Positions 1-64,000 of a DNA stretch of 64,000 nt are shown in pieces; the first letter of the stretch is position 1, and every line of letters begins with the position of its first letter. The notes beneath the pieces were generated by a model. That model was not told where the DNA came from. It saw nothing but the letters and a program-made list of their open reading frames with translations, and did no database searches. Made by a program: the position numbers and the translations under genes. Source of the DNA: Halisarca cf. caerulea (taxonomy: Eukaryota; Porifera; Demospongiae; Chondrillida; Halisarcidae); the NCBI GenBank assembly GCA_963170055.1, contig CAUJGJ010000087.1:767501-831500 (forward strand). Direction: 5' to 3'.

Positions 1-576
1 ATTGTATGGAGTATCTATGGTCGATCTGATATAATAAAAACACTGGGTCCCACTCCCATATAAGCAAACAGTTATACTGAGTATATATGAATCATGCAAA
101 ATTCCTTGCCTGCTACCACAGGCAAACAAGCCCTCGATAGGATAGGATAGGACATGGTATGTAGTCTGCATGGGAAGCCAATACAATTTATAGCTTGAGA
201 ATGCTGCAAATTGAGGAAGAGAGAATGTGGGTTGTACTACCAACTAGACGGGCGGTTTAAATAGTGATTGATGTTATCTCTGATTAAGCTGATGGCTATA
301 ACATCAAAGTATATCACCCAACCATTGACACTGTGGCCAATCATATGAAAACCCTAAAAGTCAAACCGATCGAAATCTTATCAGATCTGGAAAAGCCTAT
401 ACATCAAAGCTGTAAGGCAGAAAAATCAACTCTGCCTGATGAGTGCCAGACTACCTGAGGATATAAAACTACTAATAGCAATCTATCACCGTTGTTTCGT
501 CACATCATCACAGGAGCCTGTATCCTTTCTAAACATGTACAAATAAGAGTCCTGTAACAGTCTTTGTATGTGTGTG

Positions 577-627
<51 letters not shown>

Positions 628-1190
628 TGTGTGTGTGTGTGTGTGTGTGCACGCGCGCACGTGCGCACGCATTGTGTGTATGTGTGTGTGTGTGTGTGTG
701 TACTCTCATGATCAGAAGAAACTGATACAACTTCCCTTCAAGTTGAATAGTAGGTACCTAAACCCTCCACCTAAACTGATCATGTAAACACACATTTAGT
801 GGCTCATAGACTTACATAGCCATTCTAGCAGGTTGGCTCTGGCCCGGGATTCCTCACACTTGTCATGCACTCGAAGTCTTTCATTGTATAATATACTGCT
901 GTCCATTATACATATATCTGGGGATCGTATAATTGATGTATAGAACTCACCCAACAGGCTACACTCCCTACCCAGGGGGTAGCTCAAATCTATGAATAAG
1001 GGATACTGCATGGGACAGCCTATATTGTATGTAAAGATGTTGACCACGTTGTATGGGAGATTCAAAGATTAATGTACTGCAACTATAAGTATTAGGGAGA
1101 AACTTTAAGACTATATTTAAGGCCTCATGCAAGCTGTGTCCTTTGTAGAGAGACTGACAATCCACATTTTGGAGCATCCGCTATATTCAT
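1..1190. other. Intergenic stretch, no gene seen
   Basis: No ORF here has a recognisable protein or a believable splice context. The first ~20 bases (GGAGTATCTATGG) look like the right half of a micro-hairpin seen elsewhere in the window. A long TG tract lies at about 568-703. The reading frames across that tract encode only poly-Cys/Val or poly-His/Thr. Confidence 0.6.
568..703. repeat. (TG)n microsatellite, interrupted
   Basis: Long TG/GT dinucleotide run with short CG-rich interruptions (CACGCGCGCACG) in the middle. Similar TG or CA tracts occur at 14229-14310, 19898-19964, 39686-39742 and 51028-51076. Confidence 0.95.
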
Positions 1191-2042
1191 TTACTCAGAC
1201 ATTTTTACTGCTGCTAATTGTCAATGGTATGGTGCATGGTTAGTGAGCTTACAACACTATTCAGTGTACAGTGCATTGGATCAATGATAGGGTTTTTACT
1301 TGTGTTGGGATCAATTATGTATGTGCTACTACTATGATATCTTCTGTCAGCAAATCACCCTTACATGTCCGCATCCAGACAAAGGAGACAAATTGAATGG
1401 AGAGTGCAGTGAAGTCTTCTGAAAAAAATGATATCTGGAGCCACAGTTAACTGACCCGTTGTAAAGGTGTCCCTATTTTGGAGGGCTTAAATGCATGTGA
1501 ATGCAAGGCATCCATAAAGAGGTGCAGCTAGGAACATTCACACCAGTGAGGAGCCAGATGACTCAACAACATGTGCATACAACAACATGTAGACTCATGT
1601 ATGATATTGGGACCCTATGACTATTCACAAGGAATATTAATGTCAAATGAGGCAGATTTAAGATGTCTTGCACACATGTGAAAATAGATGGTTGCAATCT
1701 TGGATGTGTCCTTGAACTTAGCTTAGCAATGTACTGTATACGTATACATTTGGTTGGCAGAAGCTACGGGATAAGCAGGAAGATGTTATTATGTCGATAT
1801 CTGCCACTTAACGAAAGACACTTTTCTGTCTCTATCCAACGGCTAAGGTAAAATCTATCATTTTCACCTTGATACCAAAAGTAAGGACTAATACAAACAT
1901 TAATGGTCCCATAATTGCCACAAAAGTTGTCAAACGCAATTGAAAATGGCTCAAGATGCCACCTAATATAACTTATTACAAACTCAATTAAAGTTTCCCA
2001 AGGGGAGCATACCTACAGACCCCCTTAGTTATAAACCCCTAC

Positions 2043-2207
2043 CAGGGGTGTATGAACCCTCATACAAGTGAGGGGGACGAAAGATTCTAGATGAAGCATT
2101 TTGTACATAAGTAAATACATTAAACACAATAATGATTTTGGGTTCCACTCCCTATAGGTGAGGGGGGCACGGGCCCCTTGGCTCCCCTGGTTCCTATGCC
2201 TATGCCT
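2043..2207. mobile_element. Short TIR element (CAGGGG family)
   Basis: A ~165-bp non-coding repeat beginning CAGGGGTGTATGAACC and ending GGTTCCTATGCCTATG, so the ends are imperfect inverted repeats. The internal motif ACAAGTGAGGGGG recurs in every copy. Other copies are at 2300-2452, 22255-22347 (partial), 23245-23413, 23509-23667 and 45235-45396. Confidence 0.6.
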
Positions 2208-2299
2208 ACAATACCGCATTGCATGTATTCATAGATAACTATGGTAATATGAGATATCTGCCCCCTTCCATCTGTTGCTATTGGCCCCATAATTTTTAT

Positions 2300-2452
2300 C
2301 AGGGGCATAGGATCACTCACACAAGTGAGGGGGCAGAAGATTTTGATGGAGCATTAAACAACAATATATTAGACACATGTAGGTATTTGGGTCTTACTAA
2401 CTAAAGGTGATGGGGCCAGGGCCCCTCTGGCCCCTCTGGTTCTATGCCTATG
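2300..2452. mobile_element. Short TIR element (CAGGGG family)
   Basis: Starts CAGGGGCATAGGATCACTC and ends GGTTCTATGCCTATG. This gives outward inverted ends of about 12 bp, with ACAAGTGAGGGGG inside. It lies in the 3' flank of receptor gene A, and its counterpart at 23509-23667 sits at the same place in the duplicated copy. It therefore predates the duplication. Confidence 0.65.
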
Positions 2453-2832
2453 ATTAATAGTATTGATTCTGAAAAAAACACGATACATAGATACAATACA
2501 TGCATAAAAAATTACTACTATCATGCATGTCTCACATGACCGGCAAGCACCATAATTTTTCTGAATCAACTTCCTGCCAAACGTATCCTTAGCTAGGTAA
2601 AACCCTGACCATGCTAATCAGTAAGGCTATTAATATAATAATAACACTGAGTACAAAGTATCATATGTAATCATTGACAACACAAGGTAACAAAAAATTA
2701 GTGAGCAGTGTGATACACAGCAAACACACACTGCTGCTTCCTCTTCAAATGTTAACAAAACCATACAACAAATATTAATAATAGTACACGTCACAAAGCA
2801 CCATATAGGCATGTACATACTTTAAAACCAAT

Positions 2833-5800
2833 TTAATTTATCATGTCATATGCTGGATTGTCAGTCATTGCAATATCCTCATAATTTTTTTGAGTGTTGT
2901 CTGCTTCGTATACACTGACAAGGTCTTTTTCTTGCGAGGAGTTCACAGGATCATAGGCTGGGTTTTCAGTCATTTCAACGTCTTCATTGATCTTGTGTCC
3001 TTGAGTACTATCCTGCATGGCTGCAGACTTTGATAGAGAACTGCTTGGAGATTTGTCACTGCACTTGTAGCAGTGTCTTGTTACTAAGACTGCAACAGTT
3101 ACACTGATGAAGCTTATCAGCAGCAGGATACCAGAAACAACTGTCATACCAACAATGAAGTATCCTTTACTGACTGTATCAATGGTGGGACCTGCAATGA
3201 CCAAATTAACAAGAAAGGAACTACTGATGCCCGCCAAGCTACCATACTTAGCCAAGTGGAAAACAATTGAACTCCGTTGCACTGCTATAGCCGCTGTTAT
3301 TGTGACCTTCTTAGCATTAACAGTTAGTTATTATCAAATATTACGCTACTTACTATATTGTTAGGTATGGTATACAAACTGGCATTGGAGCTATAGCCTT
3401 GACTGCATGACCTCAAAGCACGTATATTCCTAATACTGCTCAGCTGCAGGTGCATCTTTTGATGTACGCATGACACTGTTGGGAGATAAATTGATTATAA
3501 AATTAAATGTGCTATTTAACATACCTCTTCTGTCACTGTATTCCGTTCGCTGCATTAAAGTGTTGAACTGGAAAATGTTGTCCTGTCCATTGTTGAAAGG
3601 TAAAACAGTGCTAGCAGAGCAGGTAGTACAGTCTGGTACAGAGGTGGAGCTGGTGGACCCAACAGAAGTGGTCAAGTAGTAGATGGAATTGGTACCACAG
3701 GTGACAGTTGTCTGACAGGAGGACACACTGAGGGGGCCAACACAGGTATCCATGCAACCAAAGGTAATATTTGCACCTGTTTTCATGGACACAGCAGCTT
3801 TAACAGCTACACAGAGGGAGTAGTGGGAGCAGACACAAAATTAAAATAATAAAGAACTCCATATTTGGTGATAGAATGGTTGCTTACTTGTGTCTGTGGT
3901 CACCATCCTGCCTCCTGAGAGTCCATTAAACGGCTGTACAGTCACTGTATACATGTTACCAAGGGTGAGACCATCAAAGTAAGCTGAATAAATTCCTTCT
4001 CCATTGATGGGTACTCTCTTTGTCTGGGATCGTCCGCTGAAAGAGAAAACAATTGCACTTGCCAAAGCGTTCATATTATCGGCTATGTACTAATGAGAAA
4101 GGAGATGTTATGAGTAAAAATGAAATAGATACTGTGAGAATTCCCCATTATGTGGTAACTACATGCATGTGAACTGGTGTACATGCAGAAGCGATAAAAT
4201 AATACAATCTACCGAATCATTGGAATTAACTTTCAATGCAAACTCCTATTGATGCACAAAATTTGTTTTCAAATTGTATAATTATAATCATTATAATAAA
4301 AGTTTTAAACGCATTCACATTTGTACCTGCACAAACACTGTGACTGCTGGATTTGATCCTCCATTGGAACACACAGACACAAAGTCATCCTCCCACAGGG
4401 GTCCAGTTGTGTACACCACTCCACAGTTGCTACTGCATCCAACCACATTACAAGCTGCAATACTGATGTTGTACTCTGTCAGTGGCTGGAGTCCAGTGAA
4501 TGTGAAGGATGTATCTGTTGTACATGTGTTCTCTGTTCCATTGACACCATCAATAGCAGGATCAGTGGTGATTTGGTACTGTATTGTAGACAACAGTCCA
4601 GTAGGTACCCAGGAGAGGGATATGGTAGAGTCTGTGGTCCCATTCAGTGTAACATTTGGACATGGAGGTAGGCCTGAAGTGGTAGAAACCTGTAAATCAC
4701 TCATGTTCAAGTGCTGCATGAAGCCAAGTTAACACTATTATGCTGTGCATATTCATGTATACGCATTATAATTCAATGCATGTGCACACAATAGAAACAC
4801 AACTATATGAATACACCATGCATACATGCAGCAGCTCTCACCTTCAACATATATGGTTAATGTGCCAACTATGTTACCAACACGACCATCTTTGCATCTC
4901 ACAGTAGTATTAGAGTCCCCCATCATGGCATTGAGTATTGTAATATTGGATGGAATATCAGCATTAGTAGTATCCCCAGTTTCAATTCTTGGGTGATTTG
5001 CCAAAACAAGGACACCAGTGGCTCCTAGACGAGTCAGCTCAACCTCCCAGAATAAGAATGGGCTACTTGGAGTGGCATTGCATACAAATGTCATGTTCTG
5101 TCCTTCAATGTAAACAAAACTGTCTGGAGTGGGACCACCTTGAGCATGATCCACAGAACGCAATTCAACTGCTGCAGAAGGAATGAAAGAAATTAAGATA
5201 GGAGGAAGCACAGAGTGCAAACTTCACTTGACCCAAAAGAGAGGATGTGATTTAGGCTCAAATACCTATTTGTTCACACTGTATTATCCAAATCACAAAC
5301 AATATTGATACAAAAATGGGCCTCGGACTCAGGGTTCTTCCCAGTGTAGTGGACAGAGCACTGTGCAAAGGGGTTCCTGGCAAGCAAAAAATCATTATGT
5401 CTAAGTGACCGAACCTCAGACACAGGGTTTAGAGTAAAACCAAAAATGGCATGGATTATTCCCCCTCCATGGCTAGGCCGAAAATTCAAATCAAATTTAG
5501 GTCTTAGAACTGTTCAATAATAATGAGCATAGGCTGATTCCCTGTGTACGAATAGCAAGGTAGTTTCTATTACTGTACAGCACTTTTGAGTACATCTAAT
5601 AAATAAAATAATAATTGTCTAGATAAAATGAAATCAGAGTGCACGTCTATAGTAGACGCTATTGGGTGGTTAGATATTATCATGCAGTAACTGCATGCCA
5701 TTGAGTGAAGACTTTCCCGTGCACTAAAATTTACTCAATCCCCAAACTAAGGACATTCTCAAAATGAAAGTAAACGCATAAGCAAAACAAATCCGTACGC

Positions 5801-6192
5801 TGTTTGCAAGTTTTTAATTGTAAAAGTTGCTTCTGAACAACTTACAACACTCCATCTGCCAAAAGTTCCCCACTAGACATATAATACGCTCTGCTCGCTT
5901 GGAGAACATACACACAAATACAAAATTACAGTGTTATTTTTTTTCTTTCTTTATTCTAAGGTCTACATGTCTGTCTTTTGATTCTGATTGATTTATTCCG
6001 TTATTGGTTTTCTGTATTAGTACTGATTTCATAATTCTGTTTCTATTAAAAAAAAAAAAAAAAATTAAGTATATATAGCTAGGGGATTATTCTTGGCGGG
6101 TAGGCATTAGCCCCTCACTCACCTATCTGTGAAGTTGTCACTCCGAGAATGGAAAGCACAAATAGTACAGCTGTGATCAATCTGTTGGTCAT
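2833..6192 (-). CDS. Single-pass receptor with Ig and FN3 domains and NPxY tail (gene A)
   Basis: Six exons with consistent phases: 6192-6123, 5171-4842, 4673-4327, 4023-3888, 3806-3525 and 3191-2833 (1524 nt, 507 aa). Exon 1 encodes a signal peptide (MTNRLITAVLFVLSILGVTT). Residues ~24-133 form an Ig-like domain (Cys in MTFVCNAT, Trp in FLFWEVEL, Cys in TTVRCKDG). An FN3 domain follows (LPPCPNV ... LTEYNISIAACNVVG), then an FN3-like half (YTVTVQPFNGL). Residues ~295-388 are a Cys/Ser/Thr-rich stalk. A membrane segment lies at ~398-425 (GYFIVGMTVVSGILLLIS). The cytoplasmic tail has two NPAY motifs (465-468, 500-503), YEDI at 492 and a tyrosine at 483. PTB/SH2-type tyrosine signalling is inferred from these motifs. 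No named orthologue is recognised; the family could be sponge-specific. The 5' region is separated from a large palindromic element by ~210 bp. Confidence 0.87.
5172..6122 (-). other. Intron 1 of receptor gene A
   Basis: This 951-bp intron lies between the signal-peptide exon and the Ig exon. The donor reads ATAG|GTGAGT and the acceptor TCCTTCTGCAG|C. It contains an A-run at 6048-6063 and no credible coding segment. Confidence 0.75.
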
Positions 6193-6570
6193 GACGTCGT
6201 CAAGTTGGCCCAAGGATCCCAGGAATATTCCTTCGTTAGGACTATACAAATACCAGATGCCTCTAAGTAAAGTTCACCAGATTAGCGATCGCCTGAGATA
6301 AAAGACGCAACTGAACTTTGGAACAACCCGGACAGAAACTGTTTGACAGAATGAGAGGCCTTCGTCTTCTGACAGCCTTTAGCGTTCACCTAGAGGAAAG
6401 TCCGGTGTCATAATGATATGGGGCCCCCCGTAGATATGAGGACCCCCGTCCCCAAATCTACGTAGATATGGGGACCCCATAATAAATATGGGGCCCCACT
6501 GTACAGCGATGTGCCATAAGATTTAGATTTTAAGCGATATTTAACAAAACTGTATGTACGACTCGAAGAA

Positions 6571-6807
6571 ATGATGAAGCGTGCGACAATACGTAAGAAG
6601 GCGAAATGGGCGAGCGAATGGGCACATGGGCAGCAGAAAGAAGGATTATCCGACGGCAGATTTACGTTCAGCAAAATTTTCCATTATGTGACTAAACGCA
6701 AATACGCACCTGTCTCCACGAAGTCAGAAAAACATGCTCTCATGCAAGGAAGCGAGACAAGTTCTTTTTACAATTACAGTAGAGGAAGAACATCTCAGTC
6801 TACTTAG
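6571..6807 (+). CDS. Small ORF conserved in both palindrome arms (78 aa)
   Basis: The ORF starts MMKRATIRKKAKWASEWAHG and has a basic N-terminal third. The right arm carries the inverted counterpart (17107-16871), whose frame is also open with only a few replacements (KRKYAPVSTKS versus KCKYAPVSMKS). Two open copies may hint at a coding role, such as part of a transposon-encoded protein. High overall identity of the two segments is an adequate alternative, and the opposite strand also stays open (88 aa). No family is recognised. Confidence 0.25.
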   Translation: MMKRATIRKKAKWASEWAHGQQKEGLSDGRFTFSKIFHYVTKRKYAPVSTKSEKHALMQGSETSSFYNYSRGRTSQST

Positions 6808-6944
6808 TCTAATATGTAAGTGGTGGCAGAAAGTACAAATCAACTTGATGTCCAAACTATATTGCATGGTATGTATGAATTTATATAAATTAAATATTAA
6901 TATAATGTAATAATATTATATAGATATCTCTATCTAATGAACAG

Positions 6945-7440
6945 TTGCAGCCACTAGAAATTGCAATCCGTGAGAAACTTATTCCTGCACTTACCTGAAC
7001 AAAAGCTCTAGCTCACCAAGTATGAAAGGGATCTCTTCGCTCTCCCAGTCAGAGATGGTGGTATGGGCATACCCATACACACCAGATATCTTCTCAGCAG
7101 AGATCCCTCTCACAAAGGATATGTGGTCCATTGGTAAAAGCAGTGATAAATCAACAGAGAGTGCTCGACACCAACCTTCTTCAGGAGCATGCTGAGAACA
7201 AGAAGGAAGTCATAAGACAACATCTTCATGAGAAAAGTGTTATCTCTTAGAGTCTAGCAGAACTGTGGAGCACCTCCCATCCAAACTTCAACATCAGCCA
7301 AGATGGTGCATCTTCCTGGCTGTCCACCATTCCTCTGAAAGTTTATGACTTTGCTCTCCATAAGCATGCTTTTCATGATGCTGCATGTGGCTCTCAGATA
7401 TGGCTGGCCCCCAGATGGTGTGCCAACTTTTAATTTCCGT
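6945..7440 (+). pseudogene. Retroelement reverse-transcriptase C-terminal remnant (left arm)
   Basis: Broken reading frames translate to LQPLEIAIREKLIPALT, then RTVEHLPSKLQ, matching the better preserved inverted copy at 16745-16220. Stops and frameshifts are frequent and the 3' portion is deleted after about 7440. The LTGR-type and PLE...I.KKL.PALTG signatures are familiar from the post-RT region of invertebrate LINE-like elements. It is non-functional. Confidence 0.7.
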
Positions 7441-7879
7441 GCGTATTTAATCGTCGTAATTTAATTTCTGTATATATGTATGCTGCATGTAAATGTACTA
7501 TGAATTCAAAAAAAATAATAATAATATTATATAGAGCCTATGGTATTACAACATATTTATGCAGTTATATTGCATGCATTATATGTTATTAAGCAGCTTC
7601 TTGAAACGATGTCTAATTTCTTTAATTTGTACATTGATCTCTTAGACTACCTGTTTGTATACTTTGATTTGATAATTTTGTGTCGATCACAGTACTGTAC
7701 TGATTATACTATCCGATAATTAGCACTGAACATTTATTTGACAATTACTTTGAGCAAACAATGTTAAGAATTTGGACTGTTACAATACACTGCATGACTA
7801 AATGTTCTACATCTTTTCCAGTATCACATGTAGTGTCCTCTCTGGAGAGTATACAATGCAGGACATTCAACTTCTTGGG

Positions 7880-8250
7880 CTACTCCGGCTATAATTGCTC
7901 CTACAGGAGGAAGAAGATTGTTTCAATGGATGACAACTGTTACACAAATTATTACTCCAACCATTGCATTTCAAAGCACAAATTTTGTATTCCGATGCAG
8001 AACACAAATTTGTTATCCAGCATTGCAAATCAGAGCACAATTTTGTAATCCAACATTGTACTTCAGAGCATGCACAAATTTGAAATCCAACACTATTGTA
8101 CTTCAGAGCACAACTTTGTAATCCAATATTGCACTTCAGAGTACTAACTAGTATTCCATAATGTGGATGGATTAACTTCAAAACACAAATTTGTATTCCA
8201 GCATGTAAATACGGAATATAAATTTGTATTCCAACACAATAAGAATTCAC
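7880..8250. repeat. Degenerate ~35-45-bp tandem repeats, left arm
   Basis: Repeated modules of the form CAGAGCACAA(A)TTTTGTAATCC plus ATTGCACTTCAGAGCA recur about eight times. The inverted counterpart is at about 14680-15010 in the right arm. These produce spurious ORFs on both strands. Confidence 0.7.
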
Positions 8251-8396
8251 ACCACAAACAAAGACTAAAACATAATGACATGGTCAGCTATACCATCATG
8301 ATAGAATCACCTACGTAGGAAAGGATATTATTACTCTACGTATACTTCCAGAAAGATAATGCCTTGTGGCAATAAGTACATACTAACTTTCACTGA

Positions 8397-10560
8397 TGGC
8401 ATGTAGATGTGAGGACCCCACACTATACTCAGTATAGGCCCCAGCATAGCATGCTGTGTGTGAAACCCATGTACTGTAGATATGGGGACCCCACATTACC
8501 GAGTTCCAGGTTAACATGTATGTGAGACCCATGGCCATGTGATAGCATGTAGATATGGGGACCCCATACTATACTCAGTCTAAGCCCCCAACATAGCATG
8601 CTGTGCGTGAGACCCATGTAGATATGGGGACCCCACACACTATACTCAGTCTAAGCCTTCAACATAGCATGCTGTGCATGGAACTGTAGGTATGGGGACC
8701 CCACAATATAGAGTTCCAGTTTAACATGTATGTGAGACCCATGGCCATGTGACAGCATGTAGATATGGGGACCCCACACTATAGGGTCCCAGCATAGCAT
8801 GACTTGTTGTACATGGAGCCCATGTAGATATGGGGACCGAACACTATATTATATAGGGCTCCTGTTTAACATGTATGTGAGACCCATGTGACAGCATGTA
8901 GATATGGGGACCCCATACTATACTCAGTCTAAGCCCTCAACATAGCATGCTGTGTGTAAGACCCGTGTAGATATAGGGACCCCACACACTATACTGAATA
9001 TAAGGCCCCAGCATAGCATGCTGGGTATGGACCCCATGTTGATATATTCCAACACAATAAGAATTCATGCACACCACAAAAAAGACTAAGACTCTATACA
9101 GCAATGTTATGTATTTCATGATACTAACTTTGTATTACACAAATTGGATTTCTGTGCATGTTATATAAAACTGCAAATTAGTTACGTTTGTTGTAATAAG
9201 TACATAGTAGTAACTTTCACTGATGGCATGTAGATATGGGGACCCCACACTATACTCAGTATATAGGCCCCAGCATAGCATCCTGTGTGTGACACCCATG
9301 TATACTGTAGATGTGGGGACCCCACATTACCGAGTTCCAGTTTAACATGATGTGAGACCCATGGCCATGTGACAGCATGTAAATATGGGGACCCCACACT
9401 ATAGGGCCCCAGAATAGTATGACATGCATGGAGCCCATGTAGATATGGGGACCCCACACATTATACTGAATATAAGGCCCCAACATAGCATGCTGTGCAT
9501 GGAGCCCATGTAGATATGGGGACCCCATACTATACTCAGTCTAAGCCCCCAATATAGCATGCTGTGCATGAGACCTGTGTAGATATGAGGACCCCATGTA
9601 GATATTGGGACCCCACACAACAGGGCCCCAGCATAGCATGCTGCGTGTGAGACACATGTAGATATGGGGACCCCACACTATAGGGACCCAGCATAGCATG
9701 CTGCGTGTGAGACACATGTAGATATGGGGACCCCACACTATAAGGCCCCAGCATAACATGTTGTACGTGAGACCCGTGTAGATATGGGGACCCCACACAA
9801 CAGGGCCCCAGCATAGCATGCTGCGTGTGAGACACATGTAGATATGGGGACCCCATGTAGATATAGAGACCCCACACAACAGGGCCCCAGCATAACATGC
9901 TGTACGTGAGACCGGTGTAGATATGGGGACCCCACACTATAGGGACCCAGCATAGCATGCTGTGTGTGAGGCATGTGTTGACATGGGGACCCCACACTAT
10001 AGGGACCCAGCATAGCATGCTGTGTGTGATACACGTGTAGATATGGGGACCCCACACTATAGGGGTGAGACACGTGTAGATATGGGAACCCAACATAGCA
10101 TGCTGTGCATGGAGCCCATGTAGATATGGGGACCCCACACTATAGGGACCCAGCATAGCATGCTGTGTGTGAGGCACGTGTAGATATGGGGACCCCATGT
10201 AGATATAGGGACCCCACACAACAGGGCCCCAGCATAGCATGCTGCGTGTGAGACACATGTAGATATGGGGACCCCACACTATAGGGACCCAGCATAGCAA
10301 GCTGTGTGTGAGACACGTGTAGATATGGGGACCCCACACTATACTCAGTCTAAGCCCTCAACATAGCATGCTGTGCATGGAGCCCATGTAGATATGGGGA
10401 CCCCGCACTATAGGGACCCAGCATAGCATGCTGTGTGTGAGACACGTGTAGATATGGGGACCCCACACTATAGGGGTGAGACACGTGTAGATATGGGAAC
10501 CCAGCATAGCATGCTGTGCATGAAACACATGTAGATATGGGAACCCCACACTCCCTACTC
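8397..10560. repeat. Tandem array of a ~60-bp unit, left arm
   Basis: About thirty copies of a unit containing TAGATATGGGGACCCCACAC, then CAGCATAGCATGCTGTG, then GTGAGAC(C/A)CATG. Longer variants of 70-85 bp include ATACTCAGTCTAAGCC. Each unit carries two short palindromes (GGGGACCCC and GCATGC). The array is interrupted at 9040-9230 by non-repeat sequence. Because the period is near 60 (a multiple of 3) all frames yield repetitive ORFs such as GSPYLHVSHTQHAMLGP; I treat these as by-products. Confidence 0.95.
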
Positions 10561-10775
10561 AATATAAGGCCTCAACATATTATGCTTGTAATAGGCCTCA
10601 ACATTACACCACCATACTATGGCCACACATAGTAATAATAATCTGTGTAGCTATGGAGACTCCACAATACAGGAACCATACACAACATGTCATGCATGGA
10701 ATTTGTGTATAACTATGGATGGGGACCTCATAACTGGACCCCAGTAAGCAATTGGGTCAGTCGATTCCTGAGTGT

Positions 10776-11018
10776 GCTCAAGTTCTAAAGAACAACTGCC
10801 TATCATAATGTTACTATTTACCTCTCAGCTGGGAAGGAACAAGCTATTCTAGTGACTATCGTTATACTTACTGATATAGTGGATACTGAAGAACCTCCTG
10901 GTGTTGATCTCTGTCCTAAGAACTCTGTTCTATCGTTTAAAGTTAGCTTGTAAGTTGTTCATGATCAAATCCGTACCACAAGATGCACTGAAACAGTCTT
11001 GGCATTCTAAATTTCACT
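10776..11018 (+). pseudogene. Broken counterpart of inner ORF, left arm
   Basis: Translates to fragments such as TTAYHN(V)TIYLSAGKEQAIL and DTEEPPGVDLC, matching the open 87-aa frame at 11720-11457 on the other arm. It is interrupted by stops and a deletion after SFKVSL. The original product is not recognised. Confidence 0.4.
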
Positions 11019-11228
11019 GAGACGAGATATGAGCCTCGTATAAAGAAATTAGGCGGTTGTAAAACTCATCGGAACGAAAATACTGTTGGTTTCCAGAAAG
11101 TCCCCAAAACTACGGCAGGAGCCCCATTTCTATCGTAGCTATGGGGTCCGGGAGCCCCATATCTACGCAAATATAGGGCCGGGGGGCCCCATATTTACGT
11201 AGAATTGGGGACGGGGAGCCCCAAATTC

Positions 11229-11280
11229 AAGGGTCCCCATTTTCACATGACACCGGTGTCATGTGAAAATGGGGACCCTT
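11229..11280. repeat. Perfect centre of the large palindrome
   Basis: Perfect inverted repeat of about 26 bp per arm with no spacer. The axis lies between 11254 and 11255 (CATGACACC|GGTGTCATG), and the near-perfect match then continues outward. The absence of any loop suggests either two elements fused end to end or a hairpin-derived origin. Confidence 0.95.
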
Positions 11281-11456
11281 AAATTTGGGGGCCCCCGTCC
11301 CCAATTCTACGGAGATATGGGGCTCCCGGGCCCCATAGCTACGGTAGAAATAGGGCTCCTGCCGTAGTTTTGGGGACTTTCTAGAAACCAACAGTATCTT
11401 CGTTCCGATGAGTTTTACAACCACGTAATTTCTTTATACGAGGCTCATATCTCGGC

Positions 11457-11720
11457 TCAGTGAAATTTAGAATGCCAATATTGTTTCTGTGCATCTTGTG
11501 GTACGGATTTGATCATGAACAACTTGACGAAAACTGAACGCGTGAAGCTAACTTTAAACGATAGAAAAGAGTTCTTAGAACAGAGATCAACACCAGGAGG
11601 TTCTTCAGTATCCACTATATCAGTAAGTATAACGATAGTCACTAGAATAGCTTGTTCCTTCTCAGCTGAGAGGTAAATAGTAATATTATGATAGGCAGTT
11701 GTTCGTACGAACTCGAGCAC
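11457..11720 (-). CDS. Unrecognised 87-aa ORF in palindrome inner region
   Basis: An open frame (starts MLEFVRTTAYHNITIYLSAE, includes DTEEPPGVDLCSKNSF) in the right arm; the left-arm copy at 10776-11018 is broken. No domain is recognised, and a chance ORF is quite possible. Its start lies close to the shared inner terminal sequence of the element. Confidence 0.2.
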   Translation of the reverse strand: MLEFVRTTAYHNITIYLSAEKEQAILVTIVILTDIVDTEEPPGVDLCSKNSFLSFKVSFTRSVFVKLFMIKSVPQDAQKQYWHSKFH

Positions 11721-11997
11721 ACTCAGGAGTCGACTGAGAGTCCCAATTGCTTACTGGGGTCCTGTTATGAGGTCCCCATCCGTAGTTATAACACATTGCA
11801 TGCATGACATGTTGTATATGGTTTCTATATTGTGGAGTCCCCATACGTAGCTACACAGATTATTATTACTATGTGTGGCCATATGGTGTGGCCATAGTAT
11901 GGTGTGGTGTAATGTTGAGGCCTATTACAAGCATAATATGTTGGGGCCTTATACTGAGTATGGAGTGTGGACATGGGCTCCATGCAAGGTGTGTTAT

Positions 11998-13945
11998 GTT
12001 GAGGGCTTAGCCTGAGTATAGTGTGGGGTCCCCATATTTACGTGTCTCACACACAGCATGCTATGCTGGGGCCCTTTAGTGTGGGGTCCCCATATCTACA
12101 TGTGTCTCACACACAGCATGCTATGCTGGGTCAACATAGTGTGGGGTCCCCATATCTACATGTGTCTTACACACAGCATGCTATGCTGGGTCCCTATAGT
12201 GTGGGGTCCCCATATCTACACGTGTCTCACACACGGCATGCTATGCTGGGGCCCTGTTGTGTGGGGTCCCCATATCTACAAGTGTCTCACACACAGCATG
12301 CTATGCTGGGGCCCTGTTGTGTGGGGTCCCCATATCTACATGGGCTCCTTGCACAGCATGCTATGCTTGGGCCCTGTTGTGTGGGGTCCCCATATCTACA
12401 TGTGTCTCACACATAGCATGCTATACTGGGGCCCTGTTGTGTGGGGTCCCTATATCTACATGGGCTCCATGCACAGCATGCTATGTGGGGCCTTATATTC
12501 AGTATAGTGTGTGGGTTCCCCATATCTATGTACATGTGTCTCACCATAGATACTAGAAGCCTTCTAGTATCTATGGTCTCACACACAGCATGCTATGCTG
12601 GGGCCCTGTTGTGTGGGGTCCCTATATCTACACGGGTCTCACACACAGCATGTTATGTTGGGGCCTTATATTCAGTATAGTGTGTGTGTGTATGGGTCTC
12701 ATGCACAGCATGCTATGTTAGGGGCTTAGACTGAGTATAGTGTATGGGGTCCCCATATCTACGTACACGGGTTTCACACACAGCATGCTATGCTGGGGCC
12801 CTGTTGTGTGGGGTCCCCATATCTACATGGGGTCCATGCCCAGCATGCTATGCTGGGGCCTTATATTCAGTATAGTGTATGGGGTCCCCATATCTACATG
12901 GGGTCCATGCCCAGCATGCTATGCTGGGACCTTATATTCAGTATAGTGTGTGGGGTCCCCGTATCTACACGGGTCTCACACACAGCATGCTATGTTGAGG
13001 GCTTAGACTGAGTATAGTGTGGAGTCCTCATATCTACAAGTGTCTCACACACAGCATGCTATGCTGGGTCCCTATAGTGTGGGGTCCCCATATCTACAAG
13101 TGTCATCACACACAGCATGCTATGCTGGGTCCCTATAGTGTGGGGTCCCCATATCTACATGTGTCTCACACACAGCATGCTATGCTGGGTCCCTATAGTG
13201 TGGGGTCCCCATATCTACACGTGTCTCACACACAGCATGCTATGCTGGGTCCCTATAGTGTGGGGTCCCCATATCTACAAGTGTCTCACACACGGCATGC
13301 TATGCTGGGGCCCTGTTGTGTGGGGTCCCCATATCTACAAGTGTCTCACACACAGTATGCTATGCCGGGGCCCTGTTGTGTGGGGTCCCTATATCTACAT
13401 GGGCTCCATACACAGCATGCTATGTGGGGCCTTATATTCAGTATAGTGTGGGGTCCCCATATCTTCATGGCTCTCACGCATACCATGCTATGTTGGGGGC
13501 TTAGACTGAGTATAGTATGGGGTCCCCATATCTACAAGTGTCTCACACACGGCATGCTATGCTGGGGCCCTGTTGTGTGGGGTCCCCATATCTACAAGTG
13601 TCTCACACACAGTATGCTATGCCGGGGCCCTGTTGTGTGGGGTCCCTATATCTACATGGGCTCCATACACAGCATGCTATGTGGGGCCTTATATTCAGTA
13701 TAGTGTGGGGTCCCCATATCTTCATGGCTCTCACGCATACCATGCTATGTTGGGGGCTTAGACTGAGTATAGTATGGGGTCCCCATATCTGTGCATGCTA
13801 TCACATGGCCATGGGTCTCACATACATGTTAACCTGGAACTCGATAGTGAGGGATCCCCATATCTACAGTACATGGGTTTCACACACAGCATGCTATGCT
13901 GGGGCCTATACTGAGTATAGTGTGGGGTCCCCACATCTACATGCC
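11998..13945. repeat. Tandem array of a ~60-bp unit, right arm
   Basis: Inverted counterpart of the left array. Between 12060 and 12420 the unit period is exactly 60 bp (ends ...CACACAGCATG, contains GTGGGGTCCCCATATCTACA). A block of about 257 bp at 13259-13516 is repeated at 13517-13773, showing higher-order duplication. One unit is interrupted at 12544-12576 by a 33-bp hairpin insertion. Reading frames through the array are repetitive and probably not translated. Confidence 0.95.
12544..12576. mobile_element. 33-bp perfect micro-hairpin insertion with 5-bp duplication
   Basis: CCATAGATACTAGAAG, one C, then its exact reverse complement. It splits a 60-bp repeat unit, whose flanking TCTCA (12539-12543) is duplicated at 12577-12581. 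Neighbouring units show the uninterrupted site, so an insertion is directly visible. Confidence 0.75.
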
Positions 13946-14228
13946 ATCAGTGAAAGTTAGTATGTACTTATTGCCACATGGCATTAACTTTCTGGAAGTA
14001 TACGTAGAGTAATAATATCCTTTCCTAGGTGATCCCATCATGATGGTATAGCTGACCATATCATTATGACACTGGAACTACTTTGTCTGATGGACTCAAG
14101 GCATTGGTTGATACTACATGCAGTATACATGTGCAGCAGTTGGGTTATAGTGTCAGCCATCATACTGTAGAGCATAAGTTCTTTTCAAAATCTATCATAT
14201 CATGGACTATGAAGGTACGGACATGTGT

Positions 14229-14235
14229 GTGTGTC

Positions 14236-14286
<51 letters not shown>

Positions 14287-14310
14287 GTGTGTTTGTTTGT
14301 GCATGTATGT
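14229..14310. repeat. (TG)n microsatellite
   Basis: Dinucleotide TG run inside a part of the right arm (about 14080-14520) that has no counterpart in the left arm at this position. Confidence 0.95.
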
Positions 14311-15577
14311 ATAATATTATATTTCTAGCCAAACGAAATTCTTTCAGTACAGGAGGTAAAATACGTATACTATTAATTTTGCTCCTGTAATCAGAAATTT
14401 TGGTTGGCCATGCCAAATTTAAAGCATAAGTTGCATACATGAAGGTCCAACTGAAGGTAGGATCACCAATTATTGCTGCTATATAATAATACTTATACCT
14501 TTAAATTTATTATACAGAATTTCACTGTGCATGGATATCCACATAATGTGTGTGCATGAAACTGATATGCAGTTTTATATAACATGTACAGAAATTTAAT
14601 TTGTGTAGTAGAAAGTTAGTATCAGGAAATACATAACATTACTGTATAGAGTCTTAGTCTTTGTTTGTGGTGTGAATTCTTATTGTGTTGGAATACAAAT
14701 TTATATTCCGTATTTGCATGCTGGAATGCAAATTTGTGTTTTGAAGTTAATTCCATCCACATTATAGAATACAAATTAGTACTCTGAAGTGCAATATTGG
14801 ATTACGAATTTGTGCTCTGAAGTACAATAGTGTTGGATTGCTAATTTGTGCTCTGAAGTACAATAGTGTTGGATTACAAATTTGTGCATGCTCTGAAGTA
14901 CAATGTTGGATGACAAAATTGTGCTCTGATTTGCAATGCTGGATAAAAAAATTGTGCTCTGCATCGGAATACAAAATTTGTGCTTTGAAATGCAATGGTT
15001 GGAGTTACTGTAATAATTTGTGTAACTAGTTGTGACCCATTGAAACAATCTTCTTCCTCCTGTAGGAGCAATTATAGCCGGAGTAGCCCAAGAAGTTGAG
15101 TATCCTACATTGTATACTCTCCAGAGAGGACACTGCATGTGATATTGGAAAAGATGTAGAACATTTAGTCATGCAGTGTTACAGTATTGTAACAGTACAA
15201 ATTCTTAACATTGTTTGCTCAAAGCAATTGCCAAATAAATGTTCAGTGCTAATTATCGAATATTATAATCAGTACAGTATACTGTGATCGACACAAAATT
15301 ATCAAATCAAAGTATACTTAGTCTAACAGGTAGTCTAAGAGATCAATGCACAAATTAAAGAAATTAGACACCGTTTCAAGAAGCTGCTTAATAACATATA
15401 GTGTATGCAATATAACTGCATAAATATGCTCTATATAATTTTTTTTTTTTTTTTGAATTCATAGTACATTTACAGCATACATATATATACAGAAATTAAA
15501 TTACGATGATTTAATATGCACGGAAATTAAAAGTGTATGTCATGTGAGGCCAATAAAGAAAATTTTGATCAATGATG

Positions 15578-16745
15578 ATCTATACAATTCTTAGCTACTT
15601 CAATCAGATGTGGGAATCTGTCCCTCCACAACGCATTGGGAGATTGATGGGGGAGTATTGTTGGAGTGGATGGAGCGGCATCCTCGAAGGCACATGATGG
15701 CCGATCTATAGTGAGGGCAAAACCAAGATGGCAATGCATCCAACGGATGACAGTACTATAGGACTCATCTCTCTTCACATGCAGCAAGTAGGTGGGCAAG
15801 TCTCTTGTAGACAATAGTGGTTGACTTACCCATCCCACCTGAAGTTGAAAAGACAAGTGGAGAGAAGGATGCATGCTCAACTTCTCTAATACGTTGTCCA
15901 TACTGTCGTCTCTTCTCTAAGACTTGTTCATGTCGTTTGAAGTGGGCATCTGGAGGGAGATCGCGATATGAATCTGCATTAGGGTTGAAAACTCTCACAT
16001 CATTAAGACCTTCTCAAAACGTGATCCCCAGAATCTGCAGGCACTGATGTCTGATCTAGCTTCTTCCTGTCTATTTGCAGTCCTGTAATGTAGCACCTCC
16101 CCTGTAAGTGGTTGTAGGTGTGGCTCCACACACACATCGTGACATACCTCATCTAGAAGAGATGCTGAGAGGTCACAGACCTCATTGTGTCTCAAGGTGG
16201 GAAATGCTCCCTTGAGTCAGCTCAAGGCATGAATGGTTTTCCATACTCGCATCTAGTTGGCACACCATCTGGGGGCCAGCCATATATGAAAGCCACAGCA
16301 TCATGAAAAGCACGCTTATGGAGAGCAAAGTCATAAACTTTCAGAGGAATGGTGGACAGCCAGGAAGATGCACCATCTTGGCTGATGATTGCTATCTGAC
16401 GTTGAAGTTTGGATGGGAGGTGCTCCACAGTTCTGCTAGAGATAACGCTTTTCTCATGAAGATGTTGTCTTATGACTTCCTTCTTGTTCTCAGCATGCTC
16501 CTGAAGAAGGTTGGTGTCGAGCACTCTCTGTTGATTTATCACTGCTTTTACCAACGGACCACATATCCTTTGTGAGAGGGATCTCTGCTGAGAAGATATC
16601 TGGTGTGTATAATGGGTATGCCCATACCACCATCTCTGACTGGGAGAGCGAACTTCAAGAGATCCCTTTCATACTCGGTGAGAGCTTGTCTTCCGGTAAG
16701 TGCAGGAATAAGTTTCTTGCGGATTGCAATTTCTAGTGGCTGCAA
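15578..16745 (-). pseudogene. LINE-like retroelement 3' end: post-RT and nuclease-like region, frameshifted
   Basis: Read on the minus strand the pieces are collinear with a common invertebrate retroelement C-terminus: QPLEIAIRKKLIPALTGR; then ASSWLSTIPLKVYDFALHKR and AFHDAVAFIYGWPPDGVP; then RHNEVCDLSASLLDEVCHDV, EPHLQPLTGEVL; then DVRVFNPNADSYRDLPPDAH, REVEHASFSPLVFSTSGGMG. At least three frameshifts separate these blocks, so it is dead. The D-I...FW...DVRV arrangement resembles a PD-(D/E)xK-type nuclease, which is an inference. The element is embedded in the right arm of the palindrome, and its left-arm counterpart is truncated. Confidence 0.85.
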
Positions 16746-16870
16746 CTGTTCATTAGATAGAGATATCTATATAATATTATTACATTATATTAATATTTAA
16801 TTTATATAAATTCATACATACCATGCAATATAGTTTGGACATCAAGTTGATTTGTACTTTCTGCCACCAC

Positions 16871-17107
16871 CTACATAGTAGACTGAGATGTTCTTCCTCT
16901 ACTGTAATTGTAAAAAGAACTTGTCTCGCTTCCTTGCATGAGAGCATGTTTTTCTGATTTCATGGAGACAGGTGCGTATTTGCATTTAGTCACATAATGG
17001 AAAATTTTGCTGAACGTAAATCTGCCGTCGGATAATCCTTCTTTCTGCTGCCCATGTGCCCATTCGCTCGCCCATTTCGCCTTCTTACGTATTGTCGCAC
17101 GCTTCAT
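16871..17107 (-). CDS. Right-arm copy of the conserved small ORF
   Basis: Inverted counterpart of 6571-6807. It is open over the same stretch with few replacements (for example KYAPVSMKSEKH). Its coding status is as uncertain as that of the left copy. Confidence 0.22.
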   Translation of the reverse strand: MKRATIRKKAKWASEWAHGQQKEGLSDGRFTFSKIFHYVTKCKYAPVSMKSEKHALMQGSETSSFYNYSRGRTSQSTM

Positions 17108-17289
17108 CCTTTCTTCGAGTCGTAGATACAGTTTTGTTAAATATCGCTTAAAATCTAAATCTTATGGCACATCGCTGTACAGTGGGGCCCCATCTTTATT
17201 ATGGGGTCCCCATATCTACGTAGATTTGGGGACGGGGGTCCTCATATCTACGGGGGGCCCCATATCATTATGACACCGGTCCTGTCGCA

Positions 17290-17950
17290 GGAAGTCGGTA
17301 CAGCATCGTTGTGTGACATCAGATAGATAAAACTTTAAGTATAATAGTATTACTTGATCGCCGTGAACAAAGTTCAAAACCTCGCTGAAAATGTAGAAGC
17401 ATAGAAGTGGATATGTGACGATTCGAAATATAATTTAGTTACATAATAAATTAAATATCATATTGATTGTCTGTAATACTATTGTTGTTGATGGATTATT
17501 AATGTTTTGCGTATTATATAGAGGATGATGTATTTAAATTCTGCTTAGGAGATTGATACAAACAGGTTCAACACTATATAGAGATTTGGCAATCCTCTAC
17601 CTACAAAGAAAAACAAAATATATAATAGTACTAAATTTAAGTACGCTTATTAAAGTATAAATTTACAAGTCTGACTAACTGCAGCTAAGACAGGAATCAA
17701 CACTTTGCTACAGCTATGTTTTTGAATCTGCCAATTTATTCCTCAGATAAGATCTTTGAGAACATTATAAGACTTAGTGCAAAAATGCAAATTATAAATG
17801 TGAAAGTATTGTACAATGCCTTCGTTACGCTCATAATATAATGAACAGAAAAGAAAAAAATTGAGTGTACTTTCAGTGAATGTTTGCGGCTGCCATTCTG
17901 TTTTATACGCAAAATGCACAAACTAGCATGCAAATTCTCTAACTTACTGA
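17290..17950. other. Flank to the right of the palindrome, no gene seen
   Basis: AT-rich sequence with no convincing exon. A frame at 17933-17736 (minus) could be a 3' exon of the 18.2-kb signal-peptide gene. An alternative frame from the acceptor CATGCTAG at about 17923 reads FVHFAYKTEWQPQTF and stops just before an AATAAA. Neither choice is decisive. Confidence 0.4.
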
Positions 17951-18014
17951 TTTTTCAATAATTGCTTGGCAATGCATGCATGCATATATTCAGAATGCAT
18001 GCATGGATGCAAAC

Positions 18015-18212
18015 CTTCATGTCACCACCCAGAAAGAACTCTAAGCGATGCTGACAATCATCAACAGTAATGACTGGGGTCTCAATCAGCTCATTCACCT
18101 CCATCCAAACATCAGATAAGGACTTTGACAAGGTGTCAAAGTTTGAGAAGCTGCATGCAAGCCTTAGGGTATAAAGCGTACTAAACAAAACCAAAATCAG
18201 GTTATTCCACAT
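18015..18212 (-). CDS. First exon of an unknown secreted or membrane protein
   Basis: ATG at 18212 opens a 66-codon exon ending in phase 0 at a donor (ATGAAG|GTTTGC). The product begins MWNNLILVLFSTLYTLRLAC, a clear hydrophobic signal sequence, and ends EFFLGGDMK. No family is recognised. The downstream exon is not secure: a candidate lies at about 17923-17737 (see flank entry), but its acceptor has a weak pyrimidine tract. About 270 bp upstream lies another CCGGTG-ended element. An isolated signal-like ORF arising by chance cannot be excluded. Confidence 0.4.
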
Positions 18213-18486
18213 TCCAACCTGGATTCTTCTCTAATTCCTTGGATTTAACAATTTATAGGTGACTGTCCTTCAGCGAAGTGCTTTATACTGTAGTCTGAAG
18301 GTTTCTCAAATTGCCAGTTACTACACGCTTACAAATTAAAGTAACGAAACATCCGTAGGCTGTAACTCCATGCACTTTGAATTCATTTAAAACCAAATCT
18401 ACTGTAACAGTTGCTTAAGATCGAAAAGGTACGCTATAGTGCCGTTCCGTTCTTGACAGGCTTTTAGCTGGACCACAACAGGAAGT

Positions 18487-19748
18487 CCGGTGACGTAACA
18501 TTTTGGGCCCCTCATTCTAGGCCCCCAGCTAGAATTTTAACATTTTAGACCCCCGTTTGAGATTACCCCCCCCCCCTTCCAATGAGTGGTGAAGTGCATG
18601 AGCAGTTTCTGTCTGTGGAGATCTGCATGCCCAACTAGATAGCTTGAACTACACCTACTATCAGAGGAATCACAGCTAGACCCACTGTAACTGGTGCATG
18701 TAAAGAATTGCAACTCCTGATCTTGGGTGATCGATGCCGCAGTCCACCTGGTTTATTCCTTTTGATTGTTATTTACCTTTCAATTGAGTTTTAAAATGAA
18801 TAATACTTCATACATACACAGATCGATTCTGAACTAAGTATCAGAGAAGTATACACATGTCAGTATAATATTATTATTATAAAGTATAGTGTAATGTACA
18901 AAATTTATGTTAATACAAACGAGTGCCAAACCACTTAATAGACTTATTGTTCTTAGTAAAAATAGACATAGGGATGTCTTGGCAACCTCTGTACCATCCT
19001 TTGCACTGATTGCCAAGTACCATTGCTTTATCCCCAGTGTCTGGCTGGATGGCTGAATGGCTGCATCTCTTCTGGTTGTGATAACTAGGCCTTATTATGA
19101 TGGCATTGCATCCATGCACCAATGAAAATAATATTATTATGATTGTTAAGTCCATTACACGGAAGTGCTTTTCAGTATGGACGCATGCCCATGCATTGCC
19201 CTGAAGTATATATGGTTGGTCCCCCAATTGAAAGGATATATGTATTTCTTATTTTTTGTTGTGTGGATCATGCCCAAAATTGCAGAAAGGGCTCCAAATC
19301 TTGGCACATGCACAGCAACAATGAATAGTACCCATTATCACTCAATGTGTGACAGAGCTAGGGGTGCACCCTTCCAGCCCTCAATTTAATCTTTAAAAAT
19401 AACAAGTGTGACCATGCATGTATATCTTATATTATCATTGCTACAATGTATGTGTATTATTGTTAGTAGTGTATTGTTATTACTACTATTATTTTATTCT
19501 TTACTTTTAAATATAAATTATATTTATGATGGAAGATTCTACAAATAGATTGATATATGTTTGCATAGTTGTACTGTCATTTTGGTAGGGGGACCTAATT
19601 TCCAAGCAGGGGTCTAGAATTTTAAAATTTTACACCTCATAGGGGGGTCTGGAATTGTAATATTCTAGGACCGGGGAGATCAAAATTTTAAAATTCTAGT
19701 CCTCGAGGGGCCTAGAATGAAGGTGGGGGCAGTATTTGATGACACCGG
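18487..19748. mobile_element. 1.26-kb element with CCGGTG...CACCGG ends
   Basis: The left end reads AGGAAGTCCGGTGACGTAAC and the right end TGATGACACCGGTCCTATC. Both outer flanks resemble those of the 10.9-kb palindrome (AGGA...CCGG on the left, CCGGTCCT....CAGGA on the right). Sub-terminal blocks are G/C-run rich and in inverted orientation (TTCTAGGCCCCC, TTTTAGACCCCC versus GGGGGTCTGGAATTG, GGGGCCTAGAATG). No protein is recognised inside. Confidence 0.6.
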
Positions 19749-19895
19749 TCCTATCTCAGGAATTGAGGCTGTTTTCCATGCAATCGATCAATCAAATGTC
19801 ATTAATCTGTGTGTGCCATGTAATCTAACAAGCTAGCCTGGCTCTGCTAGCTATGGTGTGTGCTATGGTGTGTATATATATGTGTGCGTACATGC

Positions 19896-19897
<2 letters not shown>

Positions 19898-19964
<67 letters not shown>
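19898..19964. repeat. (TG)n microsatellite
   Basis: Near-pure TG dinucleotide run. The adjacent minus-strand ORF (20155-19980 portion, WHLLHNWFSAWMVAM) is not recognised. Confidence 0.95.
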
Positions 19965-19965
<1 letters not shown>

Positions 19966-20197
19966 AGCAACAGGCTCCTGGGAAAGCCCTGTTAAGTACA
20001 TCAAGTGATGGTTGCATTATACTCTTAGAAGCCAGGAAAGCAGATTCAATCTCTAGGAGAAGTGTCTCACCGTCCAGAACCATTGCCACCATCCAAGCAG
20101 AAAACCAATTGTGCAGTAGATGCCATCTGACATTTATCGTGAAACAAGGAAACAAGGCATTGCTGATGAAAGCATCAAAAAATTATAACTAAGTTTT

Positions 20198-21133
20198 GCC
20201 CCCCCCAGGGGTCTAAAATTTTAGTATTATTTTTAGACCCTACAGTATGAGATTAGCCCCCTTTCAGAAAATGGTGGAATGTTTGCATTAAATTTAATAG
20301 GCATTCCTTTTACCTCATAGGCTTTGAAAGGAATGGCCTCAATGACCTCTGTCTTTGGTATTTTGAAGCAGTTAATGAAATGTTACATCATGCATTACTG
20401 GCTGGTGGTATTTACAGAGTTTTAGTATACTCTTAAAAGACGGATTTCTGTTCAGCACACATACAAACAAGTTTCCAAGCTGTGTTTGGTTTCCTCATAG
20501 TATCTATGATTTCCTGTAGTGCTTGACATGAAGGATCATGCCCTGATGACATAAAGAAGACCTTCTCATATGCAGGATAATGAGAACGATAATTTTATGG
20601 GTGCCCTAAAGTTCATCTTACTGAGTTTTGACTGTAGCCAATGCAATAATTATAGTAATTTCATAATTTCATATATAAATCCATGTGGGACGTTTTGACT
20701 ATAACAAAAAAAAATCAGCCAAAAAGGTCATGTGAACAATCCACAGTCTGTTTCTGCGTACTAAAGTGAACCTAATGAATCTACACTCAGATTAATTATA
20801 TTATACTGTTTGAATTGATCGATTGCATGAAAATTGCATCAAAACTAACTCATGCATACAGTGTGCGCCTCTCCTATCAATAACTTTAAACTAGTAAGGC
20901 TAATGATGGAAATACCTGCAGATAGATTGGGATTTATTTGTGTGCCTATAACTGTCATTTTTGTAGGGGGGCTAATTTCACAGGCAGGGGTTAAGAATTA
21001 TAAAATTTTACACCCCCTGGAGGGGCCTAAAATTTTAACAATCTAGGCCCAGGGGGCTCAAAATTTTTCACATTCTAGACGTGGAAGTGTCTGGAATAAG
21101 GTGGGGGGCGGGGGGGGGGGGGATTTTAAGACA
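20198..21133. mobile_element. 0.94-kb element related to 18487-19748
   Basis: Shares the sub-terminal modules of the preceding element: the left has GGGGTCTAAAATTTTAG and AGATTAGCCCCC. The right has GGGGGGCTAATTTCACAGGC, then GGGGCCTAAAATTTTAAC and a G-run, ending AAGACACC. The extreme CCGGTG end is degraded. It is a probable non-autonomous relative; nothing coding is recognised. Confidence 0.5.
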
Positions 21134-21370
21134 CCAGAATTGAAGTCTCACTTGGCAATGCAGTCCAAGATGATGTGGATATTGTATACTGGACTGAAGC
21201 AGTTTTATATATCCTTTCCAAAAGGGTGATGAAATGTACCAACAATGCATCTACCAACACCTTACCGAACAATGCTATAATCCTGACCCTTTGGTACAGA
21301 GGGCAGGTATTAGCCCAGTGTAAGTTGCGTGGATTCAATCCCAGACACATGCAGCTCATGATCAGTTCTG

Positions 21371-21405
21371 TTATAGATACTAGAACAACCATTCTAGTAT
21401 CTAAG
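21371..21405. mobile_element. 35-bp micro-hairpin with 6-7-bp flanking duplication
   Basis: Arms AGATACTAGAA and TTCTAGTATCT around a short loop. The flanking GTTCTG at 21365-21370 is repeated at 21406-21411. The arm sequence is the same as in the insertion at 12544-12576. Confidence 0.6.
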
Positions 21406-22095
21406 GTTCTGTCTATCATCCATTCCTTTCTACTGGACCACATTTGTGACTGCCGGATTCTGTGTGATTTACCAGGACTTCAATACACTTTTCCACTACA
21501 CATAGCCACCAAGATAAGAAATACAGTGTCATTTTACTATGTACTGAATTGATAATAATCCTTTAAAAGATAATTTTCCGATGCCTACGTCAGGAAGATC
21601 ATTTGCTTTCATAGTCTACTGTATAGCTGTTCTGAGAACAAATACCTCAACCAACCATTCACCATCCAAGTTGGATCTAGGGGAGTGCATGATTAACTTG
21701 CCTTGAATGGCCAATCTGGAAATTTTTTTACACCCGAAAAGAATGTCTGGTACAATTTTCTTGTGTCTCCATACATATATCTCAGGCTGCAATCAAGAAA
21801 CTGTGTGCTCTGATAGATACGTATAATCTTCTACCCCACACTCCCCAGCTTCCATCCCAAATGAAATCCCACTGCAGTACAGATTACTATAGAAAATGCC
21901 TTACTTGAGTGTCAAGATCGACGTACCTGAATATTTTAAATTTTAAAACTAAAATGGCCTCAAATACAACCTTATATAACCTGTGTGTGTGCGAGCATTC
22001 AGATATATTATGGAGTGCTGGGGTATACGTACTTAACTAGAGGGATCTGGGGGTATGGGGTCTACAGTAGGGAAAATTTGAGTTTATATATATAA

Positions 22096-22201
<106 letters not shown>

Positions 22202-23244
22202 GGTAATATGAGATATCTGCCTCCCTTCCATCTGTTTGCTATTCGCCCCATTATCAGGGGCATAGGATCACTCACACAAGTGAGGGGGCGGAAGATTTTA
22301 ATGGAGCATTGGACAACATATTAAATACATGTAGGTATTTGGCTCCTACTAACTGCTGCAATAACTGTCAATGGTATGGTGCATGGTTAGTGAGCTTACA
22401 ACACAATTCAGTATACAGTGCATTGGATCAATGATAGGGTTTTTACTTGTGTTGCAATCAATTGTGTATGTGCTACTATTATAATAATACCTCCTGTCAG
22501 AAAATCACCTTTGCATGTCTGGACCGCATCCAGACAAAGGAGGCAAATTCAATGGAGAGTGCAGTGAAGTCTTTGTGAAAAAAAGATAGCTTGAGCCACA
22601 GTTAAGTGACCCTTTGTAAAGGTGTCACTATTATGGAGGGCTTAAATGCGTGTCAATACAAGGCATCCATGCAGGGGTGCAGCTAAGAACATTCACACCA
22701 GTGAGAAGCCAGATGAATTTACGTATGATATATATACAGTGCATATAACAACAACATGTAGACATATGTATGATATCAGGACCCTATATGAATATTTGCT
22801 GATAATGAGGGGCCAAGACCCCCTGGTTCCTACACCTATACAAGGGATGTCAAATGAGGCAGATTTAAGATGTCCTGCATGCATGATTGTGCAAGTAGCT
22901 ATAGATGTTTGCACTCTTGGATGTGTCCTTGAACTTAGCTTAGCAATATACTGTACTCGGTTGGGAGAAGCTCCAGGATAAGCAGGAAGATGTTTTTAAT
23001 TATAAGTCGATATCTGCCAAGGAAAGACACTTTCCTGTCTCTATCCAACAGCTAAGGTAAAATCTATCATTTTCGCCTTAATACCAAAAGCAAGGACTAA
23101 TACAAACATTAATGGTCCCTTAATTGCCACAAAAGTTGTCAAACGCTATCAAAATGGCTCAAGATGCCACCTAATATAAATTACAAACTCGAATTTTCCC
23201 AAGGGGAGCATACCCACAGTCCCCCTCATGTTATAAACCATTAC

Positions 23245-23413
23245 CAGGGGTGTACAAATGCTCATACAAGTGAGGGTGACGAAAGATTCTAGATGAAGCA
23301 TTTATACAATGTCATAATTTAATATGTTAAACACATGCATGATTTTGGGTCCTTCTCCCTATAGGCGAGGGGGGCATGGGCCCCTTGACCCCCTTGGTTA
23401 CTAGACCAATGCC
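23245..23413. mobile_element. Short TIR element (CAGGGG family)
   Basis: Counterpart of the copy at 2043-2207 in the duplicated segment, with the same order of CAGGGGTGTA..., ACAAGTGAGGGTGACG and a C/G-rich 3' end. Confidence 0.6.
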
Positions 23414-23508
23414 TACAATACCGCATTGCATGTGTTCATAGGCAACTAGGGTAATATGAGATATCTGCCCCCTTCCATCTGTTTACTATCGACCCCATAA
23501 TTATTATT

Positions 23509-23667
23509 AGAGGCATAGCAACACTCACACAAGTGAGGGGGGCAGAAGATTTTTGATGGAGAACTATACAACAGTATATTAGACACATGTACTAGGTATT
23601 TGGCTCCTACTAACTAAAGGTGATGGGGTCAGGGCCTCTCTGGCCCCTATATGGTTCTATGCCTATG
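23509..23667. mobile_element. Short TIR element (CAGGGG family)
   Basis: Counterpart of 2300-2452. Carries ACTCACACAAGTGAGGGGGG and ends GGTTCTATGCCTATG. Confidence 0.6.
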
Positions 23668-23988
23668 AATAATAATATCGATTCTGAAATAATAATATAT
23701 GCATAAAAAATTACTACTACCATGCACGTCTCACATGGCCGGCAAGCACCATAATATTTAAACTTCCTGCAAAAAAGTATCCTAGGTAAAACCCTGACCA
23801 TGCCAATCAGTAAGATAATAATAACACTGAGTACAAAGTATTATATGTAATCATTGACAACAAAAGGTAACAAAAATTAAGTGAGCAGTGTAATACACAG
23901 CAAACACACACTGCTGCTTCCTCTTTAAATGTTGACGAAACAAAACGCCATATATTATGCATGCCATTGGAGACACTTTAAAACCAAT

Positions 23989-26316
23989 TTAATTCATCAT
24001 GTCATATGCTGGATTGTCAGTTATTGCAATATCCTCATAAACTCTTTGAGTGTTGTCTCCTTCGTATACACTGACAAGGTCTCTTTCTTGTGATGAGTTC
24101 ATATGACCATAGGCTGGGTTTTCAGTCATTGCAATGTCTTCATTGATCTTGTGTCCTTGAGTACTATCCTGCATGGCTGCAGACTTTGATAGAGAACTGC
24201 TTGGAGATTTGTCACTGCACTTGTAGCAGTGTCTTGTTACTAAGACTGCAACAGTTATACTGATGAGGTTGATCAGCAGCAGGACACCAGAAACACCTGT
24301 CATACCAACAATGAAGTATCCTTTACTAACTGTATCAATGGTTGGACCTGCAATGACCAAATTGACAAGAAAGGAACTACTCATGCCCCTCAAGCTAGAA
24401 TACTTGGCCAAGTGGAAACAATTTATCTCCTTTGCACTGCTATAGCTGCTATAGCTACACTGCACACAATGTTATTGTGACCTTCTGAGCATTGACATGC
24501 AGTTAGTTATCAATTATTATGCTACTTACTATTGTTAGGTATGGTACACAAACTGGCCATTGGTGCTATAGCCTTGACTGCATGACCTCAAAGCACATTC
24601 CTAATACTACCCAGGTGCCACTTCTGATGTACGTATGACACGTTCGGGAGATAAATTGATTTTAAAATTAAATGTGCTATTTAAAACATACCTCCCCTGT
24701 CACAGTATTCCGTTCGCCGCATTAAAGTGTTGAACTGGAGAATGTTGTACTGTCCATTGTTGAAAGGTAAAACAGTGCTAGCAGTGCAGGTGGTACAGTC
24801 TGGTACAGAGGTGGAGCTGGTGGACCCAACAGAAGTGGTCAAGTAGTAGGTGGAATTGGTACCACAGGTGACAGTGGTCTGACAGGAGGACACACTGAGA
24901 GGGCCAACACAGGTATCCATACAACCAAAGGTAATATTTGCACCTGTTGTCATGGACACAGCAGCTTTAACAGCTACACAGAGGGAGTAGTGGGAGCAGA
25001 CACATTCATTGTAAAAATACAGAACTACTCCATATTTGGTGATAGTAATGGTTGCATACTTTTATCTCTGGTCACCATCCTGCCTCCTGAGAGTCCATTA
25101 AACGGCTGTACAGTCACTGTATACGTGTTACCATGGGTGAGACCATCAAAGTAAGCCAAATAGATTCCTTCTCCCGTGATAGGTACTCTCTTTGTCTGGG
25201 ATCGTCCGCTGAAAGAGAAAACAATTGTACTTGCCAAAGCGTTCATATTATCGGCTAAGTACTAATGAGAAAGGAGATGTTACGAGTAAAAATAAAATAG
25301 ATACTGTGAGAATTTCACGCTATGTGGTATAACTATATGCATGTGAACTGGTGTACACAAACTATTAAATAATACATACTAACGAATCATTGGAATAAAC
25401 TTTCAATGCAAACTCTTTTTGACGCACAAGAATTAATTGCTTTGTATACAATGACAAAATTAATGTTTTACGCATTCACATTTGTACCTGCACAAACACT
25501 GTGACTGCTGGATTTGCTCCTCCATTGGAACACACAGACACAAAGTCATCCTCCCACAGGGGTCCAGTTGTGTACACCACTCCACAGTTGCTACTGCACC
25601 CAACCACATTACAAGCTGCAATACTGATGTTGTACTCTGTCAGTGGCTGGAGTCCAGTGAATGTGAAGGATGTATCTGTTGTACATGTGTTCTCTGTTCC
25701 ATTGACACCATCAATAGCAGGATCAGTGGTGATTTGGTACTGTATTGTAGACAACAGTCCAGTAGGTACCCAGGAGAGGGATATGGTAGAGTCTGTGGTC
25801 CCATTCAGTGTAACATTTGGACATGGAGGTAGGCCTAGTGTGGACAAAACCAGCAAATCACTCATATTTAAGTGGTACGTTTAGCCAAACGAACACATTG
25901 GTCATGTTGAAGTTATGTACAAGTTTAATCTAATGGTTCTGCACTCAACAGTACTTCCATGGGAGATAAATGCAAATTAAAAACAACAACTATACATACA
26001 TACATACACATGCAGCAGTGCTTACCTTCAACATATATCGTTGCTACATCAATTATATTACCATCAGCACCATCTTTGCATGTTACAGTAGTATTAGAGT
26101 CTCCCAACATGGCATTGAGGATGTTTATATTTGATGGATTAACTAGATTGGAAGTAACTTCAGTTTCGATTCTTGGTTGAGCATTGGCCAAAGTAAGGGC
26201 TCCACTGGCTGTTGTTTGACCTATCAGCTCAACCACCCAGTCTAAGGCTTGAACACTTGGAGTGGCATTGCATACAAATGTCATATTCTGTCCCGTGGTG
26301 GGATCAACTGTCTTGC
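23989..26316 (-). CDS. Paralogous Ig/FN3 receptor, 5'-truncated (gene B)
   Basis: Five exons parallel gene A: 26316-26026 (Ig part), 25834-25488, 25195-25060, 24973-24692 and 24347-23989. All reading frames are open, and exons 2-5 match the corresponding gene A exons in length and phase. The product keeps Ig cysteines (MTFVCNAT, TTVTCKDG), both FN3 parts, the Cys/Thr-rich stalk, the membrane segment (GYFIVGMTGVSGVLLLINL) and the tail motifs NPAY (twice) and YEDI. No signal-peptide exon is found upstream. Homology to gene A ends near 26333 and LINE fragments follow. An acceptor CCCCAG|GC in the correct phase could still be spliced to a distant first exon. It may be a functional paralogue with a new 5' end, or a recent pseudogene that has not yet decayed. 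Confidence 0.72.
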
Positions 26317-26377
26317 CTGGGGTCCTTCTATGGATATTATCCAAATGCATTAAAACCTTTCTTCATTGGTGTGAAGA

Positions 26378-26880
26378 ATGAGTATGAGGAATCTGCCTAG
26401 GCTATCTTCATGGGGTTGGGTGTCACCATTACAACCCAGGGTTAAGCACTTGGGTGCACACTTGGCTCTACTGAATTTGTGGAGGAACTATATAGTGTCC
26501 AGCAAAGTAGAAGAGTGGATGGGTGAGCTGTATAAGCTTGCCACTGTTGTTTTAAGCAAACCTCAAGCTGCCTACACAGCTTTTGTACATGGAGCAAAAA
26601 CCAAATGGAACTACGTTAAAGTTTGTAGAACAATCCCAAACTGCAGCCATTTACTATAGCCTCTAGAAGATACCATTCACCAAAATTTTACCCCTGCTGA
26701 AACAGGAAGACCACCCTGTTCTGAGCTAGAGAGGAATCTTCTTGCTGTACTTGTTAAACTGAACTACAAAGCCTCTAGGGAAATCACTGTCCCTTTGTTT
26801 CAGTCCATCAAAAATCAAGAAGTTTCCTTCATGATCCCTCTGCCCCTCATCCATGCACTGATGATCAAATAGTAAGAAAA
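26378..26880 (+). pseudogene. LINE reverse-transcriptase C-terminal fragment
   Basis: The plus-strand frame reads VEEWMGELYKLATVVLSKPQ, AAYTAFVHGAKTKWNYVK, RTIPN. After a stop or frameshift it reads PLEDTIHQNFTPAETGRPPC and SELERNLLAVL. This is the familiar order of the post-catalytic RT region in invertebrate LINE-like elements. It is fragmentary and directly abuts the truncated 5' side of gene B. Confidence 0.8.
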
Positions 26881-27074
26881 AAAGACACAAACAGAAAGAC
26901 ATAAATTAATGTGGAGCAAATATATGCAACCAACCACAACCACTCACACGAAGATTGACGGATTGCGCTTGCGACTTCTTTAACCCGTGGGGCCTCGACG
27001 TGGTGGATTATATGCAATATTAGAAGCAATAATGAATATTGTCTTTAAATGAAATGGGGTGTTGAAATTTAGAA

Positions 27075-27590
27075 AATTAATTTCAACACCCCTGTGAAAT
27101 AGCATTCCCTGCTTGGATGGCTACTGTGAGTCTTTGTATCAGGAAAGCAAAGGACTGAGGCTCTCCTGTGGCCATCTTCACACGGTGGCCAATGTCCTTT
27201 AAGAAGGCCATGGAATCTACTCCAATCGAGCCCGATGTTTCCAGGGCAACGGGTTGGAAAGAATAGCCGTGGCTGAGGTGCACATACTTCTCCTCTTTTC
27301 TTCCTCAGCATAGGCAGCAGCTGCACCAGCCTCCGTAGCATATCTCCACCTATGGGATCTATGCAGGTGACATCCCACACTAGAAACCTCCCCTCTAACC
27401 ATGGAGTCATGGTGATGCAATCAGGGCGATTACCGTCAGCATGATGAAGTCTCATTGGTTCCAAGCAAGAAGGTACCCTAGCAGCTGCCAAAGAGTGCGA
27501 AATGATGCTGTTCAGTGCATTGTGATGGAACATGCGACCATGGCTGGCTTTGTAGGACAATCCATGGTGGCCAAACAAATCTACCTCCTT
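27075..27590 (-). pseudogene. LINE-like element C-terminal fragment, opposite orientation
   Basis: The minus strand reads FHHNALNSIISHSLAAARVP, EPMRLHHADGNRPDCITMTP, WLEGRFLVWDVTCIDP, then in shifted frames EAGAAAAYAEEEKRR and HGYSFQPVALETSGSIGVDS, FLIQRLTVAIQAGNA. The RPD...W..G..LVWDVT core is a widespread retroelement C-terminal (nuclease-like) motif. Two frameshifts make it non-functional. It points towards the plus-strand RT fragment, so the two come from different insertions or a rearranged one. Confidence 0.82.
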
Positions 27591-27739
27591 ACCACACAGC
27601 TCATAATTGTGAGGTTGTTGTGAGGTTGGATATAATTATTATCATTAACATAATATAACAACTTGACTAAGACTTATTTTTTCGTATAACACTGAATCCT
27701 GTTCTATAATAAATTGTTTTGTTTTTAGACTATAATATA

Positions 27740-27908
27740 TGGGGGACACCTGTTCCCAAAGAGTACAATCTCTTCTAGGACCATATGTCCTAGGCTGGCA
27801 CACGGTCCTAGTACATTGTGTCCGGGGAACATCTTATCCTAGGAACGGGTGTCCATGCAGGGGGACAAGTATTAGGGGGACACGTGACCCTGTGACAACG
27901 TCAGTAGT
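27740..27908. other. 169-bp G-rich insert-like segment flanked by 10-bp direct repeats
   Basis: CTATAATATA at 27730-27739 recurs at 27909-27918. The enclosed sequence has three GGGGGACA motifs and several CCTAGG/TCCTAG palindromes. It lies just upstream of the DIPK1-like gene. A target-site duplication is possible but no inverted ends are evident. Confidence 0.35.
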
Positions 27909-28043
27909 CTATAATATAAAATGGAGGCGAGGTTAGCGGCCTGGACCAGTCCAGACCCTGACCAGCAACGATCGAAGCCTCATATAAGAAAGGTGAGGTG
28001 AATTTCAATCAGGAAGCTGAAAGCGCAGGCCGATGCGGAAAGG

Positions 28044-31000
28044 ATGGGTCTGTGTACGAAGCAAAAATGCTACAAGTGTATCAGATCATGTTGTTTCTTG
28101 GTCTGTGGGTCCTTCTTGATACTGCTGGCGATAACAGTGGCAAGTGATTCGGGAAAAAGAACTATAAGACTATTCCGCGAAGGAATTGATTGCAGTGATG
28201 CTGAAAGTTTGGCTTACCTGAGAGAAGTGGTACGTGCAGTTTGGTACAAGTTGTACTTATACTTTTATTGCATTGTCCTGCTTTAATATTAGGGAATATG
28301 TCACTGCCTATTATTCACTATGGCTTTTCATATTAATATATTTAGCTTACTTCCCAGTTGTTTATTTAGACACTTATACTTCAATGGGACAGTGCCTTTT
28401 CTAAAGAAATCACATCGAGGATAATAAGGGGTATTATGGGACAGTGGATATTATGAGACACATTCACCGAACCTGATAGTATGCAGTAGTTGTAGGTTCG
28501 GTGAATGTCTCTCATAATATCTGCCGTCCCATAACCCCCCGATTAGTCTAAGTGAAAACTTTCTAATCCGGCTAATTCTCAATGGAACTTCAAAAATTGT
28601 TGAATTATGAGGTTGTCAGACTACAGAGTAACTATTAGCATACTTTAGTATTATGGTGATTGTATCCTATAAGATGATCAGATTGGTACATGTCAGATTA
28701 TATAGAGGTTACATTACATTTGGCTGGAGTGTGGCTTGAGCATCTGTGGTCGGAGTATCAGAGATGACAGGCAGTGGAGCACCTCTGATTCAGACCCGTG
28801 AATTGCAGACACCTCTCTAACATGGACACATGCCACCTAAACCCACTAATTGACTACACTTTTCCAAACTCCATCTTCAACCCCCGAAATGAGGACTACA
28901 AAATATAATATTTCATCTCAAATCTAACTAAAGACATCTGTTGAGAAGTAGTTCCTACACACTTCCTGTAGTACTGTGAAACTTCTACACTGAACCATTT
29001 GTAATCTAGAACCTTCTCTATGATTGATGTATTTTCAAGTTCTGGTCATTATACAATAGACCTGTCATGCGGTATTTGGCCCCCTGCCATATTGGTTCCG
29101 CCGGGCCTAAAATGGCAGATAACGTGGGTGCCAAAAATGGTTCCACCCTGCTGAAAATGGCCCCCCTTGGAATTAGCAGAAAATGCATGAGCAATTGCCA
29201 TGAACAAAATGATCGAAACAGGAAGAAATTGAACAAACTCGAAAGCTATTTGGAGTGATAATGTCTGAAGCTAAGGACGAAGATCGAACTGAAGAAGTCA
29301 AAGTGATTCAGTACGTAGGTGCTTGCTCTCGAGGCACTGCTTGCCGCTATCCAGCAGAGGGAAGCTCCAAGAACTCACTAGAGAGCATAAAAGATCTTCA
29401 TCGACGATGGTTGATTATGTATCAAAAGTAGAGCAATTCGTCAATCCAGTGTACAACAATTGGATTCTTGCTGTGTGCTAGTCTGACATAGCCAGACTCG
29501 TCCAGAAAATGGCAGCACATACATACGTAGCAAGAATCTGTGCTTGTTTAACTTCTACACTGAAAGATTGAACAATCCTCATGTCCATACAGGAAGATGA
29601 AACTGATGGCATTTACCATGTGTAAAGTGTACTGCATGGATTCATATTACCTACATTACCACAATTTACTGCTTTGGAGAATATTTACCGTATAGCTAGA
29701 AATGTTAGCGGACAAAAAATTTTTGTGGATGGTCTTCCAATCGCAAAAATTATAATTTGCGAAATTTGCCGGTACATTTCGCTTTTATTATTCTACACCC
29801 AGCTCTCAGACCCTTTCCGCCAATGCCATTTTTCGTTGCATGAGACTCTCACACTTGTTCGGTGGTTTGCTGCTTTGCCACAGTGTTGTTCATTCAGTTC
29901 ATTCGCTTCAAGCCTATTGTTCAGTTCCGTATTCGTTCGATTCATTTCCTGCTAAACCTCTTGCAAGCTGTTCGTACGTTGAGTTGTATGTCGACTCTTT
30001 TCAAGTATTTCAAACTATAGAGTGGCCCTGCCGTGGAGGACTCGAAAGTACATTACATGACACAAGTTTCTTATGCTAATCTGACTGTGGCCGTGTTCGT
30101 CCTTCAGTAACACAAAAATGCCCACTCTTGGCTGCCAACAATGAGGTAAACAGCAATGGCAGGAACAAGGCGTCAATGGACTCACTTCCCCCGTCCCCTG
30201 TCTTTCATAGTTGTGTTGTATCAGAAATACTAATTTACTATCTATGGCTGTACAGTTGTGAGCCGAGGAAACAGCAGTCAGGAGAGTGAACATGGTGTCG
30301 ATCAGTAACAGGCCTAGGGCTGCCGCCGAGGCAAGTAAAAAAAAGGCATGCACGTACAAACAAATTTTAATCAGTTCTAAGCTTTTACTGCTGCAGTATT
30401 CCTGTGCTAAATCCCTGCCCCATGCACTGTTTCACACATTATGTACACACAACCACACAAAGCCCACAGTGGGCAGCAGCCACCATGCAGTGAAGGCCTA
30501 TCGTGAAGCAATGGGCTGTTTATCAATCGTCTTTATGCCTCTACCAGTGTCTCAGGCTCGCCCCTATGATGATAATCATCTGCCTAGTATCATATGTAAT
30601 CATGTTTCCTTTTTGCCAATTCTCAATCACACATCTTTGCGCTTTCAGTGCTATATGCATGCTTAGAAGTTGTCATTTATTATATCGATGGTTCAGGAAT
30701 TATATAATAATCATCCTTGTAAGAGTTAGTGTGTGCGTGTACGTTACATGATGTGATCATTTGTATGTCATTTCCTGTAGTGCTCCAATTATTCAAAAGG
30801 GTTGGTCCCAGGTTCATTCTGCAAAAGCATGTGTTCTGAAATGGTTCAATACAGCAAGTGTTTGGGACATGGAGTGTCACCGCATGTTCTTCTAGTGAAG
30901 TACAAAGGCAAGGACGTAGTACTGAAAACCAAAGAAACATACAAAAATTATTTTGTTAGACATAGAATGCCTGAGGTAGAATACCTACAGGATAAGCATG

Positions 31001-32049
31001 GGCCTCTCCTTAGATTTGACCAATTTGCTACCATGATCAATAGCACCATCAAAGAGGTTATCTTTGGATGGGGAGAAGTACAATGTCATGCAAGCAAGGA
31101 TGTCATTGATGAATTCTTACTGGAATGTGATGCAAACTCTGATGCTCTGATATCTTACCATGAAGCTGCTTCCTGCATGAGGATATTGGCTTCAAAAGAA
31201 TATGTTTCTTATGTATTACTGAGAGGCATTCCAGGGGTTCCTGAAGTATATGGAACTTGTGGGAACATTTTTGCTGTACAAAGTACTCCAGCAGATGACT
31301 TACGGGACCATGTTGCCTTGGATCCCAGAACATGGAAGAAACGGGCTATGATTGCCATCTCTATGCTTGACATGGTGGAAACATTTGAGCACACACCTTA
31401 TGGCACTGTCTACCTCTGTGACGTGCAGGAGGGCAATTTTGGAGTTGACAGTTCCCACAAAGTCTATGCTATTGACATGGATATTTCCTACTTTGAGGAA
31501 CAATTTTTATCAAGGTTAGAAGGCCAAAAGAATACAAAGTGTACTTCTGATCATGCCTGTGACTTTAGTGATTGTTGGTCCAAATGCAATCTTTCAACAA
31601 ACTTGTGCAAACCCCAACTCCAATCAAGTAACCTCCAAGTAAGTAGCAATGTGTTATTTTGCTGATTTGTCCACACATACAGCACTAATGCGTGTCACGT
31701 GAGCATTGTTAGAATATTGTTTGAATTTAAAATCATTACGGTGGCATTAGTTCTGTATGTAGAACCAAGATACAATATTGTGTGTTCTGAGGAAAACTAT
31801 ACCACGTTTCATTTTCCTCTGATTTTTCAGGTCATATGCAATAGAATTTTCCAATCATACAGTATTGTGGATCCAGGACTCTTGTTCAACCCTCCAGAGA
31901 GAATAGCAGACCATTTGGCTGAGCTGTTGGAGACATGTGGGCATCCTCGGCACCTCATTCGCTACTTCAATGATACACTAGTGCGTTCTCCACCCAATGT
32001 CTTGAACAGCCTGAGACGCTTACTGCGTGAATCGATTGAAGACACTTGA
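28044..32049 (+). CDS. DIPK1/FAM69-like divergent protein kinase
   Basis: Three exons, all phase 0: 28044-28229, 30781-31638 and 31831-32049 (420 aa; vertebrate DIPK1 proteins are about 430). A short Cys-rich cytosolic N-terminus precedes one membrane anchor (FLVCGSFLILLAITVA), giving a type II topology expected for ER/Golgi. The luminal part has the family opening CSNYSKG...FCKSMC. It also has a β3-like lysine (VVLK, K111), an EF-hand-like loop at 179-190 (DANSDALISYHE) and the catalytic-loop-like LCDVQEGNFG (D276, N281). The metal-site-like AIDMD follows (D294/D296). These match the FAM69/DIPK1 family, which are predicted secretory-pathway kinases. Intron 1 (2.55 kb) contains repeats, including a hairpin at 28428. 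A further small exon in that intron cannot be ruled out, but phase and alignment do not need one. Confidence 0.92.
28428..28540. mobile_element. Hairpin MITE in DIPK1-like intron 1
   Basis: Arms of about 45 bp (GGGGTATTATGGGACAGTGG ... TTCACCGAACCT, and the complement AGGTTCGGTGAATGT...GTCCCATAACCCC) surround a ~20-bp loop. There are only a few mismatches. No coding potential is seen. Confidence 0.65.
29000..30780 (+). other. Remainder of DIPK1-like intron 1
   Basis: No convincing exon. Sequence near 29690-29790 (TTTGCGAAATTTGCCGGTA) resembles the interior of the TA-flanked MITE at 35034-35249. Small ORFs at 29067 (MRYLAPCHIGS) and 29261 (MSEAKDEDRTEEVKV) are not recognised. Confidence 0.45.
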
Positions 32050-32745
32050 CTGTGTTTCACTCAAATGAAAGTCTATTTTCATATTATATGATTTAAATTT
32101 CATATTTGTCTATTTATTGTCTATGGATGATGTAGCTTTTACTCAGCAATGTTTTTTATTTCTATTTTCTCCAATTTATATTATATTAAACTTGCAGTAA
32201 TATTATTCATGCTTTGCAATTGTAATGCAGCACATGCAGCTGCTGCAAAATTTGAAAGCATGTTTGTACATGCATACATATATTCAATCATCTTGTGCAT
32301 ATATATGCATATATAATATATTGAAATGCATGACGTATACGTATGTGCACATGGTGACATATTCCTTGGTACCGTAGCTTAAGCTTAATGATTCGTATTT
32401 TTATGGCAATTATAAGCTGTAATGACCTCTACAGTACAGATTTGCTACTTGTAGGGCATATAGGTGATATTGTTCCAGTGATTTTTATTGGATACACTGG
32501 ACCCAAGGGGTGGTTTTGAAGCTCAAGTGTTTCTTATGTTTATAAAATAAAACGGAATGTAAGGATAACTGCTAATTTCACTAGAAAAACACTGATTCAG
32601 AAACAAGATAGAGATGTTTGCTGTACAGGGCCGCTCTAGCTGTTCACAGTATGTGTTCCTTGTTCCTCAGCTAACCAAGATGTTCATTTTCTCACACTAG
32701 TGATACTAATTTTCACAGAGTGTCTGTAATTTAAGGAGTATCCTA

Positions 32746-33264
32746 CACAGTCAAACCTCGTTAGTGAGTACACCTGGGGACCCTTCAAATTGCTACTCAC
32801 TATCAGTAGTACTTGCTAACCATATAGATTAGTATTATGGGTTATAAGCTGGGGTATCATATCCTTGTACTTCCTAACCAGGTAGTACTCATCAGGGTTT
32901 TAGCTAAAGCAGGGTAGCAGGGTGGTACCACCCTGCTTTCATTTTCCCCACCCTGCTTTCATTTTCCCCACCCTGCTTTCATTCTCCCCACCCTGCATTC
33001 TCTCCACCCTGCTTTTATTCTCTCCACCCTGCTTTAATTCTTGTGTGAGATCATGGGGATTATGAGTATAGGGGCAGAAATCCATCACTTTTGTGCATGG
33101 ATTAGTTAATTTTGCTTTACATTGACTTAGATGAAAAAAATTGTGACAAGAATTCACTGTACTGCAATTACTGACTTATGCTATACCCCCCACCCCCCTG
33201 CTATAGAAAAATTCTGGCTAGAACACTGCTCATTAACAGTGTTCTTACTAACGAGGTTCTACTG
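32746..33264. mobile_element. ~520-bp TIR element with pogo/Tc1-like ends
   Basis: The left end is CAGTCAAACCTCGTTAGTGA and the right end CTAACGAGGTTCTACTG, followed by TA. The CAGT.(A)ACCTC terminus and TA target are typical of pogo/Tigger-type non-autonomous elements. The inverted duplicate near 55995-56015 lacks the insert. The interior includes a minisatellite. Confidence 0.65.
32925..33045. repeat. ~20-bp minisatellite
   Basis: About six copies of CCACCCTGCTTTCATTTTCC with drift (ATTCTC, ATTCTT endings), inside the pogo-like insertion. Confidence 0.85.
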
Positions 33265-33737
33265 TACTTTGCAATTTGTACTGCACATTGTAGATGTCCT
33301 AAACAGCAATAGCATTGTTCTGCTGCTAGATAATTCAGTGGAACATTGTATCCATTGCCATCATTGTGAAATGTGTCTTATAACTGTCTTCCTTACAGCG
33401 TGGTCCCTTTCTTCAGTGAAGTTGTTACCATACTCGCAGTAATACGTCTGAGACTGTAATAAAGGCTGTTACAGTAGCATGCATACTGCATTATCTCATG
33501 TTCAGTATTTTACGTGTAATGAAACAAATTTTGTACACCCATGTGCATGTACATACTATGAACATGCACTTTTGTATAGAATTTTATACTGCAGGTATCA
33601 TGTTTCATAAAACATTGTTCTTCTTGCATGTTGTTGTGAATTCATGTTGCAGAATGATTGCATGGGATTGCTTCCATAATGTGTATGTGTGTAGTTCTCC
33701 TGATCCAGAGCTATAGAGATTGGTCTACTACAGTATA

Positions 33738-33738
33738 C

Positions 33739-33781
<43 letters not shown>
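33738..33781. repeat. (TA)n microsatellite
   Basis: About 44 bp of TA repeats within the inverted duplication. The other copy has only a short run at the same place (about 55496-55512), so the tract expanded after duplication or shrank in one copy. Confidence 0.95.
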
Positions 33782-33783
<2 letters not shown>

Positions 33784-33944
33784 ACTTGTGCTTTCCCCCA
33801 GACGCTTTGCAACGTATCCCATATGCGGGGTGTATAATCCTTACATGGGATAAAGAGGCTAGCATTGAATAGTGCTTGCATGTTTGACATGCAGGCATGA
33901 TGCATGCACACCCACTGAATCTGCACATGCACACTCATCTATAG

Positions 33945-33998
33945 CTATAGCATAGACACTTTATACTATGTAACAGTATAGAGTGTCTATGGCTATAG
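33945..33998. repeat. Micro-hairpin of the CCATAGA type
   Basis: TAGCATAGACACTTTATACT and AGTATAGAGTGTCTATGGCT are near-perfect complements around ATGTAAC. The inverted duplicate carries the partner hairpin at about 55287-55346. Confidence 0.6.
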
Positions 33999-35033
33999 CT
34001 TGCAATTGTCAATAATATAGCTTTATAGGTCTCAATCTCAGGGTTCTGCCCAGGTAATCTTCTAAGGTGGTATAATCAAGTCAATTCACAGCTAACATAT
34101 GCATGTTTGAAGACCTACTTCTAAGTGTACCTTTCAACTAAATACATCATGATCATGCAATATTATGAGGCTTTTTCAAGGTACTCAGGATAAACATGTG
34201 GCTAATGAAGTGTTTCAATCATGAAAAACAGATTTGGAGAAAGGATTTTATCACTGTGATTTCAAATCCTCTGGTATTGAATTGGCCATGAATTTTGCTG
34301 GTTGGACCCGGTCGACGTACTGCCTGCAACGAGTGTAGGCAAAACCCTGCAATTATTATTATCATAATTATAATATGTCTTTGATCATCAATCATGCATA
34401 CATGCAAGGATCCTTATAACCAAGAGCACCACCAAGAAATCTTCTACCCTCAGTTGCACCATGGTACCCTGGAATGTACTGGCTGCTTCTGTATACATGC
34501 AAGCCTTCTTTGACAATCAACCACGTACGTCTTCATGTACAGAATTAACCATGGTCTGGCCACAAGTTGGTGAGATGATCCCATGCATGCATACAATCCC
34601 TTAAAAGTGAAGAGGCAGATCATCGAGGTATTGTCCGCATACTATACCTTTTGAACTTGCATGAGTCTCTCTAAGCCGGGCCATATGAGAGGGGCTATCC
34701 CAACAGTGTACAGTACATGGCCATTATACAAGCATATCGATCTCATTGTATGGTACCTTGTTAAAAATTATAGTTTCACCTCCATGTATATATTGGGGTA
34801 TCTGATCTGTATGTGTTGATGTGTATCACTGCAGGCTAGAGCTAGGACACAGCTTGCAAATGTGTTATATATAGCTGTTTGCCTGTTAAGGCTGTTAAAA
34901 GTATTGGTGGCGTCAACTATACAACTGCTTCATTAAGGGAGTTCAAAATGTCATTCATACATAAATGGCTGCCTCACAACCTGCATGATTTGTGCCCAGT
35001 GCAGGCTGCAATGGTCCAGCAGAATTTCTAATA

Positions 35034-35249
35034 CCGTATACTGGGAAAGTTTCGCGGAGTAAAACTTTCGCGCATCCCTAGATTTCGCGAAAAAAACTTT
35101 CATGAATTGCTGTATGCAGTATAGAACAGAGCTAGCATGCTATATAGAACAGAGCTAGCATTCGCAAATTAAATTAAAAGTTTCACAAAAGCTGTTGACT
35201 TTGCGAAATTTGCCAAACTTCATCCCATCGAAACTTTCCCGGTATATGG
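35034..35249. mobile_element. 216-bp MITE, TA target duplication, with empty site in the window
   Basis: Terminal inverted repeats CCGTATACTGGGAAAGTTTC and its near-complement (GAAACTTTCCCGGTATATGG), flanked by TA on both sides. The inverted duplicate has an uninterrupted site at 54216-54217 (GAAAGATATTAGAAATT), giving an in-window empty site. The interior has TTCGCG-rich motifs. Confidence 0.85.
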
Positions 35250-35499
35250 TATCTCCTTTCAGTACTGACATAGTTAACTGCTCGGGCAATGATTCTCGTC
35301 AATGTTTCACCGATGCCAATAGGTCTTACCCCCAGACATTCGTTCAGCCCATGCAATTAATTGACATGTGACTAAAGCACTAAGCCACGTTGGGATTCAC
35401 AAATATTGTACACATTCGATCGTTTGGTAACTGAAGCAACAGCATATATATATATACTAATATGTATTAATATTTGGGGTTATAACACTTGCATTGCAT

Positions 35500-37100
35500 A
35501 TATAGCTGCATGCTTGCACTAGCTTTTGAAGCATGCGTGCATGTATAATGTACCATATGCAGTGCATGCGCATGTTCACTTCAGTGTGTATGTATATGTG
35601 CACGTGTGTATATATAAACATATTATGCCTACATGTGTTTGTGGGTGTGTTTATGCATATATGCATGCTTATATTATATTCAAGCGGTTGTGTTGACCAT
35701 AATATTAATTACAATGTATTGAAGCACATTGACATTACTGTAAATCACATTATATATACTTGTTTGCTTCCATTGCTACTGTTCAAGCACCTCAAAATCC
35801 ATGCAGTCAAGGTTTCTACTGAGGCAGAGGAGCCTCTCAAGCCTTCTACAACCTTCTCCAGATCCAGCCTATAACTATATTTCTTCTCTATCCAGAAAGG
35901 ATATACATGGGGATATTATAGTGACCAGATCTGAGACTTCCATACTTGAGTGATAGTATCTGTAGACATATATACAGTAAGAGTTCTGTATTTGGGCCAC
36001 ACACAGCTCTGCATGAGTATGTGCAATGCCAACAATAATGGTGAACCTCTGCATGCATGTGCATGTACAGTAACTTCCTCATCATCAACACATGGTGCAC
36101 CTACAGATCAGTTTAATTTGTACAGACATGCATGGCTGATTCGAAGCATACTATAGTAGTTATATCGACCTGCATGGTTACTTGATTGACTACAAAATAA
36201 TATTATTATTATTATGCATCCAATTATCAATAATTATCAATCCCGCCACACTCTGTACTAGTTTTTAGGCATCTTATGGTCAAAAGGTCAGCATGCATGT
36301 CTTTTCTATCGTATACTGCTACAAGATCAAGACAAAACACAATCAGCAGATGTATCCCTTGTGCTATATAGACTCTTGCAGTGTTTATTGTAGACAGATC
36401 AATGCATGCAGCCTTTCTGTTGATGCTGAATTACACTAGGATAGCTCTAGACAATCTGCTGAGAGTTACTATATAATTGAATGGTCTTCAAGCATGCAAG
36501 TCTTCCCATGGTTGCTGCCAAAAAGGCAAAGAATGCTTGGTGCAGTGTGCAGGCTACTGTTTCTTATACATTTGTTCATTATCACTCCATGCACATTTCA
36601 CTCCTCGACGAGTCAGTGATGATGTGGTATACACAATCTATTAAATTTGCCTCCGATAAGAGATCTCTGCAAGATTAATTGATTATATATCCACTGACAG
36701 AACACTTGCATGGTATCAACCATTACTGCAGATATACAGTACATACCTAAAACTCAGAAGTGCATGCTATAATAACTTATATTCTGTCGAGTGATTGAAA
36801 GCTGCATGTGTGTAAATTTGATGCATATACGATATTCAGAGTGATCCAAGATCGAAGTACATTGTGCACGACCATGCAAGGGCTCAAGAAACCTACTATC
36901 CCTGTTCGTGCGTGCGTGCAGGAGTGTGCATGAGTGTACGTGACAATTGCATGGTGGTATTACTTTAATTTGTATGTTCCCCATATTGATTGAATCAATA
37001 GCTACCTTAAATTTAACTGACTAAACCACATGTAAAAGTCGTAGAAATTCATCAACATGCTAGATCGATTTGGATATATTATCTTTATTTGGCCATGGAC
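35500..37100. other. Intergenic stretch, no gene seen
   Basis: AT-rich with many ATGCATG motifs. Short ORFs (for example 36481-36678, MVFKHASLPMVAAKKAKNAW) have no recognisable domain or splice context. Confidence 0.5.
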
Positions 37101-37108
37101 AGATAATG

Positions 37109-37329
37109 CATGTCACAATTTTTCATCGACAATCATTCAATTGTACAATGTTTCGCCCACTTGGGCTTCTTCAGGTACACAACTACTCTATATAAAACTA
37201 ATAATTATTTAACTGAATGAAAAATGTTCATTAGTTAAATTAGTTTTAATTTAGTTGTGTGTACCTGAAGAAGCCCAAGTGGGTGAAATATTGTACAATT
37301 GAATGATTGTTGATGAAAATTGTGACATG
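37109..37329. mobile_element. Long-arm hairpin MITE (~221 bp)
   Basis: Arms of nearly 100 bp begin CATGTCACAATTTTTCATCG and end with the near-complement. They contain CAATTGTACAATGTTTCGCC and CACTTGGGCTTCTTCAGGTA. One arm recurs alone at about 60745-60795. Confidence 0.75.
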
Positions 37330-38300
37330 TATTATCCACATATGCTAAAGTCCATTGAGAAATGCAGTGCATGCAAGTGGTTTTTGGATTGTGGCTGCAT
37401 GCATGCATCACCTGTACACCACTTTAATCCCAAAAATTCTTGTGGCAGAATTACGAGTTTTGACATACTGCATGGCTTTGAAATTCGAATTCTATTGTAC
37501 TGATAGTATAGTACTCTGTTGTGTATACGTAGTGATGTAGTCATGCATGTATCATGTACACAATCATTAACTATAGACAGGCACAATGCTAATGCTAATC
37601 TTTGGACTGTGTGGCAGTTGCCAGCTAGGTTGATTGATGAGCAAAGTAATGATGGCATTGACAGTGTGTTCTAGTGTTTGTGTAGCCAGCAACGGCAAAG
37701 TTGATAGCTGAGTATCCTGCGCAAGTATTGCATTGCACACAATGGCTATAGGTAACGTTTTGCATTGTAGTAATAAAAATATATTATTATGAATCCATGA
37801 ATACACCATGAATACATTGATTGGTCTTATTTAAACGGGACACCCACTTAGCCCAATGGCTACTTTTCAGGTACGTGGGCCAGTAATTGGTTACAAACAA
37901 ACTAACTAACATACGACATAATTGTTATTGTTACTGTCAAATGCTAAAACATGCAATGTTAATCTTGTTTGGTGGCTGTTGTGGGCCTTCCTCTCTCTTC
38001 TTGTCTAGCTTGGTGGTGGCACCATGCACTCACATAAAATTATAATGACACAATAATCTTACTCACATGAAATGAAAGTTTAAAAAAATAAAAGATGTGG
38101 TCAATGTATAAGTAGTGTTCATTTTTTTGCCTCATTGATTAATTTTATTTGCTACCTTTAGATCCCTCTGAGAAAGACAGCTGACAGCGCTACATAAAGA
38201 GTAACAGGAAAGACAAAATAAATAAGAGCAGTACTGCCATGGTAAATGCAATACAGGATACGTATATCATGAATTGATATGTACAATTGATGATACAACA
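37330..38300. other. Intergenic stretch downstream of the nuclear-type gene
   Basis: No gene recognised. On the minus strand an AATAAA (complement TTTATT near 38147) lies ~160 bp past the stop codon of the 38.3-kb gene and could be its polyadenylation signal. Confidence 0.45.
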
Positions 38301-38309
38301 AACATACCA

Positions 38310-39683
38310 CTAGAACTTTGAGGGGACCACATAAATCCTCACCACATTCTCATGATTTGGCTGAGTCCATGGCTCTTCAAACACCTTGAACTTCTTTGGC
38401 ATGACCTGATCGTCAAGACCTATTACATTGAAGAATAGGTTTATGTGATAGTGTAAGAAACAGTTCTCGTACATACAGTACAGATGTACATGGGTAGATG
38501 GAGGGAAGGAGAGCAATTACAGAAAAAGAATTGACTTTGGTCCTGCTTTGAAAATCTAAGTCTAAAATTTGACTTTTAGTCCTTTGCAAGGTGATATCTA
38601 AGGTTGCAGGTTGGGAAAACTAACCACAGCATACAACAGTGAGGGACTGGCCTAAATGGAGTGGTGATGGAGAAAGACAGACTGTATGTTCTAACATGTG
38701 TGTGTGTGTTTGCACCCTTTTAGAACATATGTATGTACATGTACGTATATACACATCATGATTATATTCAAAACCTAATTGACTAGATTTTACTATTTAC
38801 ACAGTTCTGGCAAGGTTATGAAAAATATATTAGCATAAGGTTTCAGATGAAACTCTGAAAAATACACACAAAATTTGGACTTTTGGAGTTCTCTCAATCA
38901 TCATGCCTTTTAGCTGCAAGCATTAACACGGAATGCACAATACCATTTATGTACATGTACACATTTCAGCTTATGTGCAGTAAGAGAACAACAAGCCAAA
39001 ACATTTCATCTTCACAATATGAGACTACCACAAATTTCCATAGTTCTGAATAGTATCATGGAAAAATATTAAAGGGGTGGGTGGGGGGTGGAGGTTACAC
39101 AGTTTAGGAAGAGGCTAAAATAGAAACCAAGTTAGCCCACATAAGGCTGCATGGAGCCCAAAACAGTAACGGGAGTGTGGGGTATGCGCTACATACCTCA
39201 GTGCATACCTACATATATATACATACGTACGTACATCAGGTTTTAACAAGTAAAAACACCAACCTCTTAAACAGAGAAAAGATATGAAATCCTTTGTGTG
39301 TGGCTTCTGACAGGGAATATTGTCTGAAGACCCAGTGGAGGACTGAGGGGATACTGATTGAGAGACTATCCTTGTTGGAGTTGATGTCGATGAACTAGTG
39401 ATCATAAGCACACAATGCATACACACAAAGAGAAAAGAACTAAAGTGAAACAAGATGACAATGAATGAAAAAAAATTGTTTGCATGTGCATACATACGTA
39501 CGTACATATATGTACATACATGACAACTAGATTACGAAGCCTCACATGTGTTGTGTTAAATTGTTTCAGTACATTTGTAGGCAGACAGTATGCATGTATA
39601 GTCAATTCCTTCGTGTAATGATCGTGATGTACGTAAGTGGAAATAAATTAATACAGTAGCAAACATTATGCATGGTACATCTT

Positions 39684-39747
<64 letters not shown>

Positions 39748-42700
39748 AGACTTTCTTCATAATGAACAAAATAACATATGAGCAAGAACATACATGTACA
39801 TATGTATGTATGTCGGAAGTGCAGTTGCACTACACATATGTACGTATGTACATGAGTCATGTACAACACTTGCTATGACAAAAAATATACATTTTTAATA
39901 ACATTGGTTAACATATACGTACGTACATACATATGTATGTATGTACGTAAATATGTATGTATACAGACGAAACCAATTTTCTGAATACGTAAGTGTATAC
40001 TCACACGTACGAATATACACTAACCGGCTTTCCACATTATGGGCAAACTTCCTTTGTACCAAGCAAGGAGAACTATGCAAGCAAAAACATACAGTATCAT
40101 TCTCTGCAAATACAAATGTAGAGAAAGGCCACATACGTATGTAGCATATGTAGGTACGTACATACGTATGTGCGTATGTACATACACACATTGCTATTCT
40201 ATCCAATAGTCAGAAAAATTCAGTAATACAGAAAAATACACCGATACAACTATCACAAAGGAGGTTAAATAGATGTACATACAAAATATATACATATGTA
40301 TGCACAGTACGTACGTATGAAAGCATGTACGTACGTATGTACGTACATATGCATGTACAACAAAGACAATTTCCCTGCTTCAATTATGAAAGTATCCCAA
40401 ATGAAAATAACTGTACATACTGTACCTTGTTGTAGAAGTACCACTTCCTGCACAATTACTCATCTGTTTCTTCTTCTTAATTGGCTCAAAATCACTGTCA
40501 CTGTCACTCCTGCTATCCTCATTGGATACACTGTCAGGAAGAGGAAAAGTCATCACATCTTCCTCTTCCACAGTAGACTCATTGGAGAGCATGGATGTCA
40601 GCTCATGCTTCAAAAGATGCACATCAGAATATGCATGTTTTCTCCGCCTCTTTGTATCAAGTTCAATGACAGGTTCTGTACCATCAGTTGATATAGAATC
40701 TTCCAAGCTGTCACACTCTTCCTTTCCTATCACTGAGAGACAAAGTCTAACATGAATCTCTTTCTTGACATTCTTTTTAACATTAATTCTCTTGGAATAT
40801 TCCTTATTCGTCTTTCTCAGATTACCATCTTGTGTTGCTGGCCTACCAATACCCTTCCCTGTCTTCCCCTTGTTTTGCAACAAACTTGTCTCGATGTCAT
40901 TCTTCTCAGAGCTTGGACAGCACACAGCTGGCTATAGTGACAAAGCAGAGAGAAAGGACAATGGGATGATTATTCATTATACTTCTGGAATTGGATAACT
41001 ATAGTTGAATCCTGAAATCCCACGAGGATTTGTTCTTTATAATAGAAGAATCTTCTATTCTACTGAAGAAAGTTCTTAAAAAAAGGAGTGCAAGTTAATG
41101 CATGTACTACAGAGTGTTTAATTATTTATAGAAGAATTATGCCATAATTTGCAATGATGAACATATTGAAGCTCAAATTTTAGTTTCTTGTACATACGTA
41201 TGTATTTCTTGACTACCCTGTGCACTTCCATGTCTTTAAGAACAAAAAGCCCACTTCAAACCTCATTCAAAAGTTGCTGGCAGCAGTGATGAGTTCTTAA
41301 TAACAGGAGCTTGTACGGATGTTGTAACAGAGGAAAATGTATGTACACAATCTTGGACTTGTTCTTTTTAAGGAGTCCAACAGGGTACTCTATAAGTAGA
41401 GTACACTGCATTATTTTTAGACTCTATATACATACATAAGTATGTATGTATGTACATACGTATTTACGTATGTATTCCAGCTAAACAACAACAGCAAAAG
41501 TAAGGTACTTCTACGTACATAAGTCCTGGTTGACATACATAAGTATTGAATGGGCCCAATGACTGACACCTGCAGGCACTTCCCCGCATCAGTAAACAGT
41601 ATACATATGTAATTATTTACGTACGTACATACCTGCTCTTTCCTAAAGCTTGAATGTCCACTCTTTCTCTTCCTCCCCTTCCTCTTCCTGGCTGCTAGTG
41701 TTTGCAATACCTCATAGTCCACTAGGTCAAAGGCCAAGCCAGACTAAAGAAAAGGAATATCAGTGTAGGCTGGTAAAATCATTGGTGGCATTGGTTTGAA
41801 TCATACACCCTGACACAAGGTAGGAATGGTTGTTGCACAAGGGGGTAGATGGACATAGGGCTACATATATAGAAATATGTACAAGTGTGTTTGGGCCACG
41901 TGGTTACAGGGTTTAATAGAGTTTAGGTGAGCAGCATGCAGCAGTGTGCAAATTCCTCCGTACATCTCACTGAGTATAACCTAAGTACATAGCCTTGCAA
42001 TACGTACCGGGTACATACATATACATACCTATGAGATGAAGGACTATGCAAGAAATATTCATATACGTATATACATATAACATATTTTATAGCTAAGACT
42101 AATTCTCCGTTATTGGTTCCTCATGCATACTATACTAGCTACTACTGTATACTAGCTAGATTTCCTTTGAATCTATAATACTAAGTTGTGTCCAAGTTTA
42201 TCTGCTTCACCCAATACCTGTCTTATCTGACACATTTCATGAGAAAACTTATGGCCAAATGAAAGACATACCACAATACTTGGCGTAGTATTTCTACTTA
42301 TAATGGTGCAATTTAACACCGAATAATAAGCCTAACCAGACCATTCTTCCACAAGTGACAACAGTCTGTCCTTCAAGGGGAAATACATCATGTACTTCAA
42401 GAATACACATGGACTGGATCCTCAACCCAAAATATAGCTGTTGATGCATGCCTGATTATTGTAATAGATGACAATATTACTGGTCTTCTCCCAAGCAATG
42501 GAAGGTTACTCACAGAGATGGCGACATTTGCTCTCTCTTCTATCAGTCGGTCCGAAGATATACAAGGCGGACTAGTCTTTAGGGATTCCCTCATGGCACA
42601 GAGAATTGCAGCTTCTTCGTCAGGATGAATTCCAATCAGTGTATCCTGGAGGGCACAAACATGTTAAAATTAGAATAGACCAGAGGAAGTCCACGCAAGG

Positions 42701-42907
42701 TCCGTTCGGCCATAGTAGTACAGAATATCAATGGTTTATGATCAACTAGTAAGACTAGTACTTTTCACACTTCCAACTCTGGCCATTGGTCACCAGTGTA
42801 CAATAAGTATCTACAATTCCTTTTTACGCTATTACAAACATGGTTGAGGGAAACTCAACACGAGCCAAACTTACATTTCGACGACCGATTCTCCTCAGAC
42901 GCGCCAT
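38310..42907 (-). CDS. Unknown basic, probably nuclear protein with a DFxxFLCLRG motif
   Basis: Six phase-consistent exons: 42907-42875, 42645-42514, 41743-41633, 40931-40426, 39394-39264 and 38419-38310 (1023 nt, 340 aa). The protein starts MARLRRIGRRN. It has a helical-looking segment (DTLIGIHPDEEAAILCAMRE), basic clusters fitting nuclear localisation (RKRKGRKRK, PIKKKKQ, KRRRKH), acidic/Ser-rich runs (SRSDSDSDFEP) and Ser/Thr-rich sequence (STSTPTRIVSQSVSPQSS). Near the C-terminus TKDFISFLCLRG resembles the DFLTFLCLRG motif I recall from JARID2. The rest is unlike JARID2, and no Jumonji or ARID domain is present. A chromatin role is therefore only a guess. The intact frame through six exons supports a real gene. 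Confidence 0.75.
39686..39742. repeat. (CA)n microsatellite in an intron
   Basis: CA dinucleotide run in intron 4 of the 38.3-kb gene. The surrounding 39780-40350 is rich in TACGTA/GTATGTA motifs, giving spurious Tyr/Val-rich ORFs. Confidence 0.95.
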
Positions 42908-42945
42908 TATTCGTCGAATTATATATTGCGCAATACGTGTGTCTG

Positions 42946-43407
42946 CAGTGGAACCTGCAGCTGTGTAATAATGCGGACACTTTGGGACCACTGAAAAGTG
43001 TCCTGATCATAGAGGTGTCCTGCTGATTTTTCAGAGTTGCCACAATATGTCATCAACACAGAGTACAGGTATTAAAGGAAAACATGCATTTCACCAGGGA
43101 CAAATCATACGAGGATATTGAAGTCATTATATAACTGACTGAACCTCTTGAAAGGTAGGAACGAACACTTACATGCCTCTTTGCAACTGGTATAAGTTTG
43201 CAGTGTCCACAATACACAGGTAATGATGCATGGGAATAACCAATTGGGACCAGAAGTGTCTGTCCTGATTTCAGAAAACAGAGGTGTCCTTATTTTGCAG
43301 GTATCTAATGTACACAAGTCAATGGAGGGGAATTTGGGACCATACCCTAATGTCCTGTTTGTACAGGTGTCCTGATTTTCAAGCGTACTGAATAACAGGT
43401 TCCACTG
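42946..43407. mobile_element. ~460-bp TIR element with CAGTGGAACCTG ends
   Basis: The left end CAGTGGAACCTG and right end CAGGTTCCACTG are perfect 12-bp inverted repeats. The right is followed by TA. Internal repeats of GTGTCCTGAT(TTT) and GGGACCA are typical of short pogo/mariner-derived elements. It lies just upstream of the start codon of the 38.3-42.9-kb gene (ATG at 42907), so it is in or beside that promoter. Confidence 0.65.
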
Positions 43408-43409
43408 TA

Positions 43410-45120
43410 AATTCGAGGATAGATAATTTTCCCAACTTCCTTGAAAATTTCTGTTGTAAGAATGTACCCTAAATAAACAGCCACATTTGCATGTATGACC
43501 ATAGTTTTTTGTATGTTATTACTTCTCTTTGCAATTGGTTGAGTATTATGAATGCATCCTTGTGCCATAAGTTGTGATGAAACTGCTATATAATGCATAA
43601 TATAATATGCGTGCTACACTAACTTCCATGCACAATAGTGTGCATACCAGGCAGACTAGGACCGGAGAACATGTTATTCTTTTTGCCCTCTTCAATATAG
43701 TAAATGATGATTTCCTGCATGCATGTAGTCGCAATGTTGAGATGCCAGTAGGCATGGGCCAATTATTCACCAAGTACCACCTTTATTTTATTCAATTATT
43801 CGTCCAAACTCGACCTATTATTCTCAAATGCACACCCCATTATTCAGCTCCAATGCTTAGATGCTGTTCTGTGTACTGTAACTTTGTTTCAGAAGTTTCC
43901 CATTCGTAAAGACTCATTTTTATAACAACTTAGACAGAAGACTCCACAGAATTTATACTCACTATAGCATGAATGATGTGGTCTTACGCATTCTTAAGGA
44001 GATACTTCCTACTGTGAAATGAGACAGCCATTTAAAGGGGTAAGGAACACATTCCATTTTGAGATGATTGGCCATTCTGTGTTACAAATTTTAGAATGTT
44101 CCCTATTATTTGCAAATTATTCCTGATTCACAGAGGTGCCTATTCTTCATGAAAGTATGTGTGCATATAGTTGGCTCATGCCTAGATGCCAGTCAACAAC
44201 ACTATACTGTATAATAATATGCACTATCGAAGTATGGGCTCATAGTCTCACTAATGTACTTTTTTGTAACTGTATTATTATAACTGTTAAAGTCACTAGC
44301 ATTACCACCACAGATGCCTGGTTATTTTTTGGGGGAGGGGGGACCCTTGGGATGCCCCCCAAGTGGAAAGGTTCCCCTGCAAAATAAAATTATGCAGCCT
44401 TCATGTTTGGGAATAATCACTGTCATGAATTAATCATGAATCCATTAATATTATATATAGAGTATAATTTGCCAAAAATGCTTATAATATCATCATTAAA
44501 AGCTTGCATCAATCAATCTTGAGTCCATTGGTATGTTAATTTTGCAATCACATTGAATGCATGCGTCAAAATTTATGTATCAAATTGTAAGAGTTCTACA
44601 TGTAAATTGAACATGGTCCAGCTTTGCTCCAAGTATAGCATGGCATAAACATTATTGCAAGGATTTAGTTGTGTACTTATGTATGTTTGCATATGTGCAA
44701 TGTTTCTTTTAGAAGGAGTGGGGTACAGGGGGTATGTCCCCACCCGCAACCCCCTTAAAATTTTTCCTATAACACACACACAGCAACAGACTGATATCTG
44801 TGTACTGTATTCAGAAACTGATTGAGTGCATGGCCTAAAGCTGCCGTTATCACCTTATTGAGGTGGTGTCATACCAGTACTTACTGGCTATAGCAACACT
44901 ATATGTATCTCTAGATATACTACAAAATCAGTAACTGCATGTAACAGTATTGGCAGAAATCAGCAAAACTGTCTTAATGTTATCAGGCACACATTAGTAT
45001 TGCATGCTATCCAAATAACAATAACTTTCACATAAGTAATATTTTAGCACAGTAGTAGTAAAGTACTGTATGCCCTTCAATAACACTATCACAGGTATAG
45101 GCAAGTTAGACAGCTGGTAA
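43410..45120. other. Intergenic stretch between two minus-strand genes
   Basis: No exon with a recognised product. The region includes G-rich and C-rich patches (44325-44390, 44715-44760) and AT-rich filler. Confidence 0.5.
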
Positions 45121-45139
45121 GCTAGGAAGAGATGTCCTA

Positions 45140-48100
45140 TCAGTATCTGTCATGTCTTTGAGGTGACCTTGACCTGGACCTGCACAAAATAAATGGGAGA
45201 TTTCTAAACTTCCACAGGCAATACTCAAGCATAACAGGGCCGTAGGAACGCTCACACAAGTGAGGGAACTGGAAAGTTCTACATACGTAGAGCCTATGCA
45301 CAGCAAAGCATGCTATACACACGTATATTTGGCCACTACTCGCTAAAAGTGAAGGGGTCAGGAACCCTTGCGCCCCCTGGTTCTTATGCCTATGCATAAT
45401 GCAAATTATGCATGTCCAATAAATATACGTACATGTATACCAACACAAGTACGCACATACCATACCAAAGTATACAAGTGCAATAGACGTACATGCACAC
45501 CAACCTTCGTTTCCTGCTTCCGCTACTACGACGCCCATACAGGAAACGCCTGAAAAAGCCAAACAGTGTTTTGCTTATTGAAAAGACACAAAAAGCATAC
45601 ATCGACTTACTTCAAATCTTTGGATATTGGTTTCAGATGCATGAAATTGCAAAATCCTCCTCGAGTACATTCACTTAATAGATATTCAGATAAAGAGGAG
45701 AAAAGTACAATATAAGGTCAGACCAAAACAAAAATAACATGCGAGGCTAAAGCTAGGCTAAAGCTTAGCAAGGCTAAAACACATTTCAAGAATCAATATT
45801 CATAGCAGAAAGTGACAAAGTACATACGTAGGACTAGACAGGCACAATCTGCCCAGTTCTGTTCAGAAATCAAGTGCAACGACTTGGTTGTGTGAACTGT
45901 TTGATGCTTGCATTAAATCTCTTCTGAACTTTATTTACGTACTTTAACTTGGTATTTATTCACTTCATGCTGGAATATCATAAATTTCGTGTTAATCATG
46001 ATTATAGAGATGTGTTGTATCGATCATTTCATGGAACACTGACATAGTAGCACATTCCTTTGCTATACACAGGATCGTACAAAAAGCCTAATACAATAGA
46101 ATCCTCCAAAAACACTTGGAACAAGGGTAAGTTGCACAACGGGCATTGGGCTAAGTGGGCAAAGAACATGACAGGCATAGGGCTAGACGAGCACAGGGCT
46201 ATACACACGAGACTAGATGAATATAGGGCTAGACAGAGATTAGTTGGACTGAGTGCACACTGTGCAAATTGCACATATGTATGTATATGCTACAGGATGT
46301 AGGAACTTGCACAGTGTGCACTCAGTCCAATTAAACTCTTACTACTGCTAATCTTATCTCCCTCTTCTATTTCTACAAAGTTTAGTTATGGTATTACATT
46401 TCACTTAACAGCAACCAAATCAGGCTGAATTAGGCCTTATGGGGCCCAAAACAGAAGCCAAATTTAGCCTTTATATGACCTATTTTAGGGGGGGGGGGGG
46501 GGGGGGGGGAGGGGACGATTTTGGCATGGCAGACAGTACTGTGTATGCTTGCTTGTTCTTTTGCTGACCAATTATGGTTATGGTCACTATTACTGTAATG
46601 TCAGTCTTGGACTGAAGAAACTGCATTTAACAATAGTACTCACCCCATTTCGTACTGCCTACAGCAAGCCTCTCTGAAGTCTGTCACTGGAGACAGTTCA
46701 GAATGAATAGGTTGACCTGCAAGTGTTCAGAGAAAAAAAACTTAGCCTACAGACCACTACGCATTCATCCTCTTCTATTCTGTATTCCTAAAACCTACTG
46801 ACACAGATATTTTGGTACAGGCTATACACAGATTAATTATACAAGTACATACCTGCCTACACTGCTAAAGGTGCTCTAAAAAGTGTCTTCAAGTAACTCG
46901 ATGTGGGTGCACATACATACATGGTGGTGGCAGGGTTAATTATGTGTAGCAGAGCACAATACACACTTGAACTCAGCTCTTCTACAACAAATCTGTTGTT
47001 GGACTGGTATGTTAAGTCCATTTTAAAGCATGTGTGTGATTTTCTGCACAGTAGTTGAAGTACATACATGATACCAGATATATGTATGTATGTATATACT
47101 GCGACTACAAGATACAAGACTTTGTGATAATAATATTATGTATTGTGAAAATGCATTACCAAAATTAATGCATCACACATGTACGTACGTATGCTACTTA
47201 CCAATCATAGAATACACTGTATGTCAATTGTAGTCTTAAAAAGACTTGTAATATATATCAACTGTCTACATAAAGAATCAAAACTATCCAATCTTAAAAC
47301 ATACTGTTTTGTACTCCATTTGAGGTACCGGAAAGGCAGGAAGTAGACCCTTTTGCAATGATACAACCAACCAAATTCTTACATCTAACTTTGTGGCATG
47401 TAAATCAGAAAGAGAAATGCTAAGAATTAGGCAATGTGTAGATATTCCATCTACTGCATATGTAAATTCAGGAACTTGTAATAGACAAACAAAATCTGAG
47501 AATAAGGCAAATGTACTGATTATGATTAAGCATAATTTCCGATTGAAGAAAAACACAAACTAAACTGGTGACACTAACCTTTATACCATCTGTTATTCAA
47601 GTCCATAACAGCCTTTTCAGCATGTTCTTCTCCATTAAACTAGTAGAAGTAAGACACATTGAGACATCAATGTCTTTACAACCCAAGATCAACTGCACCA
47701 ACATACGTACAAACACTATGCCAAAGTCATGTATGACTGGTAGTCGTGAGTACAACAGACCACTACACCTCTTTTTTATAAATATACCACTTACCAAAGA
47801 TGCCAGCATATTTAGGGGGGGGGGGGGTAGTGGTCATATATATGTATATGGTGGGGTAATGGTCATATTTGGGGGGGGGGGGGGGGGGGGGTCTGTGTTA
47901 TGCGAGGCTATGCAACAGGCACAAGTGAATACACTCGGACTTGAATGAATACATTTATGTGTTCATCATATATACATACTATGCAAGCACTGATTATCCC
48001 TCACCATACCTTGATGTAAACATTGCCAATTAAATGATCTCCAAGATTATCACAGACGTTCATCTCTTCAATTTCTCCATACTAGAGTGCACACAGGCCT

Positions 48101-48764
48101 TTAAACTCAAGTGGAATGAAGATGTGGCATTGCACCGTACCTTATCTTCCAATTCGATGAAAACATCCTCAAAGAATTCATCAAAATGAGCTTGCTCTTC
48201 CTGATCAGTTAGAACCTCTGCAATATTCAAGGATGAATATTACAGTACTGAGCACTACATAAGTACACATCAATGGTGAATAAACTTACTTCTACCATCT
48301 GGGTTACGAGCTGGATTATTTGGATTTTGATACATATTCTGAAGCAGAATTGTCTGTAGACAAAACAGTGTACAATGAACATACAATGAATATACCAACT
48401 TGAACGTGTGAGACCAAATGGCTTACCTGGCTAAACGTTGGCTTGTTGTGGAGCCGTGAACAACGATCTCCGTGACGGCAGGCTCCAATCTTGAAATAAA
48501 AAGAGCAATTTACCCTGCAAAACGTATAATTGTAAATGAGAAGACGTCAAAAGAAGTTATTGATGTGAATCTCCAAAATCAGTACAATGCCAGCAGCAAG
48601 TTGCCTAGCGTTGACAACCCTTGTATGTGGAGGAAAGGGTCGCCTATTCCAGACTTTTACTAGACATGAAACGTGATAGTTTGTCAAAAATACTTAAAAT
48701 CCCGGGGAAACAAGTCTCACTTGTCCTTTTCTGTTCCGAAAATTGAAGCGAGGTATTCCGCCAT
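45140..48764 (-). CDS. U2AF1: U2AF small subunit (U2AF35)
   Basis: Ten exons: 48764-48721, 48514-48427, 48353-48290, 48217-48141, 48081-48010, 47639-47579, 46716-46644, 45673-45611, 45549-45505 and 45179-45140 (627 nt, 208 aa). It binds the 3' splice-site AG as the partner of U2AF65. The start [20 protein letters not shown] is near-identical to animal U2AF35. Zinc finger 1 is C18-C27-C33-H37 ([13 protein letters not shown]). The UHM/RRM spans ~45-147 ([29 protein letters not shown]). Zinc finger 2 is C154-C162-C168-H172 ([16 protein letters not shown]). The C-terminus is short ([20 protein letters not shown], then RHDRY), about 30 residues shorter than the human glycine-rich RS tail. The gene is divergent from TBCC with 201 bp between start codons. 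Confidence 0.96.
45235..45396. mobile_element. Short TIR element (CAGGGG family) in U2AF1 intron 9
   Basis: Begins CAGGGCCGTAGGAACGCTC, has ACAAGTGAGGGAAC and ends CCCCCTGGTTCTTATGCC. It lies in the last intron of U2AF1 between the exons at 45549-45505 and 45179-45140. Confidence 0.6.
46487..46510. repeat. Poly-G run
   Basis: Near-uninterrupted G homopolymer of about 20 in a U2AF1 intron. Similar G runs lie at 47815-47827 and 47872-47890. These are potential G-quadruplex formers and also error-prone in sequencing. Confidence 0.85.
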
Positions 48765-48965
48765 ATTGACCAAAGGGATTTTCCCCGAAGCGTGTTGCCG
48801 ACGTAAGTGATCCCTAGTCACGCGTCGCCAGCCCCTTTCCCTTAACGCCCCGCCTCTCGCAGGGGTGTTAAAGGGGCTGGCGACGCGAGACTAAGTGATC
48901 CCCATCTCAAAATTTATAACACTCGATCTCGACACTTTTATTCTTTATAATTACGGCAGTCTTAT
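48765..48965. promoter_or_regulatory. Bidirectional promoter of U2AF1 and TBCC
   Basis: Only 201 bp separate the U2AF1 start codon (48764, minus) from the TBCC start codon (48966, plus). The region is locally GC-rich compared with its surroundings and has no coding content. It is mostly occupied by a 79-bp hairpin element at 48815-48893. Shared promoter function is inferred from the spacing. Confidence 0.75.
48815..48893. mobile_element. TAGTC-family MITE in U2AF1/TBCC promoter
   Basis: Inverted ends TAGTCACGCGTCGCCAGCCC and GGGCTGGCGACGCGAGACTA (one mismatch), flanked by perfect 9-bp direct repeats AGTGATCCC at 48806-48814 and 48894-48902. The duplication length fits Mutator- or Merlin-like elements. 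There is no coding capacity. Confidence 0.88.
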
Positions 48966-51024
48966 ATGGAGCCGCCAAAACTGCCCGGAAAAAATGATTC
49001 TGGAGCTGTGGATTCGGATTCAAGAATTAAACTTGATGAAAAATTTTGGAAGAACTTTAGACACAGATTTGGAGGTACAGTAAACCGCGCAGTTAACTGA
49101 ATGTTGTATGCAGTTGAGCATTACTAAGTTTTAAGCAGGTCTGCATCTAACTATAGGTTCTCATGTAGTTAATGACATATATATCTGAGTGTACAGTATG
49201 ACACGTATGTATATGTTCAATTCAACAGTAATTATAGTGCACCATGCCCTCGACCATGCCTGAAGAATGGGCACCAGGCACAGTGTGCATGTGGTCCCAT
49301 GTACAGATATTACACATGTACGTACATGATACATAGTACATCATCATGAGTGCAGCTCAGAATTTCGCATACTACGTATGAGTATAGGACAGTATCTAAT
49401 ATGTAGTACATTATATGCACGTACGTATGTACATATGTATATAATATAAAAATATAATGAATATTTGACTGAACAACTTACGTACATGTAGAGAGTGCTT
49501 TTAAATTAATGCAATTTGTGAATCTCAGTTTTTTTGCTAACTGATTGTAGGTTGTACCTTGGTTAGGTTTGGGTTCTAGGACCGTTAGTGAACATGGAGT
49601 TACCCAGTAACCTTCTGACGTGTAATTTTGATGAGACAGCAATATGTTAATATAGAGTTGACCGTTTATGGTACTATTTGTGAAAAATGTTCAATTCATT
49701 TATAGTAGATTTTTATTTATATCATGCAAATTTAGACGGGCCATATGAACTCAAGGAGATTTGTAGATTTTTGCTTAGCATTGCATGCAGGCAGTCTTAT
49801 AGTCTGATGTTTCACTGAATTTGAGTGTTCCTATTGCATTTTGCATAAAAGTTTGACACAGAAACATTATACCAGTAGTAGAATATGTAGCTTGCACTTA
49901 TTTGTCTGTGTATTCAATAATTATATTTCTGAATGAGTGCACCTTGGAATGGAGCAATTATGTGCGTATTTTAAATGTTGGTGATACGCATATACACATT
50001 TCTGATGTGCCTAGTGAGTTATGCTTTGACCTGACCTAACTTGTACAATATTGGCTGCATGTAAGCACTATGTTATGTTTCTTCGTTTAAGTTTAATATC
50101 TTCCACTTTGTATACTTCTGCAGAGATCGAAGCTGAAATATCACATTTGAGTAGCAATGATGATAGCCTAAGGGCACATTTAGACACACTTAAGAGGTCT
50201 TGCCAAGCACTGCAGCAGGAAGTCACTGATGCTACTCTGTATTTGCCGAAGTATAGTTTGAAAAGGGCACAGGAAGTGAGTGCGCTGGTCCAGAATATTC
50301 ACTATAATATTATACCCATTTTTCCTTGTTATGTATAATGTGTTTGTTCAGCAATTGTCTCAACTACGAACTTTGCTATCTACAAGGGAGGATGAATTGG
50401 CTCCAAAGAAAAAGTTTTCATTCTCCTCTCGGAAGAAAGAGGCTAATGTGGATGGTGTAGTAGCACCAACACCTGCTGTAAAATCTAGCTTCAAACCCCT
50501 CTCATCAGTTGATGGAAAATCTACCGTTGGATTTTGTAATGTGACAAATGAAACATTGAAACTTACTGATGATACTATCAGGCATTGTGATGTTGAATTA
50601 AGTGATCTTAATGACTGCATCGTGCACATTCAAGGATCGCCACCAAGTGTTCATATCAGTCATTTATCCAATACAAAGTATGCAGCATGTTGATGTTTAT
50701 GCATATGCAGTATATGTATTTTGATGTGTTCATAAATTCATAATGCTTAATGTTTATACATTTTAGAGTACTTTTAGGTCCTTGTCAGTTCTCTGTCTTC
50801 ATTGATGATTGCCGAGACTGTCACTTTTCCATTGCCTGCCAACAGGTTTGTGTTGTGTGCATGACAGAATGTACTTTCTAGTTCTACTGTTTTCTGCTTA
50901 TCATGTGTGAATTCAGTATGTAGTTTTGTGGCTACTATTATGCTCCTACATACGTAATTGATTTTTATGAATTATACTTATACGTATGATTATAGCATGC
51001 ATGTAAATGGGATGTACAAGCATG

Positions 51025-51079
<55 letters not shown>

Positions 51080-53742
51080 TGCGCGTGTATGTGTACATGC
51101 GTATTGTGCTTTGACCTTAGCCTCACATTCCTGCCCTATTTCGCCACACTTTGTGTGGCATGGGGGCTGGCACGTGAGACTACTTTGACCTCTGGTGTAC
51201 ATATGTATTTTTTTCAATTTGTGCATGTCATTATGTTGCACATTGAAACGAGCTAGCAAACAATTTTACACCCAGTATGTACATATAATGTATGTACGTA
51301 TGTACAGCTGAGTTCTCCCCAGAAAACAAAGTAGAATGATACAAAGCCTAAACTAGAATATTGACTGATTGATTGATTGATCTTATTTAGACAGAATATT
51401 GCAAATCTTCTGTGACTGTCTAGTTTTGCTACAATGTACTGTACTGACATGCACAAAGGGAAAAAATACATAAATATGTACACAAGAGGTCAAAGTAGTC
51501 TTGCGTGCCAGCCCCCATGTGGCACTAAGTACCAATATTTAAGAGAACCAGCAGTAGGAATCAAAAGTCTTATTAATAATAACACCACATACATGACTTG
51601 TAATACACAAACTGTCCAACCTGGACACCACCCTAAATAGGGACACATACAGTGTACCAGGTTACAGGATGTGGCATGTCAATGTATACCGTAGGATGGG
51701 TTTTAATCGCTAGATTGAAATAAATGCTGATTGCTAGCTAATTGCAAAAACACATTATAACCAACTATAGCCCGGCCTATATGAAGTTATGTAAGGAAAC
51801 ACAATTATTAAAAATGTGCATTCCCTTAAATGCAATTGTTGCAATACGCAATTAAATTAAACCCATCCTACGGTATATACCAGCTGCCAACATCTCATAC
51901 ATAATGGGCTATAGCCATGGGTACTAGGCTACAACAGGCTCATATTAACTTCCTTCCAATGTGCTTCAGTTGAAATGATGTTATATAGTGGCCTTCATTA
52001 TGGCAAATTTCAGGTCTTGAAAATGTCTACTGAACGTTTTACCTAATATTTGATAATTTAATCTTAAATAGAGACATCATCATCATCAGATCTCTCATGG
52101 TGATTATATCGATGTACGTATCTCCTAAATCTTTTTCTTTTTCTTATCCATATGCATGGTGAAAAGAATAGTGGGGTGCTGTGCCACGCTAAAGGATACA
52201 GTATGTACATGACATTGTGCATTACATTTTGTGCATGTTTGTCATTTTACCTATCTATATGTATATTTGTACCTGTATATTTGGATAGATTTTTTTTTGA
52301 TTTTTGTGTGATTATGGTATAGAATCGACAAGTTGTGAAGTGTATTTTTTCATGCATTTTGTGATATTAGTGCAAAGTTGCATTTCTTAGAGTCGTATTT
52401 ACTTAATTTATTATATTCTGTATCAGATATATACATAAATATGCTAGTGCCACCTAAATTGCATACTTGACAATTGCATATACATATGGGATCAAATTTA
52501 AAAGTATATACATTGCAGGACATGAAATATGCCAATCTTATGGTTACATAGTGTGTGCTGAAGACTCTGTAACTAACTGTGTAAGATTTTAAGTATGTAT
52601 GTATTGTTGTTTTGTAGCTGAGAATACACAAAAGTATTCACTGTGTATTCAGCATCCATGTGACAAGTGCAGCTATTATTGAAGACTGCTCTGGAGTTGC
52701 CTTTGCCCCCTACAACTACAAGTATGAGCACTTACAGGATCATTTCCAGGTACTAGCAGTGGGAATGGGTAATTGTGTGCTCCATAGATGGTGCTTTGCT
52801 TCTTTCTGAAATCTCTTTTCTTGCATGCAACACTGCAGCAGTGACAAATGGTTAATATGTCTTAATGCACCTAACTGCTTACTATATGGCAGATTATTTA
52901 GTATGCCAAAATGGATAATAGGCCAGAATTTTGTGAAACCAATTGCAGTTCTGCTGTTTACTCTGTTCTCATGTTGCAAGAATGTACATACATTTTTTTT
53001 ATTCATTACATCATAGATGTCTTTTTTCATTATTTATCCATTTGTTTTTTTGTATCTTGTTTCCTGGGTACCTATGATAGTAGCCATTGGCTAAAGACTC
53101 TCATAAATAAATAATATACTTAATCTAGTTACCTAACTTATGGTACTTGCATATGTACACTATTATGGAGTATGGTAGCATTCTGTGTGCAGGATTGACT
53201 CTGAAAGACCATACCTGCTGTACATTAGCACTAGTTTTTTTTTTTTTTTTCCAAAGCTAACAACACATGTATGTCAACAGAGAATTCAAAAGTTATTAGA
53301 TACGTATACACTACGTATTTGGAAAATGTCTTTGGTTGCTTCCCTTTTATGTATACAGTACATATATATAGCCAGATGGCATTGAGGAGCAATGACTTAG
53401 GTAATTGATGGATATTTGTGTATATAGATGACAGGTATGAGGTGGAGATGTTTTTCTTTGAATCATTAGATTGTTTCTCTGCATTTTTTCCGATTCTTTT
53501 TGGACACTTTGTGTAAAGCCTACATCTATATACCTAGTTCCTTCAAGCCACAGTTTATTATTCCTGAACCATGCTGCATATTTTCCATTATTTTCTTTTC
53601 TTGCTCCGGATCTAAGCGATCTCAATTAGATTCTACAACTAACAATTGGGACAAGGTGGAAGATTTCAATTGGCTTAGTAAAAATCCATCTCCAAATTGG
53701 TCTATCCTTCCTGTTGCAGAAAGGTCTATTGAGGAATACTGA
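48966..53742 (+). CDS. TBCC: Tubulin-binding cofactor C
   Basis: Six exons: 48966-49074, 50124-50275, 50352-50677, 50767-50845, 52618-52749 and 53617-53742 (924 nt, 307 aa). TBCC triggers GTP hydrolysis in the tubulin-cofactor D/E complex and releases folded αβ-tubulin. The N-terminal part is helical (KLDEKFWKNFRHRFGG, SLRAHLDTLKRSCQALQQEV), as in the spectrin-like domain. PKKKFSFSSRKK follows, matching the linker PKKRFAF. The C-terminal β-helix (C-CAP/CARP) domain has IDDCRDCHFSIACQQLRIH, with R224 in the position of the GAP arginine finger (QQLRIH). IIEDCSGVAFAPYNYKY comes next. The end, NNWDKVEDFNWLSKNPSPNW, is strongly conserved. The last acceptor (GATCTAAG|CGATCT) is weak, but phase and alignment support it. 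Confidence 0.95.
51028..51076. repeat. (GT)n microsatellite in TBCC intron
   Basis: GT dinucleotide run in TBCC intron 4, directly followed by a TAGTC-family MITE at 51118. Confidence 0.95.
51118..51182. mobile_element. 65-bp TAGTC-family MITE in TBCC intron 4
   Basis: Ends TAGCCTCACATTCCTGCCC and GGGCTGGCACGTGAGACTA, flanked by perfect 9-bp direct repeats CTTTGACCT (51109-51117, 51183-51191). Its right half plus flank is present again inverted at about 51440-51526 (AGGTCAAAGTAGTCTTGCGT). Confidence 0.85.
51689..51873. mobile_element. 185-bp MITE with TA duplication in TBCC intron 4
   Basis: Inverted ends CCGTAGGATGGGTTTTAAT and ATTAAACCCATCCTACGG, flanked by TA. The end motif CCGTA and TA target resemble the element at 35034-35249, suggesting a shared transposase source. 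Confidence 0.8.
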
Positions 53743-53964
53743 CATCTAGCTTTTATTACGGTGTTATTTGTGTATGTATGCGTGTGATTTATGTATTATC
53801 ATGACATGTCTGTATACGTACTTATTGTGAAGCTTAAGTGTGCTAATCTTGCATTATCGTGCACATAGCGTTGCTTCCACGTAGGGATTGGGGATTGATA
53901 TTGGTATATCACATGCAATTATCATTATAATTGCACAGTACTCAAATCCCAGCTGAAAAATATA

Positions 53965-56370
53965 AAGCATGTACATACAGTGCAAGTGTAATAACCCCAA
54001 GTATTAGTACATATTAGTACCTATGTATGTGATGATGTTGTCTCAGTTACCAAACAATCGAATGTGTACAACATTTGTGGATCCCAACAGGCTTAGTGCT
54101 TTAGTCACATGTCAATTAATTGGGCTGAACAAGTATCAGGGGGTAAGACTCATTGGCATTGGTAAAACATTGATGCAATCATTGCCCGAGCAGTTATGTC
54201 AGTACTGGAGAAAGATATTAGAAATTCTGCTAGACCATTGCAGCCTGCGCTGGGCACAAAGCAGGTTGTGAGGCAGCCATCCATGTATGAATGACATCTT
54301 GACCTCCCCTACCAATGAAGCAGTTGCATGGTTGACGCCACCAATACTTTTAACTGCCTAAACATGCAGGCAAACAGCTATAAGAAACATTTCCAAGCTG
54401 TGTCCTAGCTCTACCCTGCAGTGATACTCATCAACACATACAGATCAGATACCCCGATATATACATAGGAGGTGAAACTATATATTATATAATTTTAACA
54501 ATTAAGGTACCACACAAGATCCGCTTGTGATGGCCATGTACACTGTTGGGATAGCCCCTCTCATATAGCCCGGCTTAGAGAGACTCAAGTTCGTCAGGTA
54601 TAGTGTATGCAGACAATACCTCAACGATCTGCCTCTTCACTTTTAAGGGATTGCATGCATGGTGGGATCATCTCACCAACTTGTGGCCAGACCATGGTTA
54701 ATTCTGTACATGAAGACGTGGTTGATTGTCAAAGAAGGCTTGTATACAGAAGCAGCCAGCACATTCCAGGGTACTGTGGTGCAACTGCATGAGGGTAGAA
54801 GATTTCTTGGTGGTGCTCTTGGTTATACGGATCCTTGCATGTACGCATGACTGATGATCAAAGACAATAATAATATTATGATAATATAATCGAGATTGCA
54901 GGGTTCTGACTACACTGGTTGGAGACTGGTGGTTGCATGGGTCCAACCATGCATGCAGCAAAATTCATGGCCAATTCAAGACCAGAGGATTTGAAATCAC
55001 AGCTAGTGATAAGATCCTTTCTCCAAATCTGTTTTTCGTGATTGAAACACTTCATTAGCCACATGTTTAGTCCGAGTACCTTGAAAAAATTAAAGCCTTC
55101 GAACATTGATCATGATGTATTTAGTTGGAAGGTACATATAGAAGTACGTGGATCTTCAAACATGTGTTAGCTGTGAATTGCAATTGACCTAAGCTTGATT
55201 ATGTATACCACCTTGGAAGACTACCCAGGCTGAACCCTGTGATTGAGATCTACGTAAAGCTAATATTGACAATTGCAAGCTGTACGTAGCCATAGACAAT
55301 CTATATATATAATGTTACATAGTATAAAGTGTCTATGCGATATAGATCAGTGTGCATGTGCAGAGTGTGTCATGCATGCATACATCATGCCTGCATGTGG
55401 AACATGCAGGCAATATTCAATGCTAGCCTCTTTATCCCATACAAATATATATACACCCTGCATATGGGATATGTTGCCAAGCTTTTGGGAAAGTTGTATA
55501 TACATACGTACGTGTAGTAGACCAATCTCTATAGCACTGGATCTGGAGAGCTACATACATACACATTATGGAAGCAATCCCATGCAATCATACTGTAACA
55601 AGAATTTACAAAAACATGCAAGCCGAACTATTTTTGATGAAACATGAACAAATCATACCTGAAGAATAAAACTATGTACAATAGTTCATGTACATAGTAT
55701 GTACATGCACATGCATGGGTGTATAATATTGTCTGTTTCAATTTGACATTACACGTAAAATACTGAACATGAGATAATGCAGTATGCATGCTACAGCCTC
55801 CATTACAGTCTCAGACGTATTACTGTGAGTATGGTAACAACTTCACTGAAGAAAGGGACCACACTGTAAGGGAGACAGTTAAGACACATTTCACAATGAT
55901 GGCAATGGATACAATGTTCCACTGAATTATCCAGCAGCAGAACAATACTATTGCTGTTTAGGACATCTACAATGTGCAGTACAAATTACAAAATACACTA
56001 ATGTATCACATAAGGATACTACAGACATTCCATGAATATTAGTATCACTAGTGTGAGAAAATGAACATCTTGGTTAGCTGAGGAACAAGGAACACATATA
56101 CTGTGAACAGCTAGAGCAGCCCTGTACAGCAAACATCCCTATCTTGTTTCTGAATCAGTGTTTTTCTAGTGAAATCAGCAGTTATCCTTACATTCCGTTT
56201 TATTTTATAAACATAAGAAACACTTGAGCTTCAAAACCACCCCTTGCGTCCAGTGTATCCAATAAAAATCACTGGAACAATATCACCTATATGCCCTACA
56301 AGTAGCAAATCTGTACTGTAGAGGTCATTACAGCTTTTAATTGCCTTTAAAATATGAATCATTAAGCTAA
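53965..56370. repeat. Inverted duplication, right copy (partner 32380-35500)
   Basis: Inverted copy lacking the two MITE-type insertions of the left copy. It lies between TBCC and the 3' end of TMEM107. Together the two copies bracket about 18.5 kb containing three genes. No coding content is recognised. Confidence 0.9.
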
Positions 56371-56628
56371 ACGAGCTAAAATTAAGGCTCATATGTGGTG
56401 CAACGGTTTTCATTGTATGGTCAGGCTATCCCATACAACAAATAACTTTAAAAATACACAATATACTGTATTCTCTCTAAAATTGTCATCCCTATTACTG
56501 TAGATGCAATTTTTTTCACGGGTTTAAAGATCTGTATGTTGAAGTACATTTGCAATCTACTCATTTGTGTTGTAAAACTTCTACATACATAATAGCAACA
56601 AATGACTCCTAATTTTTGCGATCACAAC

Positions 56629-58857
56629 CTAACTCACAAAAATACCATCCTCGCAAAAAACTGCATCTATGGTATAGTGCTTCAAAACTCCACTTTTGGC
56701 ATTGAAGTAGAACACAATAGCTGACTGTAACAAAATTTGAAATTTTCTGATGTAAATGATAGAGAACATAACATTAGAAAACACTTTTGAATCATTGAAA
56801 CACTTTTGAATGTTTGCTTTCAGCGATGGTATGGCAGTTTGACTGGCATTGGTTACTGTGATAAGGTGAGGATGCCAAAAGTCTGTAGAGAATACCACGA
56901 GGAAGAATGACGTCCAGCTGAAGAAGCTACACATCTTTCTTCCTTGTGTTAAGAAGTCAAAATCTTATGAGAAGAAATACACCATTATGACCAAACAATA
57001 TTAGAATGACACACACAAAGTTACAATGGCAGGACATTCCTCGCAGCTTGAGTGTAAGCAAATCTAAACAAAAAGCCTGACAAACACAGAATGATATTTA
57101 AAGTTTCAGAGATAATACAGTACTTCACATTACAATGCAAATTGTAATGATATTGCTACAAATCATGTATCACTTTGGAATAAGATCATTCCCAGGTATT
57201 CCATACTACATACAGTACACGGCTATTATGCACACTTAATAAATCATACCTTCCAAAGGCAAAAATATACCAGAAAGTATCGCACTGCCACATTAATGTC
57301 CAGTAGAGACATAAGCACACTGATGCTGATACATGAAGGAAAGTAGCTTGATTGCCAGTTAAGAAAGCAATGCAAAATATCAAACATCAACTTTGTCCTG
57401 CTGATATCTTGTGACCGTAATATTATGGTATACATGCATACATACAAATACACCGACACACACACATAATACTGTATATTATCATGCCATTATGTTCCGT
57501 GATCTGGTGAAAAGATGTGTTAGTTGCGTTTCACCATGCTAAAACATGTAGGTAATGATTAGGATACAGAGTAAACCAGGCAGGTCCACAAACATAGACA
57601 ATCCAGAGAGATGACCAAAGAGCTCACAGGTCAACAAAAACAAAGAAAATGTAAAGCCAACGATTAACCTACACATAAGAAGGGATAAAATACAATGATT
57701 AGTTACATGTAATACACAAACATGAATACATACATTTGTGAGCAGTTTGCTTAAATAAAATCCAAAAAGAGTGTCTCAAAATTAATATGCCAGAAACTAG
57801 TGCAGAGTAACATAAACAGTGAATTTATGAGAAGTGATCATGATGATTAACAGAAAGAAGGTATGGTTATGAGCTGCATGGGAGGTCCCCAGTAGCAAGT
57901 ATGGTTGGACCACAGACATTCTATATATTATACTACATAAAAAAGCATATCCAGAAATATTGGTGACATCTTTAATTTGGCGGTTTGGCAATCAGGATCA
58001 AAATCGCTAAATTTCTACCACCAAATTTACATAGACCTACTTACTATGCTTTGCCCTTGCTGTGCAACTGCCGAATTTAATTTTCACCAATATTAAATTA
58101 CAGCCCAATCTTGTGCAAATCTCCAAATTTAATGATTGCCAATATATCCGGATATACGGTTTTACTTTTGAACATCATAACAACAATGATAAAAAGTGTA
58201 TGATTATTAATATTGTATCTACATTAGATTAGGCTTTGCATAGAATGTCTGGCTGGATAACATAACTGCCACCACCACCACCAACAAACATTGAAGACTT
58301 CTCCTACATCATCATAGAATTCTTCTCCCCATCTTTTTTGTGACATACAACAGTAAAATACCCAAGGTAACCACATGCATAGACACTCGAGCTCACTCTG
58401 TGTTCTTCTGAGATGACAGTGATTCTTCATTAACATTGCTCGATGTACAGTTATTGATAATGGTATCCTGTAAAGACAGTTGCATGTGTCAATATTACAA
58501 CTCCTCGCCTTCTCTTACACATGCATTTGTGTGCACATACATCTGTGATGTGGTGTAATGATCTAGAGCACAGACAATCCTACCACAGTTGTAAACTCAC
58601 AAAGTTTCACCACACCTATTAAGGTTATTATTAAATTCTAGCATCCATAATTGTTACTCTATAATTATCACTTGTACTCATGATCAGAAACCAATGCAGT
58701 ACTACTATACTATTACGATGTGCTACATACTGGTCCATTGACATTCCTACATCCAGTGCTACAATATACCTACCTTGGACCAAAACAAAACGATAATGAT
58801 AACAAGATGTGCTATCAAAGACAGAAAGCGAGCGGGAATGATCAGCCGCGAATGCAT
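56629..58857 (-). CDS. TMEM107: TMEM107, ciliary transition-zone membrane protein
   Basis: Exons 58857-58774, 58467-58397, 57668-57568, 57346-57250 and 56926 down to a stop at 56629 are phase-consistent. TMEM107 is a four-pass protein of the MKS module at the ciliary transition zone. The start MHSRLIIPARFLSLIAHLVI followed by IIVLFWSK matches the family opening (PSRFLTLLAHLVV..LFWS). ELFGHLSGLSMF matches ELAGFLSGVSMF, and HVSASVCLCLYWTLMWQCDT with FWYIFAFG matches HCSASVALSFF...W.CTTYWYIF. The last exon begins SFFSWTSFFLVVFSTDFW, which fits helix 4, but its open frame continues for ~80 residues beyond the usual end. A missed intron or wrong 3' exon is therefore possible. The gene is divergent from the OS-9-like gene. 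Confidence 0.87.
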
Positions 58858-58891
58858 TTGCAAATGCTAGCGCTCACAGCACAATAGCACA

Positions 58892-58952
58892 TAGTCTTGT
58901 GGGCCAGACTCAAACGATCTCCTGGAAGATAGGGTCTGGCAACGCGAGACTA
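58892..58952. mobile_element. 61-bp TAGTC-family MITE in promoter
   Basis: Ends TAGTCTTGTGGGCCAGACTC and GGGTCTGGCAACGCGAGACTA (last 20 shown by motif CTGGCAACGCGAGACTA). No clear 9-bp flanking duplication remains, so it is older or was rearranged. Confidence 0.65.
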
Positions 58953-58988
58953 GGCAGGCTACGAACATGGCTGATCGCAACATGGCGG

Positions 58989-59114
58989 TAGTCTCGCGTC
59001 GCACAGACCCTATTCTCGCCTCCATTTTTTTTATTATGACGTCACACGGCCGACCGTGTGACGTCATAATAAAAAAAATGGAGGCGAGAATAGGGTCTGT
59101 GCGACGCGAGACTA
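58989..59114. mobile_element. 126-bp perfect-palindrome MITE with two CRE-type sites
   Basis: Two identical 61-bp arms around the 4-bp centre CCGA. The ends are TAGTCTCGCGTCGCACAGAC and its complement. Each arm holds TGACGTCA, the consensus CREB/ATF site. It is flanked by perfect 9-bp repeats ACATGGCGG (58980-58988 and 59115-59123). The right repeat contains the start codon of the OS-9-like gene and the left repeat an in-frame upstream ATG. Confidence 0.93.
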
Positions 59115-59116
59115 AC

Positions 59117-62100
59117 ATGGCGGGTCTCGCAGTATCTATGATGGCAGTCGCCCCTTTTCTTCTGTTGCAGCTGATGTTATGGATGCCGGCAGAAGCATCT
59201 AGTGAAAGTTTAGAGTCATACGATGACGCACAACACTTTCATATACTTTGGAAAAGTAGTGAGAAGATGGAGAATGTGAGTTTGTGCGTGGGTTTGCGTG
59301 TTCTTATATTCGCCAAAAAATTGGGTTTTGAATGGCATGTATATTTAACCATAATCTGAATCGATGTACGTGTACTAGAACAACATATTATGTGACCTAT
59401 ACAAGTGTGAAAAGTATTGGCTATTACAGTAACACTAGTGCTGCCATAGATCTTCTAACAAATGAGATTTTCATACCTAGACCATAGACTCTATACCATC
59501 CTTAGTCCCGCGTAGCCAGACCCATGCTCGCCTCCATTTTTCAAATGTGACGTCACCGTCTCTCCCGTTTCTGTTTTTCTCTCGCCTTTCCAGTGACATC
59601 AGTCACGACGAGCATGGGTCTGGCTACGTGGGACTATAGCATCCTAGATATATCTATGATACCATGTAACTGTAGTATAGAGAGTCCATGCCTAGGCCAA
59701 GATAAACTTGAGTGAGATTTGTCTCCATCATGAATGAGATTGACCTCCTGGGAGTGAGGCATACCACTGTAAATACATGTTTATGACAAGCAGTCTCAAG
59801 TCATGCATGATAATAGTCTAGCTTGCCAGACCCTTTTGCCACCAATCCATTTTCATGAAGGTAGGGTTGCCCCTTAGTGAGAAGGGATTGGCAGCGGAAG
59901 GGTCTGGTATGCAAGACTGGCATGATTCTATGCATCAAGGTTATTGTATTCATCATCCTCTATTTATCAACAAATGAGGTAGTGAGATACAAAAAAGAAG
60001 CCTCAGACACAGGGTGAAATGCAAATAAATTTAAAGGATGGATGGATATTACTAATGGATATGGTGTGGTAGTTGAGGTGTGTAGAGCAAACAAAGTGCT
60101 ACGTATATGCAAGGGCAAAGACCAAAAAATGAAGTGGAATACTGAAGACAAATGTAATCAGAAGTGACAATGGGCTGGATGCTACGATAATACGAATGTT
60201 ACACATGTACTCTACAAATTATTGTTAATATTGCACAAATACGTATGTCTGTATTGGATGGAACATGCTAGTCAATGAAGCATGTTAGTCACTAAGGAAT
60301 ATTCGCTTTTGTACCAGGACATGTGACATTGGATCTAATGGGACAAAGGCCAATAATCTTGTATTTACGTATACAATATAATGTTAGGGTAGTAGTATTG
60401 GCAAGTGACATGCTCAGAATTTACTAATGTTCAAATTTTATGGTGAAGAAATGACTGGGTAAATGATTTCTGCTGTTAGATTTCATGAAATGCTCATTAC
60501 AAAGCAAGCAATACAGTGAGAAGTTTTGTTTATATTTGTAATTTTGTACATGGTATGGTGGCCATGTTTTTCCGTGTCAATCCTACATATAGAGTAATAC
60601 TGTACTCCATGATGGGCAAGCTATAGAATGTGGTAGAACAAGAACTAAAGAAACTATTGTTGTAGAAATTCTTTGACATTCCAGATCAATTTGGAAATGT
60701 ATTGTCTTTAATCAGATAGTACATGTCTCTGTCAGCAATCATTTCAATTGTACAATGTTTTGCCCACTTGGACTTCTTCATGGTATATACACAAACTATA
60801 ACTGATTGAACGCTGTAAATGAGTATGTACGTACGTAAGTGTATGGAATATTAACTGATAAGGTCAAGAAACATGTACGTATGATACCTATCTGATCAAG
60901 GGATCCCACAAGTGACACAGAGTTATCTATGTATCAAGGTTGCAGTTCTCCTTCATCCTGATGTACAGGATGTCTTTGATCCTCCTCTGCTCCATATTAT
61001 TGATTCTGGCACTCTCCCAATCTACCAGGTATTCTATACTGTGTGTCTGTTGTCTGCTTAGTTCTATGCATAGCATTGGCATTCTTCCTATCCTTTTTCT
61101 TCATCACACGGATGTTCCTTCAATCTCACTATGAATGGTCTATAAGTTTCCCGAATTTTGACTGGTCACAGTTACCACAGGGGATCTGATAACCAATTCT
61201 CTTGTCTACATACCTGTGTCTGCTTTTTGAAACGAGTGAGTACTGTATGTAAAGTTGTCATATGTATGTCTGAACACAGCTCTCACTCCTTTGCATATGC
61301 AAATTTTGGCCAGTCTCTTCAACATTCCCCTAAAGAAAGGCACGTAGTGTACAGAGTGGTGTTCTTATTCTGTCATCTCTATCATTTTCTCTCTTCTTGG
61401 TGTTGTGTGTCATTGATACTCTTCACAATCACCCTTCAATTGCTTTTCCGGGATGACCATTCTTGAGAAATACGTATGTACTGCTTGTACGTAGGTGTTT
61501 GCTCCCTCATTGGTCATATGGTTCCTGGTTATGCTAAGCTTCGCTGTGACCACTCTCGCTGTACGTGGTGGAAGTGTTGCTATCTACTGTGCTGATCATC
61601 TGTCCTACTCTGTCCTGTCTTCTGGTACTTCTGCTCCCAGTGTTGGGTTATTGTGGCTCTCCATTACTTCCCAAGTCTACATAAGTCCATAAATTCTCCT
61701 TTTGCCCTTGGTTCTTCCTATCGGCCTCCCAACTTGCCCTCCCATGATCTTTGTAACAACATTAAATTGATGATGACCCCCAGAAGTTTGTCACTGCTTC
61801 TGATGATTTCAGCATTGACATGGCCGGCACAAACAAACCTCATTCAAAACTTCATGACTTTCTGACCTCTCACTCCCTCCTACAAGTCATTAGTCTTCCT
61901 ATCCATTTTTCTGTCACCACTAACTCTGTTTGGACCTCTTCATTGCTTCTTTTGACTTGCCCATTTCCAAGTCTTCTGTTCTTGACTCTTCCATCTCTGA
62001 CCATCTACATACCAGTTCTACTTGACATTGACTACAGTGTCCCCAAGCCTCCTCCATCCTTCGTCACTCATCAATCCTTTAAAAACTTTTCAGAAGCCAG

Positions 62101-63369
62101 CTTTGAAGAGGATCTCTCAATGGTACCTTCGTCTGTCATTGACATTGACATGTTTTACTGCCCTAGTGACTAAGTTAGTGCATTTAATATCCTGTTCACA
62201 GAAGTACTGGACTTGCACGCTCCGATGAAGGTCTTTCATCTAAAGAAGAACACTGCTCCATGGATTACTAAATCTACCAGGATGAAATGGATAACCACAA
62301 TTCAGGCTATACTGGAAAAATCAATTGGCAGTGTCATTGGAGGCATTCAAGGCGCCATGAAATTGCGTCACGTCACTTCAATGCAAGGCTGAAGAAGAAT
62401 ACTTTTTACTTTCATGATAGAATGTATGTGATGGTCATTGTAAAGTAGATCACTCTACAGTCCTCCTTGACTAAAATGTCCAGGAATGGTAGTTAATCCT
62501 GCTCTCTTCCTCCATTGTGACCTAGATGCTGGGTCTCAAAGAATTTGGGTTCAGGTCAAACACACTCAATTTGTCTCTGTTCCCACTTCAGATCATGAAG
62601 GTGTCAACCGCATAGTGTAGCCACTTGTAGGGTCATCTCAAGAAGTCGAAGTAACTGCGTTATGTGGATGGCACCATAGATACTCTATACCCCTGAGGTA
62701 TGGAGTATCTACGTTTGATGCCACCTTTATGATCTGGAGTGGGAACGCAGATGGAGCACCCTTGGTTAGGTGATCACTGCCCTGTTAGACTGCAGAGCTG
62801 GTATAGTAGTTAACAAATGTACCCCAGTCTGGTAGTTCATTACATCTTCGTATATAATATTATTATGTCCATATATGACATCATCAAGTGATATATTGCT
62901 CTTATTATTGTAAGTCTCCTGATTACAGTCATCTTCTCTGTGTAGTGCATATTTATGTAGGTACGTACGTACGTACATAAATGTGTACATACGTACGTAC
63001 GTACGTACATAAATGATGTTCTTAGTTTCTTTATTGCACTTTGTAGGCCAAGGAAGGATTACATGAGATCTCTGACATGATGTTAAGTGTATCTGGTGAC
63101 AAGTATAAGTGTAGAAGTGGTCAACTTCGCGGTAGTCTTAGAGGGGAATCTGGAGGTTCTACACAACAAGTAAGGAGAGGCTTAATGTAATGTTTTGTGC
63201 ATTTTGGGACTCTTTGTAGAATTTGCTTTCACAGACTAATGAGAACCCCGAATCTCTTCTAAAACCTTTGGCTAATCTTTGTGCAAGACATGTAGATGTT
63301 TATTGGGAATATGAATTCTGTTACAATAGATATGTTCGGCAGTTTCATGAAGGCAAAGAAGATGATAAG
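59117..63369 (+). CDS. OS-9/ERLEC-like ER lectin, 5' part only
   Basis: Exons 59117-59275, 63047-63169 and 63220-63369 (phase 0 throughout; 144 aa seen); the rest lies beyond the window. The N-terminus is a signal peptide (MAGLAVSMMAVAPFLLLQLM). DKYKCRSGQL followed by PLANLCARHVDVYWEYEFCY and NRYVRQFHE match the opening of the MRH (PRKCSH) domain of OS-9 and ERLEC1 (YEC.LP, then W.YEFCYG...QYH). Those proteins bind trimmed N-glycans in ER-associated degradation. Which of the two it is cannot be told here. Intron 1 is 3.77 kb and holds repeats and a LINE remnant, so a small missed exon is possible. ATGs at 58967 and 58982 are in frame through the palindromic MITE and could give a longer N-terminus. 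I chose 59117 because the signal peptide follows directly. Confidence 0.78.
59503..59636. mobile_element. 134-bp TAGTC-family MITE, OS-9-like intron 1
   Basis: Ends TAGTCCCGCGTAGCCAGACC and GGTCTGGCTACGTGGGACTA. The flanking 9-mers TACCATCCT and TAGCATCCT differ at one base. It contains TGTGACGTCACC and a degraded second site (TGACATCA), like the perfect copy at 58989. It is inserted within a CCATAGACTCTATAC hairpin. Confidence 0.85.
59814..59919. mobile_element. 106-bp TAGTC-family MITE, OS-9-like intron 1
   Basis: Ends TAGTCTAGCTTGCCAGACCC and GGGTCTGGTATGCAAGACTG. The flanking GCATGATAA and GCATGATTC agree in 7 of 9 positions. More diverged than the other copies. Confidence 0.7.
61490..62400 (+). 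pseudogene. LINE apurinic-type endonuclease remnant in OS-9-like intron 1
   Basis: Frames read GGSVAIYCADHLSYSV, LGSSYRPPNLPSHDLCNN, MAGTNKPHSKLHDFLTSHSL, a SISDHL segment and LDLHAPMKVFHLKKNTAPWI. The YRPP, (GDF)xID and SDH landmarks and the final LDxHAPxK...PWIT block match the APE-type endonuclease of jockey/CR1-like LINEs. Several frameshifts are present. It is in the same orientation as the host gene. Confidence 0.75.
62674..62713. repeat. Micro-hairpin of the CCATAGA type
   Basis: CCATAGATACTCTATACC and GGTATGGAGTATCTACG flank a short loop. It matches the half-hairpin at the very start of the window. Confidence 0.55.
62957..63016. repeat. (GTAC)n-rich tract
   Basis: Two blocks of TACGTACGTACGTACATAAA just upstream of the acceptor of OS-9-like exon 2. 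TACGTA motifs are generally abundant in introns and spacers from 39 kb onward. Confidence 0.85.
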
Positions 63370-64000
63370 GTATGTGCTGTACACAGTAGTGGTAGAAGTG
63401 GCTTCTGACCTATGCTAGTTCAAATGGCTGGCCCAGCATTATATTGTTAGGACATTTTGACTTTTTATCGTCAGCCAACCGTCCATCATAGATATTGCAC
63501 TTACGTACATATGTACATAATATTATAATACATTATAATTGACACTGAACCATGAGATTGATGCAACAAATTGGTGCTTGACTGTAATAGTTAATATCGG
63601 AGATCCTGCTCTCAGTTTCAATTTTTCTGTGGATTTTATATTCAACAAAGTACTGTTCAGCCAAATGGCTGACGCAGCACAATTGTGGTGGCATTTGTAT
63701 TTCGGATAAGCAGTTTATCACTTAAACCACTTCTGTAGAGGATAGAATACCAGTGCACTTTGACTTTCTGTGAGATTTCTGCTAGTAGTTGTACGAAGGT
63801 ACGTACGTATACTTCTATGGAGTGATTTGCTAATTCGTTGTGCCTTCTTTGTAATATGTTATGCCATTCTTTGTGAACAATATATGTACGTACTCTTGAT
63901 GTCGTTGAGAAGTACACTCTTGGCCTTGGATGCCATAAGCCAAAGATTTACGTAGATTTGAATAATTCATTCATCCTATTTTTGTTTCCTACTATGTTCA
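63370..64000 (+). other. Intron after OS-9-like exon 3 (runs off the window)
   Basis: Donor AAG|GTATGT at 63369/63370. No exon continuing the MRH domain was found before the window ends. Confidence 0.5.

Follow-up and report, generated by a model that had tools for sequence, protein, structure and literature searches.

Copies of one short inverted-repeat element, TAGTC...GACTA, lie in two divergent promoters of the window considered here, a stretch of 64,000 nucleotides from the sponge Halisarca cf. caerulea. The question raised by this locus is whether such elements are directed to promoters, are kept there, or share the two sites for some other reason. What the analysis chiefly adds is another copy of the TMEM107/ERLEC1 promoter, in inverted orientation, with reciprocal private insertions.

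Elements and genes of the two divergent promoters

The first divergent gap is bounded by the start codons of U2AF1 (48764, minus strand) and TBCC (48966, plus strand), and the second by those of TMEM107 (58857, minus strand) and an OS-9-like gene, ERLEC1 (59117, plus strand). Pfam supports a TBCC domain in the TBCC gene and a PRKCSH domain in the OS-9-like gene, whose product is a 98% match to a 5'-truncated protein labelled ER lectin 1 (ERLEC1). The other two genes are named U2AF1 and TMEM107 from the apparent similarity of their N-terminal sequence. The features are as follows, the elements being given without strand.

48815-48893, 79 bp: MITE between U2AF1 and TBCC; duplication AGTGATCCC, 9/9, at 48806-48814 and 48894-48902
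51118-51182, 65 bp: MITE in a TBCC intron (intron by exon model); duplication CTTTGACCT, 9/9
51464-51530, minus strand: inverted local duplicate of 51148-51214, from inverted-repeat pairs
58892-58952, 61 bp: older MITE between TMEM107 and ERLEC1; flanks AATAGCACA/GGCAGGCTA, 3/9
58967-59119, plus strand: open frame that starts at an ATG upstream of the 58989 element, crosses this element and reaches the ERLEC1 ATG
58989-59114, 126 bp: MITE before the ERLEC1 start; perfect 61-bp arms, two TGACGTCA, duplication ACATGGCGG, 9/9
59117-59274, plus strand: first coding exon of the OS-9-like/ERLEC1 gene, from the ATG; exon end by reading
59503-59636, 134 bp: MITE in the first ERLEC1 intron; duplication TACCATCCT/TAGCATCCT, 8/9, one TGACGTCA
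59814-59919, 106 bp: degraded MITE in the first ERLEC1 intron; duplication GCATGATAA/GCATGATTC, 7/9, right end GACTG

All six inverted-repeat elements named in an earlier note on this DNA are present, and the four 9-bp duplications that it described as perfect or near-perfect (48815, 51118, 58989 and 59503) agree at 8-9 of 9 bp. The copy at 59814 adds a fifth to these four, and the 58892 copy has no duplication. The claim of one 9-bp-duplicating MITE family in both the U2AF1/TBCC and TMEM107/ERLEC1 gaps is thereby supported. Scripted scans find three of the six copies (48815, 58989 and 59503); the others are more degraded and were assessed by reading and by inverted-repeat pairs. A relaxed scan of the window returned six candidates, three of them from the TAGTC...GACTA family; 10 shuffles gave 0-3 candidates each. 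The stretch at 51464-51530 was rejected as a separate insertion, being a copy of half the 51118 element plus flank. The 48815 element lacks TGACGTCA; the assembly has a second copy of this region at 99% (C126:675-1104), and the element is there too.

The duplication ACATGGCGG of the 58989 element contains the ERLEC1 start codon, and since this codon was duplicated by the insertion, the original protein start still stands after the element. The hairpin of the palindrome is predicted at -123 kcal/mol (shuffles, -38.8). Once transcribed, it would form a very stable structure two bases before the ERLEC1 ATG, so that ERLEC1 transcription probably now begins inside or after the element at 58989-59114.

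A second copy of the TMEM107/ERLEC1 promoter

The TMEM107/ERLEC1 promoter is present a second time, inverted, on the same contig at a distance of about 106 kb, and the duplication has a divergence of 2-6%. The elements at 58892 and 59503 are common to both copies. Each copy has in addition one private element, for which the other copy retains the matching empty site: the 58989 element is private to the window promoter, ACATGGCGG occurring twice in the window and once in the duplicated copy, and AGCGCTCAC occurs once in the window and flanks the private element of the duplicated promoter. The palindrome TGACGTCA is present in each of the two private elements. Two private insertions in addition to the shared material imply a minimum of three separate entries into the TMEM107/ERLEC1 gap, and the case for repeated insertion into a single promoter is stronger than the window alone could make it. 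The two reciprocal empty sites also make the 9-bp length of the duplication secure.

The duplicated promoter is a natural experiment: each of the two copies has a later insertion that is private to it, and keeps empty the site that is occupied in its counterpart. Start-site mapping in a single animal could thus test insertion preference and what the start-codon hairpin does.

The family and its surroundings genome-wide

The family end, at three mismatches or fewer, is found at 2723 places in the genome (1371+1352) and its reversed control at one (0+1), so the family is not a product of chance. Among 88 sampled copies, 32 have a duplication of 8-9/9 bp, including 22 at 9/9; the corresponding rate among random offset pairs is 0.6%, a contrast overstated because the pairing script rewards duplications. 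In half of the 88 no duplication is convincing, either because the copy has decayed or because its ends were wrongly paired. The 32 copies give the consensus end TAGTCTCGCGTAGCCAGACCC and a median length of 80 bp. TGACGTCA stands just inside family ends at 577 places (control, 4). It is a trait of whole subfamilies, present too in CpG-poor settings (L128, L132, L144). At least one CpG has been lost in 76 of 100 ends, these being the first 100 in a set of 435 that are exact in other respects. This loss suggests past methylation of most copies. The exact family end had no match in the viral_contigs and genome_contigs collections, and titles and abstract openings of the openly licensed literature yielded no description of the family.

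The elements have the features of a MITE: they are short with terminal inverted repeats, make a fixed 9-bp duplication, reach a high copy number and have no internal transposase gene, for which the short copies are too small. The search for an autonomous partner covered the MULE, Merlin and KDZ transposases and found none that could be linked to these ends. Five members of 737-764 bp were read (L080-L084), the inner sequence of which occurs at 12 genome places; those of 737-763 bp (L081-L084) have no internal frame of 120 aa or more, and in the 764-bp member (L080) the frames are full of stops. A copy with reverse-transcriptase-like sequence (L079) was rejected as autonomous candidate; its two parts occur together in that copy only, so it is taken as a nested retrotransposon. 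PF10551 (MULE transposase) has 50 matches in the genome. Thirty of these, taken with 1.5 kb on each side, had a family end in three cases (L021, L024, L031) and a flanking pair in none, and 0 of the 14 on C1-C66 had a listed family end within 5 kb; variant ends or larger elements may have escaped this comparison. IS1595-type (Merlin) transposase has 50 matches, with an end within 5 kb at 1 of 13 on C1-C66, the element extending away, and KDZ transposase has 12, neither of the 2 on C1-C66 being close to a listed family end. The duplication has the 9 bp of Mutator/MULE elements, a length not exclusive to Mutator, and the family is possibly Mutator-type; a transposase gene carrying these ends, which would tie it to that superfamily, was looked for and not found.

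CpG observed/expected in the flanks was used as a proxy for unmethylated, promoter-like DNA, flanks above 0.75 being counted as CpG-rich, in the 88 copies and in 40 control stretches at fixed shifts, which stand in for a genome-wide null. This element-anchored measure replaced a gene-start-anchored count, since even strong targeting would be visible in too few sampled starts. A first pairing script left 7/28 intact-end and 17/40 decayed-end copies unpaired; the final set keeps all 88, and some forced pairings are arbitrary and displace the start of the flank. In L142, for example, the forced pairing is wrong and the true element has a 9/9 duplication. The mean was 0.55 for the copies and 0.33 for the controls, and 21/88 copies had CpG-rich flanks against 2/40 controls. 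With the set selected for TGACGTCA left out, the figures are 12/68 against 2/40 (p 0.077, non-significant at 0.05). Copies bearing TGACGTCA are CpG-rich in 9/20 cases against the same 2/40; an intact TGACGTCA as criterion selects young or unmethylated copies. The youngest-looking copies, those with intact ends, showed no clear difference (4/28 against 2/40, Fisher p 0.22); a preceding comparison, with 28 copies and 20 controls, had given 4/28 and 2/20. Six CpG-rich loci inspected further comprised one clear gene start, one probable and four with none; the copies L166 and L168 lie 221 bp and 68 bp upstream of a clear or a probable gene start. Another family end lay no more than 320 bp away for 10/88 copies and 0/40 controls (p 0.030).

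The proposal that promoters are targeted, or copies retained in them, is thus upheld in part. The repeat entry of one promoter and the shift in flank CpG speak for it, and the 67/88 copies at or below the threshold and the non-significant reduced set against it. The sample does not establish promoter targeting as a general rule, most sampled copies lying outside promoter-like DNA.

Explanations and known systems

The explanation we consider probable is a MITE family that duplicates 9 bp, has hot spots and is in part biased towards unmethylated DNA. Within that bias the two promoters of the window are extreme cases and no proof of a promoter-seeking transposase. The duplications and the two reciprocal empty sites show that a non-autonomous DNA transposon with these ends inserts with a 9-bp target duplication. 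To judge from flank CpG, new copies would prefer open, unmethylated DNA, gene starts included, and clustering suggests that they often settle near older copies; with both tendencies, some compact promoters would be struck repeatedly. Copies in methylated DNA would lose CpGs and fade while promoter copies stay recognisable, as CpG decay indicates, and such decay skews counts of surviving element locations.

A transposase attracted by a promoter protein or by RNA polymerase II at initiation, as has been described for Mu of maize and the P element of the fly, with most fresh insertions at gene starts, is unlikely. It would suit the three of six window copies within two gaps of about 200-260 bp, the three independent entries into one promoter, the CpG-rich TGACGTCA-bearing copies and the positions of L166 and L168, but the intact-end copies and the CpG decay of most ends speak against it. 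We give still less weight to a mobile promoter kit, in which TGACGTCA palindromic subfamilies would home to and re-enter compact bidirectional promoters and take over initiation, the element at ERLEC1 supplying a start site before the start codon that it duplicated itself. Near-random insertion followed by selective retention, copies with TGACGTCA and other motifs being kept in promoters for regulation, is very unlikely: the frequency of TGACGTCA inside family ends and its presence in both private elements would fit, but it marks whole subfamilies, CpG-poor loci among them, and is missing from the 48815 element, and for retention alone two private insertions since a 2-6% divergent duplication are fast. 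Coincidence, a common repeat falling into both gaps by chance and the remainder read post hoc, is less likely still. The window was picked after the fact and family ends number in the thousands, but with the two gaps taken together as 224 bp the binomial probability is about 9e-7 for 3/6 copies inside and about 7e-5 for 2/4 separate sites (both post hoc), and the three entries, the flank CpG shift and the clustering are signs of non-random placement at the level of the genome.

The partial bias proposed here can be set beside known systems. Merlin/IS1595-type transposons make duplications of 8-9 bp and have ends beginning GG; the ends here begin TAGTC, and no Merlin match lay inside a pair of family ends (13 positions compared). 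P element duplications are 8 bp, and P ends differ from TAGTC...GACTA. The Drosophila P element has been reported to insert at 5' ends of genes (PMC7337890). MITEs, small and non-autonomous like the elements here, are also described from the promoters of effector genes in Fusarium oxysporum (PMC3599309), the host being a fungus and the gene class another. Mu is likewise reported to insert at the 5' ends of genes, and for Pack-MULEs a peak just upstream of start sites is reported (PMC7337890). Mutator-like MITEs and Pack-MULEs resemble the sponge family in duplicating 9 bp and in having many small members that share their ends and vary inside, and differ from it in that the location bias of the TAGTC...GACTA family is partial.

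Family members and their target duplications

The six TAGTC...GACTA elements reported by an earlier note were confirmed, their ends, arms and duplications being read from the sequence and then checked. Of the four perfect or near-perfect 9-bp duplications claimed with them, three proved complete (9/9) and that of 59503 matches at 8/9. The 58892 element has none; 59814, for which none had been named, shows 7/9.

Family members in the window
48815-48893: MITE, perfect 9-bp duplication, without TGACGTCA
51118-51182: MITE, perfect 9-bp duplication
58892-58952: MITE, no duplication
58989-59114: MITE, perfect 9-bp duplication
59503-59636: MITE, duplication 8/9
59814-59919: MITE, duplication 7/9

The stretch 51464-51530 was rejected as a further insertion: half an element and its flank are duplicated there in inverted orientation. 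A possible lone half member (TAGTCTGACATAGCCAGACTC, 5 mismatches, no right end) lies in a CpG-rich stretch at 29479-29499. Other repeats of the window include large arrays of ~60-bp units in two inverted blocks (8300-14030), a long direct duplication (1369-4589 and 22524-25750; 89-96% identity, spacing ~21.16 kb) and a 278-bp inverted pair (32379-32656 and 56094-56371; 96% complementary), whose second arm is inside the duplicated TMEM107 region.

In the genome (194,469,755 bp, 454 contigs; the window is C83:767501-831500), the end TAGTCTCGCGTNGCCAGACCC has 1371+1352 matches at ≤3 mismatches, compared with 0+1 for the reversed pattern. Duplications of 8-9/9 bp flank 32 of 88 sampled copies (22 being 9/9) vs 0.6% of random offset pairs, a contrast overstated by a pairing script that favours duplications. 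These 32 copies have the consensus end TAGTCTCGCGTAGCCAGACCC and a median length of 80 bp. Interiors are variable, with a coherent 737-764 bp subfamily at 12 places; among five of its copies read, three have 9/9 duplications and one 8/9, and the fifth, within a TG repeat, is not judgeable. For the arm sequence of the 58989 type there are 37+32 matches (control, 0), and the copy at sampled locus L166 is 97.7% identical to the 58989 element. Family members duplicate 9 bp upon insertion.

In L021 and L024, a MULE lineage that has an end distinct from the family's (TACGGCTAGAGACAGGAACGCC) directly adjoins a family MITE, and L027 has a likely relic (L021, L024 and L027 are on contigs C179, C286 and C290, respectively). 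A reverse-transcriptase-bearing element is inserted in a long family member in L079 (C3:1705448 onward), and its other copies are found close to family members, e.g., in L126 and L114. In L083 (35-2353), an open frame of 487 aa that includes SH3 domains begins ~100 bp beyond the end of a 755-bp member.

Insertions in two divergent promoters

A gap of 201 bp lies between U2AF1 (start codon 48764, minus) and TBCC (start codon 48966, plus), and the element with one duplication makes up 88 bp of it. No empty site was found for this locus; a second assembled copy (99%) has the element too. The three best matches of the partial TBCC protein (90-98%) resemble transcripts, apparently of this species or one very close to it; the next have ~30 to 53% identity and are mostly animals where named, including the sponge Oscarella lobularis (42%). 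On these matches the source is probably an animal and perhaps a sponge.

Between TMEM107 (start codon 58857, minus) and ERLEC1 (59117, plus), elements and one duplication occupy 196 of 259 bp, the remainder being 63 bp. By its insertion, the 58989 element duplicated ACATGGCGG, a word that includes the initial bases of the ERLEC1 start codon region (ATGGCGG). Another ATG, at 58967, is a candidate start; its frame is open across the whole element, without a stop, and is kept in phase with ERLEC1 because 126+9 is a multiple of three. The only protein match found for ERLEC1 lacks the 5' part.

At a distance of ~106 kb, the same contig has an inverted second copy of this promoter (C83:933050-934435, 96% over 1386 bp), with aligned pieces of 94.5% (2786 bp), 95.9% (537 bp) and 98.1% (103 bp) identity. 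Elements 58892 and 59503 are common to both copies. The 58989 element is absent from the second copy, which has ACATGGCGG once vs twice in the window and lacks a further 15 bp immediately before the site. The second copy has a private 118-bp element (C83:934532-934649) with AGCGCTCAC at each side, and the single AGCGCTCAC of the window is its empty site. Shared and private elements with reciprocal empty sites therefore establish three insertions into the gap, one predating the duplication and one per copy afterwards. Were the two copies haplotypes that the assembler had joined, their private insertions would represent polymorphisms; both the divergence and the inverted arrangement within a single contig make paralogs the more probable reading. 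The notable part is the repeated, reciprocal insertion within one duplicated animal promoter.

Both private elements carry TGACGTCA, which we take to be a CREB/ATF-type palindrome, twice in the 58989 element and once in that of the second copy. CAGACCC N15-40 TGACGTCA occurs at 295+282 places (control, 1+3) across several interior types. Just 2 of 68 copies chosen by exact ends have TGACGTCA because its bearers often have variant ends, and the total family therefore exceeds the 1371+1352 end matches.

Genomic location

CpG observed/expected is 0.37 in the window and reaches ~0.8-1.1 in 400-bp windows at both promoters; as a promoter proxy it is imperfect because repeats give CpG-rich windows too. 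Flanks were computed with elements masked, and 40 shifted stretches served as controls.

Flank CpG of sampled copies (set; mean; number >0.75; p vs controls at this cut)
Intact-end (n=28); 0.56; 4/28; 0.22
Decayed-end (n=40); 0.48; 8/40; 0.087
TGACGTCA-bearing (n=20); 0.66; 9/20; 0.0004
Controls (n=40); 0.33; 2/40

Intact-end and decayed-end copies do not differ significantly from controls at the cut and do so in rank tests (p 0.0006 and 0.012). The promoter targeting or retention proposed from the window is supported in part, by a shift of flank CpG (>0.75 in 21/88 copies vs 2/40 controls, p 0.012; 12/68 without the TGACGTCA set, p 0.077), but 67/88 copies lie outside CpG-rich flanks. A hand count of the first 100 among 435 CpG-tolerant exact ends gave 24 with both CpGs and 76 lacking one or both, consistent with methylation and decay of most copies, so that clean-copy counts overstate promoters.

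Six CpG-rich loci read across 2.8-3 kb include one clear gene start and another probable one. In L166 the element is 221 bp upstream of the first ATG of an NYN-domain frame (E 4e-11); in L168, one flanked by a 9/9 duplication (GGCCTAAAG) is 68 bp upstream of an ATG of a proline-rich frame without Pfam match. Frames in L169, presumably reverse-transcriptase-like by their motifs, have no Pfam match, and no evidence of a gene was found in L167, L170 or L171 over the 2.8-3 kb.

A second family end is found within 320 bp of 10/88 copies vs 0/40 controls (p 0.030). In L126 (C1:198694-199493), two tandem elements have the same 9-bp word GTATAAACT thrice (at 278, 369 and 451), and the later insertion therefore went into the duplication that the earlier copy had made.

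Possible mechanism and affinity

The elements probably prefer open unmethylated DNA and neighbourhoods already holding family copies. We hypothesize a regulatory take-over at ERLEC1 by the 58989 element, whose palindrome, if transcribed, has a predicted fold of -123 kcal/mol (shuffles, -38.8) two bases before the start codon. Among the MULE, Merlin and KDZ transposase matches compared, none was found with the family ends; by its duplication length the family is possibly of Mutator type. Insertions close to start sites have been described for maize Mu and Pack-MULEs (PMC7337890), and a Mutator-type element with such behaviour would therefore be no surprise in kind.
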